Source: Gordonia jinghuaiqii
Lineage (GTDB): Bacteria; Actinomycetota; Actinomycetes; Mycobacteriales; Mycobacteriaceae
NCBI RefSeq assembly: GCF_014041935.1
Contig: NZ_CP059491.1
Span: forward strand, 3,906,001-3,970,000
DNA length: 64,000 bases
Direction of reading: 5' to 3'
In this document: in pieces, positions 1 to 64,000 of the stretch
Layout of the letters: each line of letters opens with the position of its first letter
Numbering within the stretch: position 1 is the stretch's first letter
Made by a program: the position numbers and the translations under genes
The notes under the pieces: model-generated
Told to the model about the DNA's origin: nothing
The model's input: only the letters and a program-made list of their open reading frames with translations
Databases searched by the model: none

Positions 1-399
1 CAGGACAACCTGCTCATGCTGTCCCTCTCGCGCGGTGGTCCGACCGCGTGGCTGAGCCCGCAGGACGCCGCGTCGATCGACGTCGCCGACAACGACTGGA
101 TCGAATGCGTCAACTCCAACGGCGTCTTCGTCTGCCGGGCGATCGTCAGCCACCGGATGCCCACGGGGGTCTGCTACGTCCATCACGCCCAGGAGCGCAC
201 CATCGACGTGCCGAAGTCGGAGGCGACCGGCCGCCGTGGCGGCATCCACAACTCGGCGACCCGGCTGTTGGTGAAGCCGACGCACCTCATCGGCGGTTAC
301 GCCCAGTTGTCCTACGCCTTCAACTATCTCGGCCCGACCGGCAATCAGCGCGACATGGTCTCGACCATTCGCAAGCGGAACCAGGAGGTGACCTACTGA
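1..399 (+). CDS. narG: Respiratory nitrate reductase alpha subunit, C-terminal end (partial)
   Basis: The reading frame is open from base 1 and ends in TGA at 397-399, so only about the last 132 residues are present. NarG is the molybdopterin catalytic subunit that reduces nitrate to nitrite on the cytoplasmic side of the membrane. The visible part matches the end of the alpha chain: a beta-rich molybdopterin-dinucleotide-binding region (GGPTAWLSPQDAA, then VADNDWIECVNSNGVFVCRA), then YVHHAQERTIDVPKS and the tail GGYAQLSYAFNYLGPTGNQR, which is typical of NarG. The stop overlaps the narH start (ATGA), so the two are translationally coupled. The assignment is secured by the narHJIK genes that follow. 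Confidence 0.95.
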   Translation, partial: QDNLLMLSLSRGGPTAWLSPQDAASIDVADNDWIECVNSNGVFVCRAIVSHRMPTGVCYVHHAQERTIDVPKSEATGRRGGIHNSATRLLVKPTHLIGGYAQLSYAFNYLGPTGNQRDMVSTIRKRNQEVTY

Positions 400-2093
400 T
401 GCGAGTCATGGCTCAGGTCGGGATGGTGATGAATCTCGACAAATGCATCGGCTGCCACACCTGCTCGGTCACGTGCAAACAGGCCTGGACCAATCGGGCG
501 GGCACCGAGTACGTCTGGTTCAACAACGTCGAAACCCGTCCCGGACAAGGATATCCGCGCCGCTACGACGACCAGGAGACATGGCGCGGGGGCTGGCGGC
601 TCAACCGCAACGGCAAGCTGCGGCTGCGCGCCGGTGGGCGACTGCAGAAACTGCTGACCCTTTTCGCGAGTCCGGTCCAGCCCACGATCGACGACTACTA
701 CGAGCCGTGGACCTACGACTACCAGACCCTCATCGACGCCCCGCTGGGGGACGACTTCCCCGTCGCACGACCCAAGTCGCTGCTCACCGGTGAGGACACC
801 AAGGTCACCTGGTCGGCGAACTGGGACGACAACCTCGGCGGCGGACCGGAACTCGCCTCGCGTGACCCGATCGTCGAGAAGCTCCGCCGCGAGTCCGAGG
901 ACGCGATCAGGTTCAGCTTCGAGCAGACCTTCATGTTCTATCTGCCGCGCATCTGCGAACACTGCCTCAACCCGTCGTGCATGGCGTCGTGCCCGTCGGG
1001 TGCGATCTACAAGCGCAGCGAGGACGGGATCGTGCTGGTCGATCAGGACAGGTGCCGGGGCTGGCGGCAGTGCATCACCGGATGTCCTTACAAGAAGATC
1101 TATTTCAACCACAAATCCGGCAAGGCCGAGAAGTGCACGCTGTGTTATCCGCGCATCGAGGTCGGGCAGCCCACCGTGTGTTCGGAGACCTGCGTCGGCC
1201 GCCTGCGGTACCTCGGGATCTTCCTCTACGACGCCGACGCCGTCACCGCGGCCGCCTCCGTCCCGGACGAGCACGACCTGTACGAGGCCCAACTCGACCT
1301 GATGCTGGACCCCGAGGATCCCGATGTCATCGCCGCGGCCCGCGCCGACGGCATCCCCGACGACTGGCTGGCGGCGGCGCGGCGCTCACCGGTGTACGCG
1401 CTGGCGAAGAAGTTTCGTGTCGCGTTGCCCTTGCATCCCGAATACCGCACCATGCCGATGGTCTGGTACGTCCCGCCGCTGTCGCCCATCGTCGATCTGC
1501 TCGCCGAACAGGGACACGACGCCGAGAGCCCCGGCACCCTCTTCGGGGCCATCGAGGCATTGCGCATCCCCGTCGAGTACCTGGCCGAACTGTTCACCGC
1601 AGGCGACACCGACGTGATCGAGACCGTGCTGCGCCGGCTGGCCGCCATGCGTGCCTACATGCGCGACGTCACTCTGGGCCGCGATCCCGACAGCTCCATC
1701 CCGGCGGCGGTGGGCATGACCGAGGAACAGGTCTACGAGATGTACCGGCTGATGGCCATCGCCAAATACGATGAGCGCTACGTGATCCCGACCGCTCACG
1801 TCGAACAGGCCGCGAGGCTCGACGAGATGGCGTGTGCACTCGACTACGACGAGGGTCCCGGAATGTTCGACTCGTCACCCTTCGGCGAGGCGAGCGGCAC
1901 GCCCGCGCCGGTCTCGGTGGAGACGTTCCATGCGCTCAAACAACGCCAGACGACCGACACCGCGGCAGGCGAACACACCATGGCGGGACGCACGAACCTG
2001 CTGAACTGGGACGGAAACGGCGCTCCCACCGGCCTTTTCCCCGAACGTGCGGGCCGGGAGCACGGCGGTACGCCGGACAGGGACAGCAGATGA
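399..2093 (+). CDS. narH: Respiratory nitrate reductase beta subunit (iron-sulfur)
   Basis: This is the electron-transfer subunit that passes electrons from the NarI hemes to NarG. The 564-residue length fits actinobacterial NarH. Four cysteine clusters are visible: CIGCHTC near residue 15, CEHCLNPSC near 187, CRGWRQC near 218 and CTLCYPR with a distal CSETC near 246-265. The Trp inside the third cluster (CxxWxxC) is the known NarH feature that gives one 3Fe-4S centre instead of a 4Fe-4S. The ATG at 399 overlaps the narG stop. The same frame is open upstream, but that stretch is narG read in the wrong frame. The gene overlaps narJ by 4 bases. All ligands appear intact. Confidence 0.97.
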   Translation: MRVMAQVGMVMNLDKCIGCHTCSVTCKQAWTNRAGTEYVWFNNVETRPGQGYPRRYDDQETWRGGWRLNRNGKLRLRAGGRLQKLLTLFASPVQPTIDDYYEPWTYDYQTLIDAPLGDDFPVARPKSLLTGEDTKVTWSANWDDNLGGGPELASRDPIVEKLRRESEDAIRFSFEQTFMFYLPRICEHCLNPSCMASCPSGAIYKRSEDGIVLVDQDRCRGWRQCITGCPYKKIYFNHKSGKAEKCTLCYPRIEVGQPTVCSETCVGRLRYLGIFLYDADAVTAAASVPDEHDLYEAQLDLMLDPEDPDVIAAARADGIPDDWLAAARRSPVYALAKKFRVALPLHPEYRTMPMVWYVPPLSPIVDLLAEQGHDAESPGTLFGAIEALRIPVEYLAELFTAGDTDVIETVLRRLAAMRAYMRDVTLGRDPDSSIPAAVGMTEEQVYEMYRLMAIAKYDERYVIPTAHVEQAARLDEMACALDYDEGPGMFDSSPFGEASGTPAPVSVETFHALKQRQTTDTAAGEHTMAGRTNLLNWDGNGAPTGLFPERAGREHGGTPDRDSR

Positions 2094-2749
2094 GAACCCT
2101 GCGTGCCCTCGACCGCCGGGCGCGCCACACCACCGACCCACGGGTGATCCACCAGATAGGTTCGTGGTGCCTGAGCTACCCCGACGACGAGGTGCTCTCA
2201 CGCGTGGGGTTGATGCGGGCCGCACTCGACGAGCAGCCGGATGGCCCGGCAGCGCAACAACTGCGGCTCACCGTCGATCATCTCGCCGACGTCGATGCGA
2301 CCACCCTGCGGCGCGACTACATCGAACTCTTCGACCTCTCCAAGCGCCACACGCTCTACCTGTCGTACTGGACCGACGGCGACACCAGGCGGCGAGGAAC
2401 CTCGCTCGGGGAGTTCAAACAGCTCTACCGCGACAGCGGATTCCTCGTCGACCTCCGCGGCGAGTTGCCCGACCATCTGCCGATCGTGCTGGAGTTCTCC
2501 GCGCGCGCCGACCTGCGCCGGGGCATCGAGCTGCTCGAAACGCACCGTGCCGCACTCGAATTGATCAAGTTCGCATTACTCGAGGCATCGTCGCCGTACG
2601 CCGGTGCGGTCGGCGCCGTGTGTGCGACGTTGCCGAGCCCGTCGCCGGCGGACCGCGAGTCGGCGATGGCACGATGCCGATCCGTCCCGACCGAGACGGT
2701 GGGCCTGGAACCCTTCGACCCACGACTGCTCCCCATCAACCCGACCTGA
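2090..2749 (+). CDS. narJ: Nitrate reductase molybdenum cofactor assembly chaperone
   Basis: NarJ is a cytoplasmic chaperone of the TorD/NarJ all-helical family. It is needed to insert the molybdenum cofactor and an Fe-S cluster into NarG before membrane attachment, and is not part of the final enzyme. The 219-residue protein shows the family pattern: IGSWCLSYPDDEVL near residue 20, LRRDYIELFDLSKRHTLYLSYW near 75-95 and DHLPIVLEFSA near 130. The ATG at 2090 overlaps the narH stop (ATGA), which decides the start. The frame is open further upstream, but that part lies inside narH. Confidence 0.95.
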   Translation: MRTLRALDRRARHTTDPRVIHQIGSWCLSYPDDEVLSRVGLMRAALDEQPDGPAAQQLRLTVDHLADVDATTLRRDYIELFDLSKRHTLYLSYWTDGDTRRRGTSLGEFKQLYRDSGFLVDLRGELPDHLPIVLEFSARADLRRGIELLETHRAALELIKFALLEASSPYAGAVGAVCATLPSPSPADRESAMARCRSVPTETVGLEPFDPRLLPINPT

Positions 2750-2786
2750 CCCGACCCCGGTCGGCCAACCGAACAAGAGGTGACGC

Positions 2787-3536
2787 GTGGACATCTTCCT
2801 GTGGGGCGTGGTTCCCTACGCGACCCTCGGCCTGCTGATCGGCGGGACCATCTGGCGCTACCGCTACGACAAGTTCGGCTGGACGACGAGATCATCGGAG
2901 CTCTACGAGTCCCGACTGCTGAGGGTGGCCTCGCCGCTGTTCCACTACGGCGTGCTGGTGGTGATCGTCGGACACGCGGTCGGGCTGCTGATCCCGGAGT
3001 CCTGGACCGCTGCGATCGGGGTGTCGGAGACCGCATATCACTGGGGCGCCGGGGTCTTCGGACTGCTCGCCGCGGTCGCGACCCTCGTGGGGGTGGGCTT
3101 GCTCGTCTACCGCCGCCGCACCGTCGGCCCGGTGTTCATGGCGACCACGCGAAACGACAAGGCGATGTACCTGGTGCTCGTCACGGCTCTGGTGGCGGGC
3201 ACCTACATCACCCTGATCGGCACGCTCGACCCGCACGCGAACGGGGTGAACTACCGCGACACCGTGTCCCCGTGGTTCCGGTCGCTGTTCGTGTTGCAGC
3301 CCGACGTCTCGGCGATGGCGCAGGCGCCGATGCGTTTCCACGTACACATCCTCATCGGGATGCTGCTGTTCGCCATGGTGCCGTTCACCCGGCTCGTCCA
3401 CATCTTCACCGCACCCGTGCATTACCTGTTCCGGCCCTACATCGTCTACCGAAGCCGCGACAGACGATCCGCACCGGGCAGCCAGCCGTATCGGCCCGGA
3501 TGGGCGCCCGTCGGAGTGAAGGACCGCGATCGATGA
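2787..3536 (+). CDS. narI: Respiratory nitrate reductase gamma subunit (cytochrome b)
   Basis: NarI is the membrane diheme cytochrome b that oxidises menaquinol and anchors NarGH. The 249-residue protein has about five membrane segments: LWGVVPYATLGLLIGGTIW at the N-terminus, FHYGVLVVIVGHAVGLLIP near 52-70, a stretch near 90-110, MYLVLVTALVAGTYITLIG near 128-146 and VHILIGMLLFAMVPFTRLVH near 185-205. Histidines in the second and last segments (FHYG, GHAVG, HVHILIG, RLVH) are the expected heme ligands. Start is GTG at 2787 after a GAGG-type ribosome binding site about 7 bases upstream. It ends within the narK start (ATGA overlap). Confidence 0.95.
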   Translation: MDIFLWGVVPYATLGLLIGGTIWRYRYDKFGWTTRSSELYESRLLRVASPLFHYGVLVVIVGHAVGLLIPESWTAAIGVSETAYHWGAGVFGLLAAVATLVGVGLLVYRRRTVGPVFMATTRNDKAMYLVLVTALVAGTYITLIGTLDPHANGVNYRDTVSPWFRSLFVLQPDVSAMAQAPMRFHVHILIGMLLFAMVPFTRLVHIFTAPVHYLFRPYIVYRSRDRRSAPGSQPYRPGWAPVGVKDRDR

Positions 3537-4741
3537 CCACCGACACCACCGCACCGCGTACGACGACCGGTTCGCAGTCGCTGAATCTCGCACTGGCGAC
3601 GGCGGCGTTCGCGATCAGTTTCTGGGCCTGGAACCTCATCGGCCCGCTGGGGGTGGTCTACACCGACCAGCTCGACCTCAGCGCCACCCAGAAGTCGGTG
3701 GTCGTCGCCATCCCCATCCTGGTCGGGTCCCTGGGCCGAATCCTCACCGGCGCGCTGACCGACCGGCTCGGCGGACGGCTCATGTTCACGGTGCTGCTGG
3801 TCGTCACCATCCCGTTCGTGTTGCTGGTCGCCGCGGCCGGCCACTTCGACAGCTATCCGCTGTTACTGGTCGCGGGCTTCTTCCTCGGCATCGCCGGGAC
3901 GACGTTCGCGGTGGGTATCCCCTTCGTGAACGCCTGGTACGACACATCCCGGCGCGGGTTCGCGACGGGGGTGTTCGGTGCCGGGATGGGCGGGACCGCA
4001 CTGTCGGCGTTCTTCACACCGCGCTTCGTGTCCTGGTTCGGCTACCTCCCGACCCATCTGATCATCGCGGCCGCCCTGGCCGTGATGGCCGTGATCTGCT
4101 GGCTGTTCATGCGTGACTCACCCCGCTGGGTGCCGTCGCACGACTCGGTGGTCCCCAAACTCGTCGCCGCCGCGAAACTCCCCATCACCTGGCAGCTGGG
4201 ATTCCTCTACGCCGCGGCGTTCGGCGGCTTCGTCGCGTTCAGCACCTATCTACCGACCTACCTCAACGACGTCTACGGGTTCGATCTGCAGGCCGCGGGG
4301 GCGCGCACGGCGGGATTCGCGATCGCCGCCGTGATCGCCAGACCCCTCGGCGGCATCCTGTCCGACCGCTTCGGTCCCCGGATCATCACGGTGATCTCGT
4401 GCGGCGGTGCGGCCGTCCTCGCGGTGTGGATGATCACCAAACCGCCGGTGGAGATTCCCGCGGGTATCGACTTCGTGCTGATGGCCGTCTGCATGGGCCT
4501 CGGCTCGGGTTCGGTCTTCAGCTGGGTCGCGCAGGCGGCCCCCGCCGAGCGGGTCGGATCGGTGACCGGCATCGTCGGAGCCGCGGGCGGGCTCGGCGGG
4601 TTCTTCCCCCCGATGGTCATGGGCGCCACCTACGACGCAGCCACCCACAGCTACACGGTCGGCCTGGCGTTGCTCGTCGCGTTCGCCGGCGGCGCGGCGA
4701 TCTTCACGGTCTTCGGCATCCGGCAGAAGACCACGGGCTGA
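3533..4741 (+). CDS. narK: Nitrate/nitrite transporter of the NarK family (MFS)
   Basis: This 402-residue major facilitator protein moves nitrate in and/or nitrite out to support the Nar enzyme. It has about 12 hydrophobic segments, the MFS loop motif near residue 65-80 (GRILTGALTDRLGGR) and the two nitrate-signature glycine motifs, GIAGTTFAVGIPFVNAWY near 120 and GAAGGLGGFFPPMVMG near 345. The true start is ATG at 3533 overlapping the narI stop; the longer open frame upstream is a shadow of narI. It is the last gene of the nar operon in the window. Import versus exchange cannot be read from sequence. Confidence 0.95.
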   Translation: MTTDTTAPRTTTGSQSLNLALATAAFAISFWAWNLIGPLGVVYTDQLDLSATQKSVVVAIPILVGSLGRILTGALTDRLGGRLMFTVLLVVTIPFVLLVAAAGHFDSYPLLLVAGFFLGIAGTTFAVGIPFVNAWYDTSRRGFATGVFGAGMGGTALSAFFTPRFVSWFGYLPTHLIIAAALAVMAVICWLFMRDSPRWVPSHDSVVPKLVAAAKLPITWQLGFLYAAAFGGFVAFSTYLPTYLNDVYGFDLQAAGARTAGFAIAAVIARPLGGILSDRFGPRIITVISCGGAAVLAVWMITKPPVEIPAGIDFVLMAVCMGLGSGSVFSWVAQAAPAERVGSVTGIVGAAGGLGGFFPPMVMGATYDAATHSYTVGLALLVAFAGGAAIFTVFGIRQKTTG

Positions 4742-4862
4742 GACCGGCCGGGGCCGACCGACCCTGGTCGCAGACACCGACCCGAGCCGGCAGACGCCGC
4801 GCGACCGAAACTGTCGGGACCCCGTGGTCTCATGATCGCACCGTCGAACAAAGGAGCGATCC

Positions 4863-5468
4863 ATGCCAGACCACGCTGCCGCGATCCGAGGTCTGCCCAG
4901 GTGGCATCCCAATCCCGTCATCCGCTCGACAATCGAGACCATCCGCCGCTGCGGCTGGCAGGTGACCTCCGTCGGCGAGTCGGCCGATGTCGACGACACC
5001 TCGGGCAACACGACCGACTGCGGCTTCTCCTACACCGCGGGATTGTCGTTGCACTCGATCCCGGAGCTGTCGGTCTACGGACTGGACCCGCTCACCGCCC
5101 ACTACGTCCTCAACGAACTCGGCGACCTGCTCCACCGCGAGGACTGGCGCGACCTCGTCGCCGGCCAGACCGACATCACGCTGCAGACGGTGTCGGTGAC
5201 GCTGCGCCTGATCGAGCAGGTCGACAAGGACGAACTGATCCTGGCCAACCTCCTGTTCCCGGATTATCCGACGCTGCAGGTGGTCTGGCCTGATGAGTAC
5301 GGCCATTTCCCTTGGGACGACCCCTACACCCTGCTCCCGATGCACCAGCCGCTGAAGGGCATCCCTGCACTGGTCGACGCAAGTCTCCGCCGGCCCCACC
5401 TCATCACCGTCGAATCGGGTCCCGAACGCACCCGGCCACGGAAGGGGCGTCGGATCGCCGGCCACTGA
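4863..5468 (+). CDS. DUF4262 domain protein
   Basis: This is a 201-residue protein of unknown function. Residues about 20-150 follow the DUF4262 pattern: IRRCGWQVTSVG, then FSYTAGLSLHSIPELSVYGL, followed by a region with VTLRLIEQVDKDELILANLLFP and FPDYPTLQVVWPDEYGHFPW. The start is fixed by a strong AAGGAG at 4851-4856, six bases before ATG. It has no signal peptide or membrane segment, so it is probably cytoplasmic. It stands alone between narK and the exopolysaccharide locus, with 121 and 135 bases on either side, and is probably its own transcription unit. No specific job can be inferred. Confidence 0.85.
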   Translation: MPDHAAAIRGLPRWHPNPVIRSTIETIRRCGWQVTSVGESADVDDTSGNTTDCGFSYTAGLSLHSIPELSVYGLDPLTAHYVLNELGDLLHREDWRDLVAGQTDITLQTVSVTLRLIEQVDKDELILANLLFPDYPTLQVVWPDEYGHFPWDDPYTLLPMHQPLKGIPALVDASLRRPHLITVESGPERTRPRKGRRIAGH

Positions 5469-5603
5469 CCTGCCACAGAACTCCTCCGGGCCGGCGAGGA
5501 CGACACGCCTGACGGCCCTCCCACGGACAATCCCGCCTCGGGGTGCCAGGATTGTTCACCGGGGGTAACAACACACCGGGGGCGCGAGGAAGGCAGGTCG
5601 GGC

Positions 5604-7004
5604 GTGGCGCACCTCCCCGTCGTGCTCGCAGTCCTGTTCGTGGCCGTCTTCGCGGTGGCCTTCATCGCCTTCATCCACCAGCGGCCCCAGCGCGGTCTGC
5701 TGGTGCTGGCGGCGCTCACCCCGTTGGACGGTCTGCTCGACATCGCACCGGTTCCCGGTATCGCCGGAGCGTGGAAAGAAGGGGTTCTCGCCCTCACCCT
5801 GATCTGCGCGGCCAACCGTCGGCTCCGGCCGGCGGCGCGTTCCGGACCGCCACTGCACATGCCGTGGTGGCCGGCCGCGGCGGCGCTGGTGGTCTTCGGC
5901 GTCGTCTCGGCCCTGTACGTCTACGGCCCGATCGGGCTGTATGGGGTCAAGGTGACCTTCTTCTACCTGTTCGCGGTGCTGGCGCTGTGGCTGACACCGT
6001 TCGACGCCCGGGACCGCGATCGCCTGGTGTCGATCGTCATGGCGCTGGGCGTGATCACCACCCTGGCCGGTATCGGCCAGCAGATCGTCGGACCGGCCAC
6101 GCTGGTCGAACTCGGCTACGTCTACGGCGAGCAGGTCCGGTCGAGCGGGCCCCTGTTCCGCACGTTCAGCACCTTCAACCAGCCGTTCGGCTTCGGCCTG
6201 TTCGTGATGCTCGCACTGCTGGTGGGCGGGGCGGTTGCGTTGTCCGACACCGGACGCCGCCGTAACCAGCTCTTCCTCGCATGCTGGCCGGTCATGGCGA
6301 TCACGATGGCGACCTCGGTGGTGCGCGCGGCGATCCTCGGCCTGGTCATCGGTGTGATCTGGCTGGCGGCGTTGCGTTTTCGTCGCCTCGTCGCACCGCT
6401 GCTCGCTCTCGGCACCTTCGCTGTGGTGTCTCTGCCGTTCCTGCCGCCGGCCATCACCGGCGTCTTCTTCTCCTCCAGCAGCCTCAGCCAGCGCGGCGCG
6501 GGCTGGGGTGAGATCTTCGCGAGCATCGGGGTGCACCCGCTCGGACGGGGGCTCGGGTCCAGCGGCTCGGCCGCGGACGCGATGTCCGCGGCGCGCGGCG
6601 AGGCCACCCAGACCGTCACCGCCGGTGCGGGCGGCACCGTGCAGGGGATGTCGTCGAATTATCAGCCGGACAACTACTACGTGAAGCTCCTGCTCGAACT
6701 CGGGCCCATCGGATTGTGGTTGTTCCTGGCGATGATCGTGACCGCGCTGATCTGGTGCGTGCAGTACTCGCGTCGCCTACCCGACCCGGACGGTGCCTTC
6801 GCCCTGGGCGTGAGCGCCTCGATCGTCGCGGCGATGGTCGCCAGCACGGTCGCCACCTATTTCGAGATCTTTCCGTTGGACTTCTACTTCTGGTTACTGT
6901 TGGGAGCTGTGGGATGCGCGACCGCACAACACGAATCACATACGGTGCGCTTGCACTTCGACCCGGAGGAAGTGGCGTCCAGACATACATCCGCGAACTC
7001 CTGA
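5604..7004 (+). CDS. Wzy/O-antigen-ligase-like polysaccharide polymerase
   Basis: This 466-residue integral membrane protein has about 10-12 hydrophobic segments. A large external loop lies near residues 285-355, rich in Gly and Ser (SSSSLSQRGAGW, then AAGAGGTVQGMSSNYQPDNYYVK). The pattern (long periplasmic loop, then NYYVKLLLELGPIGLWLF) is typical of the Wzy_C/O-antigen ligase family, which joins lipid-linked repeat units outside the membrane. Start is GTG at 5604 preceded by AGGAAGG. It opens the exopolysaccharide locus and its end overlaps the next glycosyltransferase by 91 bases. Polymerase versus ligase cannot be settled from sequence; context favours polymerase. Confidence 0.8.
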   Translation: MAHLPVVLAVLFVAVFAVAFIAFIHQRPQRGLLVLAALTPLDGLLDIAPVPGIAGAWKEGVLALTLICAANRRLRPAARSGPPLHMPWWPAAAALVVFGVVSALYVYGPIGLYGVKVTFFYLFAVLALWLTPFDARDRDRLVSIVMALGVITTLAGIGQQIVGPATLVELGYVYGEQVRSSGPLFRTFSTFNQPFGFGLFVMLALLVGGAVALSDTGRRRNQLFLACWPVMAITMATSVVRAAILGLVIGVIWLAALRFRRLVAPLLALGTFAVVSLPFLPPAITGVFFSSSSLSQRGAGWGEIFASIGVHPLGRGLGSSGSAADAMSAARGEATQTVTAGAGGTVQGMSSNYQPDNYYVKLLLELGPIGLWLFLAMIVTALIWCVQYSRRLPDPDGAFALGVSASIVAAMVASTVATYFEIFPLDFYFWLLLGAVGCATAQHESHTVRLHFDPEEVASRHTSANS

Positions 7005-8035
7005 GCGCACTGCCCGCTCATCTTCCCGACACCGCGGTGTCCGCGATCGTCCAGGACGACGCCACCGGCGAGTTGCCACCGTCGATCGCACCGATCCGGC
7101 GTCCCGTCGCCGAAGGCGTCCGCCGCGCGGTCCTCGGCGTCCTGCCCACCCGTGGCGGCGGGCTGTTCCACGGACTCGACGTCGACCTGCCGATCACCGG
7201 CCCGTCGACGACGGTGGCGACGGTGCACGATCTGTCGGTCCTCGACATGCCGTCGGCGTCGAGCCGGTTCCGCGCCGCGGGCGAGTCGGTACTCGTCCGC
7301 ACGACCCTGCGCCGCGCCGACGTGCTCATCGCCGTCTCCGAGTTCACCGCCGACCGCATCCGCAAGGTGTGCGGGCGCCAGGCGCACGTCACCGAACTCG
7401 CCCCCGCCGGCTGGGCACGGCCACCCGCACCGGCCGACATCGCACGCGTCCGGGCGAAATACGATCTGCCCGAACGATTCGTGATGCAGATCGGCACGAT
7501 CGAACCCCGCAAGAACGTCGAACTGGTGGCCGCGGTGGCGCGTCGCCTCGACATCCCGTGCGTGCTCGGCGGTGCGGGCTCCACCGGCCCGGATGCCCCG
7601 TCGTCGGCGATCGGCCTCGGGTACGTCGACGTCGAGGATCTGCCCGCCCTCTACGCCGCGGCCACAGTGACCGCCTACGCGTCGTTCTACGAGGGATACG
7701 GATTGCCACCGGTGGAGGCGATGGCCTGTGGCGGCGCAGTGGTCGCGAGCTCGGTGGGTGCACTACCGGAGGTGGCCGCCGAAGGCGCCGTGCTGGTGGC
7801 CGACCACGACGAGGACGCCTGGGTCCGCGCAGTGGAGCCGCTGATCCGCGACCCCGCCGCCCGCGCGGAACTCGTCGTCGCCGGCACCGCGACCGCGGCG
7901 ACACTGAGCTGGGACGCCACCGCGCGCCGCACCGTCGAGGCATATCGGTCGGCCGGGCTCGACGTCCCGGCTGTCGACCCCGATCCGGCTGTCGACCCGG
8001 ATTTCACGGCCGACCCAGATGTGAATGCACCGTGA
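6914..8035 (+). CDS. Glycosyltransferase family 4 (exopolysaccharide locus)
   Basis: This 373-residue GT-B fold protein probably adds a sugar from a nucleotide donor to the lipid-linked repeat unit on the inner face of the membrane. The N-terminal acceptor half has the glycine motif RPGGSGVQTYIRELL near residue 15. The C-terminal half has GTIEPRKNVELVAAV near 195 and the family signature FYEGYGLPPVEAMACGGAVVAS near 260, containing the E-x7-E donor-binding pair in adapted form. ATG at 6914 was chosen because the conserved ITYGALALRPGG strand begins right after it. That start lies 91 bases inside the previous gene. The stop overlaps the next start (GTGA). Confidence 0.88.
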   Translation: MRDRTTRITYGALALRPGGSGVQTYIRELLSALPAHLPDTAVSAIVQDDATGELPPSIAPIRRPVAEGVRRAVLGVLPTRGGGLFHGLDVDLPITGPSTTVATVHDLSVLDMPSASSRFRAAGESVLVRTTLRRADVLIAVSEFTADRIRKVCGRQAHVTELAPAGWARPPAPADIARVRAKYDLPERFVMQIGTIEPRKNVELVAAVARRLDIPCVLGGAGSTGPDAPSSAIGLGYVDVEDLPALYAAATVTAYASFYEGYGLPPVEAMACGGAVVASSVGALPEVAAEGAVLVADHDEDAWVRAVEPLIRDPAARAELVVAGTATAATLSWDATARRTVEAYRSAGLDVPAVDPDPAVDPDFTADPDVNAP

Positions 8036-9579
8036 GCCCGGAGGTCACCGGTCCGCTGCCTTCGGACGTGGAGGTCGAGAAGCAGGCCCTGACAACGTCT
8101 TCGGGGCCTGCGCCGTCGGATGAGGCGGGCCCTCATCCGGCGTCGGACAGCCGGGCGGCCACCCGCGCGACGGTGGCGATGCTGGTCAGCCGTATCGTCA
8201 TCGCGGCACTCGGCTGGCTGGGCAGCGTCATCATCGCGCGCACGCTCTCGCCCGAGGAGTGGGGCACCTATTCGTTCGTGTTCGCTCTGCTCGGGCTGAC
8301 CGCGATCTTCACCGACCTCGGTGTCGGCCGGGCGGTGATGGCCCGGCTCATCTCCGACGATGCCGACGACGTGGCCAAGACGTCGTCGTCGTTCATCGCG
8401 TTGCGGGTGCTGCTCGGCGCGGTGGGTTACCTCATCGCCGTCGCATACGTGGTCGTCCTGCAGTATCCGGGCGAGGTCATCCGCGCCACCGCGATCGCAG
8501 GCCTCGTGGTCGTGTTCGCCACGCCCGGCCAGGCACTCACGGTCATCTTCCAGAGCAGGCACCGGCTGCTGCTGACCGCGATCGCCGAGAGTCTCGGGCA
8601 GGTACTGCAACTCGCGTTGACGATCGCCGCCGCGCTCGCCGCACCGGTGTTGCTGGTGTTCGTCCTCGCACCGGTCGCCAACGAGGTCTTCGCGCTGATC
8701 GTCAAGGTCGTCGGCATCGCCCGCCGGTCGTCGGGGTTGCGGCCGTCCCGCGTGATCGAGTGGTCGCGGTGGAAACCGATGCTCGGCGACGCCGCGCCGC
8801 TCGCCCTCGGCTTCGCGCTCACCATCGCGTTGCAGAAGGTCGACGTCCTGCTGCTGAGTCTCCTCGACACACTCGACGCCGTCGGCATCTACAGCGTCGG
8901 TTACAAATTCGCCGACATCATGGACACGCTGATCCTTGCCGCCATCGGCCCGATCAGCACCCTGCTGGTCGCCGCCTGGCCGCATCGGAGCACCGAGCTG
9001 CGGCAGCGATGCCGAACCGCCGCCATCCTCTTCGGGACGGGGGGTGCGGTGACGGTCGCGGCCTTCTGGCCCAGCGCCGACCACATCATCGGTCTGCTGT
9101 ACGGGGACCGTTTCGTCGAAGGTGCCTTCGCCGCACGCTTCCTGGTCCTCGGTGCGGCGATCATGGCGCTCGTGGTGCTCGGCATCTTCCTGCTCGCCTC
9201 CACCGGTTTCGCCGCCCGGTACCCGTGGATCGCGGTCAGCGGGCTGGCACTGAACATCGTTCTCAACATCGTCCTGATCCCGCGGTACTCCTACAACGGG
9301 GCGGCGGTGGCGACCGTCGTCACCTTCGGGGTCTCCGCGGTGGCCCTGTGGGTGGTGATCGCGCGGACACTGCCGGTCACCGGCCTGCTCCCGGTCGGTG
9401 CGCTCGTCGCGCTGACCGTGCTGACCGCGGCGGTGTGCGCGCTCGGGATGTGGGCGGTCGACTCGGTGCCATGGCCCGTGGTCTCCGGCGCTGCCGCACT
9501 CGTCGTCGCCGCGCCTGCGCTCCTGCTGTTCCGGACGGCGACCTCGCCGCCCGGCCGACACGCGAAGGTGGTCCGATGA
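8032..9579 (+). CDS. Wzx-type oligosaccharide flippase
   Basis: This 515-residue membrane protein of the MATE/MVF (polysaccharide biosynthesis) superfamily has about 12-14 hydrophobic segments. The opening block, RATVAMLVSRIVIAALGWLGSVIIARTLSPEEWGTYSF (about residues 40-78), is characteristic of Wzx flippases, as is LGFALTIALQKVDVLLLSLL near 255. Its role is to turn lipid-linked repeat units over to the outer face for polymerisation. About 40 hydrophilic residues (Pro/Ser/Glu-rich) precede the first segment. GTG at 8032 overlaps the preceding stop, and the stop overlaps the next ATG (ATGA), so flippase and both neighbouring transferases are translationally coupled. Confidence 0.9.
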   Translation: MSPEVTGPLPSDVEVEKQALTTSSGPAPSDEAGPHPASDSRAATRATVAMLVSRIVIAALGWLGSVIIARTLSPEEWGTYSFVFALLGLTAIFTDLGVGRAVMARLISDDADDVAKTSSSFIALRVLLGAVGYLIAVAYVVVLQYPGEVIRATAIAGLVVVFATPGQALTVIFQSRHRLLLTAIAESLGQVLQLALTIAAALAAPVLLVFVLAPVANEVFALIVKVVGIARRSSGLRPSRVIEWSRWKPMLGDAAPLALGFALTIALQKVDVLLLSLLDTLDAVGIYSVGYKFADIMDTLILAAIGPISTLLVAAWPHRSTELRQRCRTAAILFGTGGAVTVAAFWPSADHIIGLLYGDRFVEGAFAARFLVLGAAIMALVVLGIFLLASTGFAARYPWIAVSGLALNIVLNIVLIPRYSYNGAAVATVVTFGVSAVALWVVIARTLPVTGLLPVGALVALTVLTAAVCALGMWAVDSVPWPVVSGAAALVVAAPALLLFRTATSPPGRHAKVVR

Positions 9580-10688
9580 CCGATCCCCCACCGGCCGATC
9601 CCCCACCGACACAGACGATCGTCTTCGTGGCGCACACCGGGCAGGTGTCCGGGGCGGAGAAGGTTCTGCTCGATCTCGTCGACGTCGCGGCCGGCCGCGG
9701 TCACCGCGTGCTCGTCGTCTGCCCCGAGGGCCCGTTGCCCGGCCGACTGCCGCCCGGCGCCGTCCACGTGGCGATCCCGCCGCTGGGCCTGAGCGGTGAA
9801 CGCGGCTCCCGCCGGCTGCTGGGTGCCGGCCGCCTGCTGATCGACTGGGCGCGTGCCGGTCTCACGCTGCGTCGCCTCACGCGGCGCGAGGACACCTCGA
9901 CGGTCCTCAACTCGCTGTTCGCCCTGCCCGCGGCCCGGATCGCGCGACCCCGCGGCCGCATCTCGTGGCTGGTCCACGACACCGTGTCCTCGGGGCGGCA
10001 GACCGCGGTCATCCGCGCGAGCGCACCCGTCGTCCGGCGGGCGGTGGCGGTGTCGGAGGCGACGGCGGCACCCCTCGCCGAGATGGGCCTGCCGGTCGTC
10101 GTCGCCCACAACGGGGTCGACTGGCCGGTGCCCGCGCTCCCGACCGATCTGCATCATCCGCCCGTCGTCGGGATCCTCGCGTTGCTCACGCCGTGGAAAG
10201 GTCATGCGGTGTTGCTCGACGCCGTGGCGACCGTCCCCGGCGTCGAAGTCGAGTTCGCCGGCGGCTCGTTTCCCGGCGACGCCGACCACGTTGCCTCGCT
10301 GCGGGATCGGGCCCGGCAGCCCGACCTGGCGGGACGCGTGCGGTTCCTCGGCCACACCGACCTGCGCGCGGCGCTGGAGCGCTGGGACGTCGTCGTCTCG
10401 GCCAGCGTCACCCCCGAAGCCGGTCCGCTGTCGGTCCTGGAGGCCATGTCCTACGGAAAGCCGGTCGTCGGAACCGATCACGGCGGCACCACCGAGTTCC
10501 TGCGCGACGGGGCCGGGGTCCTCGTCGCACCGTCGGACCCGGATGCGTTGGCCTCGGCCATCACCCGCGTCCTCGACGACGCCGACCTGCGACGTTCGCT
10601 GGCCGGAGAGGCGCGGAAACGTATCGCAGACGGACACGACAAATCGGTCACATTACCGCGTATGCTCGAGAAGTTGTTGTCCCCATGA
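9576..10688 (+). CDS. Glycosyltransferase family 4 (exopolysaccharide locus)
   Basis: This is a 370-residue GT-B glycosyltransferase. The N-terminal motif HTGQVSGAEKVLLDLVDVA (near residue 14) is the Gly-Ala-Glu acceptor-side loop common in GT4 enzymes. The C-terminal donor half has GILALLTPWKGHAVLLDAV near 195 and SVTPEAGPLSVLEAMSYGKP near 275, with the E-x7-E pair intact, followed by GTDHGGTTEFL. ATG at 9576 overlaps the flippase stop. No signal peptide is present, so it should act at the cytoplasmic membrane face. The donor sugar cannot be predicted. Confidence 0.9.
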   Translation: MTDPPPADPPPTQTIVFVAHTGQVSGAEKVLLDLVDVAAGRGHRVLVVCPEGPLPGRLPPGAVHVAIPPLGLSGERGSRRLLGAGRLLIDWARAGLTLRRLTRREDTSTVLNSLFALPAARIARPRGRISWLVHDTVSSGRQTAVIRASAPVVRRAVAVSEATAAPLAEMGLPVVVAHNGVDWPVPALPTDLHHPPVVGILALLTPWKGHAVLLDAVATVPGVEVEFAGGSFPGDADHVASLRDRARQPDLAGRVRFLGHTDLRAALERWDVVVSASVTPEAGPLSVLEAMSYGKPVVGTDHGGTTEFLRDGAGVLVAPSDPDALASAITRVLDDADLRRSLAGEARKRIADGHDKSVTLPRMLEKLLSP

Positions 10689-11833
10689 CGGCACACAGTT
10701 CGCGCCCGTGGCGCACATCCCTAGATAGGCTCCCCATGAACCGGTCCCTGACCCGTCGGCGTAAGACCACGCGCTCGGCACTCGCCTGTGCGTGCATCTT
10801 GCTCGCCACGCTCGCATCCATCATGTGGGTGCGCAGCGACGCCCATTCGGCACCGCCGACCTGCGAGTTGTCCGGTGGGAACAAGAAGATCGCGGCGTCA
10901 CCCGGCGCCGGACTCCTCGGCGCCTCCGACGGAGACCTCAACCGTGAGCTGACGGTGGCCAAGAACCTCAACATGTGGGCCGTGCGCCTCGACGTCGACT
11001 GGTCTGTGGTGGAACCGCGTCGTGGACAGCGCAACTGGGCACCGATCGACCGCGTGGTCAATGCGATCGTCGCGCACGGCATGTGCCCGGTCGGCCTGGC
11101 CACCTACACCCCGCTGTGGGCGGCGCGCATCACCGACTTCCCCCGCAACAGCCATTACCGCCCGGCCGACCCGAACCTGTTCGCGTCGTTCGCCGCCGCC
11201 GCCGCGCAGCGGTACGCCGACTCCATCGCGGTGTGGGAGATCTGGAACGAGCCCAACCTGGCCAATTACTGGCTGCCCCGCGCCAACTCCACCGAGTACG
11301 GCAGGCTGCTCGACGCGTCGTATGCGGCCATCAAACGCGTGGTCCCCGGCGCCGCGGTGATCTCCGGCGGCCTGGCACCCGGCACCGACAACGGTCGCGA
11401 CATCGCCCCACTGACGTTCGTGCGCAACCTCTATCAGGGCGGGTACAACCGTTCCTTCGACGCGTTGAGCGTGCACCCCTACACCTACCCCGCGCTGCCC
11501 AACGATCCGGCGGCGGCATCGTGGAGCACCGCCGCGCGCATGTGGGACATGCGGGACATCATGGTGGCCGCGGGTGATGCCGACAAGAAGATCTGGATGA
11601 CCGAGTTCGGAGCACCGACGGGGACCGGGACCAACTCGGTGTCAGAGGCGTTTCAGGCGCAGAGCATCGAGGTCGCCGTCGGCGCCCAGTACGACGCGCC
11701 CTGGCTCGGACCGTTGTTCGTGTATTCGCTGCGCGACGCGGGTACCGACCCCAACAACCTGGAACACAACTTCGGGCTCGTGCGCCGCGACTGGTCTCCC
11801 AAGCAGGCCTACACGCTGCTGGATTCGCGTTAG
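10685..11833 (+). CDS. Secreted glycoside hydrolase, PslG/GH39-like
   Basis: This 382-residue protein has an N-terminal basic stretch and a hydrophobic segment (SALACACILLATLASIMWV), so it is exported or membrane-anchored. The body is a TIM-barrel glycosidase of the GH5/GH39 clan. WNEPN near residue 186 carries the expected acid/base Glu, and WMTEFGAPTG near 305 carries the expected nucleophile Glu. Hydrolases of this type in exopolysaccharide loci, such as PslG in Pseudomonas, trim or release the polymer in the cell envelope. ATG at 10685 overlaps the previous stop (ATGA); an in-frame ATG at 10736 would give a more ordinary signal peptide and is a real alternative. Confidence 0.82.
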   Translation: MTAHSSRPWRTSLDRLPMNRSLTRRRKTTRSALACACILLATLASIMWVRSDAHSAPPTCELSGGNKKIAASPGAGLLGASDGDLNRELTVAKNLNMWAVRLDVDWSVVEPRRGQRNWAPIDRVVNAIVAHGMCPVGLATYTPLWAARITDFPRNSHYRPADPNLFASFAAAAAQRYADSIAVWEIWNEPNLANYWLPRANSTEYGRLLDASYAAIKRVVPGAAVISGGLAPGTDNGRDIAPLTFVRNLYQGGYNRSFDALSVHPYTYPALPNDPAAASWSTAARMWDMRDIMVAAGDADKKIWMTEFGAPTGTGTNSVSEAFQAQSIEVAVGAQYDAPWLGPLFVYSLRDAGTDPNNLEHNFGLVRRDWSPKQAYTLLDSR

Positions 11834-11847
11834 GCCCGGGTGTCACG

Positions 11848-11877
11848 CCGCACGCGGGTCCGCCGATCCGCGTGCGG
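11848..11877 (+). terminator. GC-rich hairpin after the glycoside hydrolase
   Basis: A perfect 10-bp inverted repeat (CCGCACGCGG and CCGCGTGCGG) with a 10-base loop begins 14 bases after the hydrolase stop. There is no T-run after it, so it is at best a weak or U-less terminator. It could instead mark the break between the flippase operon and the Wzz-like gene. Confidence 0.4.
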
Positions 11878-12024
11878 GCGGGCGCCACGCCACGGTCCGA
11901 GCACCGCGGCCGACCAGATCCTTCGTTATGGTGAACGAAAAGTGATCGAACTTCGCGCTCGATCGAGCACGTGCATTATCCGGGGGGGACGTCCGGGGGA
12001 CATCCGACACCACAGGAGAGATGT

Positions 12025-13434
12025 GTGAGCTCCAGCCTCGACAGCGCCGGGCGCCGTGACGCGCCGCCCTCGATCGACCTCTTCGGCCACTTCCGGGATC
12101 TCGCCCGCGTCGCCGTACCCGCCATCCTCATCGGCGTCCTCGTCGGAGCCGGGGTGTTCGCACTGCGGACCGCCCTGGTCGCCGAGAAGTACTCGGCGAC
12201 GGTGGTGGCCGAGATCAACCCGGCCGGCAACATCATCCCCGGTGACGCATTCGTCGAGCAGATGCGCGCACCGTTCACCGCGCTGTCCACCGACGAGAAC
12301 GTCCTCCGCCAGGTGCTGACCCAGGTCGACACCGGTTGGGACACCGCCGAACTGCGCGCCAACGTCGCCACCTCCCCGGGCACCTCGCCATCGCTGATGC
12401 TGTTCACCGCGACGGCGCCGACCAGCGAGCAGGCCGAGGGGGTGGCCCGCGCGATGGTCACCGCGATCTCGGCGGCGTCGGTGTCCAACCATGCCCGCGA
12501 CATCAGCAGGCAGGTCGATCAGCTCCGCGCCCAGGTCACCGCCGAACGCGCACGCAACCGTGCACTCCCCGATCGCGGCGACTCGAAATCGGAGTCGAAT
12601 GCGACCCTCGCCGACCTCAACGCCCAGTTGACCCGTTTGCAGAACTCCTCGACGGACACCCTCACGATCCTCGCCGCGCCGTCGGCCGGTGAGAAGCCGG
12701 TCGCCCCCAACCCCGGACAGGAGGGTGCCGTGGCCGGCCTGGCGGCGGCGATCGTCGCCGCCGAGATCCTGGTGCTGGTCCGGGGCCGATCCGGACGCCG
12801 TCCCAACCCGATCTGGGCGCGCCGCATCGCCCACCGGTACGGCGCTCACCTCACCTACGGCAAGCCCGGCGAGCCTGCGTTGCCCGCGACGCTGTTACCG
12901 GCTCTCGCCCAGCGTCATCGGCGGGCTCAGGTCGCGCTGATCCTGACCGGGGACGCCGTGCACATCGACGGCCTCGTCGACACCCTGATCCCCGCCGAGG
13001 ACGACGCGAGCGCCGGACACCCCATGCGCGTGGAGCATCTCGCGCTCACCGATCCGTGGTGGCAGCGCCTCGATCCCGCCCAGCTCGCCTTGGCGGTGGT
13101 CGTCGTCTCGGACGCGGAGAACGATCGCGAACCCGTCGAACAGGCACTGACACAACTGGCCGCGATCGGGGTGACCCGGCACCTCGTCGTGCAACGATCG
13201 GCCACCCGCGCACCCGGCCGGCCGGCCGATCGGCTCCTGCCCGCCACCCTGCGCGGCGCCGATGCGGCCGGTTACGAGCCGTTCCCGAGCGGAGACGTAC
13301 CCACCGAACACGTTCGGGCCGAGGGCCGGACGCCCATGACGCGTACGCCGTCGCACGAGGCCTCGGCCGGTGTCCCGTTCGACTCGGACCGATTCCGTGT
13401 ACCTCCCCGAGATGCGGACAGCCATGCGCGGTGA
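12025..13434 (+). CDS. Wzz/YveK-like chain-length determinant protein
   Basis: This 469-residue protein has the polysaccharide co-polymerase layout: a first membrane segment near residues 30-50 (VAVPAILIGVLVGAGVFAL), a periplasmic region with a weak coiled coil near 155-200 (SRQVDQLRAQVTAERARNR), and a second segment near 232-250 (VAGLAAAIVAAEILVLV). It sets the length or export of the polymer. The last 200 residues are cytoplasmic and have strand-helix patterns like a BY-kinase/ParA fold (LALAVVVVSDAENDREPVEQ), but no Walker A motif is visible, so kinase activity is unlikely. The GTG start at 12025 follows AGGAG at 12014-12018. Confidence 0.82.
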   Translation: MSSSLDSAGRRDAPPSIDLFGHFRDLARVAVPAILIGVLVGAGVFALRTALVAEKYSATVVAEINPAGNIIPGDAFVEQMRAPFTALSTDENVLRQVLTQVDTGWDTAELRANVATSPGTSPSLMLFTATAPTSEQAEGVARAMVTAISAASVSNHARDISRQVDQLRAQVTAERARNRALPDRGDSKSESNATLADLNAQLTRLQNSSTDTLTILAAPSAGEKPVAPNPGQEGAVAGLAAAIVAAEILVLVRGRSGRRPNPIWARRIAHRYGAHLTYGKPGEPALPATLLPALAQRHRRAQVALILTGDAVHIDGLVDTLIPAEDDASAGHPMRVEHLALTDPWWQRLDPAQLALAVVVVSDAENDREPVEQALTQLAAIGVTRHLVVQRSATRAPGRPADRLLPATLRGADAAGYEPFPSGDVPTEHVRAEGRTPMTRTPSHEASAGVPFDSDRFRVPPRDADSHAR

Positions 13435-14545
13435 CCGCATCGCCCGTGACCGCATCGCCATCGTCCACGAGCGCCTCACCGAGATCGCCGGGTCGGAACA
13501 CGTCGTCGAACAGCTGGCTGCCACGTGGCCACGGGTCGAGGTCCACGCGCCGATCGCGCGGGCCGCGGGCATCCCGGCCGGGCTGACCGAGCCGCCGATC
13601 ACCACCTCCCTCGACCGTGCCTACCGGATGCTCGGCGAACGCAGTTACGCGCCGCTGCTGCCGTTGATGCCCATGGCGTTTCGGCGGATGCCGCTGCGCG
13701 ATGCCTCCGCGGTCGTGGCCAGCCATCACGCCTTCGCCACGCAGTCGGTGTTCGCGACGCAGGCCCCTGTCATCGCCTACGTGCACAGCCCGGCGCGGTG
13801 GGCGTGGGACCCGTCGCTGCGGGCCGGCGAAGGCGGTGGCGCCGCCGGTGCCGCCATCCTGTCGGCGCTGTCGGTGGTTGCCCGCCGGTGCGAGATCGGT
13901 GCTGCGCCACGCCTGCACACCGTCGTCGCGAACTCGTCGGCGGTGGCCGCACGCATCCGCGAGCACTGGGGACGCGACGCGATCGTGGTGCACCCGCCCG
14001 TCGACCTCGACGGTTTCACCCCCGACCCCGCGGTGCCGCGTGAGGACTTCTATCTGCTCGCCGGGCGCCTCGTCCCGTATAAGCGGCCCGACATCGCGAT
14101 CGCCGCGGCCGCGAAGGCCGACGTGCGGCTCGTGGTCGCCGGCGACGGCCGCGCCATGGAGCAGTGTCGCGAACTCGCCGGTCCCAGAACGACATTCCTC
14201 GGCCGGGTCCCCCACGAGACGTTGCTGAACCTGCACCGCAGCGCCCGCGCGGTCCTGATGCCCGGCATCGAGGACTTCGGCATCGTGCCGGTGGAGGCCA
14301 TGGCAACCGGGACACCGGTCATCGCCCTCGGCGAAGGCGGGGCCCTCGACACCGTCATACCCGAGTCGACCGGGCTGCTCATCGAGCCGGGCACCGACGA
14401 CGAGATCATCGAGCGACTCGCGAAGTCGTTGCGCGAGTTCGCCGTCGAGGACTACGACCGCACCGTGATCCGCGCCTGGGCCGAGAGGTTCCGCCGGGAA
14501 CGTTTCCGCGACGAGATGCGCGAGGTCGTCGATGCGGCGCTCTGA
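13424..14545 (+). CDS. Glycosyltransferase family 4 (mannosyltransferase-like)
   Basis: This is a 373-residue GT-B enzyme. The N-terminus IAIVHERLTEIAGSEHVVEQL and the block HSPARWAWDPS near residue 125 are typical of the WbaZ-type GT4 subgroup, often mannosyl- or rhamnosyltransferases. The donor half has LLAGRLVPYKRPDIAI near 210 and GIEDFGIVPVEAMATGTPVIA near 282, with the conserved E-x7-E pair. ATG at 13424 was chosen because it lies just before the conserved strand and overlaps the Wzz-like gene by 11 bases; an ATG at 13412 is equally in frame. The end overlaps the next gene by 14 bases. Confidence 0.88.
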   Translation: MRGDRIARDRIAIVHERLTEIAGSEHVVEQLAATWPRVEVHAPIARAAGIPAGLTEPPITTSLDRAYRMLGERSYAPLLPLMPMAFRRMPLRDASAVVASHHAFATQSVFATQAPVIAYVHSPARWAWDPSLRAGEGGGAAGAAILSALSVVARRCEIGAAPRLHTVVANSSAVAARIREHWGRDAIVVHPPVDLDGFTPDPAVPREDFYLLAGRLVPYKRPDIAIAAAAKADVRLVVAGDGRAMEQCRELAGPRTTFLGRVPHETLLNLHRSARAVLMPGIEDFGIVPVEAMATGTPVIALGEGGALDTVIPESTGLLIEPGTDDEIIERLAKSLREFAVEDYDRTVIRAWAERFRRERFRDEMREVVDAAL

Positions 14546-15800
14546 GTCGGAGACGACGACAACCCGTGCGTCCGTACTGGATCGGGCGTTGTCGACGTCG
14601 CGGACCATCTCGGTGACCGGACCGATGGCACCCCTGGACCTCGATCGCATCCGCGAGCGGCTGGCCCAGGCCTGGACCCCGAAGTCGCGTCTGACGCTCG
14701 TGCCCGACCCGTCGTCGTCCACGTGGGTCCACGACGCGGCGAACCCGCCCCGGGTGTCCGAGCGCCCCGATCTCGCGGATCTGCCCGTCGGCGAGATCAT
14801 GATGCGCCTGCGCGCCGCGCCCGAACCCCTGCCACGTCTGGAGGTACTGGTCTGCGGCCCGTGGCTGGTCATCGACCACACCCACGGCATGGGCGACGGC
14901 CGACTCGGCATCGAACAGATCGCCGGGGTGGCCAGTCGCCATGAGTTCCCGATGGCCCAGCGGTTCGAGAAGTCGCTGCCCGCCGGCGCGGCCTGGCAGG
15001 CGCTGCGTCGCCACGTCCTGCGCCACCCGCGTCGTATCCGCGACATCGTCGCGTTGCGTTCGGCCAACGCCGCGCCCCCCGAGGCGAATACCGATGTCGC
15101 GCAACGCACCATCACCGACTGGCAGTCGTCGCGTAGCGCCGTCACCGCCTCGATGTCCGCCCGGTGCGTCACCGAGGTGAAGCAGGCGATCACCGACACC
15201 GGGGTGCGGATGTCCTCGGCGGCGGTGACCGTCGCGCTGTGGCGGGCGGCGCTCACCGCCCACGGCGTCGCCGTCGACGACAGCACCCAGATCCTCTTCG
15301 ACTGCCGGCGATACCTCGATCCCGCCCACGCCGACGCCCACGGCAACTTCGCGGTGGGCATCCCGGTCCGCTTCCCGGCCGCCGCGACGCCCATGGAGAT
15401 CGGCGACCGAATCCGTGCGGTCGCCGAATCGGGCTGGCCGGCAGCGATCCTGGCGTCGGGCGAAGTGCGTGAACGCTTGCGCCCGTCGACGACGCCGGCT
15501 GCCGCCGGATCGATCACCGTGCCGGATCGGTTGCGGCTGTCGGTCAGCGACCTGGGCCGGGTCGGGATCTTCGGCGACCTGCAGTGGGATTCGTCGGCGG
15601 CGTCGCATCACCTGTTCGCCTATGTCGAGCCCGACGGCCCCGACGCGGCGAGCATGCTCGTCAGCGAGATCGACGGTGCCCGCAGTTTCACGACGACGTT
15701 CTGCGACGCCTTCATCGGACGTCCGGAGATCGAAGCGGCGCTGGAGACCCTGTGCGAGCATCCGGTGTCGTTGTTGCAGCAGCTGCTCGAGCGGTCATGA
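14532..15800 (+). CDS. Condensation-fold (HxxxD-type) acyltransferase-like protein
   Basis: This 422-residue protein is of the chloramphenicol-acetyltransferase/condensation-domain superfamily. The key block VIDHTHGMGDGRLGIEQ near residue 112 has the HxxxDG-type active site written as HTHGMGDG. A DCRRYLDP block near 257 and NFAVGIPVRF near 275 match the latch and solvent-channel region of PapA/WES-like enzymes. It has no signal peptide. Members of this fold move acyl groups from CoA or carrier proteins to alcohols or amines. Its place between a glycosyltransferase and a secreted lipase, overlapping both, suggests it acylates the polysaccharide repeat unit. That role is inference, and a diacylglycerol acyltransferase-type activity is possible. 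Confidence 0.7.
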   Translation: MRRSESETTTTRASVLDRALSTSRTISVTGPMAPLDLDRIRERLAQAWTPKSRLTLVPDPSSSTWVHDAANPPRVSERPDLADLPVGEIMMRLRAAPEPLPRLEVLVCGPWLVIDHTHGMGDGRLGIEQIAGVASRHEFPMAQRFEKSLPAGAAWQALRRHVLRHPRRIRDIVALRSANAAPPEANTDVAQRTITDWQSSRSAVTASMSARCVTEVKQAITDTGVRMSSAAVTVALWRAALTAHGVAVDDSTQILFDCRRYLDPAHADAHGNFAVGIPVRFPAAATPMEIGDRIRAVAESGWPAAILASGEVRERLRPSTTPAAAGSITVPDRLRLSVSDLGRVGIFGDLQWDSSAASHHLFAYVEPDGPDAASMLVSEIDGARSFTTTFCDAFIGRPEIEAALETLCEHPVSLLQQLLERS

Positions 15801-16972
15801 GGCGGCGGGCCGCCTCTCCCGGAATCCTCCTCGCCGTCGCGCTTCTCACCGTTTTCTGCGCGACGGCATGTTCGGCGGGCAGCGCGCCCGGGCCGGCGTC
15901 GGCATCGTCGCCGGGAGATCTGGTCGGCGCGCCGATCGCGACCGACGCCTACGGCTCGCTCGAGCGGATCGCCGACCGGTCCGTGCGGTTCCGCTATCAG
16001 TCGACCGACCCGGGCACCGACCGACTGGTACCGGTGTCGGCAGCGGCATTCGTGCCGCGCGGACCCGCACCGGCGGGCGGATGGCCGGTGCTCGCCCTGG
16101 GGCATCCGACGACCGGGGTGGCAGGCGACTGCGCACCGTCGCTGTACGGCAACCTGCTGGGGACCATCGACCTCGTCGCCACCCTGCTCGAACAGGGCTT
16201 CGTCGTCGTGCAATCGGACTATCAGGGTCTCGGCACACCGGGCGCCCATCGATATCTGGACCCGCTGCCGGCCGCCTACAACATCATCGACTCGGTACGC
16301 GCGGTGCGTGCGGTCATCGACGACACCGCCGACCAGTGGTGGGGTTTCGGCGTGTCCCAGGGAGGTCATGCGGTGTTCCGGGCCAACGAGATCGCGACGA
16401 CCTACGGTTCCGGGCTGCGTTTGCGGGGGACGGTCAGCATGAGCCCCGTACTCGACATCCGGCCCCTGGCCGACGCGATGGCGAACGGCACGCTTTCCTC
16501 CGCGCAGATCTCGTTCCTGCCGATCGTCCTGACGGGACTGAAGACGGTCCACCCGGAACTCGACATCGACGACTACGTGCGCGGCCCTCTCCGCGAGACC
16601 TTCGGGGTCTTCCTCGAATGCAACGACGCGGCGATGGTGCAGAAGCAGGACATCGTCGATGTCACCGAGCCCGAGGACTATCGACCCGTCGACGACGCGG
16701 CCGCCGAACGCCTCCGCGGGTGGCTCGGCGAGGCGAGCCTTCCGCAGGGGCGCGCCTCGGCGCCGATGCTCATCGCCTACAGCACACAGGACACCGTGAT
16801 CCCGCCGAAGTGGACGGCGACAGCCATTCGGCAGGCCTGCCGGATGGGCGATGACATCACTGCGGTCACGGTGAGCCGACAACCGCACGGCATACTCGAC
16901 ATCGGTTCCGCAGCAGCGGACTGGGTTGAAGCCGTCGATTCGGGGCGTCCGACGCCGAGCACATGTGCCTGA
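15797..16972 (+). CDS. Secreted lipoprotein lipase/esterase of the LIP family
   Basis: This is a 391-residue alpha/beta hydrolase. The N-terminus RRRAASPGILLAVALLTVF followed by CATACS looks like a lipoprotein signal with the cysteine near residue 25. The nucleophile elbow GVSQGGH lies near residue 185 (GxSxG), a later acidic block includes SAPMLIAYSTQDTVIPP, and a histidine follows in RQPHGILDIG near the end; together they form the Ser-Asp-His triad of the secretory lipase family. The ATG at 15797 overlaps the acyltransferase stop (ATGA). Within the exopolysaccharide operon it may remove or turn over acyl groups; this is inferred from position only. Confidence 0.82.
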   Translation: MRRRAASPGILLAVALLTVFCATACSAGSAPGPASASSPGDLVGAPIATDAYGSLERIADRSVRFRYQSTDPGTDRLVPVSAAAFVPRGPAPAGGWPVLALGHPTTGVAGDCAPSLYGNLLGTIDLVATLLEQGFVVVQSDYQGLGTPGAHRYLDPLPAAYNIIDSVRAVRAVIDDTADQWWGFGVSQGGHAVFRANEIATTYGSGLRLRGTVSMSPVLDIRPLADAMANGTLSSAQISFLPIVLTGLKTVHPELDIDDYVRGPLRETFGVFLECNDAAMVQKQDIVDVTEPEDYRPVDDAAAERLRGWLGEASLPQGRASAPMLIAYSTQDTVIPPKWTATAIRQACRMGDDITAVTVSRQPHGILDIGSAAADWVEAVDSGRPTPSTCA

Positions 16973-17021
16973 TGCGGGCATGTCGCCTCGCCGGACACCG
17001 GGGCTTCAGGAGGGGTTGTAC

Positions 17022-17726
17022 ATGAGTTCGAACATCGAGAACGGCGTCGACGCGCCGGAGATCATCGCGGCCGCGGGTGACGCGGTCCCACCGGCCGGAG
17101 CGACGGCGTCGGAAACAACAGGATCGGAAGTGCGGGCGGGAGAGACGTTGTCCGCGCTGTTCGCCGATTCTCCCGACGAGGCCGTGGTCGCCGTACTCCA
17201 AGCCCTGCGCGGCAACGACACGGCCATCGCGCCGACGCTGCGCGCCGTTCTCGCGGATCCGGACCGCATCCGTGCGATCGAGGACAGCGGGTTGCTCGAC
17301 GGCACCCCGAATCCCGGCCTCGACGAAGCGGTTCGGCTGACCGTCGATGCCCTCGGCGTGCCGTATGCAGCGGTCAACGTCATCACCGCCGACGGCCAGA
17401 CGCAGGCGGCGCTCGCCTGGAGCGCCGGGGACGTCGAGGGTTCCCGCACCAGGCCGCTGCTCGATTCACTGTGCGTCCTCGCGGTCGCGAGCGGTTCGCC
17501 GCTCGTCATCGACGACATCGCCGATCATCCGGTGTTGTCCGGCCATTCGACCGCCACCAAGGGCGAGGTCACGGCGTACATCGGTATCCCGCTGGCGGAC
17601 AACGACGGTCATGTGATCGGCACATTCTGCGCCTCGGACTCCGCACCGCACCATTGGTCGGCCACCGAAGTGCAACTCATCTCCGACCTCTCGGTTGTGG
17701 TTCGGGAGCTGATCTTCGGGGCCTGA
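17022..17726 (+). CDS. GAF domain protein
   Basis: This is a 234-residue soluble protein. Residues about 95-230 form a GAF domain: RAIEDSGLLDGTPNPGLDEAVRLTVDALGVPYAAVNVI, then DSLCVLAVASGSPLVIDDI, AYIGIPLADNDGHVIGTFCA and SDLSVVVRELI. This matches the subgroup used as small-molecule or redox sensors next to signalling proteins. No kinase, cyclase or HTH follows. The N-terminal 90 residues are Ala/Glu-rich and low complexity. ATG at 17022 follows a strong CAGGAGGGG ribosome site. Its place before the polyprenyl sugar transferase suggests a sensor for polysaccharide production. Ligand unknown. Confidence 0.8.
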   Translation: MSSNIENGVDAPEIIAAAGDAVPPAGATASETTGSEVRAGETLSALFADSPDEAVVAVLQALRGNDTAIAPTLRAVLADPDRIRAIEDSGLLDGTPNPGLDEAVRLTVDALGVPYAAVNVITADGQTQAALAWSAGDVEGSRTRPLLDSLCVLAVASGSPLVIDDIADHPVLSGHSTATKGEVTAYIGIPLADNDGHVIGTFCASDSAPHHWSATEVQLISDLSVVVRELIFGA

Positions 17727-17740
17727 TCTTCGGGGCCTGA
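17714..17740 (+). repeat. 14-base tandem duplication at the GAF gene stop codon
   Basis: The last bases of the GAF gene (GATCTTCGGGGCCT followed by GA) are repeated directly after the stop, giving two copies in tandem and two TGA codons. It reads as a simple slippage duplication. Confidence 0.75.
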
Positions 17741-17869
17741 GCGCCGTCGATTGCTGCGGCGGCGCCGTGATGAGGAAATCGCCACCGCGACACGAGCACC
17801 GCAGGTGAGCGCGAGGTTGTTACATAGCCTTACAATCGTCGGGACGGGGGGACCGTTCATGCGGATGGA

Positions 17870-19366
17870 GTGCCCTTGTCGACCCGTTTGTCTCCGGTCG
17901 AGATCTCGCCGACGACACGTGACGCCGTGCCCGAGGCGACCAGATCTCGGCGCACGTTCGGAGATCTGATCCGCGACGATCCCCTGAGCACGATCGTCAC
18001 CGTGTCCATCGACGTGTTGTCCTCGTCGATCGCCACGACGATGGGTGTCTGGTGGGTGATCCACCGCCAGCCCGAGTACCCGGCGGTGGGAGCACTTGCT
18101 CTGTACACGCCGGTCCTGGTGATGATCTTCGCGCTTCGCGGGGTCTACCGCCGCGGTCTCAACCGACGGTTCCTCGACGAGGTCGGTCGAGTCATGACCT
18201 GTTGCACCGTGGCCGCGATGATCCTGCTCTGTGGCCTGCTCCTACTCGGGCTCGACGAGCAGCCCGGTGCCGCGCTGACGAAGCTCTGGCTATCGGCGAT
18301 CTTCTGGGTGCCGTTCGCGCGGTTGCTGCGCGACGTCATCCAGCGCAGTCTGCGCAAACACGGCCACCTACTGTCCCCCACCCTGATCATCGGCGACGGC
18401 CCGGTGACCGCTCAGGTGGTGGGGCGGATGGTTGCCGCGCCCGAACACGGGCTCCGGCCGGTGGGCATCCTGGCGGCCGGCGCACCTCCCCGACTCGATC
18501 GCGACGACGGCCCCACCAACGAGATCCCCCAGCTCGGCGGTGTCGACGACCTCGACGAGGCCATCCGGGTCACCGGTGCCGAGATCCTCGTCGTCGCCTT
18601 CGCGGTCACCAACGTCGAACGCCTGACCGCCTCGGTCCGCATCGCACACCGCCACGGGATCAAGGTCTGGATCGTGCCGCGCATGTTCGACGTCATCGGG
18701 AGGCGCAGCCGGATCGACCACATCGGTGGACTCCCGCTCATGTCGGTGCCCCACACCAGCCCGCGAGGCTGGCAATTCCGTACCAAGCACATCGGCGACC
18801 GCGTCGTCGCCGGCATGATCCTGGTGGCCATCGCACCGCTGTTCCTGACCCTCATGCTGTTGGTGCGTCTGAGTTCACCGGGCCCCATCTTCTTCGCCCA
18901 GCCACGGGTCGGCCGCAACGCGAAGGTGTTCAACTGCCTCAAGTTCCGCTCGATGCGTCCCGAAGATCCAGAGGCCGAGAAGTTCCGGCCGACCGACGGC
19001 AGCGCACCCGGCGGCGTCGAGGGAGTGGATCGACGAACCAAGATCGGCAAGATCATGCGGTCGACGTCGATGGACGAGTTGCCGCAGTTGCTCAACGTGA
19101 TCCGCGGCGACATGAGCCTCGTCGGGCCGCGACCCGAACGGCCCGAGTACGTATCGCTGTTCGAGGTGCAGATCCGGCGCTACGGGGAGCGGCACCGTGT
19201 CAAGGCAGGCGTCACCGGCTGGGCGCAGGTCCACGGCCTCCGCGGCCAGACATCGATCGCCGACCGCGCCGAATGGGACAACTACTACATCGAGAACTGG
19301 TCGCTGTGGCTCGACATAAAGATCCTGCTGCTGACGGTGTTGGCAGTACTCAAACGTGCCGAGTGA
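17870..19366 (+). CDS. Exopolysaccharide polyprenyl-phosphate sugar-1-phosphate transferase
   Basis: This 498-residue WcaJ/CpsE-type enzyme starts repeat-unit synthesis by moving a sugar-1-phosphate from a UDP-sugar to polyprenyl phosphate. It has about four or five N-terminal membrane segments (residues 45-145), a CoA-binding-like Rossmann domain (LSPTLIIGDGPVTAQVVGRM near 168), a membrane re-entrant segment near 312-335 (VVAGMILVAIAPLFLTLMLL) and the catalytic bacterial sugar transferase domain with FNCLKFRSMRPEDPEAEKF near 350 and DELPQLLNVIRGDMSLVGPR near 402. GTG at 17870 is the chosen start. It closes the exopolysaccharide locus. Confidence 0.93.
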   Translation: MPLSTRLSPVEISPTTRDAVPEATRSRRTFGDLIRDDPLSTIVTVSIDVLSSSIATTMGVWWVIHRQPEYPAVGALALYTPVLVMIFALRGVYRRGLNRRFLDEVGRVMTCCTVAAMILLCGLLLLGLDEQPGAALTKLWLSAIFWVPFARLLRDVIQRSLRKHGHLLSPTLIIGDGPVTAQVVGRMVAAPEHGLRPVGILAAGAPPRLDRDDGPTNEIPQLGGVDDLDEAIRVTGAEILVVAFAVTNVERLTASVRIAHRHGIKVWIVPRMFDVIGRRSRIDHIGGLPLMSVPHTSPRGWQFRTKHIGDRVVAGMILVAIAPLFLTLMLLVRLSSPGPIFFAQPRVGRNAKVFNCLKFRSMRPEDPEAEKFRPTDGSAPGGVEGVDRRTKIGKIMRSTSMDELPQLLNVIRGDMSLVGPRPERPEYVSLFEVQIRRYGERHRVKAGVTGWAQVHGLRGQTSIADRAEWDNYYIENWSLWLDIKILLLTVLAVLKRAE

Positions 19367-19486
19367 CCGTGCCTCGGCGCCCTGCCGGCCAGGCACCCCG
19401 ACGGTCGGCCGTGTCACTGTCGTACCTGCCGAGCGGACCCCCTGTGGCGCGCACAGCGCTGTCCGGGGCACGTGACCTGAAGAGCA

Positions 19487-19627
19487 TCACGGATACGGAC
19501 GGCGCGTGTCATACGCGGGCCGGTCGGGCATGCGGCCGGGGTCGTCGGCAACGACGACGATGACCGTGCGGACAACGACCACGAGCAGGACGATGCCGCT
19601 CGCGATCGCGAGCAGCACTGCGGTCAT
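19487..19627 (-). CDS. Small single-pass membrane protein (46 residues)
   Basis: This is a 46-codon gene with an almost ideal ribosome site: AAGGAGG (19639 down to 19633) sits five bases before the ATG at 19627. The product has one hydrophobic helix, residues 2-26 (LLAIASGIVLLVVVVRTVIVVV), and a short charged, Pro/Arg-rich tail ending DTRRPYP. No known family is recognised. It is encoded opposite to its neighbours, between the sugar transferase and the large Ig-like protein. The longer open frame upstream of the ATG is not supported. The ribosome site and clean TM topology are why I call it real. Confidence 0.65.
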   Translation of the reverse strand: MTAVLLAIASGIVLLVVVVRTVIVVVADDPGRMPDRPAYDTRRPYP

Positions 19628-20082
19628 GACAACCTCCTTCGGACGAAACACGCTGTGTCGTAGGGTCACTCGGCGTGCGCGCCGTGGCGGCTCGTCACCG
19701 GCATCTCCTGGCCCATCCGATCGCCGCCCATGGTGGCGTACCTGTCCACCCCGGCGCCACTGATTTACCGCCCTCACCAACCGCAGCGGATCAGCGACGG
19801 GAACGGCCCGATGGGTATTTCTTCCGGCAACGGGCAGCCGGTGTACCCCGCCGAAGAATCGGCGAGAATTCGTCCCATTTTTGTTTCAGCGAGCCGAGAT
19901 GCCCGGCGGCTCAGGGGAACACCGGCGTTCGTCCGATCAGACGCAAGACTAAGGAAAGTCACATTCATGCCGGAATTGCCGCTATGGTCCGTATGAATGC
20001 ACGCACCTCATCGGCCGATTCTCGAGGAACCGGGTCTCCGCTCATCTACGAGTGCATGTCCATTTCTTCAGCAGGAGTAAGC
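19628..20082. other. Intergenic region upstream of the large Ig-like gene
   Basis: This is a 455-base stretch with no convincing protein gene. It is less GC-rich than its surroundings near 19860-20080 and probably holds divergent promoters for the 46-residue protein and the Ig-like protein, though I cannot place -10/-35 boxes with confidence. One possible 9-codon leader frame (ATG 19967, reading MPELPLWSV) has AAGGAAAG eight bases upstream. In-frame ATGs at 19984 and 19993 could lengthen the Ig-like protein. Confidence 0.4.
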
Positions 20083-22842
20083 ATGCGCGTGTCTCGAACC
20101 CATCGCACCAGGATGCTCGCGGCAGCGGCGGGTGTCAGCCTCGTTCTCTACGGCGGCAACGCGCCGGCACTCGCCGACGACCACGACGCCGGCGGCGGTG
20201 CATCGACCTCGAGCGGGTCCGCGGATTCGACGGCCGGCGATGACGCGGACCCGACACCTCCCGACTCATCAGATGCGGACGACACGGCCGACAGCCCGGG
20301 TTCGGACACAGCAGAGGACCCTGCCGGCACCGACACCCCACCCGATGACGAAACGGTCCCGGCCGCACCCGAACCCACCACCGAGACACCACCGGCCACC
20401 GACACACCACCGCACGCCGCCCCGGAGCCCACCTCGTCGGCACCACAACCGGATTCGGCAGCACAACCGGATTCCGCAGCACCAGAGCAGACCCCGGCCG
20501 TCGACGACGGGTCCGGAGACCTCGCGAACACTCCCGACGCGACGGACAGCGGCACCACCGCGCCCGAACCCGACGGTGCCGAGAACGACAGTGCTGACAA
20601 CGGCGGCGCCGGGACCACTCCGGTCTCCTCGCCGCAACCGGCGGCCATCTCGACGCCGACGATCACCGCCACCACGACAGTGAGCAGCGGCCCGCCGACG
20701 AGCACCACGACGCCGGAGAACCTCGGCGTGATCGGTCTCTTCGCCCTGCTGGGCAGCCCGTTCCTGAACGGCGGAACCACGGCACCGACCAACCCGCTGC
20801 AGTGGGCGCTGCTGTGGTGGACCCGCCGGTTCGCGAATGCGCAACCGGTCAGCGCCGGAATGCCGACCGTGTCACCCCTCACCGGCGGCCAGGTCACCGG
20901 CGATCTGAACATCGTCGACCACGACAACTCCCTCGGCTACACCGTCACCGACGGACCCGCGAGCGGTGTCGTGACCATCAACCCGGACGGCACGTTCACC
21001 TACACCCCATCGGCAACCCTCGTGCGTGATGGCGGCACCGACACGTTCACGGTGACGGCGAGCGACGCGGGTCACCCCCACATCCATGGATTGGCCGGGC
21101 TGCTCCGCGGCCTGTTCACCGGCGACGCCGGACACACCACGACCACCACGGTCACGGTGCAGATCGACCAGGGTGACATCCCCTCCGTCCCCGTCACCGA
21201 CCCCCCGGACCCAGAGACTGGTGCGGTGTCCGGCTCGCTGACCGACGTCGTCGCGGGCCCCGGCGCAGGCACGCCGAGCTTCTCCGGTCCGTCCACATCC
21301 ACCAACGGCGGCACCGTCGTCGTCAACGCCGACGGCACCTACACCTACACCCCGACCGACGCCCTCCGCCATGCGGCCGCCTCCGGGACAAGCACTGCCG
21401 CAGACCGGTTCGACACCTTCGAGGTCGTCGTGAGCGACGGTGTCCGCACGCGGACCATCAATATCGTCGTCCCGATCGACCCGGCCAATGACGCGCCGGA
21501 GGTCTCTCTCGTCGACAGATCCACTCCCGCAGCCGGCACCGGCGCAGTAACCGGGCGGGTCGGCGGTACTGACGCCGACGGAGACACACTCACCTTCACC
21601 GGCGGCACCACCAGCGCCGGCGGCGGCACCGTCGCCGTCCGCGCCGACGGCAGATTCACCTATACCCCCACCCACACGATGCGGCACGCCGCAGCCGTCC
21701 CCGGGGCCTCGGCGACCGACACCTTCACCGTCACGGTGAGCGACGGGCACGGCGGCTCGACGACTCTGACCGTCGACGTCGTCATCAGCCCCACCAATAC
21801 GGTCCCGGTCGCTCCCGGTTACTACTCGCAGACAGCGGACGGGACCACGGGCACTCTCGTCGGGCAGGTGTACGGCGCCGACGCCGACGGAGACACACTC
21901 ACCTTCAGCGGCGGCCCCACCAGCGCCAGAGGCGGCACCGTCGCCGTCAACGCCGACGGCACCTTCACCTACACCCCGACCCCCGAGATGCGGCACGCCG
22001 CAGCCGTTCCCGGGGCATCAACCACCGACACCATCACCGTCACGGTGAGCGACGGACACGGCGGCACGACGACCGTCGGCATCCACGTCTCCATCAGCCG
22101 GTCGAACACCGCCCCGGCATTCATCGGCTCGACGCACGACGCGACCGACCGAGCGACCGGGACCGTCACCGGATACGTCCGGGGAATCGACTCCGACGGT
22201 GACACACTCTCGTTCACCGGGGTCACGACCAGCGCCGGTGGCGGCACCGTCGTCGTCCACGCCGACGGCCGCTTCACCTACACCCCCTCCCCCGAGATGC
22301 GGCACGCTGCAGCCGTCCCCGGGGCATCAACAACCGATACCTTCACCGGCACCATCGACGACGGACACGGCGGCACCGTCGCATACGAGGTGCAGTTGAC
22401 CATCGTTCCTGCCAACAGCGTGCCGACGGTCAGCACGTGGACGATTTACCTGCATGAGTTCCACCAGAGCCGCATATCTACCGCCTACCTGGGGGTCGTC
22501 GACGGCGATATGGACCCCGTTCAGATCTCGGTATACGGCGCCACGCCGGGTGAGCACCCCAACACTTTCATCGTGGACCGGGGCGTCGTCAACATCACCT
22601 CGTCAGGGGATTTCAGGTTCGTCCCCACAGCGGCGGCAGTTGCGCATGCCACGAGCCCCGGGGCTACTCTCGCCGACCGCTACGCCCCGGTGATCTTCAA
22701 GCTGGACGACGGTCACGGCGGATCGAACTACTACCTCTTGCCGTTCCCGCTCGTCAGTTTCGACGAATACCATCTGGTCTTCTACGGGCACATTGACGCT
22801 CCCGAACCCACGAGTGATGGTGGATCAGCCGTGTTGAGCTGA
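20083..22842 (+). CDS. Large secreted Ig-like/cadherin-like repeat protein
   Basis: This is a 919-residue surface or secreted protein. Residues 1-30 form a signal peptide (RTRMLAAAAGVSLVLYGG, cleavage near APALA-DD). Residues 30-210 are an acidic, Pro/Thr/Ala-rich linker. A hydrophobic segment near 210-250 contains PLQWALLWWTRRF. The rest is tandem bacterial Ig-like (VCBS/Big_9-type) domains with the repeating core DADGDTLTF...GGTVxVxADGxFTYTP...MRHAAAVPGAS...VSDGHGG. Three repeats are almost identical and exactly 103 codons apart. No LPxTG or terminal membrane anchor is seen, so attachment is unknown. ATG at 20083 follows AGGAG at 20073-20077, and the signal peptide begins there. Its partner is the large protein starting at 25218. 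Confidence 0.8.
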   Translation: MRVSRTHRTRMLAAAAGVSLVLYGGNAPALADDHDAGGGASTSSGSADSTAGDDADPTPPDSSDADDTADSPGSDTAEDPAGTDTPPDDETVPAAPEPTTETPPATDTPPHAAPEPTSSAPQPDSAAQPDSAAPEQTPAVDDGSGDLANTPDATDSGTTAPEPDGAENDSADNGGAGTTPVSSPQPAAISTPTITATTTVSSGPPTSTTTPENLGVIGLFALLGSPFLNGGTTAPTNPLQWALLWWTRRFANAQPVSAGMPTVSPLTGGQVTGDLNIVDHDNSLGYTVTDGPASGVVTINPDGTFTYTPSATLVRDGGTDTFTVTASDAGHPHIHGLAGLLRGLFTGDAGHTTTTTVTVQIDQGDIPSVPVTDPPDPETGAVSGSLTDVVAGPGAGTPSFSGPSTSTNGGTVVVNADGTYTYTPTDALRHAAASGTSTAADRFDTFEVVVSDGVRTRTINIVVPIDPANDAPEVSLVDRSTPAAGTGAVTGRVGGTDADGDTLTFTGGTTSAGGGTVAVRADGRFTYTPTHTMRHAAAVPGASATDTFTVTVSDGHGGSTTLTVDVVISPTNTVPVAPGYYSQTADGTTGTLVGQVYGADADGDTLTFSGGPTSARGGTVAVNADGTFTYTPTPEMRHAAAVPGASTTDTITVTVSDGHGGTTTVGIHVSISRSNTAPAFIGSTHDATDRATGTVTGYVRGIDSDGDTLSFTGVTTSAGGGTVVVHADGRFTYTPSPEMRHAAAVPGASTTDTFTGTIDDGHGGTVAYEVQLTIVPANSVPTVSTWTIYLHEFHQSRISTAYLGVVDGDMDPVQISVYGATPGEHPNTFIVDRGVVNITSSGDFRFVPTAAAVAHATSPGATLADRYAPVIFKLDDGHGGSNYYLLPFPLVSFDEYHLVFYGHIDAPEPTSDGGSAVLS
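21540..22405 (+). repeat. 309-base coding repeat (three Ig-like units)
   Basis: Three near-identical units lie inside the Ig-like gene. The anchor ATGCGGCACGC recurs at 21679, 21988 and 22297, exactly 309 bases apart each time. A weaker fourth copy sits 315 bases upstream (LRHAAA near 21367). Conservation at the DNA level suggests recent duplication or gene conversion. Confidence 0.9.
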
Positions 22843-22847
22843 TCCAC
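22820..22847 (+). terminator. Hairpin across the stop codon of the Ig-like gene
   Basis: A perfect 10-bp inverted repeat (GTGGATCAGC and GCTGATCCAC) with an 8-base loop has the TGA stop (22840-22842) inside its right arm. There is no T-run. It could act as a terminator or protect the 3' end of the mRNA. The TerD-AIM24 gene begins only 31 bases later. Confidence 0.45.
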
Positions 22848-22877
22848 TCCGCCCGTCGGCGTCTCCCTGTTGGCACA

Positions 22878-24299
22878 ATGGAGCCCGTGCCCACGCTGTC
22901 CGCCGGAGAGAACCGTCCACTGCCGTCGTCGGCGGTGACCGTCTCGGTGCGATCGGCCTCACCGGTCAACACCTCGGCAATCCTGCTCACCGACGCCGGG
23001 CGGGTACGCTCCGACGCCGATCTGATCTTCTACAACCAGCCCGACGGCCCGGGCGTCGGCTACCGGTCGGCCGGCGCAACCGACGTCGTCACCATCGACA
23101 CCCGCTCCTTGCCTCGGGACATCACGACGGTCGTCGTCGCCGCGAGCCTCGACGGGACGGGCCCGGCCAGCTTCGCCACCGCAGGCGCACTCACCGCGAC
23201 CGTCACCGGCGGCGGCGAGGAACTCACCTTCACCCCGACAGGACTGACCAGCGAGGCGGCCGTCGTCTGTCTGGAGATCTACCGCCGTGGCGACACCTGG
23301 AAGGTGCGGGCCGTCGGCCAGGGCTACGACGCGGGACTCGCCGGGCTGGCTGCCGCGTTCGGTATCGACGTCGACGACGATCCGGCCCCGACACCGCCGC
23401 CCGGACAGCCGCCGCGGGTCACCGACCCGCAGCCGTGGCCCCCGACCCCGCAGTCGGGCGCGCCTGTGCCGCAGAGCAATACACCTCCTCCGGCTCCGCC
23501 ACCACCACCTGCAGCGCCACCCCGACCACCTGCCACCGCCCAACCTTCGGGAGCACCCATGCACAGCGATCTGTTCGCCCCGTCCCACGCCGAGGTCAGC
23601 GGCCAGGGCATCCAGAAGCAGGGCAGCAAGATGTGCCGCATCGGCTTGTCCGGGGAGGTCATGGCGCGCAGCGGCTCGATGGTCGCCTACCAGGGCGATC
23701 TGAAGTTCGAAGCCCTCGGTTCGGGCGGTCTCGGCCGAATGATGCGGCAGGCCGTGACCGGGGAGGGTGTCCCGCTGATGAAGGTGACCGGCCGGGGCGA
23801 CCTGTTCCTCGCCAACGCCGCGTCCGACGTTCACCTCATCGACCTCGACGGTTCCGACGGCCTGACCATCAACGGCGCCAACGTGCTCGCCTTCGACTCG
23901 TCACTCTCCTACAACATCGAACGTGTGCACGGCGCCGGCGCGATGAGCAACGCCGGAATGTTCAACTGTGTGTTCACCGGCCGGGGACGCATCGCGATCA
24001 CCACCGACGGCACACCGGTGGTCCTCAACGTCGACGCCGCGACCTACGCCGATCCGCAGGCCGCGGTCGCCTGGTCGTCGAGCCTGCGCACCTCGGTGAA
24101 GTCCAACGACTCGTTCAACATCGGCACGCTCATGGGCCGCAGCACCGGTGAGCGGTTCACCCTCGCCTTCTCCGGGCAGGGGTTCGTCGTCGTGCAGCCC
24201 TCCGAGTTGCCGCCGGGCGGCTTCGTCCGCGGCACCGGCGGAGGAGGCGCCGCGGGCTCCGGCGCCGGCGGCATGCTGGGCGGCATCCTCGGTCGTTGA
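22878..24299 (+). CDS. TerD-AIM24 fusion protein
   Basis: This 473-residue protein combines two families. Residues 1-165 resemble the TerD/CABP tellurium-stress fold: LSAGENRPLPS, then SAILLTDAGRVRSDADLIFYNQP, RDITTVVVAASLDG and LEIYRRGDTWKVRAVGQGYD-GLAGLA, though the calcium-site acids are partly changed. Residues 170-230 are a Pro-rich linker. Residues 235-450 are an AIM24 domain (FAPSHAEVSGQGIQKQGSKM, then GEVMARSGSMVAYQGDLKFE, GRGDLFLANAASDVHLIDLD and FTGRGRIAITTDGTPVVLNV), with a Gly-rich tail. It has no signal peptide. Its role is probably a cytoplasmic stress or scaffold function. A GTG at 22887 is an alternative start. Confidence 0.85.
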   Translation: MEPVPTLSAGENRPLPSSAVTVSVRSASPVNTSAILLTDAGRVRSDADLIFYNQPDGPGVGYRSAGATDVVTIDTRSLPRDITTVVVAASLDGTGPASFATAGALTATVTGGGEELTFTPTGLTSEAAVVCLEIYRRGDTWKVRAVGQGYDAGLAGLAAAFGIDVDDDPAPTPPPGQPPRVTDPQPWPPTPQSGAPVPQSNTPPPAPPPPPAAPPRPPATAQPSGAPMHSDLFAPSHAEVSGQGIQKQGSKMCRIGLSGEVMARSGSMVAYQGDLKFEALGSGGLGRMMRQAVTGEGVPLMKVTGRGDLFLANAASDVHLIDLDGSDGLTINGANVLAFDSSLSYNIERVHGAGAMSNAGMFNCVFTGRGRIAITTDGTPVVLNVDAATYADPQAAVAWSSSLRTSVKSNDSFNIGTLMGRSTGERFTLAFSGQGFVVVQPSELPPGGFVRGTGGGGAAGSGAGGMLGGILGR

Positions 24300-24309
24300 C
24301 CGGCATTCG

Positions 24310-24346
24310 GTAGCGAAAATGCGCGCTATACGCCAACTTTCGCTAC
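24310..24346. promoter_or_regulatory. Inverted repeat between TerD-AIM24 and SRPBCC genes
   Basis: GTAGCGAAA and TTTCGCTAC form a perfect 9-bp inverted repeat separated by 19 bases, 31 bases before the SRPBCC start. The arms are AT-richer than the flanks. It could be an operator for a dimeric regulator or a long-loop hairpin; the spacing (about two and a half helical turns centre to centre) favours protein binding. Confidence 0.45.
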
Positions 24347-24377
24347 GAAATCCGGGGGTGACGGTAGGGTCGCGCTC

Positions 24378-24830
24378 ATGCCGGAAGCCTCTGCCACCGT
24401 CGTCGTCAAGCACCCCGTCACCACGGTGTGGGAGTACTGCCTGATCCCCGACCACGTCGCGGCGCTGACCCCCGGCGTCGTCGCCATCGAGCCGGTGTCC
24501 GCAGGACCCGTCGTCGTTGGCACCACATGGAAAGGTCAGATGAAGGCCCTCGGTCGCGCCGTGGACTGGGTCGGCGAGTTCACCCGCGTCGACACCGGTG
24601 AGGTCACCGAGTTCCGGTCCACCGAGTCCCCGTTCGGCTTCAGCATCTCGGCGACGTTCGCTGAGCTCCGCGACGGTGTCAGCCTCACCTACCGCGTCCA
24701 CAACGACGGCGTGGGCGGTGCGCTGGGCAAGATCGCCGACGCGCTGGCCATCCGTGCCTTCCAGCGATCGCTGTCGGCGAGCGCCAAGAAGTTGCCCCGC
24801 CTGGTCGACGAGTGGGCCGCCCGACGCTGA
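24378..24830 (+). CDS. SRPBCC/polyketide-cyclase-like protein
   Basis: This 150-residue protein has the START-like helix-grip fold: SATVVVKHPVTTVWEYCLIPDHVAALTPGVVAIE at the N-terminus, then VVVGTTWKGQMKALGRAVDWVGEFT, a central sheet and a long C-terminal helix ending AIRAFQRSLSASAKKLPRLVDEW. Such proteins bind hydrophobic ligands in a central cavity; the CoxG and polyketide cyclase branches are examples. No catalytic role can be assigned. It follows the TerD-AIM24 gene by 78 bases with an inverted repeat between them. The ribosome site is weak. Confidence 0.8.
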   Translation: MPEASATVVVKHPVTTVWEYCLIPDHVAALTPGVVAIEPVSAGPVVVGTTWKGQMKALGRAVDWVGEFTRVDTGEVTEFRSTESPFGFSISATFAELRDGVSLTYRVHNDGVGGALGKIADALAIRAFQRSLSASAKKLPRLVDEWAARR

Positions 24831-25217
24831 CGGCGCGCCTGTCCGCGCCCCGGCGACGGCACCCCGGGGCACGAGGCGGTGTCGTCTGGTCGAACGATCT
24901 TCACGTCGCGCCCCGCTTCGATCAAGGCGCCTCCGACGCATACTGACAATCCCCCAGACGCACGGAATCTGCCGAGAAGGTCATAAGTTCTGCCGCGCAA
25001 CACAATGCCGGGGCGCCTGATCCCCGTGCGACTCGAGACGCCGCCGCGACGCCCGCACCCCGACATAACGTTGTCCGATGGCACTTGCCGAATGCGATCC
25101 GCGGCGCCACGACGACCGTCTACCGTGAAGTCAGGCGACTGTGTCGGCCGAGAAGTATGACCACTCATCGGGGTCACACCGCGGCATGTGTTGCTTCGTA
25201 AAGAAGGTCTTCCGAAG
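24831..25217. other. Intergenic region upstream of the beta-propeller protein gene
   Basis: This is a 387-base stretch with no convincing gene. A 7-bp GC stem (GCCCCGG at 24847, CCGGGGC at 24864) soon after the SRPBCC stop may be a weak terminator. The part from 24940 on is less GC-rich and presumably carries the promoter of the next gene; I cannot place the boxes reliably. Confidence 0.4.
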
Positions 25218-28200
25218 ATGACCATGACCACTCCCCGGTCACTCCGCATCCGGGCACTCGCGATCGCGGCAGGCGTCGGGCTCGCGATCTACGTCGGCGG
25301 GTATGCCCCTGCGCCCGCCGAGCCGGGCGACCCCGGAAGCGGTAGCAGCGAGAGTGCGGACACCGCCGACGACGCGGCGCCTTTCGACGCGCCGGCGGAC
25401 AGCGATACGAGCGAGCCCGACGCCGGGACGAGTGATCCCGGTCAGTCGGAAGACGACACCAGCGACTCCACCGAAGACGACACGGGCAGCGACACCGGGG
25501 CCGACGTCGTCCCGGACTCCCGTTCCGACGGCATCGGCGTCACCCCGGCCGATCCCGGCACCCCCTCCGATCCTCCCGCCGCCCCGTCACCAGCCGACGC
25601 CGACGACGCCGAACCGGCCCCCGCGCCGGGCGCGGACCAGCCGGCGGACGACCCGCCCACCGGCGCCGACAGCGGGCCCCCGAGGCCGACGGCGGTGCCC
25701 GCGACCGGCGCCGAGGACGCCTCGCTGTCCGGTCACGACGATCCACTCACGTCGCCGCCCCCGAGAAGGGGGGCAGCCGGCCAGGTACCGAGTGGTGCCG
25801 CGGCGTTGCACTTCCTGGCAACCGGCCTGGCGTCGGACCCTCCTCCGACGGCAGACGTCATCACTGCATCGGACACCGGCGTCGCGCAGCGTCCGCACCC
25901 CGGTCGAGCCGGCGCGTTCGGGCTCCTGGCCTTCCTGGGCATCAACATCCTCGGCGGCGGTAACTCCACCTCGGTGAGCCCGGCGCCATGGACGCTCCTG
26001 TGGTGGGTCCGCCGATTCGGCACCACCTGCCCGGCGGCAAGTGCCGAAGCGACCCTGAACCCGTTCACGAGCAGCGAGCTGACCGACGACATCACCTCGG
26101 TCGACGACGAGTGCGGGCCCGGCCAGAGGTCGGACGCGGGCACCAGGCGAACCGACGCCGTCGTCGACACGGCCGGCGCGTACCCGGATGCATCCGGGGC
26201 GCAGCACGAGGGCTCTCCCGGCACGACGATGACCGCGCAGGTCGTCACGCGCAGCAGTCCGGCGGTCACCGATCCAGCGATCATCGATTCACCGGTCACC
26301 TCGACGCCCGGCGTGCTGCACGGTTCGGTGACGTTCAGCGATCCGGATGGCCACGCCCTCACGACGACCCTCAGCGGTATGACACCCGCCGCTGACCGGA
26401 CCTACCTCACCACCCGCGGCGGCATCGTCACCTTCGACCCCGCGACAGGCCACTACGCATACATCCCGGCTCTGCGGGCGCGGATCGCCGCGACCAGGGA
26501 CGGCGCGCCGGAAGACCATCGGTTCGACACCTTCGTCATCACCGCCGACGACGGCCGGGGCACCACCACCCCGGTCGCCGTCGGGCTGCCGGTCACGAGC
26601 CCACACTCGGCCGGGCAGGTGACGATTCCCGGAACACAGGTCGACGACGCCGTCGTCGGCCCGGACGGTTTCGCGTACGTGACCACATCCGCCGGCGATC
26701 GCACCTGCGTCGCCGTCCTCCGGCCGGATGGCTCGACACTGACCACCATCCCGATCTCCGGGACACCGGGCGAGCACGGCGTGGTCTTCGGACCCGACGG
26801 ACGCGGGTATCAGGTGACCGGGTCGTCGGACACCACCGGCAGCATCACCCCGTCGACGACCCGGATCACCTACATCGATGCGTTCGGTGCCGTGGCGACC
26901 ACCGACCCGATCCCCGGCGCCCCCATCGGCGATCTACGGCTCGACGCCGACGGCGTCGGATACCTGGTGACCACGCACCCCGCGGTGGCCGAAGGCGCGT
27001 CGTGCACGTATGTGACCGCACTCCACCGAGACGGGACGGTCACCACCTCGGAGAGCGTCGCCGGTCCCGACACCCGCCTCGTCGTGTCGACGTCCGGCAG
27101 CGTCTACCTGTCATCCTCCGGCGACGGCGGGACCCGTCTGTACGGCGTGGCCCGCAACGGTGAACTCACGCCACTGGCCAACGTGTTCGACGCCGACGGT
27201 GGCGCCTTGTGGACCCACCGCGACGACTCGCTGTACTTCGTCCGCTCGCACGGCGATCCGGCCGCACCGCGCGCCACCGTCGTCACCCGGCGGCCCGACG
27301 GTTCGACGACCACCCACGACGGTCTCCCCGGCCGGGTGTCGTCCCTGGTGGTCGACGCCGACCCCGTCTACGTCATCTCGCAGTCGACCGGTTCCTCACA
27401 CGTGTCGGCCCTCGCCTCCGACGGCCGACTCTCGACCGTGGAGTTCAGCGGCATGCTCCCCGCCGCCGCCGTCCGCGGACCGGGCGGCGACCTCTACATC
27501 GCCGTCTCGGACCCCGTCACCGACGAGTCCGCGGTCGTCGCGGTCTCGTCGGACGGAGCCCACCGGATCGTGACGTCGGTGATCGGGCAGGCCGGCGTTC
27601 ACGCGAGCGGCACCGGCGACGTCGTCGTCACGACGACGACCATGAGCGCCGACGGCCAGGACAGCACGAGAGTCATGTTCCTCCGCGCCGACGGCACGAT
27701 CGCGGCCGGCGCAGGCATCGCCGGATCGCCGATCTCGGTGCACTTCGACCGAACCGGCACCGCGTACATCCCCGTTCTCTCGGCCGATCTCGTGAGTGAC
27801 GATCCACTGACCTCCCTCGCAGTGGTGCGCCGGGACGCCGAGACCGTGGTGTCCGCCGCGGCCGTCGGCGAACCGGCGGCCGCTCCGGCGAGGGCCGACG
27901 ACGGCACGACGTACATCCCGCTGACCCGGTTCGTCCCCGGAACGCCCCGGCCGAGCACCGCGCTGGTCGCCTTCCGTCGCGATGGCTCGACCACCGTGGC
28001 CGGCGAATTCCCGGGACATTCGCCGCGGGGTCCCGTCATCGCGTCGGACAGCGTCGTCCTGCTCGTCACGCACGACGCCGGGACCTCGACGATCCGTGCG
28101 GTCCGGCCGGCGTGGCCCGACGCGTCGTCGGCTGATCACGACGACGAGGATGCCGTCATGACCTTCGACGTGACCCCGGCCATCTCCGACATCGACCCGG

Positions 28201-28475
28201 AATCAGGCGTCGTATCCGGTTCGGTGAGCGACATGGCCACCGACGACGGTGCACTCGGCTACCTGACCGCCGACTCGCAGGTGATACTCGACCACGATTC
28301 CGGCGCTTTCGAGTTCACGCCCACGCACCCTCAACGGCAGGCCGCGGCGATCCAGGACGGTCCGGCTGCGCATGCGTTCGCGGTGCTGGTCTCCGACACC
28401 GACTCCCAGGCGTCGACGGTCGTGTCCGTGACGGTCCCCGTCGCCCCCGCAACCCTGCCCGAGACACTCGAATAG
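25218..28475 (+). CDS. Large secreted beta-propeller/Ig-like protein
   Basis: This is a 1085-residue exported protein. Residues 1-32 are a signal peptide (RIRALAIAAGVGLAIYVGG, cleavage near APAPA-EP). Residues 32-190 are a highly acidic Asp/Ser/Pro-rich linker. A hydrophobic segment near 230-270 contains APWTLLWWVRRFG. An Ig-like/cadherin-like module follows (residues 360-460). Residues 470-970 are a repeating blade pattern (GPDGFAYVTT, GPDGRGYQVT, DADGVGYLVTT, GPGGDLYIAVS) of NHL/SMP-30-like beta-propeller type. The C-terminus returns to an Ig-like module with FEFTPTHPQRQAAAI. ATG at 25218 follows AAGAAGG. The layout closely parallels the protein at 20083-22842, so the two are probably paralogs. 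Function unknown. Confidence 0.78.
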   Translation: MTMTTPRSLRIRALAIAAGVGLAIYVGGYAPAPAEPGDPGSGSSESADTADDAAPFDAPADSDTSEPDAGTSDPGQSEDDTSDSTEDDTGSDTGADVVPDSRSDGIGVTPADPGTPSDPPAAPSPADADDAEPAPAPGADQPADDPPTGADSGPPRPTAVPATGAEDASLSGHDDPLTSPPPRRGAAGQVPSGAAALHFLATGLASDPPPTADVITASDTGVAQRPHPGRAGAFGLLAFLGINILGGGNSTSVSPAPWTLLWWVRRFGTTCPAASAEATLNPFTSSELTDDITSVDDECGPGQRSDAGTRRTDAVVDTAGAYPDASGAQHEGSPGTTMTAQVVTRSSPAVTDPAIIDSPVTSTPGVLHGSVTFSDPDGHALTTTLSGMTPAADRTYLTTRGGIVTFDPATGHYAYIPALRARIAATRDGAPEDHRFDTFVITADDGRGTTTPVAVGLPVTSPHSAGQVTIPGTQVDDAVVGPDGFAYVTTSAGDRTCVAVLRPDGSTLTTIPISGTPGEHGVVFGPDGRGYQVTGSSDTTGSITPSTTRITYIDAFGAVATTDPIPGAPIGDLRLDADGVGYLVTTHPAVAEGASCTYVTALHRDGTVTTSESVAGPDTRLVVSTSGSVYLSSSGDGGTRLYGVARNGELTPLANVFDADGGALWTHRDDSLYFVRSHGDPAAPRATVVTRRPDGSTTTHDGLPGRVSSLVVDADPVYVISQSTGSSHVSALASDGRLSTVEFSGMLPAAAVRGPGGDLYIAVSDPVTDESAVVAVSSDGAHRIVTSVIGQAGVHASGTGDVVVTTTTMSADGQDSTRVMFLRADGTIAAGAGIAGSPISVHFDRTGTAYIPVLSADLVSDDPLTSLAVVRRDAETVVSAAAVGEPAAAPARADDGTTYIPLTRFVPGTPRPSTALVAFRRDGSTTVAGEFPGHSPRGPVIASDSVVLLVTHDAGTSTIRAVRPAWPDASSADHDDEDAVMTFDVTPAISDIDPESGVVSGSVSDMATDDGALGYLTADSQVILDHDSGAFEFTPTHPQRQAAAIQDGPAAHAFAVLVSDTDSQASTVVSVTVPVAPATLPETLE

Positions 28476-28516
28476 ACCCTCCTCCACCACATATCGTCTC
28501 TCGGGTTGCCGACGCA

Positions 28517-28550
28517 AACGGCCCCACCTCCGAAAGGAGGTGGGGCCGTT
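28517..28550. terminator. Strong bidirectional terminator
   Basis: A perfect 15-bp stem (AACGGCCCCACCTCC and its complement) is closed by a GAAA tetraloop. It lies between the convergent beta-propeller gene (+) and the ribosomal block (-) and should stop both. The outer A/T pairs supply short T-runs on each strand. Confidence 0.92.
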
Positions 28551-28623
28551 CGTCGAACCATCGATCTATCGCTCGAGACCGCGTAAGACGCGGCTCGGAG
28601 CTAGGAGATCCGAGGCGCGAAAG

Positions 28624-28809
28624 TCACCAGCTGGACTTCTGCACACCCGGGAGCTCACCCGCGTGCGCCATCTCGCGCAGGCAGATTCGGCACAGGCCGA
28701 ACTTGCGGAACACCGAGTGCGGGCGACCGCACCGGTTGCACCGGGTGTAGCCACGCACGGCGAACTTGGGCTTCTTGTTGGCCTTGTTGACCAGAGCCTT
28801 CTTTGCCAT
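28624..28809 (-). CDS. rpsZ: 30S ribosomal protein S14, zinc-binding type (type Z)
   Basis: This 61-residue protein has the S14 signature [38 protein letters not shown]. The two CxxC pairs (CNRC and CRIC) bind zinc, marking the C+ form; a zinc-free paralog often exists elsewhere in actinobacteria. It is part of the small subunit head. The ATG overlaps the rplE stop by one base (TGATG). It is the last gene of this ribosomal block here: a strong hairpin follows instead of rpsH. rpsN is also used as the symbol. Confidence 0.97.
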
Positions 28810-29411
28810 CAGTTGTCCTTAACGTTGTTGTCCTTGAACGGGAAGCCCAGGGCACGCAGCAGCGCGCGGCCTTCCTCGTCCGTGGTGGCCGACGTCACGA
28901 CGGTGATGTCCATACCGCGGGGCCGGTCGATGTTGTCGATGTTGATCTCGTGGAACATCGACTGCTCGTTCAGGCCGAACGTGTAGTTGCCGTTGCCGTC
29001 GAACTGACGGTCCGACAGTCCGCGGAAGTCGCGGATACGCGGCAGGGCGATGGACACGAGGCGGTCCAGGAACTCCCACATGCGGTCACCACGGAGGGTG
29101 ACGCGCGCACCGATCGGCATTCCCTCGCGCAGCTTGAACTGGGCGATGGACTTACGTGCGCGGCGGATCTCCGGCTTCTGGCCGGTGATCTTGGCCAGGT
29201 CCTCGACGGCACCGTTGATCAGCTTCGCGTCACGGGCGGCGTCGCCGACACCCATGTTCACGACGACCTTCACGACGCCCGGGATCAGCATCACGTTGGC
29301 GTAGTCGAACTCTTTGTTCAGCGTGTCCTTGATTTCCTCGCGGTAGCGAGTCTTCAGACGCGGCTGGACCTTGCTCTCGGTGGAGCCGTTCTCGATTTCG
29401 GTAGAAGTCAT
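28809..29411 (-). CDS. rplE: 50S ribosomal protein L5
   Basis: This 200-residue protein binds 5S rRNA in the central protuberance of the large subunit. Family blocks are clear: [97 protein letters not shown] and [21 protein letters not shown]. About 15 extra residues at the N-terminus are usual for actinobacteria. It lies one base after rplX and overlaps rpsZ by one base, so it is co-transcribed with both. Confidence 0.98.
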
Positions 29412-29412
29412 G

Positions 29413-29730
29413 TCAGATGTCCTTCCCGCTCTTGCGCGAGATCCGGACCTTCTTGCCCGATTCTTCGTCGACGCGGTAACCGACGCGGGTCGGGTTGCCG
29501 TCAGAGTCCACGACCATCACGTTCGAGACGTGGATCGAGGCTTCCTGGGTCACGATGCCGCCGGAGGAGGCACCGCGCTCGTTGGCCGACGCGGCGGTGT
29601 GCTTCTTGATTCGGTTGACGCCCTCGACGAGAACTCGCTGCGTCTTCGGGAAGGCCTGGATGACCTTGCCCTTGGCGCCCTTGTCCTTGCCCGAGATGAC
29701 GATCACGGTGTCACCCTTGTGAACCTTCAT
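29413..29730 (-). CDS. rplX: 50S ribosomal protein L24
   Basis: This 105-residue assembly-initiator protein of the large subunit carries the KOW motif at its start ([26 protein letters not shown]), followed by [16 protein letters not shown] and [10 protein letters not shown]. It is one base downstream of rplN and one base upstream of rplE. Confidence 0.98.
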
Positions 29731-29731
29731 G

Positions 29732-30100
29732 TCAGATCACCTCCGGTGCCAGCGACACGATCTTCATGAACTTCTTCTCACGCAGCTCGCGGCCGACCGG
29801 GCCGAAGATGCGGGTACCGCGGGGGTCGCTCTCACCCTTGAGGATGACGGCGGCGTTCTCGTCGAAGCGGATGTAGCTTCCGTCCGCACGACGGCGCTCC
29901 TTGGTGGTGCGCACGATGACGGCCTTGACGACCTCACCCTTTTTGATGTTGCCGCCGGGGATGGCGTCCTTGACAGTGGCGACGATGACGTCACCGATGC
30001 CGGCGTAGCGTCGCGCAGAACCGCCCAGCACGCGGATGCACAAGATTTCCTTGGCTCCGGTGTTGTCGGCGACCCGCACGCGCGATTCCTGCTGAATCAC
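29732..30100 (-). CDS. rplN: 50S ribosomal protein L14
   Basis: This 122-residue protein is highly conserved: [75 protein letters not shown] and [27 protein letters not shown] at the end. It binds 23S rRNA near the subunit interface. Start is GTG at 30100 with AAGGAG (30113 down to 30108) seven bases before it. It is the first gene of the block rplN-rplX-rplE-rpsZ. Confidence 0.98.
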
Positions 30101-30659
30101 TCGTAGTCTCCTTGACCTGGCTTCTTATGTACGGCGGATTTCCGACCCGACGCACACGGTCTGTTACCCATCGAACACACGCCTGCCTGGGGTTTTGACC
30201 AGGCTGTGACACCTGGACGGACCGCCCCAGTGGGTTCGTGAGCCGATTTGCGACACAGCAGTGCCGCAGGCAACCCCACAAGTGTAGGGGAACGCCCAGG
30301 TCCCGGCCAAATCCGTCCTCCGGACCGGCCCGACGCGTGCGTCGTCGCGGCCGGCGAGCAAATTTCTCCGACCTCGACCCATCCGCGGTGATCTCCCACA
30401 CGAAGCACCCGTGGGACAATTCCGATCAGTGACACCCGCCCGGCACGCATCAGATGCGGACAGGGAAGGGATGTCACCGGGGGGCGTGTCAGTGGCGGGG
30501 GCGAGCAGCTCTCATCGAGAGCCGAACACCACGACGCCGTCGGAGTCCAGAGTTCAGTTCGACATGCGCGACCTGACCGCAGCACACCCATGAGTTCGAC
30601 CTCGGGTTCATCGCTCGAGGTCGACGCTGCGCCGGGCGCACGCCACAGGGGAGGCACGC
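30101..30659. other. Divergent intergenic region between rplN and the NRPS operon
   Basis: This is a 559-base stretch between divergent genes. No protein gene or RNA gene is convincing in it; the short open frames lack ribosome sites and known motifs. It must contain the promoter of the ribosomal block on the minus strand and that of the NRPS operon on the plus strand. I cannot place either promoter confidently, and I see no clear operator palindrome or iron-box-like sequence. Confidence 0.5.
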
Positions 30660-33600
30660 GTGACCACAGACGACGCGATCCGGCACATCACCGACACGGA
30701 ACTGGCCATTCCGATGACCGCCGCCCAGCGCGGCGTCTTCTATGCCCAGCAGCTCGAACCAGACGTGCCGATGACGATCGACGCCTTCATCGAGTTCCGC
30801 GGCGACACCTCCCGCCCCGGCGGTGAGGACGGAGACAATCCCCTCGTCGACGTCGATCCCGACATCATGCAGCGCGCGGCGACACTGACCGAGGTGGAGA
30901 CCGAGGCCTCGATGCTGCGTCTCATCCCCACCGATGACGGCGAACCGTACATGACGATCGACCACACACGCCTGGTCGTCCTGGGCCGGGAGGATTTCTC
31001 CGCCGAGACCGATCCGCGTGCCGCCGCCCTCGCCTGGATCGACCGCAGGCGCTCACAGCCCACCGATCTGTTCTCGGATCCGTTGCTCGAAACCCATCTC
31101 CTCAAACTCGGCCCGGGACACTCGATCTGGTATTGCCGCGGACACCACATCGGCTACGACGGATACGCCGCGATGTATCTGATGTTGCGCGTCGCCTCGC
31201 ATTACACCGCCATCGTCGACGGCACCCCGCCACCGGTCGCCGACACCGCGACGATGTCCGACATCGCCGAACTCGACCGCGCATACCGTTCCTCGTCGAA
31301 GTTCGCCGACGATCGTGAGCACTGGCGGCAGCACCTCGCCGACCTACCCGAGATGACCACGCTGACAAGCCTGTCCGGACCGGCCTCGCCGCTGTCGGAC
31401 GTGCGCTCGGCCGTCCTCGACGACGAGCTCGTGACCCGCATCCGCGACCTGGGCCGCGCCCACCGGGTACGGCCGGCGTCGATCATCACCGCCGTGGTCG
31501 CCGCCTACGTGGCACGCTTCACCGATCGCGACGAGGCGATGCTCAGCCTTCCGGTCGCCGCACGCGACCGCGACATCCTGCGGACCTCTGCCGGGCTCAT
31601 CTCCAACGTCGTACCCCTGCGTATCCCGCTCGACGACTCCGCCACCGTGTCGGACCTGCTCCGGGCGGTCAACGGCGAGATCAAATCCGCTGTGCGTCAC
31701 CAGAAGTTCCGTCACGAGGACATCGCAGCCCACATCCTCGGGGCGGCGGGAGCACGACGCGGATTCTTCGGTCCGCTGGTCAACGTGATGCTGTTCTTCG
31801 AACACATCGACTTCGGTCCGCTGCACGGTGAGCTGAACGTGCTCTCCACCGGCCCCATCGAAGATGTGTCGGTCAATGTCTACGACAGCTTCAACGGCGG
31901 GATGAGTCTCGACCTCGAGGCCAACCCGAACATCTACTCCCCCGACGAGATCACCACCCACCACCGGCGTCTGGTCGAATTCCTCGGGGCCGTCGTCACC
32001 GCTCCGGCCGACACCCTGGTCTCGCACATCAGCATGCTCACCGACGCCGAGCGCACCGAACTCTCCGGCCACACGACCGGCGAGCGGGTCGACCTCGGGG
32101 AGAAGACTCTCCTCGACCTCCTCGACGGGGCCGCGGCAGGTCATGCCGGCAGTACCGCGATCATCGACGGGCACGGCACCGGCTCGCTCACCCACGCCGA
32201 GTTCACCGCGCGGGCACAGTCGCTCGCCGCGGCCCTGTCGGTTCGCGGCATCGGACCCGAAAGCGTGGTGGCCGTATCGCTCACCCGCGGCGTCGATCAG
32301 GTCCTGGCCGTGCATTCGGTGATCCGCGCGGGCGCGGCGTTCCTGCCGCTCGACCCGGCCGAGCCGGCCGACCGCCTCGAGCACATCCTCGAGGTGGCCA
32401 CACCCGATCTGATCATCACCGACGCGGTCCTGGACGAATTGCGGAAGACCACCGCACCCGGGCGGCACGCGCAGCCCCCGCGGCCGGCCCCCGACCAGGC
32501 CGCGTACGTCCTGTTCACCTCCGGTTCCACCGGCAAACCCAAGGGCGTGGTCATCACCCATCGCGCCATCGTCAACCGACTCGCCTGGATGCAGTCGCGT
32601 TATCCCCTCGATGCGACCGACCGGGTACTGCAGAAGACCCCGTCGACCTTCGACGTCTCGGTGTGGGAGTTCTTCTGGCCGTTCACCTCCGGAGCCTGCC
32701 TGGTCGTGCCGAGCCCCGATGGGCACCGCGATCCGTGGTATCTGCGCGACGTCATCGCCGAGCGCGGCGTCACCACCGTGCATTTCGTACCGTCGATGCT
32801 CGCCGCGTTCGCGGCCGCGCTCGACGACACCGATGCCGCACAACTGACCTCGCTGCGCCGGATCTTCACCAGCGGTGAGGCACTCACGTCGTCGGCCATC
32901 GCGGCCACCGCCGCACTGACCACGGCGCCGGTCCACAATCTGTACGGCCCCACCGAGGCCGCGATCGACGTGACCCACCACGATGCCTGCCGGGCCGACA
33001 CCGCCGTCGTTCCGATCGGGTCGCCGGTCTGGAACACCACCGTCCACGTGCTCGACCATCACCTGCGCCCACAGCCGCCCGGCGCCACCGGCGAGCTCTA
33101 CCTCGGTGGCGTCCAGCTCGCACGCGGCTACCGCGCCCGTGCCGACCTCACCGCGGCGCGGTTCGTCGCCTCCCCGGCCGGAAACGGTGAACGTCTCTAC
33201 CGCACCGGCGATCTCGCCCGCCTGCTGCCCGACGGCGAACTGGAATACCTGGGACGCACCGACTCCCAGGTGAAGATCCGTGGCCAGCGCGTCGAACTCG
33301 GCGAGATCGAGTCCGCGATGGGCAGACTCGACGGCGTCACCGCCGCCGGCGTGGTGATCCGGGACGACCTGGTCGCCGACGCCCCCGCCGTCGCCGGGTA
33401 CGTCACCGGGAGCGGACTCGAACAACGCGACCTGCGCGCCGAACTGCGGTCGGCGCTGCCCGAGCACATGATCCCCTCGGCGATCATGGTGCTCGACACA
33501 CTGCCCACCACCGCCAACGGCAAACTCGACCGCCGGGCGCTGCCCCGGCCCGAACTGCGCACCCACCGCGAGTTCGTCGCACCGCGCACGCCGCTCGCGC

Positions 33601-36600
33601 GGCTGGTCGCCCGCACCGTCGCCGACGTCCTGGACCTGCACGAGACCACCGCCGACGGCGAGCCGGCCGACGACACACCGATCTCGCTGGGCGACAACTT
33701 CTTCGACGTGGGCGGGAGCTCTCTCTCGGCGACGCGGGTCGCCTCGCGGCTGACGAAGGCCACGGGACACCGCGTGGGAATCCGGGCGATCTTCGACGCC
33801 GCGGACCTCGGCGGGATCGTCGACGCGCTGGTCGATCTCGGTGTCGACGCCGCGGATCCGACCGGACGTGCCGGCCTCGATGACGCCACCGGCGGGGCGG
33901 GGGCGGCGCCGACCGGCCCGGTTCCCCTCTCCCCCGCGCAGCACCGCCTCTGGCTGGCGGCCCGCCTCGATCCGGCCGCCGCGGCCACCTACAACATGCC
34001 GTTCTCCGTTCGTCTGGTCGGCACACTCGACATCGACGCCCTGCACCAGGCCCTGACCGACGTCGTCCGGCGTCACGAACCGCTGCGCAGTGTCGTCGTC
34101 GAACACGATGGCGTGCCATGCATCTCGGCGACGGACCCGCAGGCCGTCGAGATCGACCTCCCGGTCCTGGGTTGCGCCGATGTCGCACCGAGCTCGGATC
34201 GCGACTTCGCCGCGCTGCCCTTCGACCTGGGCGCCGACCTACCCATCCGCGCGCGACTGGTCCGCACCTCCGACGACGACCATCGCCTGACCGTGGTGGT
34301 TCACCACATCGCGGCGGACGGATGGTCGCTCGCGCCGCTGGCCGGCGATCTGGCAGTCGCGTATCGCGCCCGCCGCGAACATGCCGAACCCATCTGGGAC
34401 GCACTGCCGGTCACCTACTCCCAGAACAGTGCCGACCGGCATGCCTGGCTCGCCGGGAGCGACCATGCGGCAGCCGAACTCGACTTCTGGCGGGACACGC
34501 TGGCCGGTGTCCCGGGCGAGTCCGAACTACCGCTCGACCGGCCGCGCGCCCACACCGGTACGCCCGGGACGAGCGGCGCATCGGTCACCTCGACGATCTC
34601 GGCGGAGGATCATCGGGCGGTCCGCGCCCTCGCCGCCGACACCGAGGCCACCGTGTTCATGGTGTTGCACGCCGCCGTGGCATCGCTGCTGCGTTCGCTG
34701 TCGCAGCACTCCGACATCGTTGTCGGAACCCCGGTCTCCGGCCGCGGCGACGCCGATGTCGACGACCTCGTGGGCATGTTCGTCAACACCCTCGCGCTGC
34801 GCACCGACGTCGACAAGGACGTCGGTTTCGCCGAGCTGCTGGCACAGGTCCGCGAGACCGATCTGAACGCGTTCGACAACGCCGACATGCCCTTCGACCG
34901 GCTCGTCACCGAACTCAACCCGGAACGCTCCGGCAACGTACATCCGTTCTTCCAGGTGTCACTTGCCCTCGAGGACCGGTCGGCGATCGCGCTCGAATTC
35001 GCCGGACTCGCCGCCACGGCCGCACGCGTCGTCACCGGTTCCACCAAATTCGATCTCGAGTTCACCTTCACCGAGCTGCACGAGGACTCCGGCGACCCCG
35101 CCGGCATCGCCCTCGAGATCGGTTATGCGACCGCACTGTTCGACCGCTCCACCGTCGCCGGGCTCGCCTCGCGCCTGGGCCGGATCGTGCACGCCGCCCT
35201 CACCGAGCCGAATACTCCGGTCGGCGACCTCCCCGTCCTGGAGATGCACGAACGTCTCGACCTGGTACCCGCCGTCGGAGCAGGACGGCGTCCGGTCGAG
35301 CACCTCACCGGCCTGCTGTCCGCCGCCGCGGGGTCCGCACCGCACCGTCTGGCGGTGACCGACGGTGCGCGATCGCTGACCTACCGGGAGCTCGACGCCG
35401 CGTCGAACGCTCTGGCCCGCGTGCTCATCGCCGGTGGTGCGGGACCGGAAAGCCATGTCGCCGTTGCGCTCGGGCGTGGCGTGGACTGGATGATCACCAT
35501 GTGGGCGGTCGCCCGCGCCGGCGCCGCCTGGTTGCCGGTCGACCCGGCGTACCCGGCGCAGCGCATCGAACACATGCTGACCGATTCCGGCGCGCGGCTG
35601 CTCGTCACCGACCGGGCATCCGACCCCCGGCCCGGCACCGACCTGCTCACCGTCACCCTCGACGACCCCGCCGTGGTCGAACGGCTCGCGGCCACCTCGT
35701 CCGCGCCGGTGTCGGATCGGGAACGGCACGGTCCGCTCGATGTCGACCAGCCCGCCTATCTGATCTACACCTCGGGGACCACCGGTACCCCGAAGGGCGT
35801 CGTGGTCAGCCACCGCGGGCTCGCCGACTTCGGCGCACAACAGGTCACGCAGTACGGGATCACCCCGGAGAGCCAGACCATGCACATGGCATCGCCCAGC
35901 TTCGACGCCACGGTGCTGGAGATCCTGATGGCGCTCGCCGCCGGTTCGACGATGCACATCGTCCCGCCCGGGATCGTCGGCGGCGCCGAGCTCGCCGAAC
36001 TGATGCGCTCGGCCCGGATCTCACACGCATTCCTCACCCCGTCGGTGCTGACCACCATGTCGCCCGAAGACGTACCGGAGCTCGAGGCGCTCGTCATCGG
36101 CGGCGAACATCCCAATCCCGAGGTCGTGCGCCGGTGGTCGGCCGGCCCGCGACTGTTCAACGCCTACGGCCCCACCGAGACCACCGTCGTCGCGGCCGTG
36201 TCCGCACCGATCAGCCCGGACTACACCACGCTGACCATCGGCCGGCCAATCCGCGGTATCTCCGCGGTCGTCCTCGACGAGCGGCTCCGGCCGGTCGCCC
36301 CCGGTGCGGTCGGCGAGTTGTACATCGCCGGTCAGCATCTGGCGCGCGGGTATCACGGCGTGCGCCCGCTGACGTCGAAGAGGTTCATCGCCAACCCCTT
36401 CGGCGATCCCGGGGAACGCATGTACCGGACCGGAGACCTCGTGCGCTGGACCGCCGGTCACGAACTCGAGTTCCGCGGCCGTGCCGACCATCAGACCAAG
36501 GTCCGCGGCCACCGCATCGAGCTCGGTGAGGTCGACGCCGCACTCGTCGCCGACGCCGCGGTACTGGCCGCGGTGACCACCACCCACGGCGAGGGCGACC

Positions 36601-39600
36601 GCGCCCACCTGGTGTCGTACGTGACGATGACACCCGACGCCTCGGGCACCGCGGCGGGCGTCCGCGACCGGCTCGCCGACCGCCTTCCGCGGCACATGAT
36701 CCCCTCGGCCGTCATCGAACTCGACGAGATCCCGACCACGCCGATCGGCAAGGTGGATCTGCGGGCACTTCCGGCCCCCGACACCGAGTCACTCACCGGC
36801 GGCGTCATCTACGTCGCACCGCTGACCCCCACCGAGCGGGCCGTCGCCGACCTCGTCGCCGAGCGCCTCGAACTCGGGCCCGGCACGGTGGGCCGCCATC
36901 ACGACTTCTTCGATCTCGGCGGGAACTCGTTGCTCGCCACCCAGATCGTCGGTGCACTGGAACAGATCACCGGACGCCGGATACCCGTCCGCGAGGTCTT
37001 CGACCATTCGACCGTCGCCGGGATCGCCCGGCTCGCCACCGACCCGGCCGACGCCGCCGCCGCCGAGAGCGCCGGCGACACCCGCGCCCTGCCCCGCCTG
37101 CGGCACGATCCCGACGCCCCGGTGCGCCCCGGTCCCGCCCAGCAGCAGCTGTGGTTCCTCAATCAGCTCGCGATCGGCCACGACCCGGCCGGCCAAGTCA
37201 CTCAGGATTCGCAAAGTGGCTCGGCGACAGCCGATTATGCCATCGCCTTCGCCCTGGATCTTCGCGGTGAACTCGACGTCGACGCCCTCGCCGGGGCGAT
37301 GCGCCTCGCCGTCGAACGCCACGCGATGCTCCGAACCGTGTACCCCGACGACGACGGACGCCCGGTCCTCGACGTGCGCCCCGGCACCGAGGTCCCCATC
37401 GACCTGACGGTCGTCGACGCCACCGCCGGCGACTGGCCCGCCAGGGCGCGCGACCTCGCGCGACGCCCGTTCGACCTCACCGTCGACGTGCCACTGCGCA
37501 CGGTCCTGCACCGGATCGACGCCGATGCCACCCACCACAAGCTGACGGTGGTCATCCATCACATCGCCGCCGACGGGTGGTCGATGGCCCCGTTGCACCG
37601 CGACATCACCCGCGCCTACGCCGAGCTGCGATCCGGCACGGCCGCCCAGCAGTCCGGTGCCCGGCCGCTGCCCATCGACTATCGCGACTATCTGCGCTGG
37701 CAGGCCGAAAACCTGGACAACCAGGCCGATCTCGCCGAGTGGTGGCGGACCGAACTCGACGGGATCGATGTCGGTCCCATCCTGATCCCCGATGCACCCG
37801 CCGACGCCGTCCGCGCCGCCGACGCGGTGGAGGTCGACTTCGGATCCGACCTGCGCCGCGCACTGATCGACCTCGCCGGCGGCCGGGCCACCGAGTTCAT
37901 GAGCGTGCACGCACTGTTCGCGGCCCTGCTCCACCGTCTCCACGCCGACCCCCGGGTGCACGTCGAGGCGGGCGCGTCGGACATCGTGATCGGCACTCCG
38001 ATGGCCGGTCGCGCCGACCCACGCCTCGCCGACATCGTCGGCATGTTCGTCAACTCGGTGGTCCTGCGCACACCGGTCGACGGGCGTGCGGACTTCACCA
38101 CCCTGCTCGACTCGGTCCGCCATCGTGACCTCGAGGCGCTGTCGCAGTCCGACATGCCGTTCGAGCAGATCGTGTCGATGCTCAATCCCCCGCGCACCGG
38201 GCGCCATCCGGTGTTCCAGATCGCCCTCGCGTTCGACGCCGGGACCTCCGACACCGCGGGGCCCGCCTCCGCGCGCACCACGCTGCCGGGACTCGAGGTC
38301 GAGGCCGAGGAGGTCGAGACCGGTGCCGCCCGCTTCGATCTCGAACTCCGGGTTCGCGAAGGTCGCGCCCGGTTCACCTACGCGACCGACGTCTACACCC
38401 GCGAACGCATCACGGCCCTCGCGGCGATGCTCGTCGACCTCGCGCACGCCGTGGTGGCCAACCCCACCACCCCGCTCGACGACCTGCCGCTGGGCGGACT
38501 CGCCGTGCAGCGCCCAGAAGGACTGCCCCACAGTACGATCACGCCGCGCCATCTCGCCGACATCATCGACGACACCGCTCGTGCGCATCCGGACCGCGTC
38601 GCCGTCGAAGACGGCGACCGTGCCCTCACCTACGCCGAGATCGATCGGATCTCGGCGGGGTGGGCGCGGATCCTGCGCGAACTCGGCGTGGGCACCGAGG
38701 ACGTGGTCGCGATCGCGCTCGAACGCAGCCTCGAGTCGGTGATCGCCACCTGGGCGGTCGCCAGGACCGGAGCGGCGACCCTCCCGATCGACACGCGCTA
38801 CCCGGCCGAGCGGATCGCGCACATGATCACCGATTCCGGTGCGCTCATCGGCATCACCACCGCCGACCGCCGGACGACCGTGCCCCACGCGATCTGGTGG
38901 ATGACCCCGGAGGACCTGGCCGGCCCGCCCCCCGAGACGATCGGGGCCGAGAACACCGGGACACGACACACCGATTCGGTCGCCTACATCGTCTACACCT
39001 CGGGCTCGACCGGAAAGCCCAAGGGCGTCAGCGTGACCCACCGCGGACTCGCCGCTTTCAGCACCACCCAGCGGGAGCGGTACCGGGTGGGTCCGGGCGA
39101 CCGCACCCTGCTGTTCGCCTCCCCGTCCTTCGACGCCGCGATGCTGGAACTGCTGCTCGCGGTCGACGCGGGCGCGACGATGGTCATCGCCCCGACCTCG
39201 ATCTACGGTGGCGACGAGCTGGTCGAGTTCCTCGACGAGCACACGGTGACCCACGCGTTCATCACCCCGGCCGCTCTCGCCTCCGCCACGCCCGCTCCGT
39301 TGCCGCATCTGCGGACACTCGGTGTCGGCGGCGAGGCCAGCACACCGGAACTGGTGGCGCGCTGGGGAACCGGACGCAGATACATCAACAGCTACGGCCC
39401 CACCGAGACCACCATCGTGGCGGTGATGTCGGAACCGCTGACCTCGGGTGCACCGATCACCATCGGCACCCCTGTACACGACTGCACCGCACTCGTGCTG
39501 GACCACCGGCTGCAGCCGGTACCCGACCATGTCCCCGGCGAGCTGTACCTCACCGGTCCCGGTGTCGCACGCGGCTACCTCTTCCGCCGCGGGCTCACCG

Positions 39601-42600
39601 CCACCAGGTTCGTGGCCGGACCGGACACCGGCGGTCGCGTCATGTACCGCACCGGCGACATCGTCCACCGCACCGCCGACGGCGCACTGATCTATCACGG
39701 GCGCAGCGACAACCAGGTGAAGGTCCGCGGTTTCCGGATCGAACTCGACGAGATCGGTGCGGCACTCTCCGCTGCCGACGGGGTGGACTACGCGACCGTC
39801 GTCGTGCGCGGCCAGGGCGCGGCGGCAACGCTCGTCGGCTACGTCACCCGCACCGGCGACACCCTCGACACCTCGGCGGTTCTCGAGTCCGTCCGCCGCC
39901 GGCTGCCGCGACACATGGTGCCCGCGGCGGTCGTCGAACTGGACACCATCCCGATGACCGGCAACGGGAAACTGGACCATCGGGCGCTGCCCGACCCAGC
40001 CCACGCCGGGCCCGGATCGACCGCCCGCGCCCCGCGCACCGACACCGAGTCCGCACTCGTCCGGATCGTCGCCGACGTCCTCGATCTCCGTCCCGACGAT
40101 GTCGGCGCGACCGACGACTTCTTCCTGATCGGCGGCACCTCCCTGCAGGCCACCACGCTGGTCAGCCGGATCAACCGCGTGCACACCGGTGAGAAGCTGC
40201 GGGTGCGCGATGTGTTCGACCATCCGACCCCCGAGGCGCTCGCCGCGCTCGTCGCACTGCCCGAGGGCTGGGAGCCGCAGGGTGCAGGGGAAAACGGTGC
40301 AGGAGGATCCGGCGACGCACTGCCCGTGACCCGGCCGAGCACGTTCCCCCTGGCGCCCGTCCAGCGTCGGCTCTGGTCGATCGCCGCCGCCGCGCCGGAC
40401 TCCACCGAGTACCTGATGCCCTTCGTGTTACGCCTCCGCGGCGACCTCGACGTCGACGCATTGCGCGGCGCCCTGGTCGACGTGGTGGCCCGCCACACCA
40501 GCCTGCGGACCGTCTTCGAATTGGGTGACTCCGGGCCCGTCGGCCGAGTTCTCGACGACCCGGCCGCGGTGGTCGGTGACCTGCCGGTCCGCCGGACCGA
40601 CGATCCGATGGCCGAGATCGCACTGTCGGCGACCACACCCGTCGACCTGCTGCGCGATGCGCCGATGCGAGCCACCCTCGTCGCCGGCACGAGCACCGAA
40701 GAAACTGCGCCGGAACATCTTCTGGCTCTCGTCGTCCATCACATCGCGGCCGACGGCGCGTCGTTGCCGATCCTCGTCGCGGATCTGTGCCGGGCCTACG
40801 GCGAACGTCGCCGTGGCCGCACCGAACCCTGGGGACCCGCCGGCGTCGACTACCGCGATCATGCGGTCGAGAGCGCAACAGATCCGGCGATCGAGGAGGA
40901 TCTGCGGTACTGGACCGAGGCGCTCGCGCAGGCACCCGCGGAGACCACCGTTGCGCCGTCGGCGCATCCGGATGCCGAGACGCGCAGGTCCGGTCGACCC
41001 GGGCCCGGCGACGAGGACGGGTCGCGCCCGGCTGGCGAAGCGCGCTCGGTCACGTTGCCGATCGCGGCGCACACCCGCGCCGGCCTGGTCGCCTTCGCCC
41101 GCGAACAGTCCGCGACGCCGTTCTCCGTGCTGCACACCGCCCTCGCGATCCTGCTGCACCGCCTCGGCGTGGGTTCCGACCTGGTCATCGGCAGCCCGGT
41201 AGCCAACCGCGCCGGCACCGTCGACTCCACCCGGGACTACAGCGGCGTGGTCGGGATGTTCGTCAACGTCCTGCCGCTGCGGACCCGCCTACGGGCCGCC
41301 GACAGTGTCGCCGCGCTCGTGCATCGCGTCCGCGACGCCGACATCGACGCACTCGATCACCGCGGACTCCCCTTCGACGACGTCGTCGCGGCGGTGAACC
41401 CGTTGCGCGCCAACGGCCGTCACCCGATCTTCCAGGTCGCACTGTCGGTGCACGACTACTCGGTCGGGACGGCGGCGCCCGGGAATGCCGGCGGCCTGAC
41501 CGGGACGACGGTGACCATGGACGACGGCCTGCTGGCCGAGGTCTCCGAGTTCGAGTCCCCGGCAGCGAAGTTCGACCTGCAGGTCACGGTCACCGGGATG
41601 AATCCCGGCCGCGGCGACGCCGGTGGCGCCGCCATCCAGATCACCTACGACACCGCGCGATACGGCCACCATGACGCCGAACTGCTGGGCACACGCCTGA
41701 TGCGTGTCCTGCGCGGGATGCTCGGCGACCCCGGCCGCGCCATCGGCGACATCCGTATCACCGATCCGCTCGAGGTGGCCGAACGCAGTCCCGCCCTCGG
41801 CCCCGCGGGCAACCCACCCACCACGCTCGACGTCCTGTTCGGCGATGCGGTCCGACGCAACCCCGGGGGCATCGCCGCCATCGAGGCCCCGGGGACGCCG
41901 GGCGGTGAACCCGAGACGATCACGTATGCCGAACTCGACGCCCGGTCCAACCGATTGGCCCGCGTGCTGCTCGGCCGGGGCATCGGCGGACAGGCCGAAC
42001 CGGTGGCCGCGATGGCCGTGCAACGCTCGATCGACGCACTCGTGGCGATCTGGGCGATCGTGAAGGCGGGCGCGGCCTATGTTCCCGTCGACCCCAACTA
42101 TCCCGCCGACCGGATCGCCCACATGCTCGGCGACAGCGGCGCGCAGCTCGTCGTCACGACGTCGGCGTCGAAGGAACGGATCGCATCCGGAACCGGAACC
42201 CCGATGCTGGTCCTCGACGAGGACTCCACCCGCACCCGGATGAAGCACTCCTCGCCCGCCCCGATCACCGATGCCGAACGCGCATCGACGATCCGCCCGG
42301 ACCAGCTGGCCTACATCATCTACACCTCCGGTTCCACCGGGAAGCCGAAGGGCGTGCTGGTACCCCATGCCGGACTGCGTGCGGTGCACGACGAACTGGC
42401 CCGCCGGATGGGTCCGGGACCCACCTCGCGTGTGTTGCAGTTCGCCTCACCGAGTTTCGACGCATCGGTCCTGGAGTTCCTTCTGGCACTGTCGGGTTCG
42501 TCGGCCCTGGTGATCGTCGATCCGGATGTGTACGGCGGCGCGGCGCTCAGCGATGTCATCGATGCCCGGCAGGCCACCCACGCGTTCATCACCCCGGCCG

Positions 42601-44492
42601 CGGTGGCCAGCATGGATCCGGCCGCGGTGCCCTCACTGCGGGTCCTCGCCGTCGGCGGTGAGGCCTACGGCGCCGACCTGGTCCGGCGCTGGTCGCCGGG
42701 CCGGACCATGCTGAACGTCTACGGACCCACCGAGTCGACGATCATCACCACCGGCAGCCGATCGCTGACCCCCAACACACCGCTGACCATCGGCACGCCC
42801 AACAACGGCGTCGGCGCCCTCGTGCTCGACGAGCGACTGCATCCGGTGCCGCCCGGCGTCACCGGCGACCTCTATCTGATGGGCGCCCAGGTGACCCGCG
42901 GTTATCACGGCAGACCGGGGTTCACCGCGACCCGCTTCGTCTCCGCCCCGATGGTCACCGGACCGCGTTTCGCCGGCCACCGCATGTACCGCACCGGCGA
43001 TCTCGTCCGCTGGACCGACGACGGGCAACTCGTCTACGTCGGCCGCAGCGACACGCAGGTCCAGGTCCGCGGATTCCGGATAGAACTCGGCGAGATCGAC
43101 GAGGCGCTCGCCGCGGACCCGGACGTCGACTTCGCCATCACCCTGGTCGAGGGCACGGGAGGCGCTGCGACACTGCGCAGTTACGTCACGGCCACACGGG
43201 GTGCAACCCCGGACCCCGCCGAGCTCCGGCGTCACGCGGGCCGCCGGTTGCCGCGGCACATGGTGCCGGCCTCGGTGACCGTACTCGCGACCATCCCGCT
43301 GACCCCGACCGGCAAATTCGACCGGGCGGCGCTACCCGCCCACGTCTCCGACGCCCCGCGCAGGCAGCCCGCGCCGGGACTCGAGACGGCCGTCGCGCAG
43401 ACCTTCGCCGAGGTCCTGGAGGTCCCGATCGAGACCGTCGGCGCCGACGACGGGTTCTTCGATCTCGGCGGCAATTCGCTGATGGCCACGTCGGTGACCC
43501 GAAAGCTGACCGAACTGACCGGACACGACGTCTCGGCCGCGGCACTCTTCGGTGCGCCGAGCCCGGCCGAACTCGCGACCCTGCTCGACGGCGCGGAGGG
43601 AACGGCGGGGACACACGGAGAGTCCGCACGCCTGTCGTCGACCCTCGGACTCGACACACTTCTGCCCTTGCGCCGCAACGGACGTCACTCGACACGCTCG
43701 TCCGGCGCCGCCCAGACGCCACCGTTGTTCGTCGTCCATCCGGCGATCGGGCTGTCGTGGAGCTTCGCCGCGCTGCTGCCGCACCTGCCGGCCGATCGCG
43801 CGGTGTACGGGCTGCAACACCCGGCGCTGTCCGGCGGTCCGTTCCCGCACACGATCGCCGACCTGGCGGCCGAATACGTCGAACAGATCCGTGCGGTGGC
43901 GCCCGCCGGGCCGTACCACCTGCTCGGGTGGTCGTTGGGCGGGCTGATCGCGCATGAGATGGCCGTGCAGTTGCAGGAATCCGGCGAGTCCGTCGACCAG
44001 CTGACCCTGCTGGACAGCTACGTCGTCGCCGAACGACCGGATCTCGACACCGAGACCTCCATCGCCGAGTTGATGCGCGAATTCGGACTGGAACTGCCTG
44101 CGGGGACACGCCTCGGGGACGACCCCGACGAGCTCACCGTCGCCGACGTCCACCGCGTGCTCTCGGCGACCGGCGGTGCACTGGCCGGCCTCACCGTGGA
44201 CGCCCTCGCGGCCGTCCACGAGGTCTTCGGCCATGCCTCGCCACTGGCCCGGTCCTGGCGACCGCGCGTCTTCGACGGCGACATGACGTTCGTGACCGCA
44301 ACGGTCGACCCGCAACCGGGCGCACCCGCGGTCACCGACTGGCACTCGAAGGCCACCGGCCGGCTCGTCGAGGTCGAGACCACCAGCACCCATGCCCGCA
44401 TGGTGTTGCCGGAGAACGTATCCCAATGGATACATGCAATCGGAGGACGTCCCGGCACAACGGACGCCGCCACACACGAGGGGGAAGCATGA
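30660..44492 (+). CDS. Four-module nonribosomal peptide synthetase with thioesterase
   Basis: This 4610-residue NRPS reads C-A-T / C-A-T / C-A-T / C-A-T-TE. C domains: about 10-450, 1085-1530, 2150-2610 and 3230-3700, each with an intact HHxxxDG (HHIGYDG near 161, HHIAADG near 1215, 2300 and 3360). A domains: about 483-960, 1547-2040, 2630-3115 and 3720-4225, each with its TSGSTGKPKG-type loop. Carrier Ser motifs: GGSSL near 1014, GGNSL near 2082, GGTSL near 3154 and GGNSL near 4266. The TE has GWSLGG near 4423. No epimerase, methyltransferase or oxidase was seen. Read by eye, the A1 pocket is close to DVWHFSLID, which means serine; A2-A4 start DALF and cannot be assigned. A complete C domain with no loading module before it suggests an acyl or aryl starter. 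GTG at 30660 follows GGGAGG. Confidence 0.95.
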   Translation: MTTDDAIRHITDTELAIPMTAAQRGVFYAQQLEPDVPMTIDAFIEFRGDTSRPGGEDGDNPLVDVDPDIMQRAATLTEVETEASMLRLIPTDDGEPYMTIDHTRLVVLGREDFSAETDPRAAALAWIDRRRSQPTDLFSDPLLETHLLKLGPGHSIWYCRGHHIGYDGYAAMYLMLRVASHYTAIVDGTPPPVADTATMSDIAELDRAYRSSSKFADDREHWRQHLADLPEMTTLTSLSGPASPLSDVRSAVLDDELVTRIRDLGRAHRVRPASIITAVVAAYVARFTDRDEAMLSLPVAARDRDILRTSAGLISNVVPLRIPLDDSATVSDLLRAVNGEIKSAVRHQKFRHEDIAAHILGAAGARRGFFGPLVNVMLFFEHIDFGPLHGELNVLSTGPIEDVSVNVYDSFNGGMSLDLEANPNIYSPDEITTHHRRLVEFLGAVVTAPADTLVSHISMLTDAERTELSGHTTGERVDLGEKTLLDLLDGAAAGHAGSTAIIDGHGTGSLTHAEFTARAQSLAAALSVRGIGPESVVAVSLTRGVDQVLAVHSVIRAGAAFLPLDPAEPADRLEHILEVATPDLIITDAVLDELRKTTAPGRHAQPPRPAPDQAAYVLFTSGSTGKPKGVVITHRAIVNRLAWMQSRYPLDATDRVLQKTPSTFDVSVWEFFWPFTSGACLVVPSPDGHRDPWYLRDVIAERGVTTVHFVPSMLAAFAAALDDTDAAQLTSLRRIFTSGEALTSSAIAATAALTTAPVHNLYGPTEAAIDVTHHDACRADTAVVPIGSPVWNTTVHVLDHHLRPQPPGATGELYLGGVQLARGYRARADLTAARFVASPAGNGERLYRTGDLARLLPDGELEYLGRTDSQVKIRGQRVELGEIESAMGRLDGVTAAGVVIRDDLVADAPAVAGYVTGSGLEQRDLRAELRSALPEHMIPSAIMVLDTLPTTANGKLDRRALPRPELRTHREFVAPRTPLARLVARTVADVLDLHETTADGEPADDTPISLGDNFFDVGGSSLSATRVASRLTKATGHRVGIRAIFDAADLGGIVDALVDLGVDAADPTGRAGLDDATGGAGAAPTGPVPLSPAQHRLWLAARLDPAAAATYNMPFSVRLVGTLDIDALHQALTDVVRRHEPLRSVVVEHDGVPCISATDPQAVEIDLPVLGCADVAPSSDRDFAALPFDLGADLPIRARLVRTSDDDHRLTVVVHHIAADGWSLAPLAGDLAVAYRARREHAEPIWDALPVTYSQNSADRHAWLAGSDHAAAELDFWRDTLAGVPGESELPLDRPRAHTGTPGTSGASVTSTISAEDHRAVRALAADTEATVFMVLHAAVASLLRSLSQHSDIVVGTPVSGRGDADVDDLVGMFVNTLALRTDVDKDVGFAELLAQVRETDLNAFDNADMPFDRLVTELNPERSGNVHPFFQVSLALEDRSAIALEFAGLAATAARVVTGSTKFDLEFTFTELHEDSGDPAGIALEIGYATALFDRSTVAGLASRLGRIVHAALTEPNTPVGDLPVLEMHERLDLVPAVGAGRRPVEHLTGLLSAAAGSAPHRLAVTDGARSLTYRELDAASNALARVLIAGGAGPESHVAVALGRGVDWMITMWAVARAGAAWLPVDPAYPAQRIEHMLTDSGARLLVTDRASDPRPGTDLLTVTLDDPAVVERLAATSSAPVSDRERHGPLDVDQPAYLIYTSGTTGTPKGVVVSHRGLADFGAQQVTQYGITPESQTMHMASPSFDATVLEILMALAAGSTMHIVPPGIVGGAELAELMRSARISHAFLTPSVLTTMSPEDVPELEALVIGGEHPNPEVVRRWSAGPRLFNAYGPTETTVVAAVSAPISPDYTTLTIGRPIRGISAVVLDERLRPVAPGAVGELYIAGQHLARGYHGVRPLTSKRFIANPFGDPGERMYRTGDLVRWTAGHELEFRGRADHQTKVRGHRIELGEVDAALVADAAVLAAVTTTHGEGDRAHLVSYVTMTPDASGTAAGVRDRLADRLPRHMIPSAVIELDEIPTTPIGKVDLRALPAPDTESLTGGVIYVAPLTPTERAVADLVAERLELGPGTVGRHHDFFDLGGNSLLATQIVGALEQITGRRIPVREVFDHSTVAGIARLATDPADAAAAESAGDTRALPRLRHDPDAPVRPGPAQQQLWFLNQLAIGHDPAGQVTQDSQSGSATADYAIAFALDLRGELDVDALAGAMRLAVERHAMLRTVYPDDDGRPVLDVRPGTEVPIDLTVVDATAGDWPARARDLARRPFDLTVDVPLRTVLHRIDADATHHKLTVVIHHIAADGWSMAPLHRDITRAYAELRSGTAAQQSGARPLPIDYRDYLRWQAENLDNQADLAEWWRTELDGIDVGPILIPDAPADAVRAADAVEVDFGSDLRRALIDLAGGRATEFMSVHALFAALLHRLHADPRVHVEAGASDIVIGTPMAGRADPRLADIVGMFVNSVVLRTPVDGRADFTTLLDSVRHRDLEALSQSDMPFEQIVSMLNPPRTGRHPVFQIALAFDAGTSDTAGPASARTTLPGLEVEAEEVETGAARFDLELRVREGRARFTYATDVYTRERITALAAMLVDLAHAVVANPTTPLDDLPLGGLAVQRPEGLPHSTITPRHLADIIDDTARAHPDRVAVEDGDRALTYAEIDRISAGWARILRELGVGTEDVVAIALERSLESVIATWAVARTGAATLPIDTRYPAERIAHMITDSGALIGITTADRRTTVPHAIWWMTPEDLAGPPPETIGAENTGTRHTDSVAYIVYTSGSTGKPKGVSVTHRGLAAFSTTQRERYRVGPGDRTLLFASPSFDAAMLELLLAVDAGATMVIAPTSIYGGDELVEFLDEHTVTHAFITPAALASATPAPLPHLRTLGVGGEASTPELVARWGTGRRYINSYGPTETTIVAVMSEPLTSGAPITIGTPVHDCTALVLDHRLQPVPDHVPGELYLTGPGVARGYLFRRGLTATRFVAGPDTGGRVMYRTGDIVHRTADGALIYHGRSDNQVKVRGFRIELDEIGAALSAADGVDYATVVVRGQGAAATLVGYVTRTGDTLDTSAVLESVRRRLPRHMVPAAVVELDTIPMTGNGKLDHRALPDPAHAGPGSTARAPRTDTESALVRIVADVLDLRPDDVGATDDFFLIGGTSLQATTLVSRINRVHTGEKLRVRDVFDHPTPEALAALVALPEGWEPQGAGENGAGGSGDALPVTRPSTFPLAPVQRRLWSIAAAAPDSTEYLMPFVLRLRGDLDVDALRGALVDVVARHTSLRTVFELGDSGPVGRVLDDPAAVVGDLPVRRTDDPMAEIALSATTPVDLLRDAPMRATLVAGTSTEETAPEHLLALVVHHIAADGASLPILVADLCRAYGERRRGRTEPWGPAGVDYRDHAVESATDPAIEEDLRYWTEALAQAPAETTVAPSAHPDAETRRSGRPGPGDEDGSRPAGEARSVTLPIAAHTRAGLVAFAREQSATPFSVLHTALAILLHRLGVGSDLVIGSPVANRAGTVDSTRDYSGVVGMFVNVLPLRTRLRAADSVAALVHRVRDADIDALDHRGLPFDDVVAAVNPLRANGRHPIFQVALSVHDYSVGTAAPGNAGGLTGTTVTMDDGLLAEVSEFESPAAKFDLQVTVTGMNPGRGDAGGAAIQITYDTARYGHHDAELLGTRLMRVLRGMLGDPGRAIGDIRITDPLEVAERSPALGPAGNPPTTLDVLFGDAVRRNPGGIAAIEAPGTPGGEPETITYAELDARSNRLARVLLGRGIGGQAEPVAAMAVQRSIDALVAIWAIVKAGAAYVPVDPNYPADRIAHMLGDSGAQLVVTTSASKERIASGTGTPMLVLDEDSTRTRMKHSSPAPITDAERASTIRPDQLAYIIYTSGSTGKPKGVLVPHAGLRAVHDELARRMGPGPTSRVLQFASPSFDASVLEFLLALSGSSALVIVDPDVYGGAALSDVIDARQATHAFITPAAVASMDPAAVPSLRVLAVGGEAYGADLVRRWSPGRTMLNVYGPTESTIITTGSRSLTPNTPLTIGTPNNGVGALVLDERLHPVPPGVTGDLYLMGAQVTRGYHGRPGFTATRFVSAPMVTGPRFAGHRMYRTGDLVRWTDDGQLVYVGRSDTQVQVRGFRIELGEIDEALAADPDVDFAITLVEGTGGAATLRSYVTATRGATPDPAELRRHAGRRLPRHMVPASVTVLATIPLTPTGKFDRAALPAHVSDAPRRQPAPGLETAVAQTFAEVLEVPIETVGADDGFFDLGGNSLMATSVTRKLTELTGHDVSAAALFGAPSPAELATLLDGAEGTAGTHGESARLSSTLGLDTLLPLRRNGRHSTRSSGAAQTPPLFVVHPAIGLSWSFAALLPHLPADRAVYGLQHPALSGGPFPHTIADLAAEYVEQIRAVAPAGPYHLLGWSLGGLIAHEMAVQLQESGESVDQLTLLDSYVVAERPDLDTETSIAELMREFGLELPAGTRLGDDPDELTVADVHRVLSATGGALAGLTVDALAAVHEVFGHASPLARSWRPRVFDGDMTFVTATVDPQPGAPAVTDWHSKATGRLVEVETTSTHARMVLPENVSQWIHAIGGRPGTTDAATHEGEA

Positions 44493-44815
44493 CCAATCCG
44501 TTCGACGACACCGACGGGACCTTCCGGGTCCTGGTCAACCACGAGAACCAACACTCCTTGTGGCCCGAGTTCGCCCCGGTCCCCGACGGCTGGGACACCG
44601 TGTTCGGACCGTCCGGGCACGACGAGTGCCTGGAGTACGTCGAGGAGAACTGGCGAGACATGCGGCCCGCCAGCCTGATCCGGACCATGGAACGGTCACG
44701 GGGCCCCGAGAGCTCATCAGACACCGGACGCTCATCGGACACCGAACAGTCGGACAGCGAACGCGCACAGAAAACCGGAAGCGAGGTCACCCGTGGGGCG
44801 GCACAGTTTGGCTGA
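44489..44815 (+). CDS. MbtH-like protein (first copy)
   Basis: This 108-residue protein's first 70 residues are Mbt[41 protein letters not shown] and CLEYVEENWRDMRPASLI, with the invariant SLWP and the Trp pairs. MbtH proteins bind adenylation domains and are often needed for their folding and activity. Residues 72-108 are a Ser/Glu/Arg-rich tail not usual for the family (about 65-75 residues). ATG at 44489 overlaps the NRPS stop (ATGA), so this is the dedicated partner of the large synthetase. It overlaps the ABC ATPase gene by 23 bases. Confidence 0.95.
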   Translation: MTNPFDDTDGTFRVLVNHENQHSLWPEFAPVPDGWDTVFGPSGHDECLEYVEENWRDMRPASLIRTMERSRGPESSSDTGRSSDTEQSDSERAQKTGSEVTRGAAQFG

Positions 44816-46157
44816 CACGGCAACACCAGCGAACGCCACCGGCGTCGGCACCCCGGACACCCCGGAGACCGCAGCGACCCCGCACACCCAGGACGCCTTG
44901 GACGACACCCCGGCACGAAACGCGCTTGAGATCCGCGGACTTCGCAAGTCGTTCCGCACCGGCATCTTCGGTCGCGGTCCGCGTGTGCACGCACTGAACG
45001 GGCTGGATCTGACGGTGCCGTCGGGAACGGTCCACGCACTTCTCGGTCCGAACGGCGCGGGAAAGACGACGGCCGTGCGCGCCGTGGCGACCCTCATGCG
45101 CCCCGACGAGGGCAGCGTGGTGGTCGACGGTGTCGACGTCCTCGCCGATCCCGGTGCAGCCCGCAAGATCATCGGCGTCTCGGGGCAGTACGCGGCGGTC
45201 GACGGCAACCTGACCGGGTTCGAGAACCTGCGCATGGTGGGCCAGCTGTACGGGCAGTCACGCGCCGAGGCCTCGGCCCGCGCGCGTGAGCTGATCGCCG
45301 ATCTCAATCTCGAGGACGCGGCGGACCGGCCGATGCGCACCTACTCCGGCGGCATGCGTCGACGACTCGACCTGGCCGGGGCGCTCATCAACCGCCCGTC
45401 CCTGGTCATCCTCGACGAACCGACCACAGGTCTGGACCCGCGCGGGCGGCGACAGATGTGGGACGTCATCGCCGAGCAGATCGCCGGTGGCGCGACGGTA
45501 TTGCTCACCACGCAGTACCTCGAGGAAGCCGACGCACTCGCCGACGAGATCACCGTCATCGACCACGGCACGATCCGCGCCCAGGGCAGCGCCGCCGACC
45601 TCAAGGCGGCCACGGGCGGGTCGATCCTGACCGTGGTGGTCGCCGGCCGGACCTCGCTGAAGGGCAGCCCCGACGGCGACTCCCCCGAATACGACTCGCC
45701 CGGCGACGAGCTCGTCGCGTCCGCGCTCGCCGGCATCGGCGTCGGCACACCCGAACGCCTCGGCACCGACGAGACGCGTACGGGACACTCGAAGACCGGG
45801 GAATCGACCGCAGATGCCATCCGGTGGTCGGTGCCCGTGGACTCCGGGACCCGGAGCGCCGTCGCGGCGGTCAAGGCACTCGACGCTCTCGGCATCGACG
45901 TCGTCGACGCCGCGGTGTCCACCCCCACCCTCGACGACGTCTTCCTCACGCTCACCGGCCGGGATACGCAGACCCGAGATACGTCCGGATCCGCCCGGGT
46001 CGAGGACCCAGGAACCGGTGACACCACGACTGGTGTCAGCCGGACAGATGACATCGAGATCAGCAGCAGCAGAACGGTTTTCGAACCTGTCAATTCCGGC
46101 ACGAACGGCAAGTCGGACAATTCGGCCATCGGATCGGAGCGACTCCGTGTTCACTGA
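44793..46157 (+). CDS. ABC exporter ATPase, DrrA-like
   Basis: This 454-residue ATP-binding subunit has Walker A GPNGAGKTT near residue 87, signature YSGGMRRRLDLAGAL near 184, Walker B LVILDEPTTGLDP near 204 and the H-loop region TTQYLEEAD. The DrrA family energises export of glycolipids, drugs and peptides. It is about 120 residues longer than usual, with an acidic insert near residues 290-340 and an 80-residue Ser/Thr/Asp-rich C-terminal tail. The 45 residues before the ATPase core are also low complexity. GTG at 44793 was chosen after a GCGAGG site. It overlaps mbtH upstream and the permease downstream by 11 bases, so it is tied to the NRPS operon. Confidence 0.9.
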   Translation: MGRHSLADTATPANATGVGTPDTPETAATPHTQDALDDTPARNALEIRGLRKSFRTGIFGRGPRVHALNGLDLTVPSGTVHALLGPNGAGKTTAVRAVATLMRPDEGSVVVDGVDVLADPGAARKIIGVSGQYAAVDGNLTGFENLRMVGQLYGQSRAEASARARELIADLNLEDAADRPMRTYSGGMRRRLDLAGALINRPSLVILDEPTTGLDPRGRRQMWDVIAEQIAGGATVLLTTQYLEEADALADEITVIDHGTIRAQGSAADLKAATGGSILTVVVAGRTSLKGSPDGDSPEYDSPGDELVASALAGIGVGTPERLGTDETRTGHSKTGESTADAIRWSVPVDSGTRSAVAAVKALDALGIDVVDAAVSTPTLDDVFLTLTGRDTQTRDTSGSARVEDPGTGDTTTGVSRTDDIEISSSRTVFEPVNSGTNGKSDNSAIGSERLRVH

Positions 46158-46929
46158 CACCGCAGTGCTCGTCGAACGGAATCTGCTGACCGTCAAGCGG
46201 ATTCCCACCCTCCTGATCAGCGCGACCATCCAGCCACTGATGTTCGTGTTCTTGTTCGCCTACGTTTTCGGTGCCACATTCGGCGGCGGCTCGTATCGCG
46301 AGTTCCTGATGGCCGGGATCTTCACCCAGACGGTGGTCTTCAACGCCGCCTTCACCACTGTCGGTCTGGCGAATGACACCTCGGACGGAATCGTGGATCG
46401 CCTACGATCGCTGCCGATGTCGCGACTGGGTGTCATCAGCGGACGCGTCACCTCGGACATGGTCCTGGGCATCGTCGGCCTGGCCGTCATGGTCGCCTGC
46501 GGCCTCGCCATCGGATGGCGCGTGCACGGCAGCGCGGTTGACGCCGCCATCGCCTTCGGCATCATCGGCCTGTTCGCGCTCGCGATGGCATGGGTGGGTG
46601 CCGTCACCGGTCTGGCAGCACCGAATGTCGAAGCGGCACAGAGCATCGGGTTCCTCTGGATGTTCCCGGTGACGTTCCTCTCGAGTGCGTTCATCTCCGC
46701 TCAGAGCCTTCCCGGACCCCTCCGCGCGATCGCGGAATGGAACCCCGTGACGGCCGTGGCGACCGCGTGCAGACAGCTCTTCGGCAACGACGCCCCGCCC
46801 GACTTCCCGCCGGCGACCGGCTGGGTTGCGGACCACGCGGTGGGATATTCGGTGGGTTCGGCACTGCTGATCCTGGCCGTGTGCATCCCGGTGTCGCTGA
46901 TCCTTTACCGACGTTCAGCTAATCGGTGA
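46147..46929 (+). CDS. ABC-2 type exporter permease, DrrB-like
   Basis: This 260-residue membrane subunit has about six segments: PTLLISATIQPLMFVFLFAYVFG near residues 18-40, FLMAGIFTQTVVFNAAFTTVG near 52-72, VLGIVGLAVMVACGLAIGW near 108-127, AIAFGIIGLFALAMAWVGAVTGL near 137-158, IGFLWMFPVTFLSSAFIS near 165-183 and SVGSALLILAVCIPVSLILY at the end. The block LPGPLRAIAEWNPVTAVATACR is the usual ABC-2 periplasmic loop. GTG at 46147 overlaps the ATPase gene. With it this forms an exporter that most likely carries the peptide product of the upstream NRPS. Confidence 0.92.
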   Translation: MFTDTAVLVERNLLTVKRIPTLLISATIQPLMFVFLFAYVFGATFGGGSYREFLMAGIFTQTVVFNAAFTTVGLANDTSDGIVDRLRSLPMSRLGVISGRVTSDMVLGIVGLAVMVACGLAIGWRVHGSAVDAAIAFGIIGLFALAMAWVGAVTGLAAPNVEAAQSIGFLWMFPVTFLSSAFISAQSLPGPLRAIAEWNPVTAVATACRQLFGNDAPPDFPPATGWVADHAVGYSVGSALLILAVCIPVSLILYRRSANR

Positions 46930-46975
46930 TTCTTGATCGCAAGAGAAGTTCACGCGTGTTCGTTACCTTTGAACC

Positions 46976-47584
46976 GTGACACCGGACGATGGCAGCGCGG
47001 CCGCCGACGCGCACCTCGGCCACGGGGGAGAAGCGAGGGTGCTTCGCGACCTGCTGGCCTCGGCCGCCCTGGGCGACCGCGCCGCGTTCACGCATCTCTA
47101 CGACCTGACGAGCTCGCGCGTCTACGGACTGGCGTTCCGCGTGGTCCGGGACCGGCAATACGCCGAGGAGATCGTGCAGGAGGCCTATCTGCAGTACTGG
47201 CAGAAGGCGAATGACTATCATCCCGCGCGCGGTTCGGTCCTGACCTGGATGATGACCATCGCCCACCGCCGGGCCGTCGACCGCGTTCGCACCGAGGAAC
47301 TTCAGCAACGACGCATATCCGAGTACGGGGCCGCGTCGGTCGAAACTCCTCGCAACATTCCGTTGGAGGTGGTTGTTCACGCCGACGAGGCGCGTACGCT
47401 ACGCACATGTCTCGGCGAGCTCACCGACCTTCAACGGAGCTCCATCGAGATGTCCTATTTCGGCGGCTTGACCTACCCGGAGGTCGCACAGCGCACCGCT
47501 ACTCCCTTGCCCACCGTCAAGTCTCGGATCCGAGACGGACTGCGTCGGTTGAAGACCTGTCTGAGGACGCAGGAGGATGTCTGA
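46976..47584 (+). CDS. sigK: ECF sigma factor, SigK-like
   Basis: This 202-residue extracytoplasmic-function sigma factor has region 2 near residues 38-105 (LYDLTSSRVYGLAFRVVRDRQYAEEIVQEAYLQYW and WMMTIAHRRAVDRVR) and region 4 near 140-195 (LTDLQRSSIEMSYFGGLTYPEVAQ, then LPTVKSRIRDGLRRLKTCL). The paired downstream gene is an RskA-type anti-sigma factor, as in the mycobacterial sigK-rskA pair. Start is GTG at 46976. It begins 46 bases after the ABC permease, close enough to be read through from the NRPS operon, though it may have its own promoter. Its targets here are unknown. Confidence 0.85.
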   Translation: MTPDDGSAAADAHLGHGGEARVLRDLLASAALGDRAAFTHLYDLTSSRVYGLAFRVVRDRQYAEEIVQEAYLQYWQKANDYHPARGSVLTWMMTIAHRRAVDRVRTEELQQRRISEYGAASVETPRNIPLEVVVHADEARTLRTCLGELTDLQRSSIEMSYFGGLTYPEVAQRTATPLPTVKSRIRDGLRRLKTCLRTQEDV

Positions 47585-47591
47585 GCTCATC

Positions 47592-48593
47592 ATGACGAGA
47601 ACAGACGCGGCACCTGGCGGCGGGGAGTCCGACTGGCTGGACGAGCATGTCGAACTCTTTGCGGTCGCGGCCCTCACCCCTGCCGAACGCGCCCGCGTTG
47701 AGTCCGAGCTCGCGGCGCTGGCGCCGAGCGAACGCGCGGTGTACGAGACGCGCATCGCCGACATCCACGCCGCCATGGCAGGATTCGCCTCGACGTTCGC
47801 TCTCCACCCACCTCCCGAGCTGCGGTCAAGGGTGCTCAGTCATGTCTTCGACGGCCCGGCGCGCGCAGCGGGTACCGACGAGGACGCGGATCCCGCCGAG
47901 ATCTCCGCCGGGGAGAACGTCACTGCCGAGGCTGCGGCGGCGGACGCCGAAGCGGCTGTCGGACATGGTCATCCGGCAGCCACGTCCGGCGCCGCCTCGG
48001 CGCCCCGGTCCGGAGAATCCGCCCCCGACCGATACCTGCCCCATCCGCAGCGCCCCAGCCGGCACCATTCCGGCCAGCACCATTCCGGCCAGCATCGTTC
48101 CGGCGCCTCGGCGCGACGTCCGATGCGTGCGACGTCCATCCTCGCCGCGGCGGCGGTGACCGTCGCCGTCGCGCTCGGCGCGGGTGTGCTGATCGGCCGC
48201 ACGACGGCTCCCGACACGTCGACGTCGTCGACGGCGTTGTCCGATTCGCAGCAACAGGTCCTCGGTGTGCTCACCGCGGCCGACGCGACCGTGACGGTGG
48301 AACCGCTCGCCGACGACCGCGGCACGATCGCGGTGATCACTTCTCAGACCGCCGATCAGGCGGTCGCCATCCTGCGGGATCTCCGTGAGCCGATCTCGCC
48401 GGACCAGGCCTTCCAGCTGTGGCTGGTCGGTGGTGCCGAGCAACCGGTGTCGGCGGGGGTGATCCCCGGCGACGACACCGAACCAGTCGTGGTGGACGAA
48501 CTCGCCGGATCGAGCGTGCTGGCGGTGACCATCGAACCGGCCGGGGGTTCGGCGCAGCCCACGACCCCGATCCTCGCCCAGGTGGAGCTGTAG
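47592..48593 (+). CDS. rskA: Membrane anti-sigma factor, RskA-like
   Basis: This protein of about 333 residues holds its sigma factor at the membrane. The cytoplasmic anti-sigma part has WLDEHVELFAVAALTPAERARVESELA, matching the RskA N-terminal domain. A long Ala/Glu/His-rich linker follows. A single membrane segment (SILAAAAVTVAVALGAGVLIG) lies near residues 183-203, and the extracellular RskA domain has PISPDQAFQLWLVGGAEQPVSAGVI and ends VLAVTIEPAGG...AQVEL. AGGAGG at 47571-47576 sits directly against an upstream ATG (47577, too close) and 15 bases before ATG 47592 (a little far), so the start is uncertain by five codons. Confidence 0.85.
   Translation: MTRTDAAPGGGESDWLDEHVELFAVAALTPAERARVESELAALAPSERAVYETRIADIHAAMAGFASTFALHPPPELRSRVLSHVFDGPARAAGTDEDADPAEISAGENVTAEAAAADAEAAVGHGHPAATSGAASAPRSGESAPDRYLPHPQRPSRHHSGQHHSGQHRSGASARRPMRATSILAAAAVTVAVALGAGVLIGRTTAPDTSTSSTALSDSQQQVLGVLTAADATVTVEPLADDRGTIAVITSQTADQAVAILRDLREPISPDQAFQLWLVGGAEQPVSAGVIPGDDTEPVVVDELAGSSVLAVTIEPAGGSAQPTTPILAQVEL
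48061..48103 (+). repeat. 15-base tandem repeat in the anti-sigma factor linker
   Basis: The unit CACCATTCCGGCCAG (His-His-Ser-Gly-Gln) occurs about two and a half times in tandem, with the third copy altered to CATCGTTCCGG. It lies in the linker just before the membrane segment and adds a small histidine cluster. Confidence 0.8.
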
Positions 48594-48764
48594 CCGGTTC
48601 CCGGCGACCGGCGCGTGCCCACAAGATTCGTTCCCTCGAGCGACGGTCGTATCGATAACGTACGTGGCAACGATGCCTACACTGAGGGGCGTCGCGCGCC
48701 GGTCGATCGATGACCGGGTCCCCGGCGATGACCGGGTCCCACGTGCGGAGTCCGTGTGTGCGAG

Positions 48765-49805
48765 ATGAGAACAAGTGGGTGTGGTGTGGGTCTGAACGGA
48801 CGTCGATTCCTTTCGAGCGTGCTGGCGGCGGGGGCGGTCGTCGCCGGACTGGTCGTCGTGCCCAGCGCTCCGACGATGGCGGTACCCCGTGAGACGGTCG
48901 CGCAGACGCGTGTCGTCGACACCTACGTCGACGGCCCACAACAGGTGACCCTGCTCGTCTACTCGGCATCGATGCGGCGCACGGTGGCGGTCACGGTGCT
49001 CACCCCGCGGGATCGTTCCCGCCCGGCCCCGACCCTGTACCTGCTCAACGGCGCGGGCGGCGGAGAGGACTCGGCGACCTGGGATGCGCGCACCACCTAC
49101 AAGCGCTACTTCGCCGACAAGAACGCCTATGTGGTGACGCCGATCGGTGGGGCGTACTCCTACTACACCGACTGGCAGCGCGACGATCCGGTGCTCGGCC
49201 GGAACAAGTGGCAGACGTTCCTCACCGAGGAACTGCCCCCGGTCATCGACAAGAAGTTCAACACGACGGGCGTCAACGCGCTCGCCGGCATCTCGATGGC
49301 CGGCACATCGGTGCTCAACCTGGCGATCGCCGCGCCGGGACTCTACCGTTCGGTCGCCGCCTTCAGCGGGTGCGCGCGCACCAGCGATCCGGTGGGCCAG
49401 CAGTACATCCGGTTGGTGGTCGTCGACCGCGGCCGCGGCAAGATGGAGAACATGTGGGGCCCGCTCGACGGACCCGGCTGGCGCGCCAACGACCCCTACC
49501 TCAACGCCGCGAAACTCCGCGGGACCAAGGTGTACATGACCTCGGGCACCGGAGCTTCGGGAGCCCATGAGCAACTGTCGGATCCGAGCATCGCCGGCGA
49601 CGCCTTCAGTCTGGCGAACCAGGCCATCCTGGGCGGTGGGATCGAGGTCGCCATCGACATCTGCACCCGTCAGATGGTGCAGCGCATGCGGGCACTGGAT
49701 GTCCCGGTGCACGTCAACATCAGGCCCACCGGCACCCACTCGTGGGGCTACTGGCAGGACGACCTGTACCGGACCTGGCCGCAACTGGCGCGCGACCTGC
49801 GCTGA
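48765..49805 (+). CDS. Secreted esterase/mycolyltransferase, antigen 85 family
   Basis: This is an exported alpha/beta hydrolase of about 346 residues. The N-terminal signal is FLSSVLAAGAVVAGLVVV followed by an APTMA cleavage-type site. The nucleophile motif GISMAGTSVLNLA near residue 175 (GxSMAG) and the C-terminal GTHSWGYWQDDL near 323, with the catalytic His, match antigen 85/Cmt mycolyltransferases that move mycolic acid between trehalose and arabinogalactan. The presence of such an enzyme supports a mycolate-making host. The start is uncertain: GTG 48756, ATG 48765 and GTG 48786 are all in frame, and ATG 48765 is a compromise. It is alone on its strand after rskA. Confidence 0.85.
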   Translation: MRTSGCGVGLNGRRFLSSVLAAGAVVAGLVVVPSAPTMAVPRETVAQTRVVDTYVDGPQQVTLLVYSASMRRTVAVTVLTPRDRSRPAPTLYLLNGAGGGEDSATWDARTTYKRYFADKNAYVVTPIGGAYSYYTDWQRDDPVLGRNKWQTFLTEELPPVIDKKFNTTGVNALAGISMAGTSVLNLAIAAPGLYRSVAAFSGCARTSDPVGQQYIRLVVVDRGRGKMENMWGPLDGPGWRANDPYLNAAKLRGTKVYMTSGTGASGAHEQLSDPSIAGDAFSLANQAILGGGIEVAIDICTRQMVQRMRALDVPVHVNIRPTGTHSWGYWQDDLYRTWPQLARDLR

Positions 49806-49807
49806 AT

Positions 49808-49874
49808 CCCCCGCAGAACAACCCCCGAAGAACCGATCCCCCCCGAGAACCAATCCCCCGCAGAACCAACCCCC
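49808..49874. repeat. C-rich degenerate tandem repeat between convergent genes
   Basis: Five runs of five to seven C (starting at 49808, 49822, 49838, 49855 and 49870) are spaced by 9-11 bases reading like GCAGAACCAA. Units are about 15 bases. On the minus strand this is five G-runs, so the stretch could form a G-quadruplex with long loops. It lies between the stops of the convergent esterase and LuxR genes and may help separate them. Confidence 0.85.
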
Positions 49875-49892
49875 ATGGTTCCCCTCAGGCAC

Positions 49893-50267
49893 TCACCAGA
49901 GGTCGAGACCGGTGTACCCGTCCTGCAACGCACGCGCGAACAGATGAGTCTTGGTCGGGGCGCCTCGGCCGACCGCGGTGTATTTGGCACGGATTCGTGC
50001 GAGGTGGGTGCTGACCGTCGACGCCGAGATGAACAGGCGTGCGGCCGCTTCCTCCTTCGAGTCCGCGGCGAGCCAGGCGAGGAGAACCTCCACCTCGCGG
50101 TCGGACAGGCTCGGACGCGCCACGGCGCCGCCCTGCTCGGCGGGTGCGCGGTAATCCGCCAATCGCGGAATCGGATTGTGCTCCACGGCATCCGGAGCGG
50201 CTGCGCGGCGAGCAGCCGCGGGAGCAGCAGGTCTTGCCGCTCTATAAATCTCTGAAGTCGCCGTCAC
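49893..50267 (-). CDS. LuxR-type HTH regulator lacking a receiver domain
   Basis: This is a 124-residue protein. The C-terminal half is a LuxR/GerE helix-turn-helix: SLSDREVEVLLAWLAADSKEEAAARLFISASTVSTHLARIRAKYTAVGR, then APTKTHLFARALQDGY. The first 50 residues are Ala/Pro/Arg-rich with no receiver or sensor domain. GTG at 50267 was chosen because AGGGGATGG lies just upstream; extra upstream codons are not supported. Its helix-turn-helix and tail (PTKTHLFARALQDGY) resemble those of the neighbouring regulator at 50560-51252, so the two are probably paralogs. Targets unknown. Confidence 0.75.
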   Translation of the reverse strand: MTATSEIYRAARPAAPAAARRAAAPDAVEHNPIPRLADYRAPAEQGGAVARPSLSDREVEVLLAWLAADSKEEAAARLFISASTVSTHLARIRAKYTAVGRGAPTKTHLFARALQDGYTGLDLW

Positions 50268-50559
50268 TTTTCCATCCCCTGTTTGTTCGGCGCATTGCCC
50301 ACGTCCCCGACGCCGCACGCCCCACGCGTCCTTATCCTTGTTCCACGTTAGATCCGTCGACTACCAGCCGGTAGACCCAGAATTGGGGACTTCGGCGGTT
50401 CAGGTGTCGGTCCCCCACGGAATTCCCCTCCGATCTGCTGACAGACCACGGATTTCGTACCAACCGCCTCGCGGCGGCGACGGATTCTGCTCACCGTCGT
50501 CGTGGGTGCGGCGCCTGTCGCCCGCGGCGGGCGCACCACGTTCGGGCGCCCGCCCGGGG

Positions 50560-51252
50560 TCAACGCCGACCCGATCTTCCGCGACCCCGATGCCGTTGCG
50601 GCACCGGTAGCCACCCGTCCTCCACCGCCCGCTTGAACAGATCCACCTTGGTGCGGGTGGGCCTGCCGGCGTCGGCATATTTCTGCCGAATGCGTTTCAG
50701 ATATTCGTTGACCGTCTCGGCGGACACCCCCAGAGCGGCCCCCACCCGTGCCGAGGTCTCCCCGGACGCGTAGAGCGCCAGCACTTTCTGCAGCTGCGGC
50801 GACAGGTCCACGGCGGCGAGTTCCGGATCACCGTCGATGGCCGCGGCCCACTCGGTCGTGAGGACCGCCCTGCCCTGGGCAGCCGCCCTGATGGCCTCGA
50901 TGATGACGGACTCCTCCGCCGACTTCAGCACGACGCCGAGTGCGCCCGCACGGGCAGCCGAACGCAGCAGCGCCGGATGCTCACCCGAGGTGTACACGAC
51001 GGTGGCGACACCGACGACCGACAGCGCGTTGACGTTCTCACGCGGGGTGGTGCCGTCGTCGAGGCGGAGGTCGAGCAGCACCACGTCGAGTGGCATCCCG
51101 CCGAGCACGCCGGCGACGGTGGAGGCAGAGCAGACAAGCGAGATGTCGGCGATCGGATCCAGCACCCGTTCGATCCCCCAGATCGGCGAGCGATGGTCAT
51201 CGACCATCCCGACCCGGATGACGTGGGCGCCGTCAGGCGCTTCGTGCCCCAT
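50560..51252 (-). CDS. LuxR-family response-regulator-like protein
   Basis: This 230-residue protein has a receiver-like domain (residues about 12-125: VIRVGMVDDHRSPIWGIERVL, LDVVLLDLRLDDGTTP, TVVYTSGEHPALLRSAARAGALGVVLKS) and a LuxR HTH (residues 148-212: LSPQLQKVLALYASGETSARVGAALGVSAETVNEYLKRIRQKY). The acidic pair (DD), the phospho-accepting Asp (LLDLRL), the Thr (YTSG) and the Lys (LKS) are all present, so it may be phosphorylated. No histidine kinase lies nearby. GTG 51255 directly before ATG 51252 makes the start ambiguous by one codon. Confidence 0.85.
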   Translation of the reverse strand: MGHEAPDGAHVIRVGMVDDHRSPIWGIERVLDPIADISLVCSASTVAGVLGGMPLDVVLLDLRLDDGTTPRENVNALSVVGVATVVYTSGEHPALLRSAARAGALGVVLKSAEESVIIEAIRAAAQGRAVLTTEWAAAIDGDPELAAVDLSPQLQKVLALYASGETSARVGAALGVSAETVNEYLKRIRQKYADAGRPTRTKVDLFKRAVEDGWLPVPQRHRGRGRSGRR

Positions 51253-51575
51253 CACCGGCCCACCCCCTCATCGACTGTCCTCGTGACACGCACCTCTGGC
51301 GACCGTCCGTCGGGCCGTTCGCGAGGCTCTTGCGTCGCCCACCGTGTTTATCGACGCAATTACACAGGCTTGTTACCCTGCGCACTCGGCGAACGTATCC
51401 GACGACTCGGACATTCCACGCCTCGACCGATCCAACCTGCGGTGATCGGTTCCAAATCTGGCACACCCTGTGTCCACATGTTTGGGGACAAGGGCGGATC
51501 CGGCGTCAGATCGTGGCCACTTCTGCCAGACTAGAACACGTTCTAGAAATCGACCCGATCAAGAAGGAGTCCCGG
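51253..51575. other. Divergent intergenic region with a KstR-type operator
   Basis: This is a 323-base gap between the LuxR regulator (-) and the acetoacetate decarboxylase-like gene (+). It holds no convincing gene. The notable element is the palindrome at 51531-51546; a ribosome site (AAGGAG, 51564-51569) follows. Confidence 0.6.
51531..51546. promoter_or_regulatory. KstR-type operator palindrome
   Basis: CTAGAACACGTTCTAG has 7-bp arms that are exact complements around a 2-base centre. The inner 14 bases fit the published mycobacterial KstR consensus TNNAACNNGTTNNA exactly. KstR is a TetR-family repressor of cholesterol and steroid catabolism, relieved by a steroid-CoA. The site sits 30 bases before the GTG of the next gene, where binding would block transcription. 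The assignment is by motif only. Confidence 0.8.
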
Positions 51576-52331
51576 GTGAGCGCACCCTCGAGCCACGACA
51601 TCCTCGGCACCACGGTGACAATGCCCGTCGAAATCCGTTCCGCACGGTGTTTCGTCGCCGGGTTCACCGCCGACACGGCCGCGGTCCAGCGCGCCATCGA
51701 CAGCGAGTCGAGCCGTCCCGGAACCCTGCGCCCACTCCGTATCCGGCCCGGCCGCACCATGTGCATGCTCGTCTTCGTCGATTACGTCGACGGTGACCTC
51801 GGACCGTACAACGAGTTCGGAGTGTGCTTCCTGGTCGAGGACCCGTCCGCGCCCCCGGCCTCACCGGTGCGGGCGTTGCGTTCACTCGTGAAGGGCGATG
51901 CCCGTGCCCTGGTGCACCGGCTCCCCGTCGACGGAGACTTCACCCTCGCAGCTGGTCGCGGCATCTGGGGCTTCCCGAAGACCCTCGCCGATTTCGACGT
52001 CGACCACTCCTCGGCCACCAGGCGCGGCCGGATCGAGGCCGACGGTGCGCTGATCGCCGACCTCCGCGTCAAACCAGGACTGAAGGTCCCCGATTCCACG
52101 GCCGACACGGTGCTGAACGCCTACTCCCAGCTCGACGGGGTCACCCGGATGACGCCCTGGCGGCTCACCTCCACCCGTGGCACCCGGACCCGCATCGGCG
52201 GTGCGAGCCTGGAACTCGGCGACCATCCGATCGCGACCGAGTTGCGCTCCCTGAAACTCGGACGCCACGCACTCATGTCGAGCTCGGTCGACACGATCAC
52301 GATGCGCTTCGAAGACCCCACACAAATCTGA
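51576..52331 (+). CDS. Acetoacetate decarboxylase family protein
   Basis: This 251-residue protein has the ADC fold: TVTMPVEIRSARCFVAGFTAD at the start, LVFVDYVDGDLGPYNEFGVCFLVE near 70-90, then GRGIWGFPKTLADFDVDHS near residue 130. The Lys in GFPK aligns with the Schiff-base lysine of the family. Members decarboxylate beta-keto acids or catalyse related Schiff-base reactions. GTG at 51576 lies six bases after AAGGAG (51564-51569). The KstR-type box upstream suggests expression with sterol catabolism, so its substrate may be a steroid ring or side-chain fragment; that is inference. The pirin gene follows after 32 bases and may be co-transcribed. Confidence 0.82.
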   Translation: MSAPSSHDILGTTVTMPVEIRSARCFVAGFTADTAAVQRAIDSESSRPGTLRPLRIRPGRTMCMLVFVDYVDGDLGPYNEFGVCFLVEDPSAPPASPVRALRSLVKGDARALVHRLPVDGDFTLAAGRGIWGFPKTLADFDVDHSSATRRGRIEADGALIADLRVKPGLKVPDSTADTVLNAYSQLDGVTRMTPWRLTSTRGTRTRIGGASLELGDHPIATELRSLKLGRHALMSSSVDTITMRFEDPTQI

Positions 52332-52363
52332 CGCGGCCGCGAGTCACGCGGCACAATGTCGAC

Positions 52364-53371
52364 ATGAGCAACCTCGAAGAGCATCCGATCGAGCTCGACT
52401 GTTCCAGCGATGCGGGTGTGGCGACGGACGCCGACGCGCTGCACATGGAGGTACTCACCGCCCGCGACGTGCCGTTGGGCGGGCCCCGCGCGATGACGGT
52501 GCGCCGCACACTGCCCCAGCGGTCACGCTCGCTCATCGGCGCATGGTGCTTCATCGACCACTACGGCCCCGACGATGTCGCCGCCAGGGGCGGGATGGAC
52601 GTCCCACCCCACCCCCACACCGGTTTGCAAACGGTGAGTTGGCTTTTCACCGGCGAGGTGGAGCACCGCGACACCATGGGCAATCATGCGATGGTCCGAC
52701 CCGGCGAGATCAACCTGATGACCGCCGGGCACGGGATAGCCCACACCGAGGTGTCCACGGCTCAGGCCACCATGCTGCACGGCGTCCAGTTGTGGACGGC
52801 GCTGCCCGCCGCGCACGCCGACACCCCACGCGACTTCGCCCACCACCGGCCACTGGACGTGGTCATGGGCGGGGTCACCGCGAAGGTGTTCCTCGGTGAA
52901 CTGTTCGGTTCGCGCTCGCCGGTGGACACCTTCACCCCGCTCCTCGGCGCCCAACTCGACTTCGCCGCGGGCGCCTCGATCGACATCGACGTCGAGCCGA
53001 CCTACGAGCACGGCATCCTCGTCGACGCCGGGACCATCGCGGTCGCCGGGACCGGCGCCGCGCCGCTGGCGCGCACCGAGCTCGGCTACCTCGGCCTCGG
53101 CGCGCAGCGGCTGACGCTGACGAACATCGACGACGCCCCGGCGCGGGTGATCCTTCTCGGCGGCACCCCGCTCGGTGAGGACATCGTGATGTGGTGGAAC
53201 TTCATCGGACGCACACACGACGAGATCGTGGCCTTCCGTGACCAGTGGATGGCACACAGCGACCGATTCGGACAGGTGGCCGGCTACGACGGCGACATCC
53301 AGCATCTGCCCGCGCCGGAACTGCCGCGGACCCGGCTACGTCCTCGCACCAATACCCCGGGACACGCCTGA
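52364..53371 (+). CDS. Pirin family protein
   Basis: This 335-residue bicupin has the pirin N-terminal block: LPQRSRSLIGAWCFIDHYGP, DVPPHPHTGLQTVSWLFTGEVEHRD and INLMTAGHGIAHTEVS, with the three His and one Glu that hold the metal (HPHTG, the H in VEHRD and the E/H in the TAGHGIAHTE region). The C-terminal cupin ends ARVILLGGTPLGEDIVMWWNF. Some pirins are quercetinases, others act on transcription factors; neither can be chosen here. It is longer at the C-terminus than typical pirins (about 290), with a Pro/Arg-rich tail. It is probably in an operon with the preceding gene. Confidence 0.9.
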   Translation: MSNLEEHPIELDCSSDAGVATDADALHMEVLTARDVPLGGPRAMTVRRTLPQRSRSLIGAWCFIDHYGPDDVAARGGMDVPPHPHTGLQTVSWLFTGEVEHRDTMGNHAMVRPGEINLMTAGHGIAHTEVSTAQATMLHGVQLWTALPAAHADTPRDFAHHRPLDVVMGGVTAKVFLGELFGSRSPVDTFTPLLGAQLDFAAGASIDIDVEPTYEHGILVDAGTIAVAGTGAAPLARTELGYLGLGAQRLTLTNIDDAPARVILLGGTPLGEDIVMWWNFIGRTHDEIVAFRDQWMAHSDRFGQVAGYDGDIQHLPAPELPRTRLRPRTNTPGHA

Positions 53372-53424
53372 GCGATCGTCTCGCACGCCGCGCGTCCCGG
53401 GTGTCCACACATCTCCGGTGGGTG

Positions 53425-54129
53425 TCAGGATGTGCCGAGCAGCCGCGCGAAGTTGGCTATGCCGGCCGCCTCGGACGCGTGCCGGGGGGCCGTCGGGTCC
53501 GCCCGCCGAGCGCCGGCGGCGACATTCGCAGCGGCCGGCACCCGGCCCTCGCCGGTATCCCCTGCCGGCGCAGCCCGCGGAGCGATCAGCGCCGCGAGTT
53601 CGGTTGCGGCGCGGTCGATCCGGTCATTCAGGGTTGCGGTGTCCCCGTCCGCGCCCGCCCAGTCCGCGGACGCCGCGTAGACCCCGGTGGGTGTCACGAC
53701 GGCACGCAGGTACGCGAACAGCGGACGCAGTGCGTGGTCGAGCACCATGGAGTGGCGCGCACTTCCGCCGGTGGCACCGATGAGTACGGGTGTGCCGGTC
53801 ATCGCATCGATATCGACGAGGTCGAAGAACATCTTGAACAGTCCGCTGTAGGAGGCGTTGAACACCGGGGTCGCCACGATCAGCGCGTCGGCGGACTCCA
53901 CCGCGTCGAGTGCGTCGCGCGCCTCGCCCGAGGCGAACCCGACGGTCATCGCCCGCCCGAGTTCGACGGCGTGCTCGCGCAGGTCGATCACCTCCACCTC
54001 GGCCTCGATGTCGTGCCCCCGACTCAGGTCGTCGACCACCGCCGCGAGCGTCCGGTCGATCAGCAGCCGCGTCGACGACGGCTCGGACAATCCCGCGTTC
54101 ACCGCAACGATCCGCAGCCCCGTTGTCAT
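53425..54129 (-). CDS. NADPH-dependent FMN reductase, CE1759-type
   Basis: This 234-residue flavodoxin-fold reductase shows the start GLRIVAVNAGLSEPSSTRLLIDR, the phosphate loop SEPSSTR near residue 15, and VESADALIVATPVFNASYSGLFKMFFDLVD near 75-105, which hold FMN. It would supply reduced flavin to the partner monooxygenase, whose stop overlaps its start by 4 bases (ATGA). This pairing is the known CE1758/CE1759 LLM two-component arrangement of mycolate actinobacteria. The last 50 residues are Ala/Pro-rich. Confidence 0.88.
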   Translation of the reverse strand: MTTGLRIVAVNAGLSEPSSTRLLIDRTLAAVVDDLSRGHDIEAEVEVIDLREHAVELGRAMTVGFASGEARDALDAVESADALIVATPVFNASYSGLFKMFFDLVDIDAMTGTPVLIGATGGSARHSMVLDHALRPLFAYLRAVVTPTGVYAASADWAGADGDTATLNDRIDRAATELAALIAPRAAPAGDTGEGRVPAAANVAAGARRADPTAPRHASEAAGIANFARLLGTS

Positions 54130-55226
54130 GAGCGAACCTGCGCGGTCTCGCCGGCTGCCGCGCGTGCGGCGACCAGCGATTCGTGGGTGGGCGCGTCGGG
54201 CACATCGGCCGGACGTCCCTGTGCGAAGCCCGCACGCAGCTCCGGCAGTACCTCACCGAGCAGATCGAGCTGTTCGAGCACCGTCTTGAGCGGCAGACCG
54301 GCGTGATCGACGAGGAACAGCTGGCGCTGGTAGTCGCCGAACGACTCGCGGAACTGCAGCGTCTTGTCGACGAACTCGGCCGGGCTGCCGACGGTGAGCG
54401 GCGTCTGCGAGCTGAACTCCTCCAGCGACGGACCGTGACCGTAGACCGGCGCGTTGTCGAAGTAGGGACGGAACTCGCGAACCGCGTCCTGCGAGTTGCG
54501 CCTGATGAAGAACTGTCCGCCGAGCCCGACGATGGCCTGGTGGGCCTTGCCGTGGCCGTAGTGCTCGAAACGCTCGCGATAGAAGCCGATCAGCCGCTGG
54601 AAGTGCTCGTTGGGCCAGAAGATGTTGTTCGCGAAGAATCCGTCGCCGTAATAGGCGGCCTGTTCGGCGATCTCGGGACTCCGGATGGAGCCGTGCCAGA
54701 CGAACGGTGCGACGCCGTCGAGCGGCCGAGGGGTCGAGGTGAACGACGTGAGCGGGGTCCGGAACTGCCCTTCCCAGTCCACCACGTGTTCGGTCCACAA
54801 CCGGTGCAGCAGGTGATAGTTCTCGATCGCGAGCGGTATGCCCTGGCGGATGTCCTGACCGAACCACGGGTACACCGGGCCGGTGTTGCCGCGACCGAGC
54901 ATGAGGTCGACGCGTCCGTCGGCCAGATGCTGCAGCATCGCGAAGTCCTCGGCGATCTTCACCGGGTCATTGGTGGTGATCAGCGTGGTCGCGGTGCTCA
55001 GCCTGAGCCGTTGCGTCTGCGCGGCGATGTAGGCCAGGGTCGTCGTCGGCGACGACGAGAAGAACGGCTCGTTGTGGTGCTCACCGATGGCGAACACGTC
55101 CAGGCCGATGTCCTCGGCCTTCTTGGCGATCTCGACGATCCCCTTGATCCGCTCGTGCTCGGTCGGCTCGCGTCCCGTGGTCGGGTCGACGGTGATGTCA
55201 CTGACGCTGAAGATTCCGAACTGCAT
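54126..55226 (-). CDS. Luciferase-like (LLM) flavin monooxygenase, CE1758-type
   Basis: This 366-residue F420/FMN-dependent LLM-fold enzyme has MQFGIFSVSDITVDPTTGRE, AKKAEDIGLDVFAIGEHHNEPF near 40-55, TTTLAYIAAQTQRLRLSTATTLITTNDP near 65-90 and LADGRVDLMLGRGNTGPVYPWFG near 105-125. The start ATG at 55226 lies six bases after AGGAGG (55238 down to 55233); the frame is open for 12 more codons upstream, but those lack a ribosome site. It is first in a two-gene operon with the FMN reductase. The natural substrate of this subfamily is not established. Confidence 0.9.
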   Translation of the reverse strand: MQFGIFSVSDITVDPTTGREPTEHERIKGIVEIAKKAEDIGLDVFAIGEHHNEPFFSSSPTTTLAYIAAQTQRLRLSTATTLITTNDPVKIAEDFAMLQHLADGRVDLMLGRGNTGPVYPWFGQDIRQGIPLAIENYHLLHRLWTEHVVDWEGQFRTPLTSFTSTPRPLDGVAPFVWHGSIRSPEIAEQAAYYGDGFFANNIFWPNEHFQRLIGFYRERFEHYGHGKAHQAIVGLGGQFFIRRNSQDAVREFRPYFDNAPVYGHGPSLEEFSSQTPLTVGSPAEFVDKTLQFRESFGDYQRQLFLVDHAGLPLKTVLEQLDLLGEVLPELRAGFAQGRPADVPDAPTHESLVAARAAAGETAQVRS

Positions 55227-55378
55227 GTCGCGCCTCCTATGTCTAGGTCTCACCCCCACCAACCGGACCGCGGTCCGATTAATTCCGGTGGCGTTTGGGT
55301 TAGTGTTGGCTCACACATGCTCCGCGGAGCAACTCCGCGGAACGTCGCACACATGGAACGTCGCACAAAGGGAGTTGT

Positions 55379-55900
55379 ATGAAGATCCGGAAGTCTGTCG
55401 CAGCCATCACCCTCGCCGGGGCCGCACTGTTCGTCGCCACCGGATGCTCGGAGTCCTCCGACACCGTCGACGAGGTCACCAGCAAGGTGTCCACGGCGGT
55501 CGAGACCGGCGCGAGCAAGGCCTCGACCGCAGCGAGCGACGCCGTCGACGAGATCACCGGACTCAGCAACTCCGACGCGCAGGAGATCCTGCGCAAGGCC
55601 GTGAACCCCGACACCCCGGCCGAGCAGATCGACGAGGTGGTCGACGTGACCAACCCGGCCACGAAGGCCGCGATCATCGCCTACGCGACCGCTTCGTCGG
55701 CCGCGGGTTACACACCCGAGGCATACGAGGTCAAGGACGTCTCCGAGGACGGCGACAAGAAGGCCATCGCCACCGTCTCGGTGAAGAGCCCGCACGCCCC
55801 CGCCCCGATCGACATCAAGCTGTCCTACGTCGACGTCGACGGCTGGAAGCTCAGCGGTGACGCCGTGACCCAGCTCGCCGGCATGAGCCGGGGCAACTGA
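55379..55900 (+). CDS. MTB12-like secreted lipoprotein
   Basis: This 173-residue protein has an N-terminal lipoprotein signal (IRKSVAAITLAGAALFVATGCSES; the lipobox ATGC puts the lipidated Cys near residue 23). A Thr/Ser/Asp/Ala linker follows, then an MTB12/CFP-2 type domain (residues 62-173): AQEILRKAVNPDTPAEQIDEVVDVTNPATKAAII...VKSPHAPAPIDIKLSYVDVDGWKLS. This family is a small secreted antigen group in mycobacteria and relatives. Function unknown. Start ATG at 55379 follows GGGAG. It is divergent from the LLM operon. Confidence 0.85.
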   Translation: MKIRKSVAAITLAGAALFVATGCSESSDTVDEVTSKVSTAVETGASKASTAASDAVDEITGLSNSDAQEILRKAVNPDTPAEQIDEVVDVTNPATKAAIIAYATASSAAGYTPEAYEVKDVSEDGDKKAIATVSVKSPHAPAPIDIKLSYVDVDGWKLSGDAVTQLAGMSRGN

Positions 55901-55979
55901 GCCACCCGCCCACCCTCGACTCGTCGGTAGACTCGCGCGGGTGCGGCCCGACTCGCGAGCCGACGAGCGAGGAGGTGCC

Positions 55980-56609
55980 GTGGCCGTCGACAATCCCACC
56001 CATCCGTTCACGCCCACGGTGACCGATCGCCATCGGCGGTGGCCCGCTGTCAACGACCTGGACGACGTGGGCCTCCCGGACGTACCCGCGGCCGCGGTGG
56101 GCATCCCGGCTCCGGCCGCCCCGGTGACAGCAACCCCGGCGATGTCGAGTCCGCTGAAATCGAGTCCGGAGAAGTCGACCCCGGCCCGGCTGTCCACCCG
56201 CGTGGAGACATTCCAGCGGCGCCGGCCCGCCGACCACGCCGCACTCCCACCGGTCGGCGACTTCTGGGATCTGCAGAACCCCGACCGGCTCGTGGTGAGC
56301 CCGTCCGCACCCTTCCGGCCGATCCCGTACGCACCCCCGGCCCCGACACGGCGCCGTGCGCCTGCGGCGGCGTCGGTGGCGCTGATCTCGGGGCTGCTGT
56401 CGCTGCCCATGACCATCGCGCTCGGTTTCGGCGCGGCACTCGGGATGATCGCGATCATCTCCGGCGCCGTCGCGGTCAGGCAGATCAACCGCTCGCCCGG
56501 AAGCCACCGCGGCAAGGCCGCGGCCGTCACCGGGATCGTGACCGGGACCGGCGGTGTGTTGATCGGCGGACCGATCCTTCTCCTCGTGCTGCTCATCGCC
56601 GCGGCCTGA
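55980..56609 (+). CDS. DUF4190 membrane protein
   Basis: This 209-residue protein has a long Pro/Ser/Thr/Ala-rich cytoplasmic N-terminus (1-130) and a C-terminal DUF4190 unit: AASVALISGLLSLPMTIALGFGAALGMIAIISGAVAVRQI near 132-170, GSHRGKAAAVTGIVTG, and a final hydrophobic helix GGVLIGGPILLLVLLIAAA. Two to three membrane segments are predicted. GTG at 55980 was chosen: AGGAGG at 55970-55975 lies four bases upstream. No function is known. A strong hairpin follows. Confidence 0.8.
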   Translation: MAVDNPTHPFTPTVTDRHRRWPAVNDLDDVGLPDVPAAAVGIPAPAAPVTATPAMSSPLKSSPEKSTPARLSTRVETFQRRRPADHAALPPVGDFWDLQNPDRLVVSPSAPFRPIPYAPPAPTRRRAPAAASVALISGLLSLPMTIALGFGAALGMIAIISGAVAVRQINRSPGSHRGKAAAVTGIVTGTGGVLIGGPILLLVLLIAAA

Positions 56610-56623
56610 GCCGCGGAACGCAA

Positions 56624-56661
56624 GCGAGGCGGGGTTCGGCTCACGCCGAACCCCGCCTCGC
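56624..56661. terminator. Strong 17-bp hairpin
   Basis: A perfect 17-bp stem (GCGAGGCGGGGTTCGGC and its complement) with a TCAC loop begins 15 bases after the DUF4190 stop. It lies between convergent genes and should terminate both. There is no long T-run. Confidence 0.85.
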
Positions 56662-56739
56662 CTGTGACATGACAGAGTGTGGAATCTCGAACACGCGCCC
56701 CCGCGCCGGCGTCCGAGAATCGCTGGATGATCGCTGGTG

Positions 56740-57090
56740 TCAGCCCACCGCGCGAAGGTGTCCGCGACCCGTTTCGCCGCGCCGGGAGTCGCGGCCGAGC
56801 CACTCATAGATCTCCCCGAGGGCACCGGCGACGGACTCGGGTGAACCGAGGCCGCTCACGTTGGGCAGACAGTGCAGCACCGCGGCAGGCAGAGCGACGT
56901 CAGCCCTGGTGAAGTGCTTGTCCGTCACGTGCTCGTAACCCTCGAGGGCGACGGCCAGGTCGCCATAGGTCGCCGCCTGGCCGCTGTGCCGCACGGCGGT
57001 GAGCCGCGGACTCGATTCCGACCGTGCGTAGACCTGCTCGATGATCGCTCGCGATGGACCGTCCCCCGCGTACGCCGAATTAGAAGTCAT
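56740..57090 (-). CDS. Small orphan protein downstream of the second MbtH
   Basis: This 116-residue soluble protein is of unknown function. The ATG at 57090 has a GAGG site about six bases upstream. The sequence has RAIIEQVYARSESSPRLTAVRHSGQAATYGDLAVALEGYEHV, then ALPAAVLHCLPNVSGLGSPESVAGALGEIYEWLG. The stretch PRLTAVRHSGQAATYGDL resembles the A2 core of adenylation domains ([17 protein letters not shown]), but no other adenylation motif is present. It is on the same strand as the NRPS and mbtH genes, 281 bases after mbtH, and could be linked to them. It might be a remnant or a small regulatory fold; I cannot decide. Confidence 0.6.
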   Translation of the reverse strand: MTSNSAYAGDGPSRAIIEQVYARSESSPRLTAVRHSGQAATYGDLAVALEGYEHVTDKHFTRADVALPAAVLHCLPNVSGLGSPESVAGALGEIYEWLGRDSRRGETGRGHLRAVG

Positions 57091-57371
57091 GTTTTTCCTC
57101 GCCCCCATGATTGCCGGGATCTGACCGGAGACCCCTGGGACTACTCTGTCACTAGTTTTTCGGAGCCAGGATGTCCTGGTCCACATTGTTACTCACGTCA
57201 CATCCAAATGCGAGAGTTGTACACATCGCTAATGGTATACGGGTTACTCGAGTGACTGAAGTAATTCGTGGGATCGGAGCGTTCCGGTCACACGCCCGAG
57301 TCCGAACAGTGATGTCGAGCCCGAGCCGGCGCCGCCGGCGTATGACTGCCCCACATCGCGCCGAGCGGTCC

Positions 57372-57605
57372 CTAGTTCGCCTTGCGAGCGGCTTCGTCGG
57401 CCTCCATCGCATCGATCAGGCTCTTGGGCCGGAGATCGGTCCAGTTCTTCTCGACATATTCGAGGCATGCCGCACGGCTGTCCTCGCCGAAGACCTTGGT
57501 CCAGCCGGCCGGGATGTCGGCGAACGTCGGCCACAGCGAATGCTGGTTCTCGTCGTTGACCAGGACGTAGAAGCGGCCTTCTTCATCATCGAACGGGTTC
57601 GTCAT
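57372..57605 (-). CDS. MbtH-like protein (second copy)
   Basis: This 77-residue MbtH protein is of normal family size: [40 protein letters not shown] and [21 protein letters not shown]. All invariant positions (SLWP, two structural Trp, RPxSL) are present. It starts 72 bases after the second NRPS on the same strand, with AGAGGAAG before the ATG at 57605. It differs clearly from the first copy at 44489, so each synthetase has its own helper. Confidence 0.95.
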
Positions 57606-57677
57606 CGTCTTCCTCTCATCGTGGGTTTGTGGTGTCGGGTCGGCGGAAAGGTGATCCTGTCCGCAGTATGTGCGGGC

Positions 57678-60600
57678 TCACCGGCCCGGAGGTCGGCTCT
57701 CCGGCGACTCGCGGAGCGCCTGGTTCAATACCGGTCCGATTATCGCGAGCGCCTCACCGTCGGCCATACCGAGGTGAGCGACATCGACGTCGTGGTTGGT
57801 GATGTCTCCTCCGATGAAGGGGCGCCAGCTCGACGCGACTCGTGCCGGGTCGGCCTTGTCCGCGGTCGCGGTGAACACGACTATGTCTCCGTCATAATGC
57901 CCCGGCTCGTGCTCCAGCATGACCGTCTCGGATATCCGGAAGCTCGTCATGATGCGGTCGATCTGATCGTCGTCGAGGAGGCCGGTCGCGCGCAGCTGCG
58001 TCCGGATCAGCTCGGCGACCTGCTCCGGGGTCGCCTCCTCGCCGGCGTCCCCGGCCGCGTCGAGGTCGAACAGTGTTCGCCATGCGCCGAGCAGCTCGGC
58101 CACATCGGGCCCGGCATTCTCGGCGTCGGCACCGTCGGCACCGTCGGCGTCGGCGGCGGCGTCATCCGCACCGGCCAGGTCGGCCGGGGCGGGGGCGGCG
58201 TCCATCAGCCCGACCACGCCGACCGTCTCGCCCGCCTTGCGCAGCTGTACGGCGATCTCCTGGGCGATCACGCCGCCGAGGGACCATCCCAGCAGGTGGT
58301 ACGGCCCCGTCGGTGCGATCGCGCGGATCTCCTCGAGGTACCGGCGAGCCATGTCGGCGACCGACTCGGCCGGCGGCTCCCCGGTGACCACATGCGGGTC
58401 CTGGACGCCGTAGATGGGTCGATCCGTCACGTATGGTGCGAGCCCGCCGTAGAACCACGCCAGACCGCCTGCGGGATGCACACAGAACAACGGGGCCCCG
58501 CGTCCACCGCTCCGCAACGGGATCACGATGTCGCCGGCCAGCGCGGCCGAGGACTCCTCGCGGAGTTCGGCCAGCAGGCGACGGGCGAGTCCGCGGATCG
58601 TCGGATCGGCGAACAGCCAGGCGAGGTCGACGGCCCGGCCGGTCCGTTCACGCAGGCGCCCGATGACGCGGGCGGCGGACAGCGAGTTGCCGCCGAGGTC
58701 GAAGAACGACTCGGTCACGCTGACCTGCTCCACCCCGAGGACGTCGGCGACGACCTCGGCGATGAGCGACTCCGTCTCGTCAGCGGGCGCAACGTATTCC
58801 GCCGCCTCGAAGACCGGTTTCGGCAACACCTTCCGGTCGATCTTGCCCGCGGTGCTCAGCGGCATCGCGTCGAGGACGACCCAGGTCGAGGGGCGCATGT
58901 ACTCGGGCAGACCGCGCGCGGCGGCCGCTCGCACGGCCTCGACGTCGATCGCATCGCGGTCGGTGCCGGAGACGTAACCCACGAGATGCCCGCCACCGGC
59001 GACCTCGACGACCGCGGCCGCGGTGTGCACGACTCCCGGGACCGATGCGACGACGGCCTCGATCTCGCCGAGTTCGATGCGCTGTCCGCGCAACTTGACC
59101 TGGAAGTCGGTCCGGCCGATGTACTCGAGCTCGCCTGCCCGATTCCACCGCACCAGATCGCCTGTCCGGTAGAGCCGTTCGCCCGGCGCGCCGAAGGGAT
59201 CGGCCACGAACCGGTCGGCCGTCAGATCGGTCCGGGCCGCGTACCCGCGCGCCAACTGCACACCGCCGAGGTACAACTCACCGTTCACCCCGGCCGGGAC
59301 CGGCCGCAGCCGTGGGTCGAGAACGTGCACGGTGGTGTTCCAGACCGGGACGCCGATCGGGATCACCTCATCGGCGGGTGTCACCTCGTGGTGGGTGACG
59401 TCGACGGCCGCCTCGGTCGGGCCGTACAGGTTGTGCACCGTCGCCGCGGGCAGCGACGACGCCGCAGCCTGCGCCACGGCCGCAGGCAAGGCCTCGCCGG
59501 AGGTGAACAGGGTGCGGACCGTACGCAGTCGGTTCAGGGTCTCCGGCCCCACCACATCGACGAAGGTGGACAGCATCGACGGCACGAAGTGCAGGGTCGT
59601 GACCCGGTGGTCGGCGATGGTCTGCGCCAGGTACTGCGGGTCGCGATGGGCATCGGGCCGCGCGATGACGAGTCGCGCACCGGTCATCAACGGCCAGAAC
59701 AGCTCCCAGACGGACACGTCGAAAGTCACCGGTGTCTTCTGCAGCACGACGTCGCCGACGTCGAGCGGGAATGCCGACTGCATCCACCGCAGACGGTTGA
59801 CGATGGCCTCGTGCGGCACCGCCACACCCTTCGGCCGGCCCGTCGACCCCGAGGTGAACAGGGTGTAGGCGGTGTGTGCGGTGCGCAGCGGCGCGGTCCG
59901 GTCACGGTCGGAGACCGGCTCATACCCGGTGACGTCGATCGGTATCGCGCAGTCGAGAACGATACGGTCGAGGTCGAGACCGGGTGCGGCGTCGGCGGAG
60001 TCCGACGAGACGACCACGAGGCGGGCATCGGCGGTCTCGACGATGTGTCGGACCCGGTCGATCGGTGCGTCGAGATCGATCGGCACATAGTGTCCGCCCG
60101 CGGCGACCACGGCGTGCAGCGCGACGAGCAGGTCGATCGAGCGCGGAACGGCCACGGCAACAGCCACGTCCGGACCCACTCCCTGCCCGATGAGGTACCG
60201 GGCCAGGCTCGCGACGCGGGCACCGAACTCGCCGTAGCTCACCTCGCGGTCCTCGAAGACGAGGGCCGTGGCCGACGGTGTGGCCGCGATCTGGCGGTAG
60301 ACCAGGTCCGGGAGTGTCTCGGCGGGCACCGCGACCTCCGGCCCGCGACTCCACTGCTGCACCTGCTCGGTGTCCTGGTCGGCGAAGACCGGCAGGTCAC
60401 CCACCGCGGTGTGCACATCGCTGGTGACGCCGCCGAGGATTCGGACCAGGCTGTCGGCCATGCGCGCGACCGTCGGCTCGTCGAACAGATCGGTGGCGTA
60501 GATCAGCGAACCGTGCCACGGCGCATCGGCAGCGGCGGTGGTGATCCCGAAGGTCAGGTCGACCTGGGCCGGAAAATCGGACGGCGCAACGGGTTCGACG

Positions 60601-63600
60601 CGCAGTTCGTCGGTCTCCGATTCCGGCGCCCGGTCGGCGCTGCCGTCCGAGGCGCCGGAGGCGGCCTGGGCGAAGGTCAGCATGATCTGCGTCAGCGGGG
60701 CGAACGCCTGCGAGCGCACCGGGTTGAGCTCCTCGACGAGGAACTCGAAGGGCACGTCGGCGTGCGCGAATGCGTCGATGTCGGCGGTGCGGACGTCCTC
60801 CAGCACGTCGGCGAAACTCGCCTCGGGCGTCACCCGGGTGCGCAGCACCAGCGTGTTGACGAACATGCCGACGAGGTCGTCGAGTTCGCGTCGGCCGCGG
60901 CCCGCCACCGGTGTACCGATGGTGATGTCGTCGCCTGCGGAGAGCCGGGCGATCAGCACCGCGAGCGCGGCGTGCACCACCATGAACGGCGTGACCCCAT
61001 GGGCGCGGGCGGTGGCGGCGATTCCGTTCGCCACCCCGGCCGGGATGTCGAACTGCACCTGCGCACCGCGCTGGGAGGCCACCGCCGGGCGTGGCCGGTC
61101 GGCGGGGAGATCGGTGACGTCGGGGATCCCGGCGAGCCGGTCGGTCCAGTAGCCGAGCTGGGTGCCGAGCACCGAGGTCGGGTCGTCGACCGATCCGAGG
61201 ACGTCGTGCTGCCAGAGCGCCACATCGGCGAACTGCACCTCGAGGGGCTGCCATCCCGGCGCCGCACCGGCGCGGCGCGCCTCGTAGGCCGTGATGAGGT
61301 CCCGTACGAGCGGTCCCATCGACTCGCCGTCGGCCGCGATGTGGTGCACCACCACCGACAACAGGTGTGACGGCGCACCGTCGGCCGGCGATTCGGCGAG
61401 CAGCCGGACCCGCAACGGCGCGTCGACCGTCATGTCGAAACCGGTTGTCGCCGAGGAGATCAGTTGATCGAGCGAGTCCACGACCTCGATGTCGAGATCG
61501 CGTAGCGCATCGTCGCGCTCGGCGATCGCCTGGACGGGGCCGTCGTCGACGACGGGGTAGCTGGTCCGCAGCACCTCGTGCCGGGCGACCACGTCGCCGA
61601 CCGCGGCCCACAATGCCTCGACGTCGAGGTCGCCGACGAGGCGCAGGACCGCGGGGATGTTGTACGCCGCCGAGGTCACGTCGAGCTGGTTGATGAACCA
61701 CATGCGCTGCTGGGCCAGCGACAGCGGGATGCGGTGCGGCCGAGGGCCGGACACGATCGGGGCGGCGCCGAGGCCACCCGGTTGCGGCAGATGGCGGGCG
61801 AGTTCGGCTACCGAGGGGTGGTCGAAGATCTCACGCACGCCGACCCGGTCGGAGACGAGCTCGGACAACCGGCCGGCCAGCCGGGTCGCCGACAACGAGT
61901 TGCCGCCCAGGTCGAAGAACGACCCGATGACCGAGACCTCGTCGACGCCGAGCACCTCGCGGAAGACCTGGGCGATGGACTCCTCGGCGGGGGTCCGCGG
62001 GGCGACCACCTCGGCCACCGCGAAGTCGGGCTCGGGCAGGGCCCGGCGGTCGACCTTGCCGATGGGGTTCAGAGGGATCTCGTCGAGGACCGTCAAGCTG
62101 GACGGCACCATGTACGCCGGCAGCAGGGTGTTCAGGTCGGCAAGGATCCGGCCCGGGTCGGGGGTTGTCCCGCCGGTGACGGTGACATAGCCGGCCAGCG
62201 CCATTCCGCCGGGCCCGTCGACGGCCACGACCGCGGCCGCACTGACGCCGCCCACACGGAGGAGTGCCGCCTCGACCTCTCCCATCTCGATGCGGAGACC
62301 CCGGATCTTCACCTGGAAGTCGGTCCGCCCCACATACTCGATCTGGTCACGGGAATTCCGGCGCGCCAGGTCTCCGGTGCGGTACATGCGGGAACCCGGC
62401 TCCCCGTGGGGATTCGCGACGAAGCGCTCCGCCGAGAGTCCGCCGCGTCCCAGGTACCCACGTGCCAGGGCAGGCCCGGCGATGTAGAGCTCACCCGCGA
62501 TCCCCAGCGGTACCGGGCGCAACCTGTCGTCGAGCAGCAGTGCCTCGACGCCGACGAGGGGGCTACCGATCGAGATCGACTCGCCCGCATGCAGAGCGTC
62601 GGTACCCGTACAGATGATCGTGGTCTCGGTCGGCCCGTACACGTTGAAGAAGTCGAGATCCGGAAGACTCGTGGTCCAGCGTTCCAGCTCGGTCGCGGCG
62701 AGGGCCTCGCCGCCGACCAGAAGATCCCGCAGCGTGGAGTTCCGGGTCGCCGGGATCGACGCTGCGACGCTGTTGACCAAGAACGCCGACGTGACCTCGT
62801 GGTCGGTGATGAAACGCCCGAGGTCGGCGCCGCCGTAGACGTCACTCGGCGAGACGACCAGGGTCCCCCCGTCGACGTAGGCGCCCAGGATCTCCATCAT
62901 CGACGCGTCGAACGCGGGCGAGCTGACACCGAGCCACCGCGCCGGCGATTCTGCCCGGTGGCGGGCCGCCAGGCTCGAGGCGACGTTGCGCAACCCGGTG
63001 TGGGACACCAGGACACCCTTGGGCCGGCCCGTCGAACCCGAGGTGAAGACGGCGTAGGCGGCGTTCTCCGGCCGGATGACGGCGCCGCGCTCGGCGTCGG
63101 TCAACGGCGCGGTCGACCATGCCGATGCCAACTCGTCGAGCGCAGCGTGATCGATGGTGATCCAGTCCGGACCGACAGGCATCGTCCCCACCGCGGCGGC
63201 GTCGGCCAGGCCGACGGTCGCACCGGAGTCCTCGACGACCATCCGCACGCGATCGCTCGGGTACTTCGGATCGATCGGGGTGTAGACGGCGCCGGTCTTG
63301 ACGATCGCCCACAGCACGACCTGCAACAGGTCCGACCGCGAGAAGGCCGACAGCACCGGCGTTTCCGGGCGGACGCCGCGTGCCAGCAGCATCCGTGCGA
63401 CGGCGTTCGACAGTGCGTCGAGGCGTTGGTAACTCAGTTCGCGCCCGTCGAAGACGACGGCGGTCCGGTCGGGGTGGCGGGCGGCCGAGGCGGTCAGCAT
63501 CTCGGCCAGCGTCAGGGTGGGTTCGGGTGCGGGCCCCACCAGGGACACCTGATCGTGGCCGGCATCGGCGAGAAGTCCGATGTCGGCGACGGCGCGTCCG

Positions 63601-64000
63601 GGGTTCTCGGTGAACGCCGCGAGCAGGTGCTGCAGGGTTGCCGCGAAGGCGTCGACGGTCCGGTCGTCGAAGACGTCCGGCAGGTACTTCAGCGTCAGGG
63701 TGATCGTCTCACCGGCGGGGGCCGCGGCGAGCGTCAGCGGGTAGTGCGTGGCATCCCGGCCCGCGACCGAGGTGACCCGCAACTCGCCGGCCTCGAGCGA
63801 GTCCGCGGACATCGCGTCGGCCGCCGCGGAGGTGTCGACCGGATAGGACTCGTACACGGTGAGGGTGTCGAACAGGACGTTCTCCCCCACCGCGGCGGCG
63901 ATGTCGGCCAGACCGATGTGGTGATGGTCGAGGACCGCGGTCTTGGCGCGTTGCAGCTCGTCGAGGACCGACGCCACGGTGGACTCGGCCCCGATCGTCA
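57678..64000 (-). CDS. Nonribosomal peptide synthetase with serine module and thioesterase (partial)
   Basis: The gene runs off the window at 64000 (the frame is open to the edge); about 2106 residues are seen. In order: the C-terminal part of a condensation domain (HHHIGLADI near the edge, then [10 protein letters not shown]), an A domain (63540-62060), a carrier (GGNSL near 61905), a full C domain (61720-60400, HHIAADG near 61347), a second A domain (60330-58840), a carrier (GGNSL near 58690) and a thioesterase (58510-57720, GWSLGG near 58290). The last A domain's pocket reads DVWHFSLVDK by eye, the published serine code. The other A domain starts DAMF and cannot be assigned. The product probably ends in Ser before release or cyclisation. 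An Ala/Asp-rich insert (about 25 residues) interrupts the thioesterase lid. Confidence 0.93.

Follow-up and report, generated by a model that had tools for sequence, protein, structure and literature searches.

EntF is an NRPS of one module that requires a DHB ligase. In RzmA and HolA, the NRPSs of rhizomide and holrhizin (starter C domain structures 7c1h and 7c1k), the first residue is N-acylated and the product is released by a thioesterase (TE), and in RzmA smaller residues at position 148, and at position 138 in combination, let longer chains in, according to the accessible part of that study (PMC7804268). Putative lipopeptide NRPS clusters of Rhodococcus carry an N-terminal C-starter domain as well; as far as the consulted part of the survey goes, their products are mostly unknown and, of the 79 cluster families, only 19 include ligases (PMC5550956). 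In Gordonia, gene-cluster families are mostly singletons, as stated in the available part of a survey of the genus (PMC9680422). Gordofactin is known by bulk composition (PMC11720751), the IITR100 surfactant is a ninhydrin-negative glycolipid (PMC9009618), and nocardichelins and peptidolipids are given for the genus (PMC6467163); the accessible parts of these papers do not identify the product of the operon described below. No description of this product was found in the literature searches, in line with a previous interpretation of the same DNA (the sequence-only reading), which had called it undescribed.

The window, i.e., the whole stretch of 64,000 nucleotides of the soil bacterium Gordonia jinghuaiqii that was analysed, contains an NRPS operon (Table 1) that, with a probability of roughly 0.6, forms part of a lipopeptide synthesis-and-export island responsible for a SigK-controlled, exported fatty-acyl-Ser tetrapeptide. 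The NRPS gene starts with GTG behind GGGGAGG, and Pfam recovered four Condensation, four AMP-binding, and four PP-binding domains and one Thioesterase domain, confirming the four C-A-T modules plus TE in a single protein that had been read from the sequence. The reported gene layout was confirmed too: the mbtH start codon ATG (44489) overlaps the NRPS stop by four bases as ATGA, the ATPase gene starting with GTG (44793) overlaps mbtH (end 44815) by 23 bases (by 8 bases for the alternative TTG at 44808), and the permease gene, most likely starting with GTG (46147) rather than with the first ATG of its reading frame (45814), overlaps the ATPase gene by 11 bases. The same architecture recurs across Gordonia and the NRPS layout is therefore not due to chance. 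Among 20 complete four-module sequences, that of the window included, the following residues were unchanged in all 20: the active Ser of each of the four PCPs; the second His, the Asp, and the Gly in the motif of each C domain; and Ser (GWSLGG), Asp (LLDSY), and His (THARM) of the TE. In the PDB, the TE was closest to 7crn, named 'NRPS 4' (145.6 bits; 66.8 for the next other protein), which we take to be Skyxy-TE, the TE of skyllamycin. The A1 code, which presumably specifies Ser and which we take to be the same as that of EntF, supports the Ser assigned earlier to module 1; for the codes of A2 to A4, no match was found in the literature searched and substrates are not assignable from them, positions 299 and 322 of the A3 code differing between species. 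The NRPS contains no epimerisation domain, as had been noted, and C2 to C4 group with elongation C domains in the tree.

Table 1. Features of the operon and its flanking regulatory genes in the window
Feature	Position	Strand	Basis
SigK-type promoter, ACCCATCCG - N15 - CGAAG	30377..30405	+	exact motif, conserved spacer
NRPS, C-A-T x4 + TE, 4610 aa	30660..44492	+	ORF, Pfam
C1, starter-type condensation domain, HHIGYDG	30705..32054	+	tree, PDB ranking, pocket residues
A1, code DVWHFSLIDK, presumably Ser	32097..33554	+	specificity code
T1 (PCP), Ser1021	33627..33839	+	alignment
C2, elongation type	33915..35255	+	tree; best PDB match 5u89
A2, code DALFVGAVVK, nonpolar	35307..36779	+	specificity code
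T2 (PCP), Ser2090	36837..37037	+	alignment
C3, elongation type	37176..38513	+	tree
A3, code DALFGGSIVK, nonpolar	38577..39989	+	specificity code
T3 (PCP), Ser3161	40047..40259	+	alignment
C4, elongation type	40338..41786	+	tree
A4, code DALFAGVIIK, nonpolar	41847..43343	+	specificity code
T4 (PCP), Ser4273	43377..43589	+	alignment
TE	43677..44459	+	PDB relatives, alignment
mbtH-like, 108 aa	44489..44815	+	PF03621 98.9 bits, cut-off 27
ABC exporter ATPase, DrrA-like	44793..46157	+	profile search
ABC-2 exporter permease	46147..46929	+	profile search, orthologues
sigK-like ECF sigma factor	46976..47584	+	NCBIfam SigK NF007228 231 bits, cut-off 226
rskA-like anti-sigma factor	47577..48593	+	RskA_C PF10099 80.1 bits, cut-off 29.4

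The operon is an island common across Gordonia and is preceded by a SigK-type promoter, both of which the sequence-only reading had missed. An orthologue of C1 was retrieved from 37 of 59 Gordonia genomes (G. alkanivorans and G. amicalis are environmental species that have the operon), and a permease orthologue (at least 78% identity; 78-95% across 35 other Gordonia genomes) was present in 36 of these 37 and in none of the 22 remaining ones, genomes being counted here and below without regard to shared ancestry. This co-occurrence supports the proposed self-contained synthesis and export operon. Similarly, among the matches listed (at least 58% identity, E of at most 1e-58), SigK accompanied NRPS and permease in 34 of 36 genomes and was found in none of the 23 others; by its coordinates, sigK lay within 3 kb of the permease gene in 33 of those 34, the permease gene of the 34th being at a contig end. 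The neighbouring rskA-like protein scored 20.3 bits for RskA_N, under the cut-off of 27. Because sigK and rskA are co-inherited with the operon, the boundary is wider than first given: the layout stood, but the limits 30660 to 46929 were too narrow, the unit running through sigK-rskA to 48593. The esterase gene at 48756 was rejected as a member, since it has a match (E of at most 1e-100) in 59 of 59 genomes and forms the right flank of an empty site, found in one genome (L142), in which rplN is joined to the esterase gene without the 30660-48593 block. Exceptions were G021, a genome whose NRPS relative has five modules and lacks exporter, SigK, and motif, and G018, a genome from which only 79 residues of SigK were recovered. 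Among the best 120 of 621 proteins, no orthologue of the operon was seen outside Gordonia/Jongsikchunia, the proteins from other genera being 36-42% identical and larger (at least 6600 aa).

The mbtH-like protein extends about 55 residues beyond the Pfam domain. For several NRPS loci, the genome contains only two mbtH genes, both in the window (44489-44815, + strand; about 57450-57605, - strand), so that MbtH, described earlier as dedicated, is not clearly so. The exporter pair scored 296.6 bits for NCBIfam DrrA (TIGR01188, cut-off 312.45) and 68.6 bits for DrrB (TIGR01247, cut-off 223.05); since both curated cut-offs were missed, the pair is, judged by its sequence, DrrAB-like only. No acyl ligase or ACP was found in the operon, and among the 99 candidates scored out of 115, the closest stand-alone AMP-ligase match lay more than 100 kb from it, supporting the earlier statement that the operon has no ligase.

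The first condensation domain was placed inside a starter clade of 22 rows (support 100/100; tree of 77 rows) with RzmA-Cs, CDA-C1, and EntF, apart from LCL and DCL domains; the LCL placement that the sequence-only reading had named beforehand as counting against it therefore did not occur. The PDB relatives of C1 were ranked as RzmA-Cs (189 bits), CDA-C1 (165), ObiF1 (157), and EntF (111), followed by 1l5a 'amide synthase' (93), Txo1 (78), Txo2 (70), and other chains (at most 67), surfactin C-domain chains scoring about 27 bits. The ranking was opposite for C2, with 303 bits for 5u89, which we take to be DhbF-like, 42 for CDA, and 26 for RzmA. Within the tree, C1 was no nearer to the acyl rows (RzmA, CDA) than to the aryl rows (EntF), these reference sets joining each other (96/47) beside the group of C1. 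Pocket residues were compared in 22 rows (the window and 21 orthologues), the residue roles being carried over from the distant relative RzmA: the equivalent of RzmA-148, the acyl gate, is Ala171 in the window and Ala in 22 of 22 rows, and that of RzmA-138 is Gly161 in the window and Gly in 20 rows, with Ala and Cys once each; four rows of EntF type or related to it have Tyr138/Phe148 instead, and CDA has Val/Met. At the equivalent of RzmA-143, another chain-length site in RzmA, 21 of 22 rows have a bulky residue, Phe or Tyr. Thus, C1 combines the starter clade with small residues at RzmA-148 and -138, as expected of a lipo-initiating NRPS, and the invariant gate Ala against Phe in the four EntF-type rows suggests that its starter would be fatty-acyl more likely than aryl. 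Hence, of the acyl or aryl starter proposed earlier, the starter type was retained and the choice narrowed, the small pocket residues favouring a fatty acid.

Upstream of the NRPS gene, CCATCC (30379) and CGAA (30401) are separated by a 16-base spacer, at a distance of about 280 bp from the start codon, a motif that we liken to the published SigK promoter consensus; Rfam gave no match up to E = 1 in the leader (30101-30760). A SigK-family factor, an adjacent RskA_C protein, and a SigK-type promoter before the NRPS thus occur together. The SigK/RskA link could nevertheless be one of neighbourhood only, SigK acting on other genes and the NRPS having a different promoter. This is rather doubtful, although in seven genomes sigK has an inverted orientation with respect to the operon and one further exception (G066) retains NRPS and exporter without SigK or motif. 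Indeed, sigK has kept its adjacency despite the inversion, and CCATC[CT]-N16-CGAA precedes the NRPS in 19 of 23 rows, only with spacer 16 (spacers 10-23 tested), although the gap between motif and aligned NRPS start ranges from 50 to 325 bp; the exact motif matched 3 other sites in the 891,973 strand-bases that these loci comprise. Three of the four rows without the exact motif carry an ACCAATC variant, and the rows without any form of it at up to two mismatches (L048, L146) are those without linked SigK. In genomes without the operon, the same motif also occurs at 9 of 9 SigK operons checked, where 25-55 bp separate its start from the first matched residue of an amine-oxidase gene, itself located 3.5-4.6 kb upstream of sigK. 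Where a fasciclin (mpt83-like) gene was found, the motif precedes it by 88-104 bp (3 of 3 loci); the stretches examined around two further SigK relatives of operon-free genomes, L156 and L157, contained no exact copy. The -10 element is CGAAG in 20 of 20 exact matches at the operon, and CGAAT (14), CGAAC (4), or CGAAG (1) in 19 copies at nine other SigK loci. Three other exact CCATCY-N16-CGAAG copies occur elsewhere in the genome; the ORFs near them yielded no assignable target.

An EntF-type synthetase of an aryl-capped (DHB- or salicyl-) Ser siderophore, with the aryl donor made elsewhere, is improbable. Its A1 Ser code (presumably common to EntF) and its starter clade would fit, and C1-A1 is 33-38% identical, near full length, to EntF loci of Enterobacterales, which in a pattern-seeded search were the best by E-value outside Gordonia/Jongsikchunia among the matches listed; moreover, a sub-threshold relative of DHB/salicyl-AMP ligases lies at 594 kb, beside another NRPS. 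However, the pocket has Gly/Ala instead of the Tyr/Phe of the EntF type, no DHB-AMP ligase in the genome exceeds the curated cut-off (best 556.3 versus 723.55 bits), the NCBIfam EntF equivalog scores 1680.8 (cut-off 2400), and none of the codes of modules 2-4 is a polar one that would specify an iron ligand. An iron-box scan gave no match in the window and one in the whole genome, too few to inform. It is highly improbable that the operon and the giant NRPS next to it, which runs from 57678 past the end of the window, contribute to one larger product. The two are convergent, about 13 kb apart, each with an mbtH gene nearby, but both look like complete lines, since a starter C domain and a TE are present in each, and in the empty site just the 30660-48593 block is missing.

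In the favoured lipopeptide pathway, C1 would acylate the PCP1-bound Ser with a fatty acyl group, probably of medium or long chain and drawn from the acyl-CoA or acyl-ACP pool of the cell, and modules 2-4, their A domains supported by MbtH, would add three nonpolar residues, predicted to be L-configured because of the lack of an epimerisation domain, unless the TE epimerises. The TE may free acyl-Ser-X-X-X as the free acid or close a lactone, and the DrrAB-like pair may move the product to the envelope or medium; its biological role we likewise infer. The adjacent SigK/RskA would turn the operon on from the SigK-type promoter. Beyond this, the odds seem even that SigK-RskA, whose usual outputs are mpt83-like proteins and the sigK operon, has been redirected in Gordonia to an exported lipopeptide, encoded by an island that is inherited as a unit and has a promoter variant of its own (CGAAG -10), the anti-sigma factor coupling an envelope signal to lipopeptide output. 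If so, many Gordonia species share a lipopeptide pathway, frequently located at the same chromosomal site, and the sigK/rskA switch is a defined means to turn it on and find the product; moreover, SigK-RskA control, mostly studied in mycobacteria, reaches lipopeptide synthesis and export.

Compared with known systems, EntF shares with this NRPS a C-A(Ser)-T first module and a TE, but differs in its aryl pocket, its ligase requirement, and the lack of an ABC-SigK operon. RzmA, whose starter C domain scored highest among the PDB relatives of C1, and HolA are alike in N-acylation and TE release and differ in peptide and codes, and we know of no MbtH/ABC/SigK operon for them. In wild-type RzmA, the gate is Arg, for acetyl, versus Ala in the window, according to the accessible part of the study (PMC7804268). 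Skyxy-TE epimerises and macrolactonises, as stated in the part consulted (PMC11735501), whereas the TE of the window may or may not cyclise. The Rhodococcus clusters resemble the operon in their N-terminal C-starter. Mycobacterium smegmatis has no sigK-rskA dyad (PMC7509140). Finally, SigK-RskA with its mpt83-sigK-rskA cassette, as given in the available part of its description (PMC7509140), is matched by a SigK over the NCBIfam cut-off and by RskA_C; no fasciclin (mpt83-like) match lies within the window, and the target here would instead be the NRPS-exporter operon.

The four-module non-ribosomal peptide synthetase (NRPS) operon of G. jinghuaiqii (G000; 5.18 Mb, one contig) was read as the sequence-only reading had described it, with four C-A-T modules and a TE in one 4610-aa protein, followed by overlapping genes for MbtH, an ABC ATPase, and a permease. 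The mbtH start overlaps the NRPS end as ATGA, the ATPase gene overlaps mbtH, and the permease gene overlaps the ATPase gene. The left flank consists of the ribosomal genes rplN-rplX-rplE, directed away from the operon, and the right flank of sigK-rskA, followed by an esterase gene. The unit is classified here as a putative lipopeptide NRPS operon that opens with a starter C domain and is coupled to a SigK-RskA pair.

Features of the operon and its surroundings (window positions)
Position	Strand	Feature
19675-22842	+	1055-aa ORF, repeated bacterial Ig/cadherin-like domains
22878-24299	+	protein with a TerD domain, then an AIM24 domain
30660-44492		NRPS ORF, 4610 aa; C, A, and PCP stretches (four of each), one TE
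44648-44815	+	about 55 MbtH residues past the Pfam domain
46147 (start)		permease gene, GTG start
57450-57605	-	second mbtH gene, beside the giant NRPS
57678-64000	-	C-terminal part of the giant second NRPS (reaching ~4006.6 kb of the genome), convergent with the operon

A C1 orthologue (E <= 1e-90; 45-100% identity) was retrieved in 37 of 59 Gordonia genomes, 36 of which, all except G021, also contained a permease orthologue (at least 78% identity); at that identity, no permease was found in the 22 genomes without a C1 orthologue. A 46% permease match in G027 and a second match (45%) in G033 were taken as paralogues. Judged by coordinates, 35 of the 36 genomes have the permease gene on the NRPS strand, 13-17 kb past the start of C1, that of G024 being on a separate contig. 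Genes for MbtH and both ABC proteins follow the NRPS gene in all 20 loci with enough DNA (L031-L047 and L049-L051), the contig-cut locus L052 falling outside this count. The co-inherited ABC pair would export the NRPS product. The named loci with an orthologue (L058-L079; n = 22) comprised 21 from Gordonia and one from Jongsikchunia kroppenstedtii, and outside these genera no identity above 42% to C1-A1 or the whole protein occurred among the matches listed. In G021, a five-module relative (L048; 5642 aa, C1 50% identical) was found, but no exporter, SigK, or promoter motif, the remaining 1.6 kb being free of MbtH and ABC genes; it may be a paralogue, or a descendant that has been reshuffled. 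Locus L146 (G066:C16:26000-45999) encodes a divergent NRPS and both ABC genes, with no match for MbtH or SigK.

The unit also includes SigK and RskA. Of the 36 genomes that have both NRPS and permease, 34 contained SigK (E <= 1e-58; at least 58% identity), the two short of this limit being G018 (79 residues recovered) and G066; at the same E-value, the other 23 genomes had none. By coordinates, sigK lies at most 3 kb from the permease gene in 33 of the 34, the permease of G080 lying at a contig end, and in seven genomes it is inverted yet still adjacent. Among 11 genomes searched at E <= 1e-30 (ten without the operon, and G021), nine had only SigK relatives of 46-53% identity, located away from rplN, and two had none. 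The esterase was rejected as a specific member of the unit, as it had matches in 59/59 genomes. In G028, where rplN and the esterase gene are 433 bp apart and a 7-kb piece (L142) gave no match to the island's proteins, the site is empty; this spacing is 4.9 kb in G034 and 1.5 kb in G005. Second SigK copies, ~70% identical to that of the operon, occur elsewhere in G031, G012, G065, and G072, the exact promoter motif being absent from the 7.5-kb pieces concerned (L158-L161).

Concerning the NRPS itself, C1 is assigned to the starter type. Phmmer searches against the PDB gave C1 scores of 189 bits with the starter C domain of RzmA (RzmA-Cs), 165 with CDA-C1, 157 with ObiF1, and 111 with EntF, followed by 1l5a (93), Txo1 (78), Txo2 (70), and 8xjz (67) and below, surfactin C-domain chains scoring ~27; C2 scored 303 with 5u89, 264 with the 7kvw group (presumably FscG), 42 with CDA, and 26 with RzmA. 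The first-C phylogeny proposed earlier, starter versus LCL, placed C1 in a starter clade of 22 rows (100/100 support) of a 77-row tree. The clade also holds 12 of its orthologues, two further N-terminal C domains from G000, RzmA-Cs and CDA-C1, and five rows that are of EntF type or related to it; C2-C4 fell among the remaining 55 rows. Within this clade, the RzmA, CDA, and EntF-type rows grouped together (96/47) beside the group of C1 (99/97), so that the tree alone cannot separate acyl from aryl starters. The pocket positions, whose equivalence rests on alignment near the HHxxxDG motif, lean towards an acyl starter: the RzmA-148 equivalent is Ala in 22/22 rows (L047 not among them) and that of 138 is Gly in 20/22; L080, L083, L103, and L131 carry Tyr (138) and Phe (148). 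In RzmA, a smaller residue 148, and smaller residues 138 and 143 when combined, are reported to extend the chain from C2 towards C8-C16 (PMC7804268). Position 143 is bulky here, however (Phe or Tyr in 21/22). An acyl chain would be the probable starter.

In agreement with the earlier claim that the operon encodes no acyl or aryl ligase, no stand-alone AMP-ligase was listed within 100 kb (99 of 115 genome candidates scored), the nearest matches lying at ~3.73 and ~4.07 Mb. The best DHB-AMP ligase match of G000 (556.3 bits; curated cut-off 723.55) is located at 594 kb, near another NRPS. With a free acyl-CoA donor, as described for surfactin and glidobactin (PMC7804268), no nearby ligase would be needed. 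The description of MbtH as dedicated cannot be maintained, as G000 has only two mbtH genes, neither of which belongs to the NRPS loci at 65-84 kb, 0.61, 1.07-1.09, and 3.07-3.11 Mb. The giant second NRPS (11596 aa, terminal TE) is preceded by a 2722-aa NRPS with a starter C domain.

The catalytic residues are intact. Among 20 complete four-module sequences (the window and 19 others, leaving out the split L047, the five-module L048, and the contig-cut L052), with per-domain mean identities to the window of 59-75%, no variation was seen in the serines of the PCPs, in the Ser, Asp, and His of the TE, or in the second His, the Asp, and the Gly of any C motif; three sequences have Asn in place of the first His in C2. 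In L047 (G022), the NRPS frame is split within module 1, by a sequencing error or a real break. Substrate codes were read in 23 rows (the window and L031-L052) from alignment of each A domain to a PheA fragment. The A1 code, DVWH[FVIL]SL[IV]DK, occurs in 22/22 rows holding A1 and presumably specifies Ser. DALFVGAVVK (A2) and DALF[GA]G[SACHG][IV]VK (A3) each occur in 22/23 rows, with L048 as the exception, and DALFAGV[IV]IK (A4) in 22/22 rows holding A4. The literature searched contained none of six eight-letter versions of the A2-A4 codes. These pockets are nonpolar, judging from the codes, and three nonpolar residues would follow the first. The best PDB relative of the TE is 7crn (145.6 bits), which we take to be the skyllamycin TE. 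The latter epimerises and macrolactonises (PMC11735501); the TE studied here would release its product in linear or cyclic form.

Transcription of the operon may depend on SigK. A motif spotted by eye in the window and tested afterwards, CCATC[CT]-N16-CGAA, was found exactly in 19 of the 23 rows (20 matches) within the 601 bp that precede the aligned start of the NRPS, at 50-325 bp from it, against 3 matches in 891,973 strand-bases in the remainder of the same loci; no other spacer of 10-23 occurred in the 23 rows. An ACCAATC form with 1-2 mismatches is present in L040, L041, and L052; L048 has no form of the motif. The 22 named loci, largely of the same species as these rows, had the exact motif in 17 and the ACCAATC form in the other five, once with a spacer longer by one base. 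L146 lacks any form with 2 mismatches allowed; the motif-less loci, L048 and L146, are therefore those in genomes without linked SigK. The whole G000 genome contains 4 matches to CCATCY-N16-CGAAG and none to the reversed control.

Further SigK loci within the genus (L162-L170) came from nine operon-free genomes, being all of the 11 checked that had a SigK match. In 9/9, sigK is preceded by an amine-oxidase gene of the same orientation, and the exact motif begins 25-55 bp ahead of the first residue matched in that gene, 3.5-4.6 kb from sigK; in 3/3 loci where fasciclin matched, the motif also precedes the fasciclin gene, by 88-104 bp. Pfam confirmed the amine oxidase in 3/9 loci and fasciclin in 2/3. 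The amine-oxidase ORF called in L162 starts inside the motif, so that its true start must be further downstream. A second copy of the motif on the opposite strand was often present. The exact motif was absent from the fetched pieces of the second SigK relatives L156 and L157. L162-L170 can readily serve as a reference for the SigK promoter within the genus.

Rv0449c is an amine oxidase. The literature searched, mostly non-subscription journals, contained neither a description of this NRPS-exporter operon nor a report of an NRPS under the control of SigK. In the available texts, CCATCC appears in PMC7509140 only inside a primer, and neither CCATCC nor CGAAT appears in PMC4821874. The product may act at the cell envelope. 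Many C-starter NRPS clusters are reported for Rhodococcus (PMC5550956). According to PMC7509140, mpt83, sigK, and rskA form a cassette in which a SigK site is conserved, and M. tuberculosis sigK is autoregulated through the promoter of Rv0449c.
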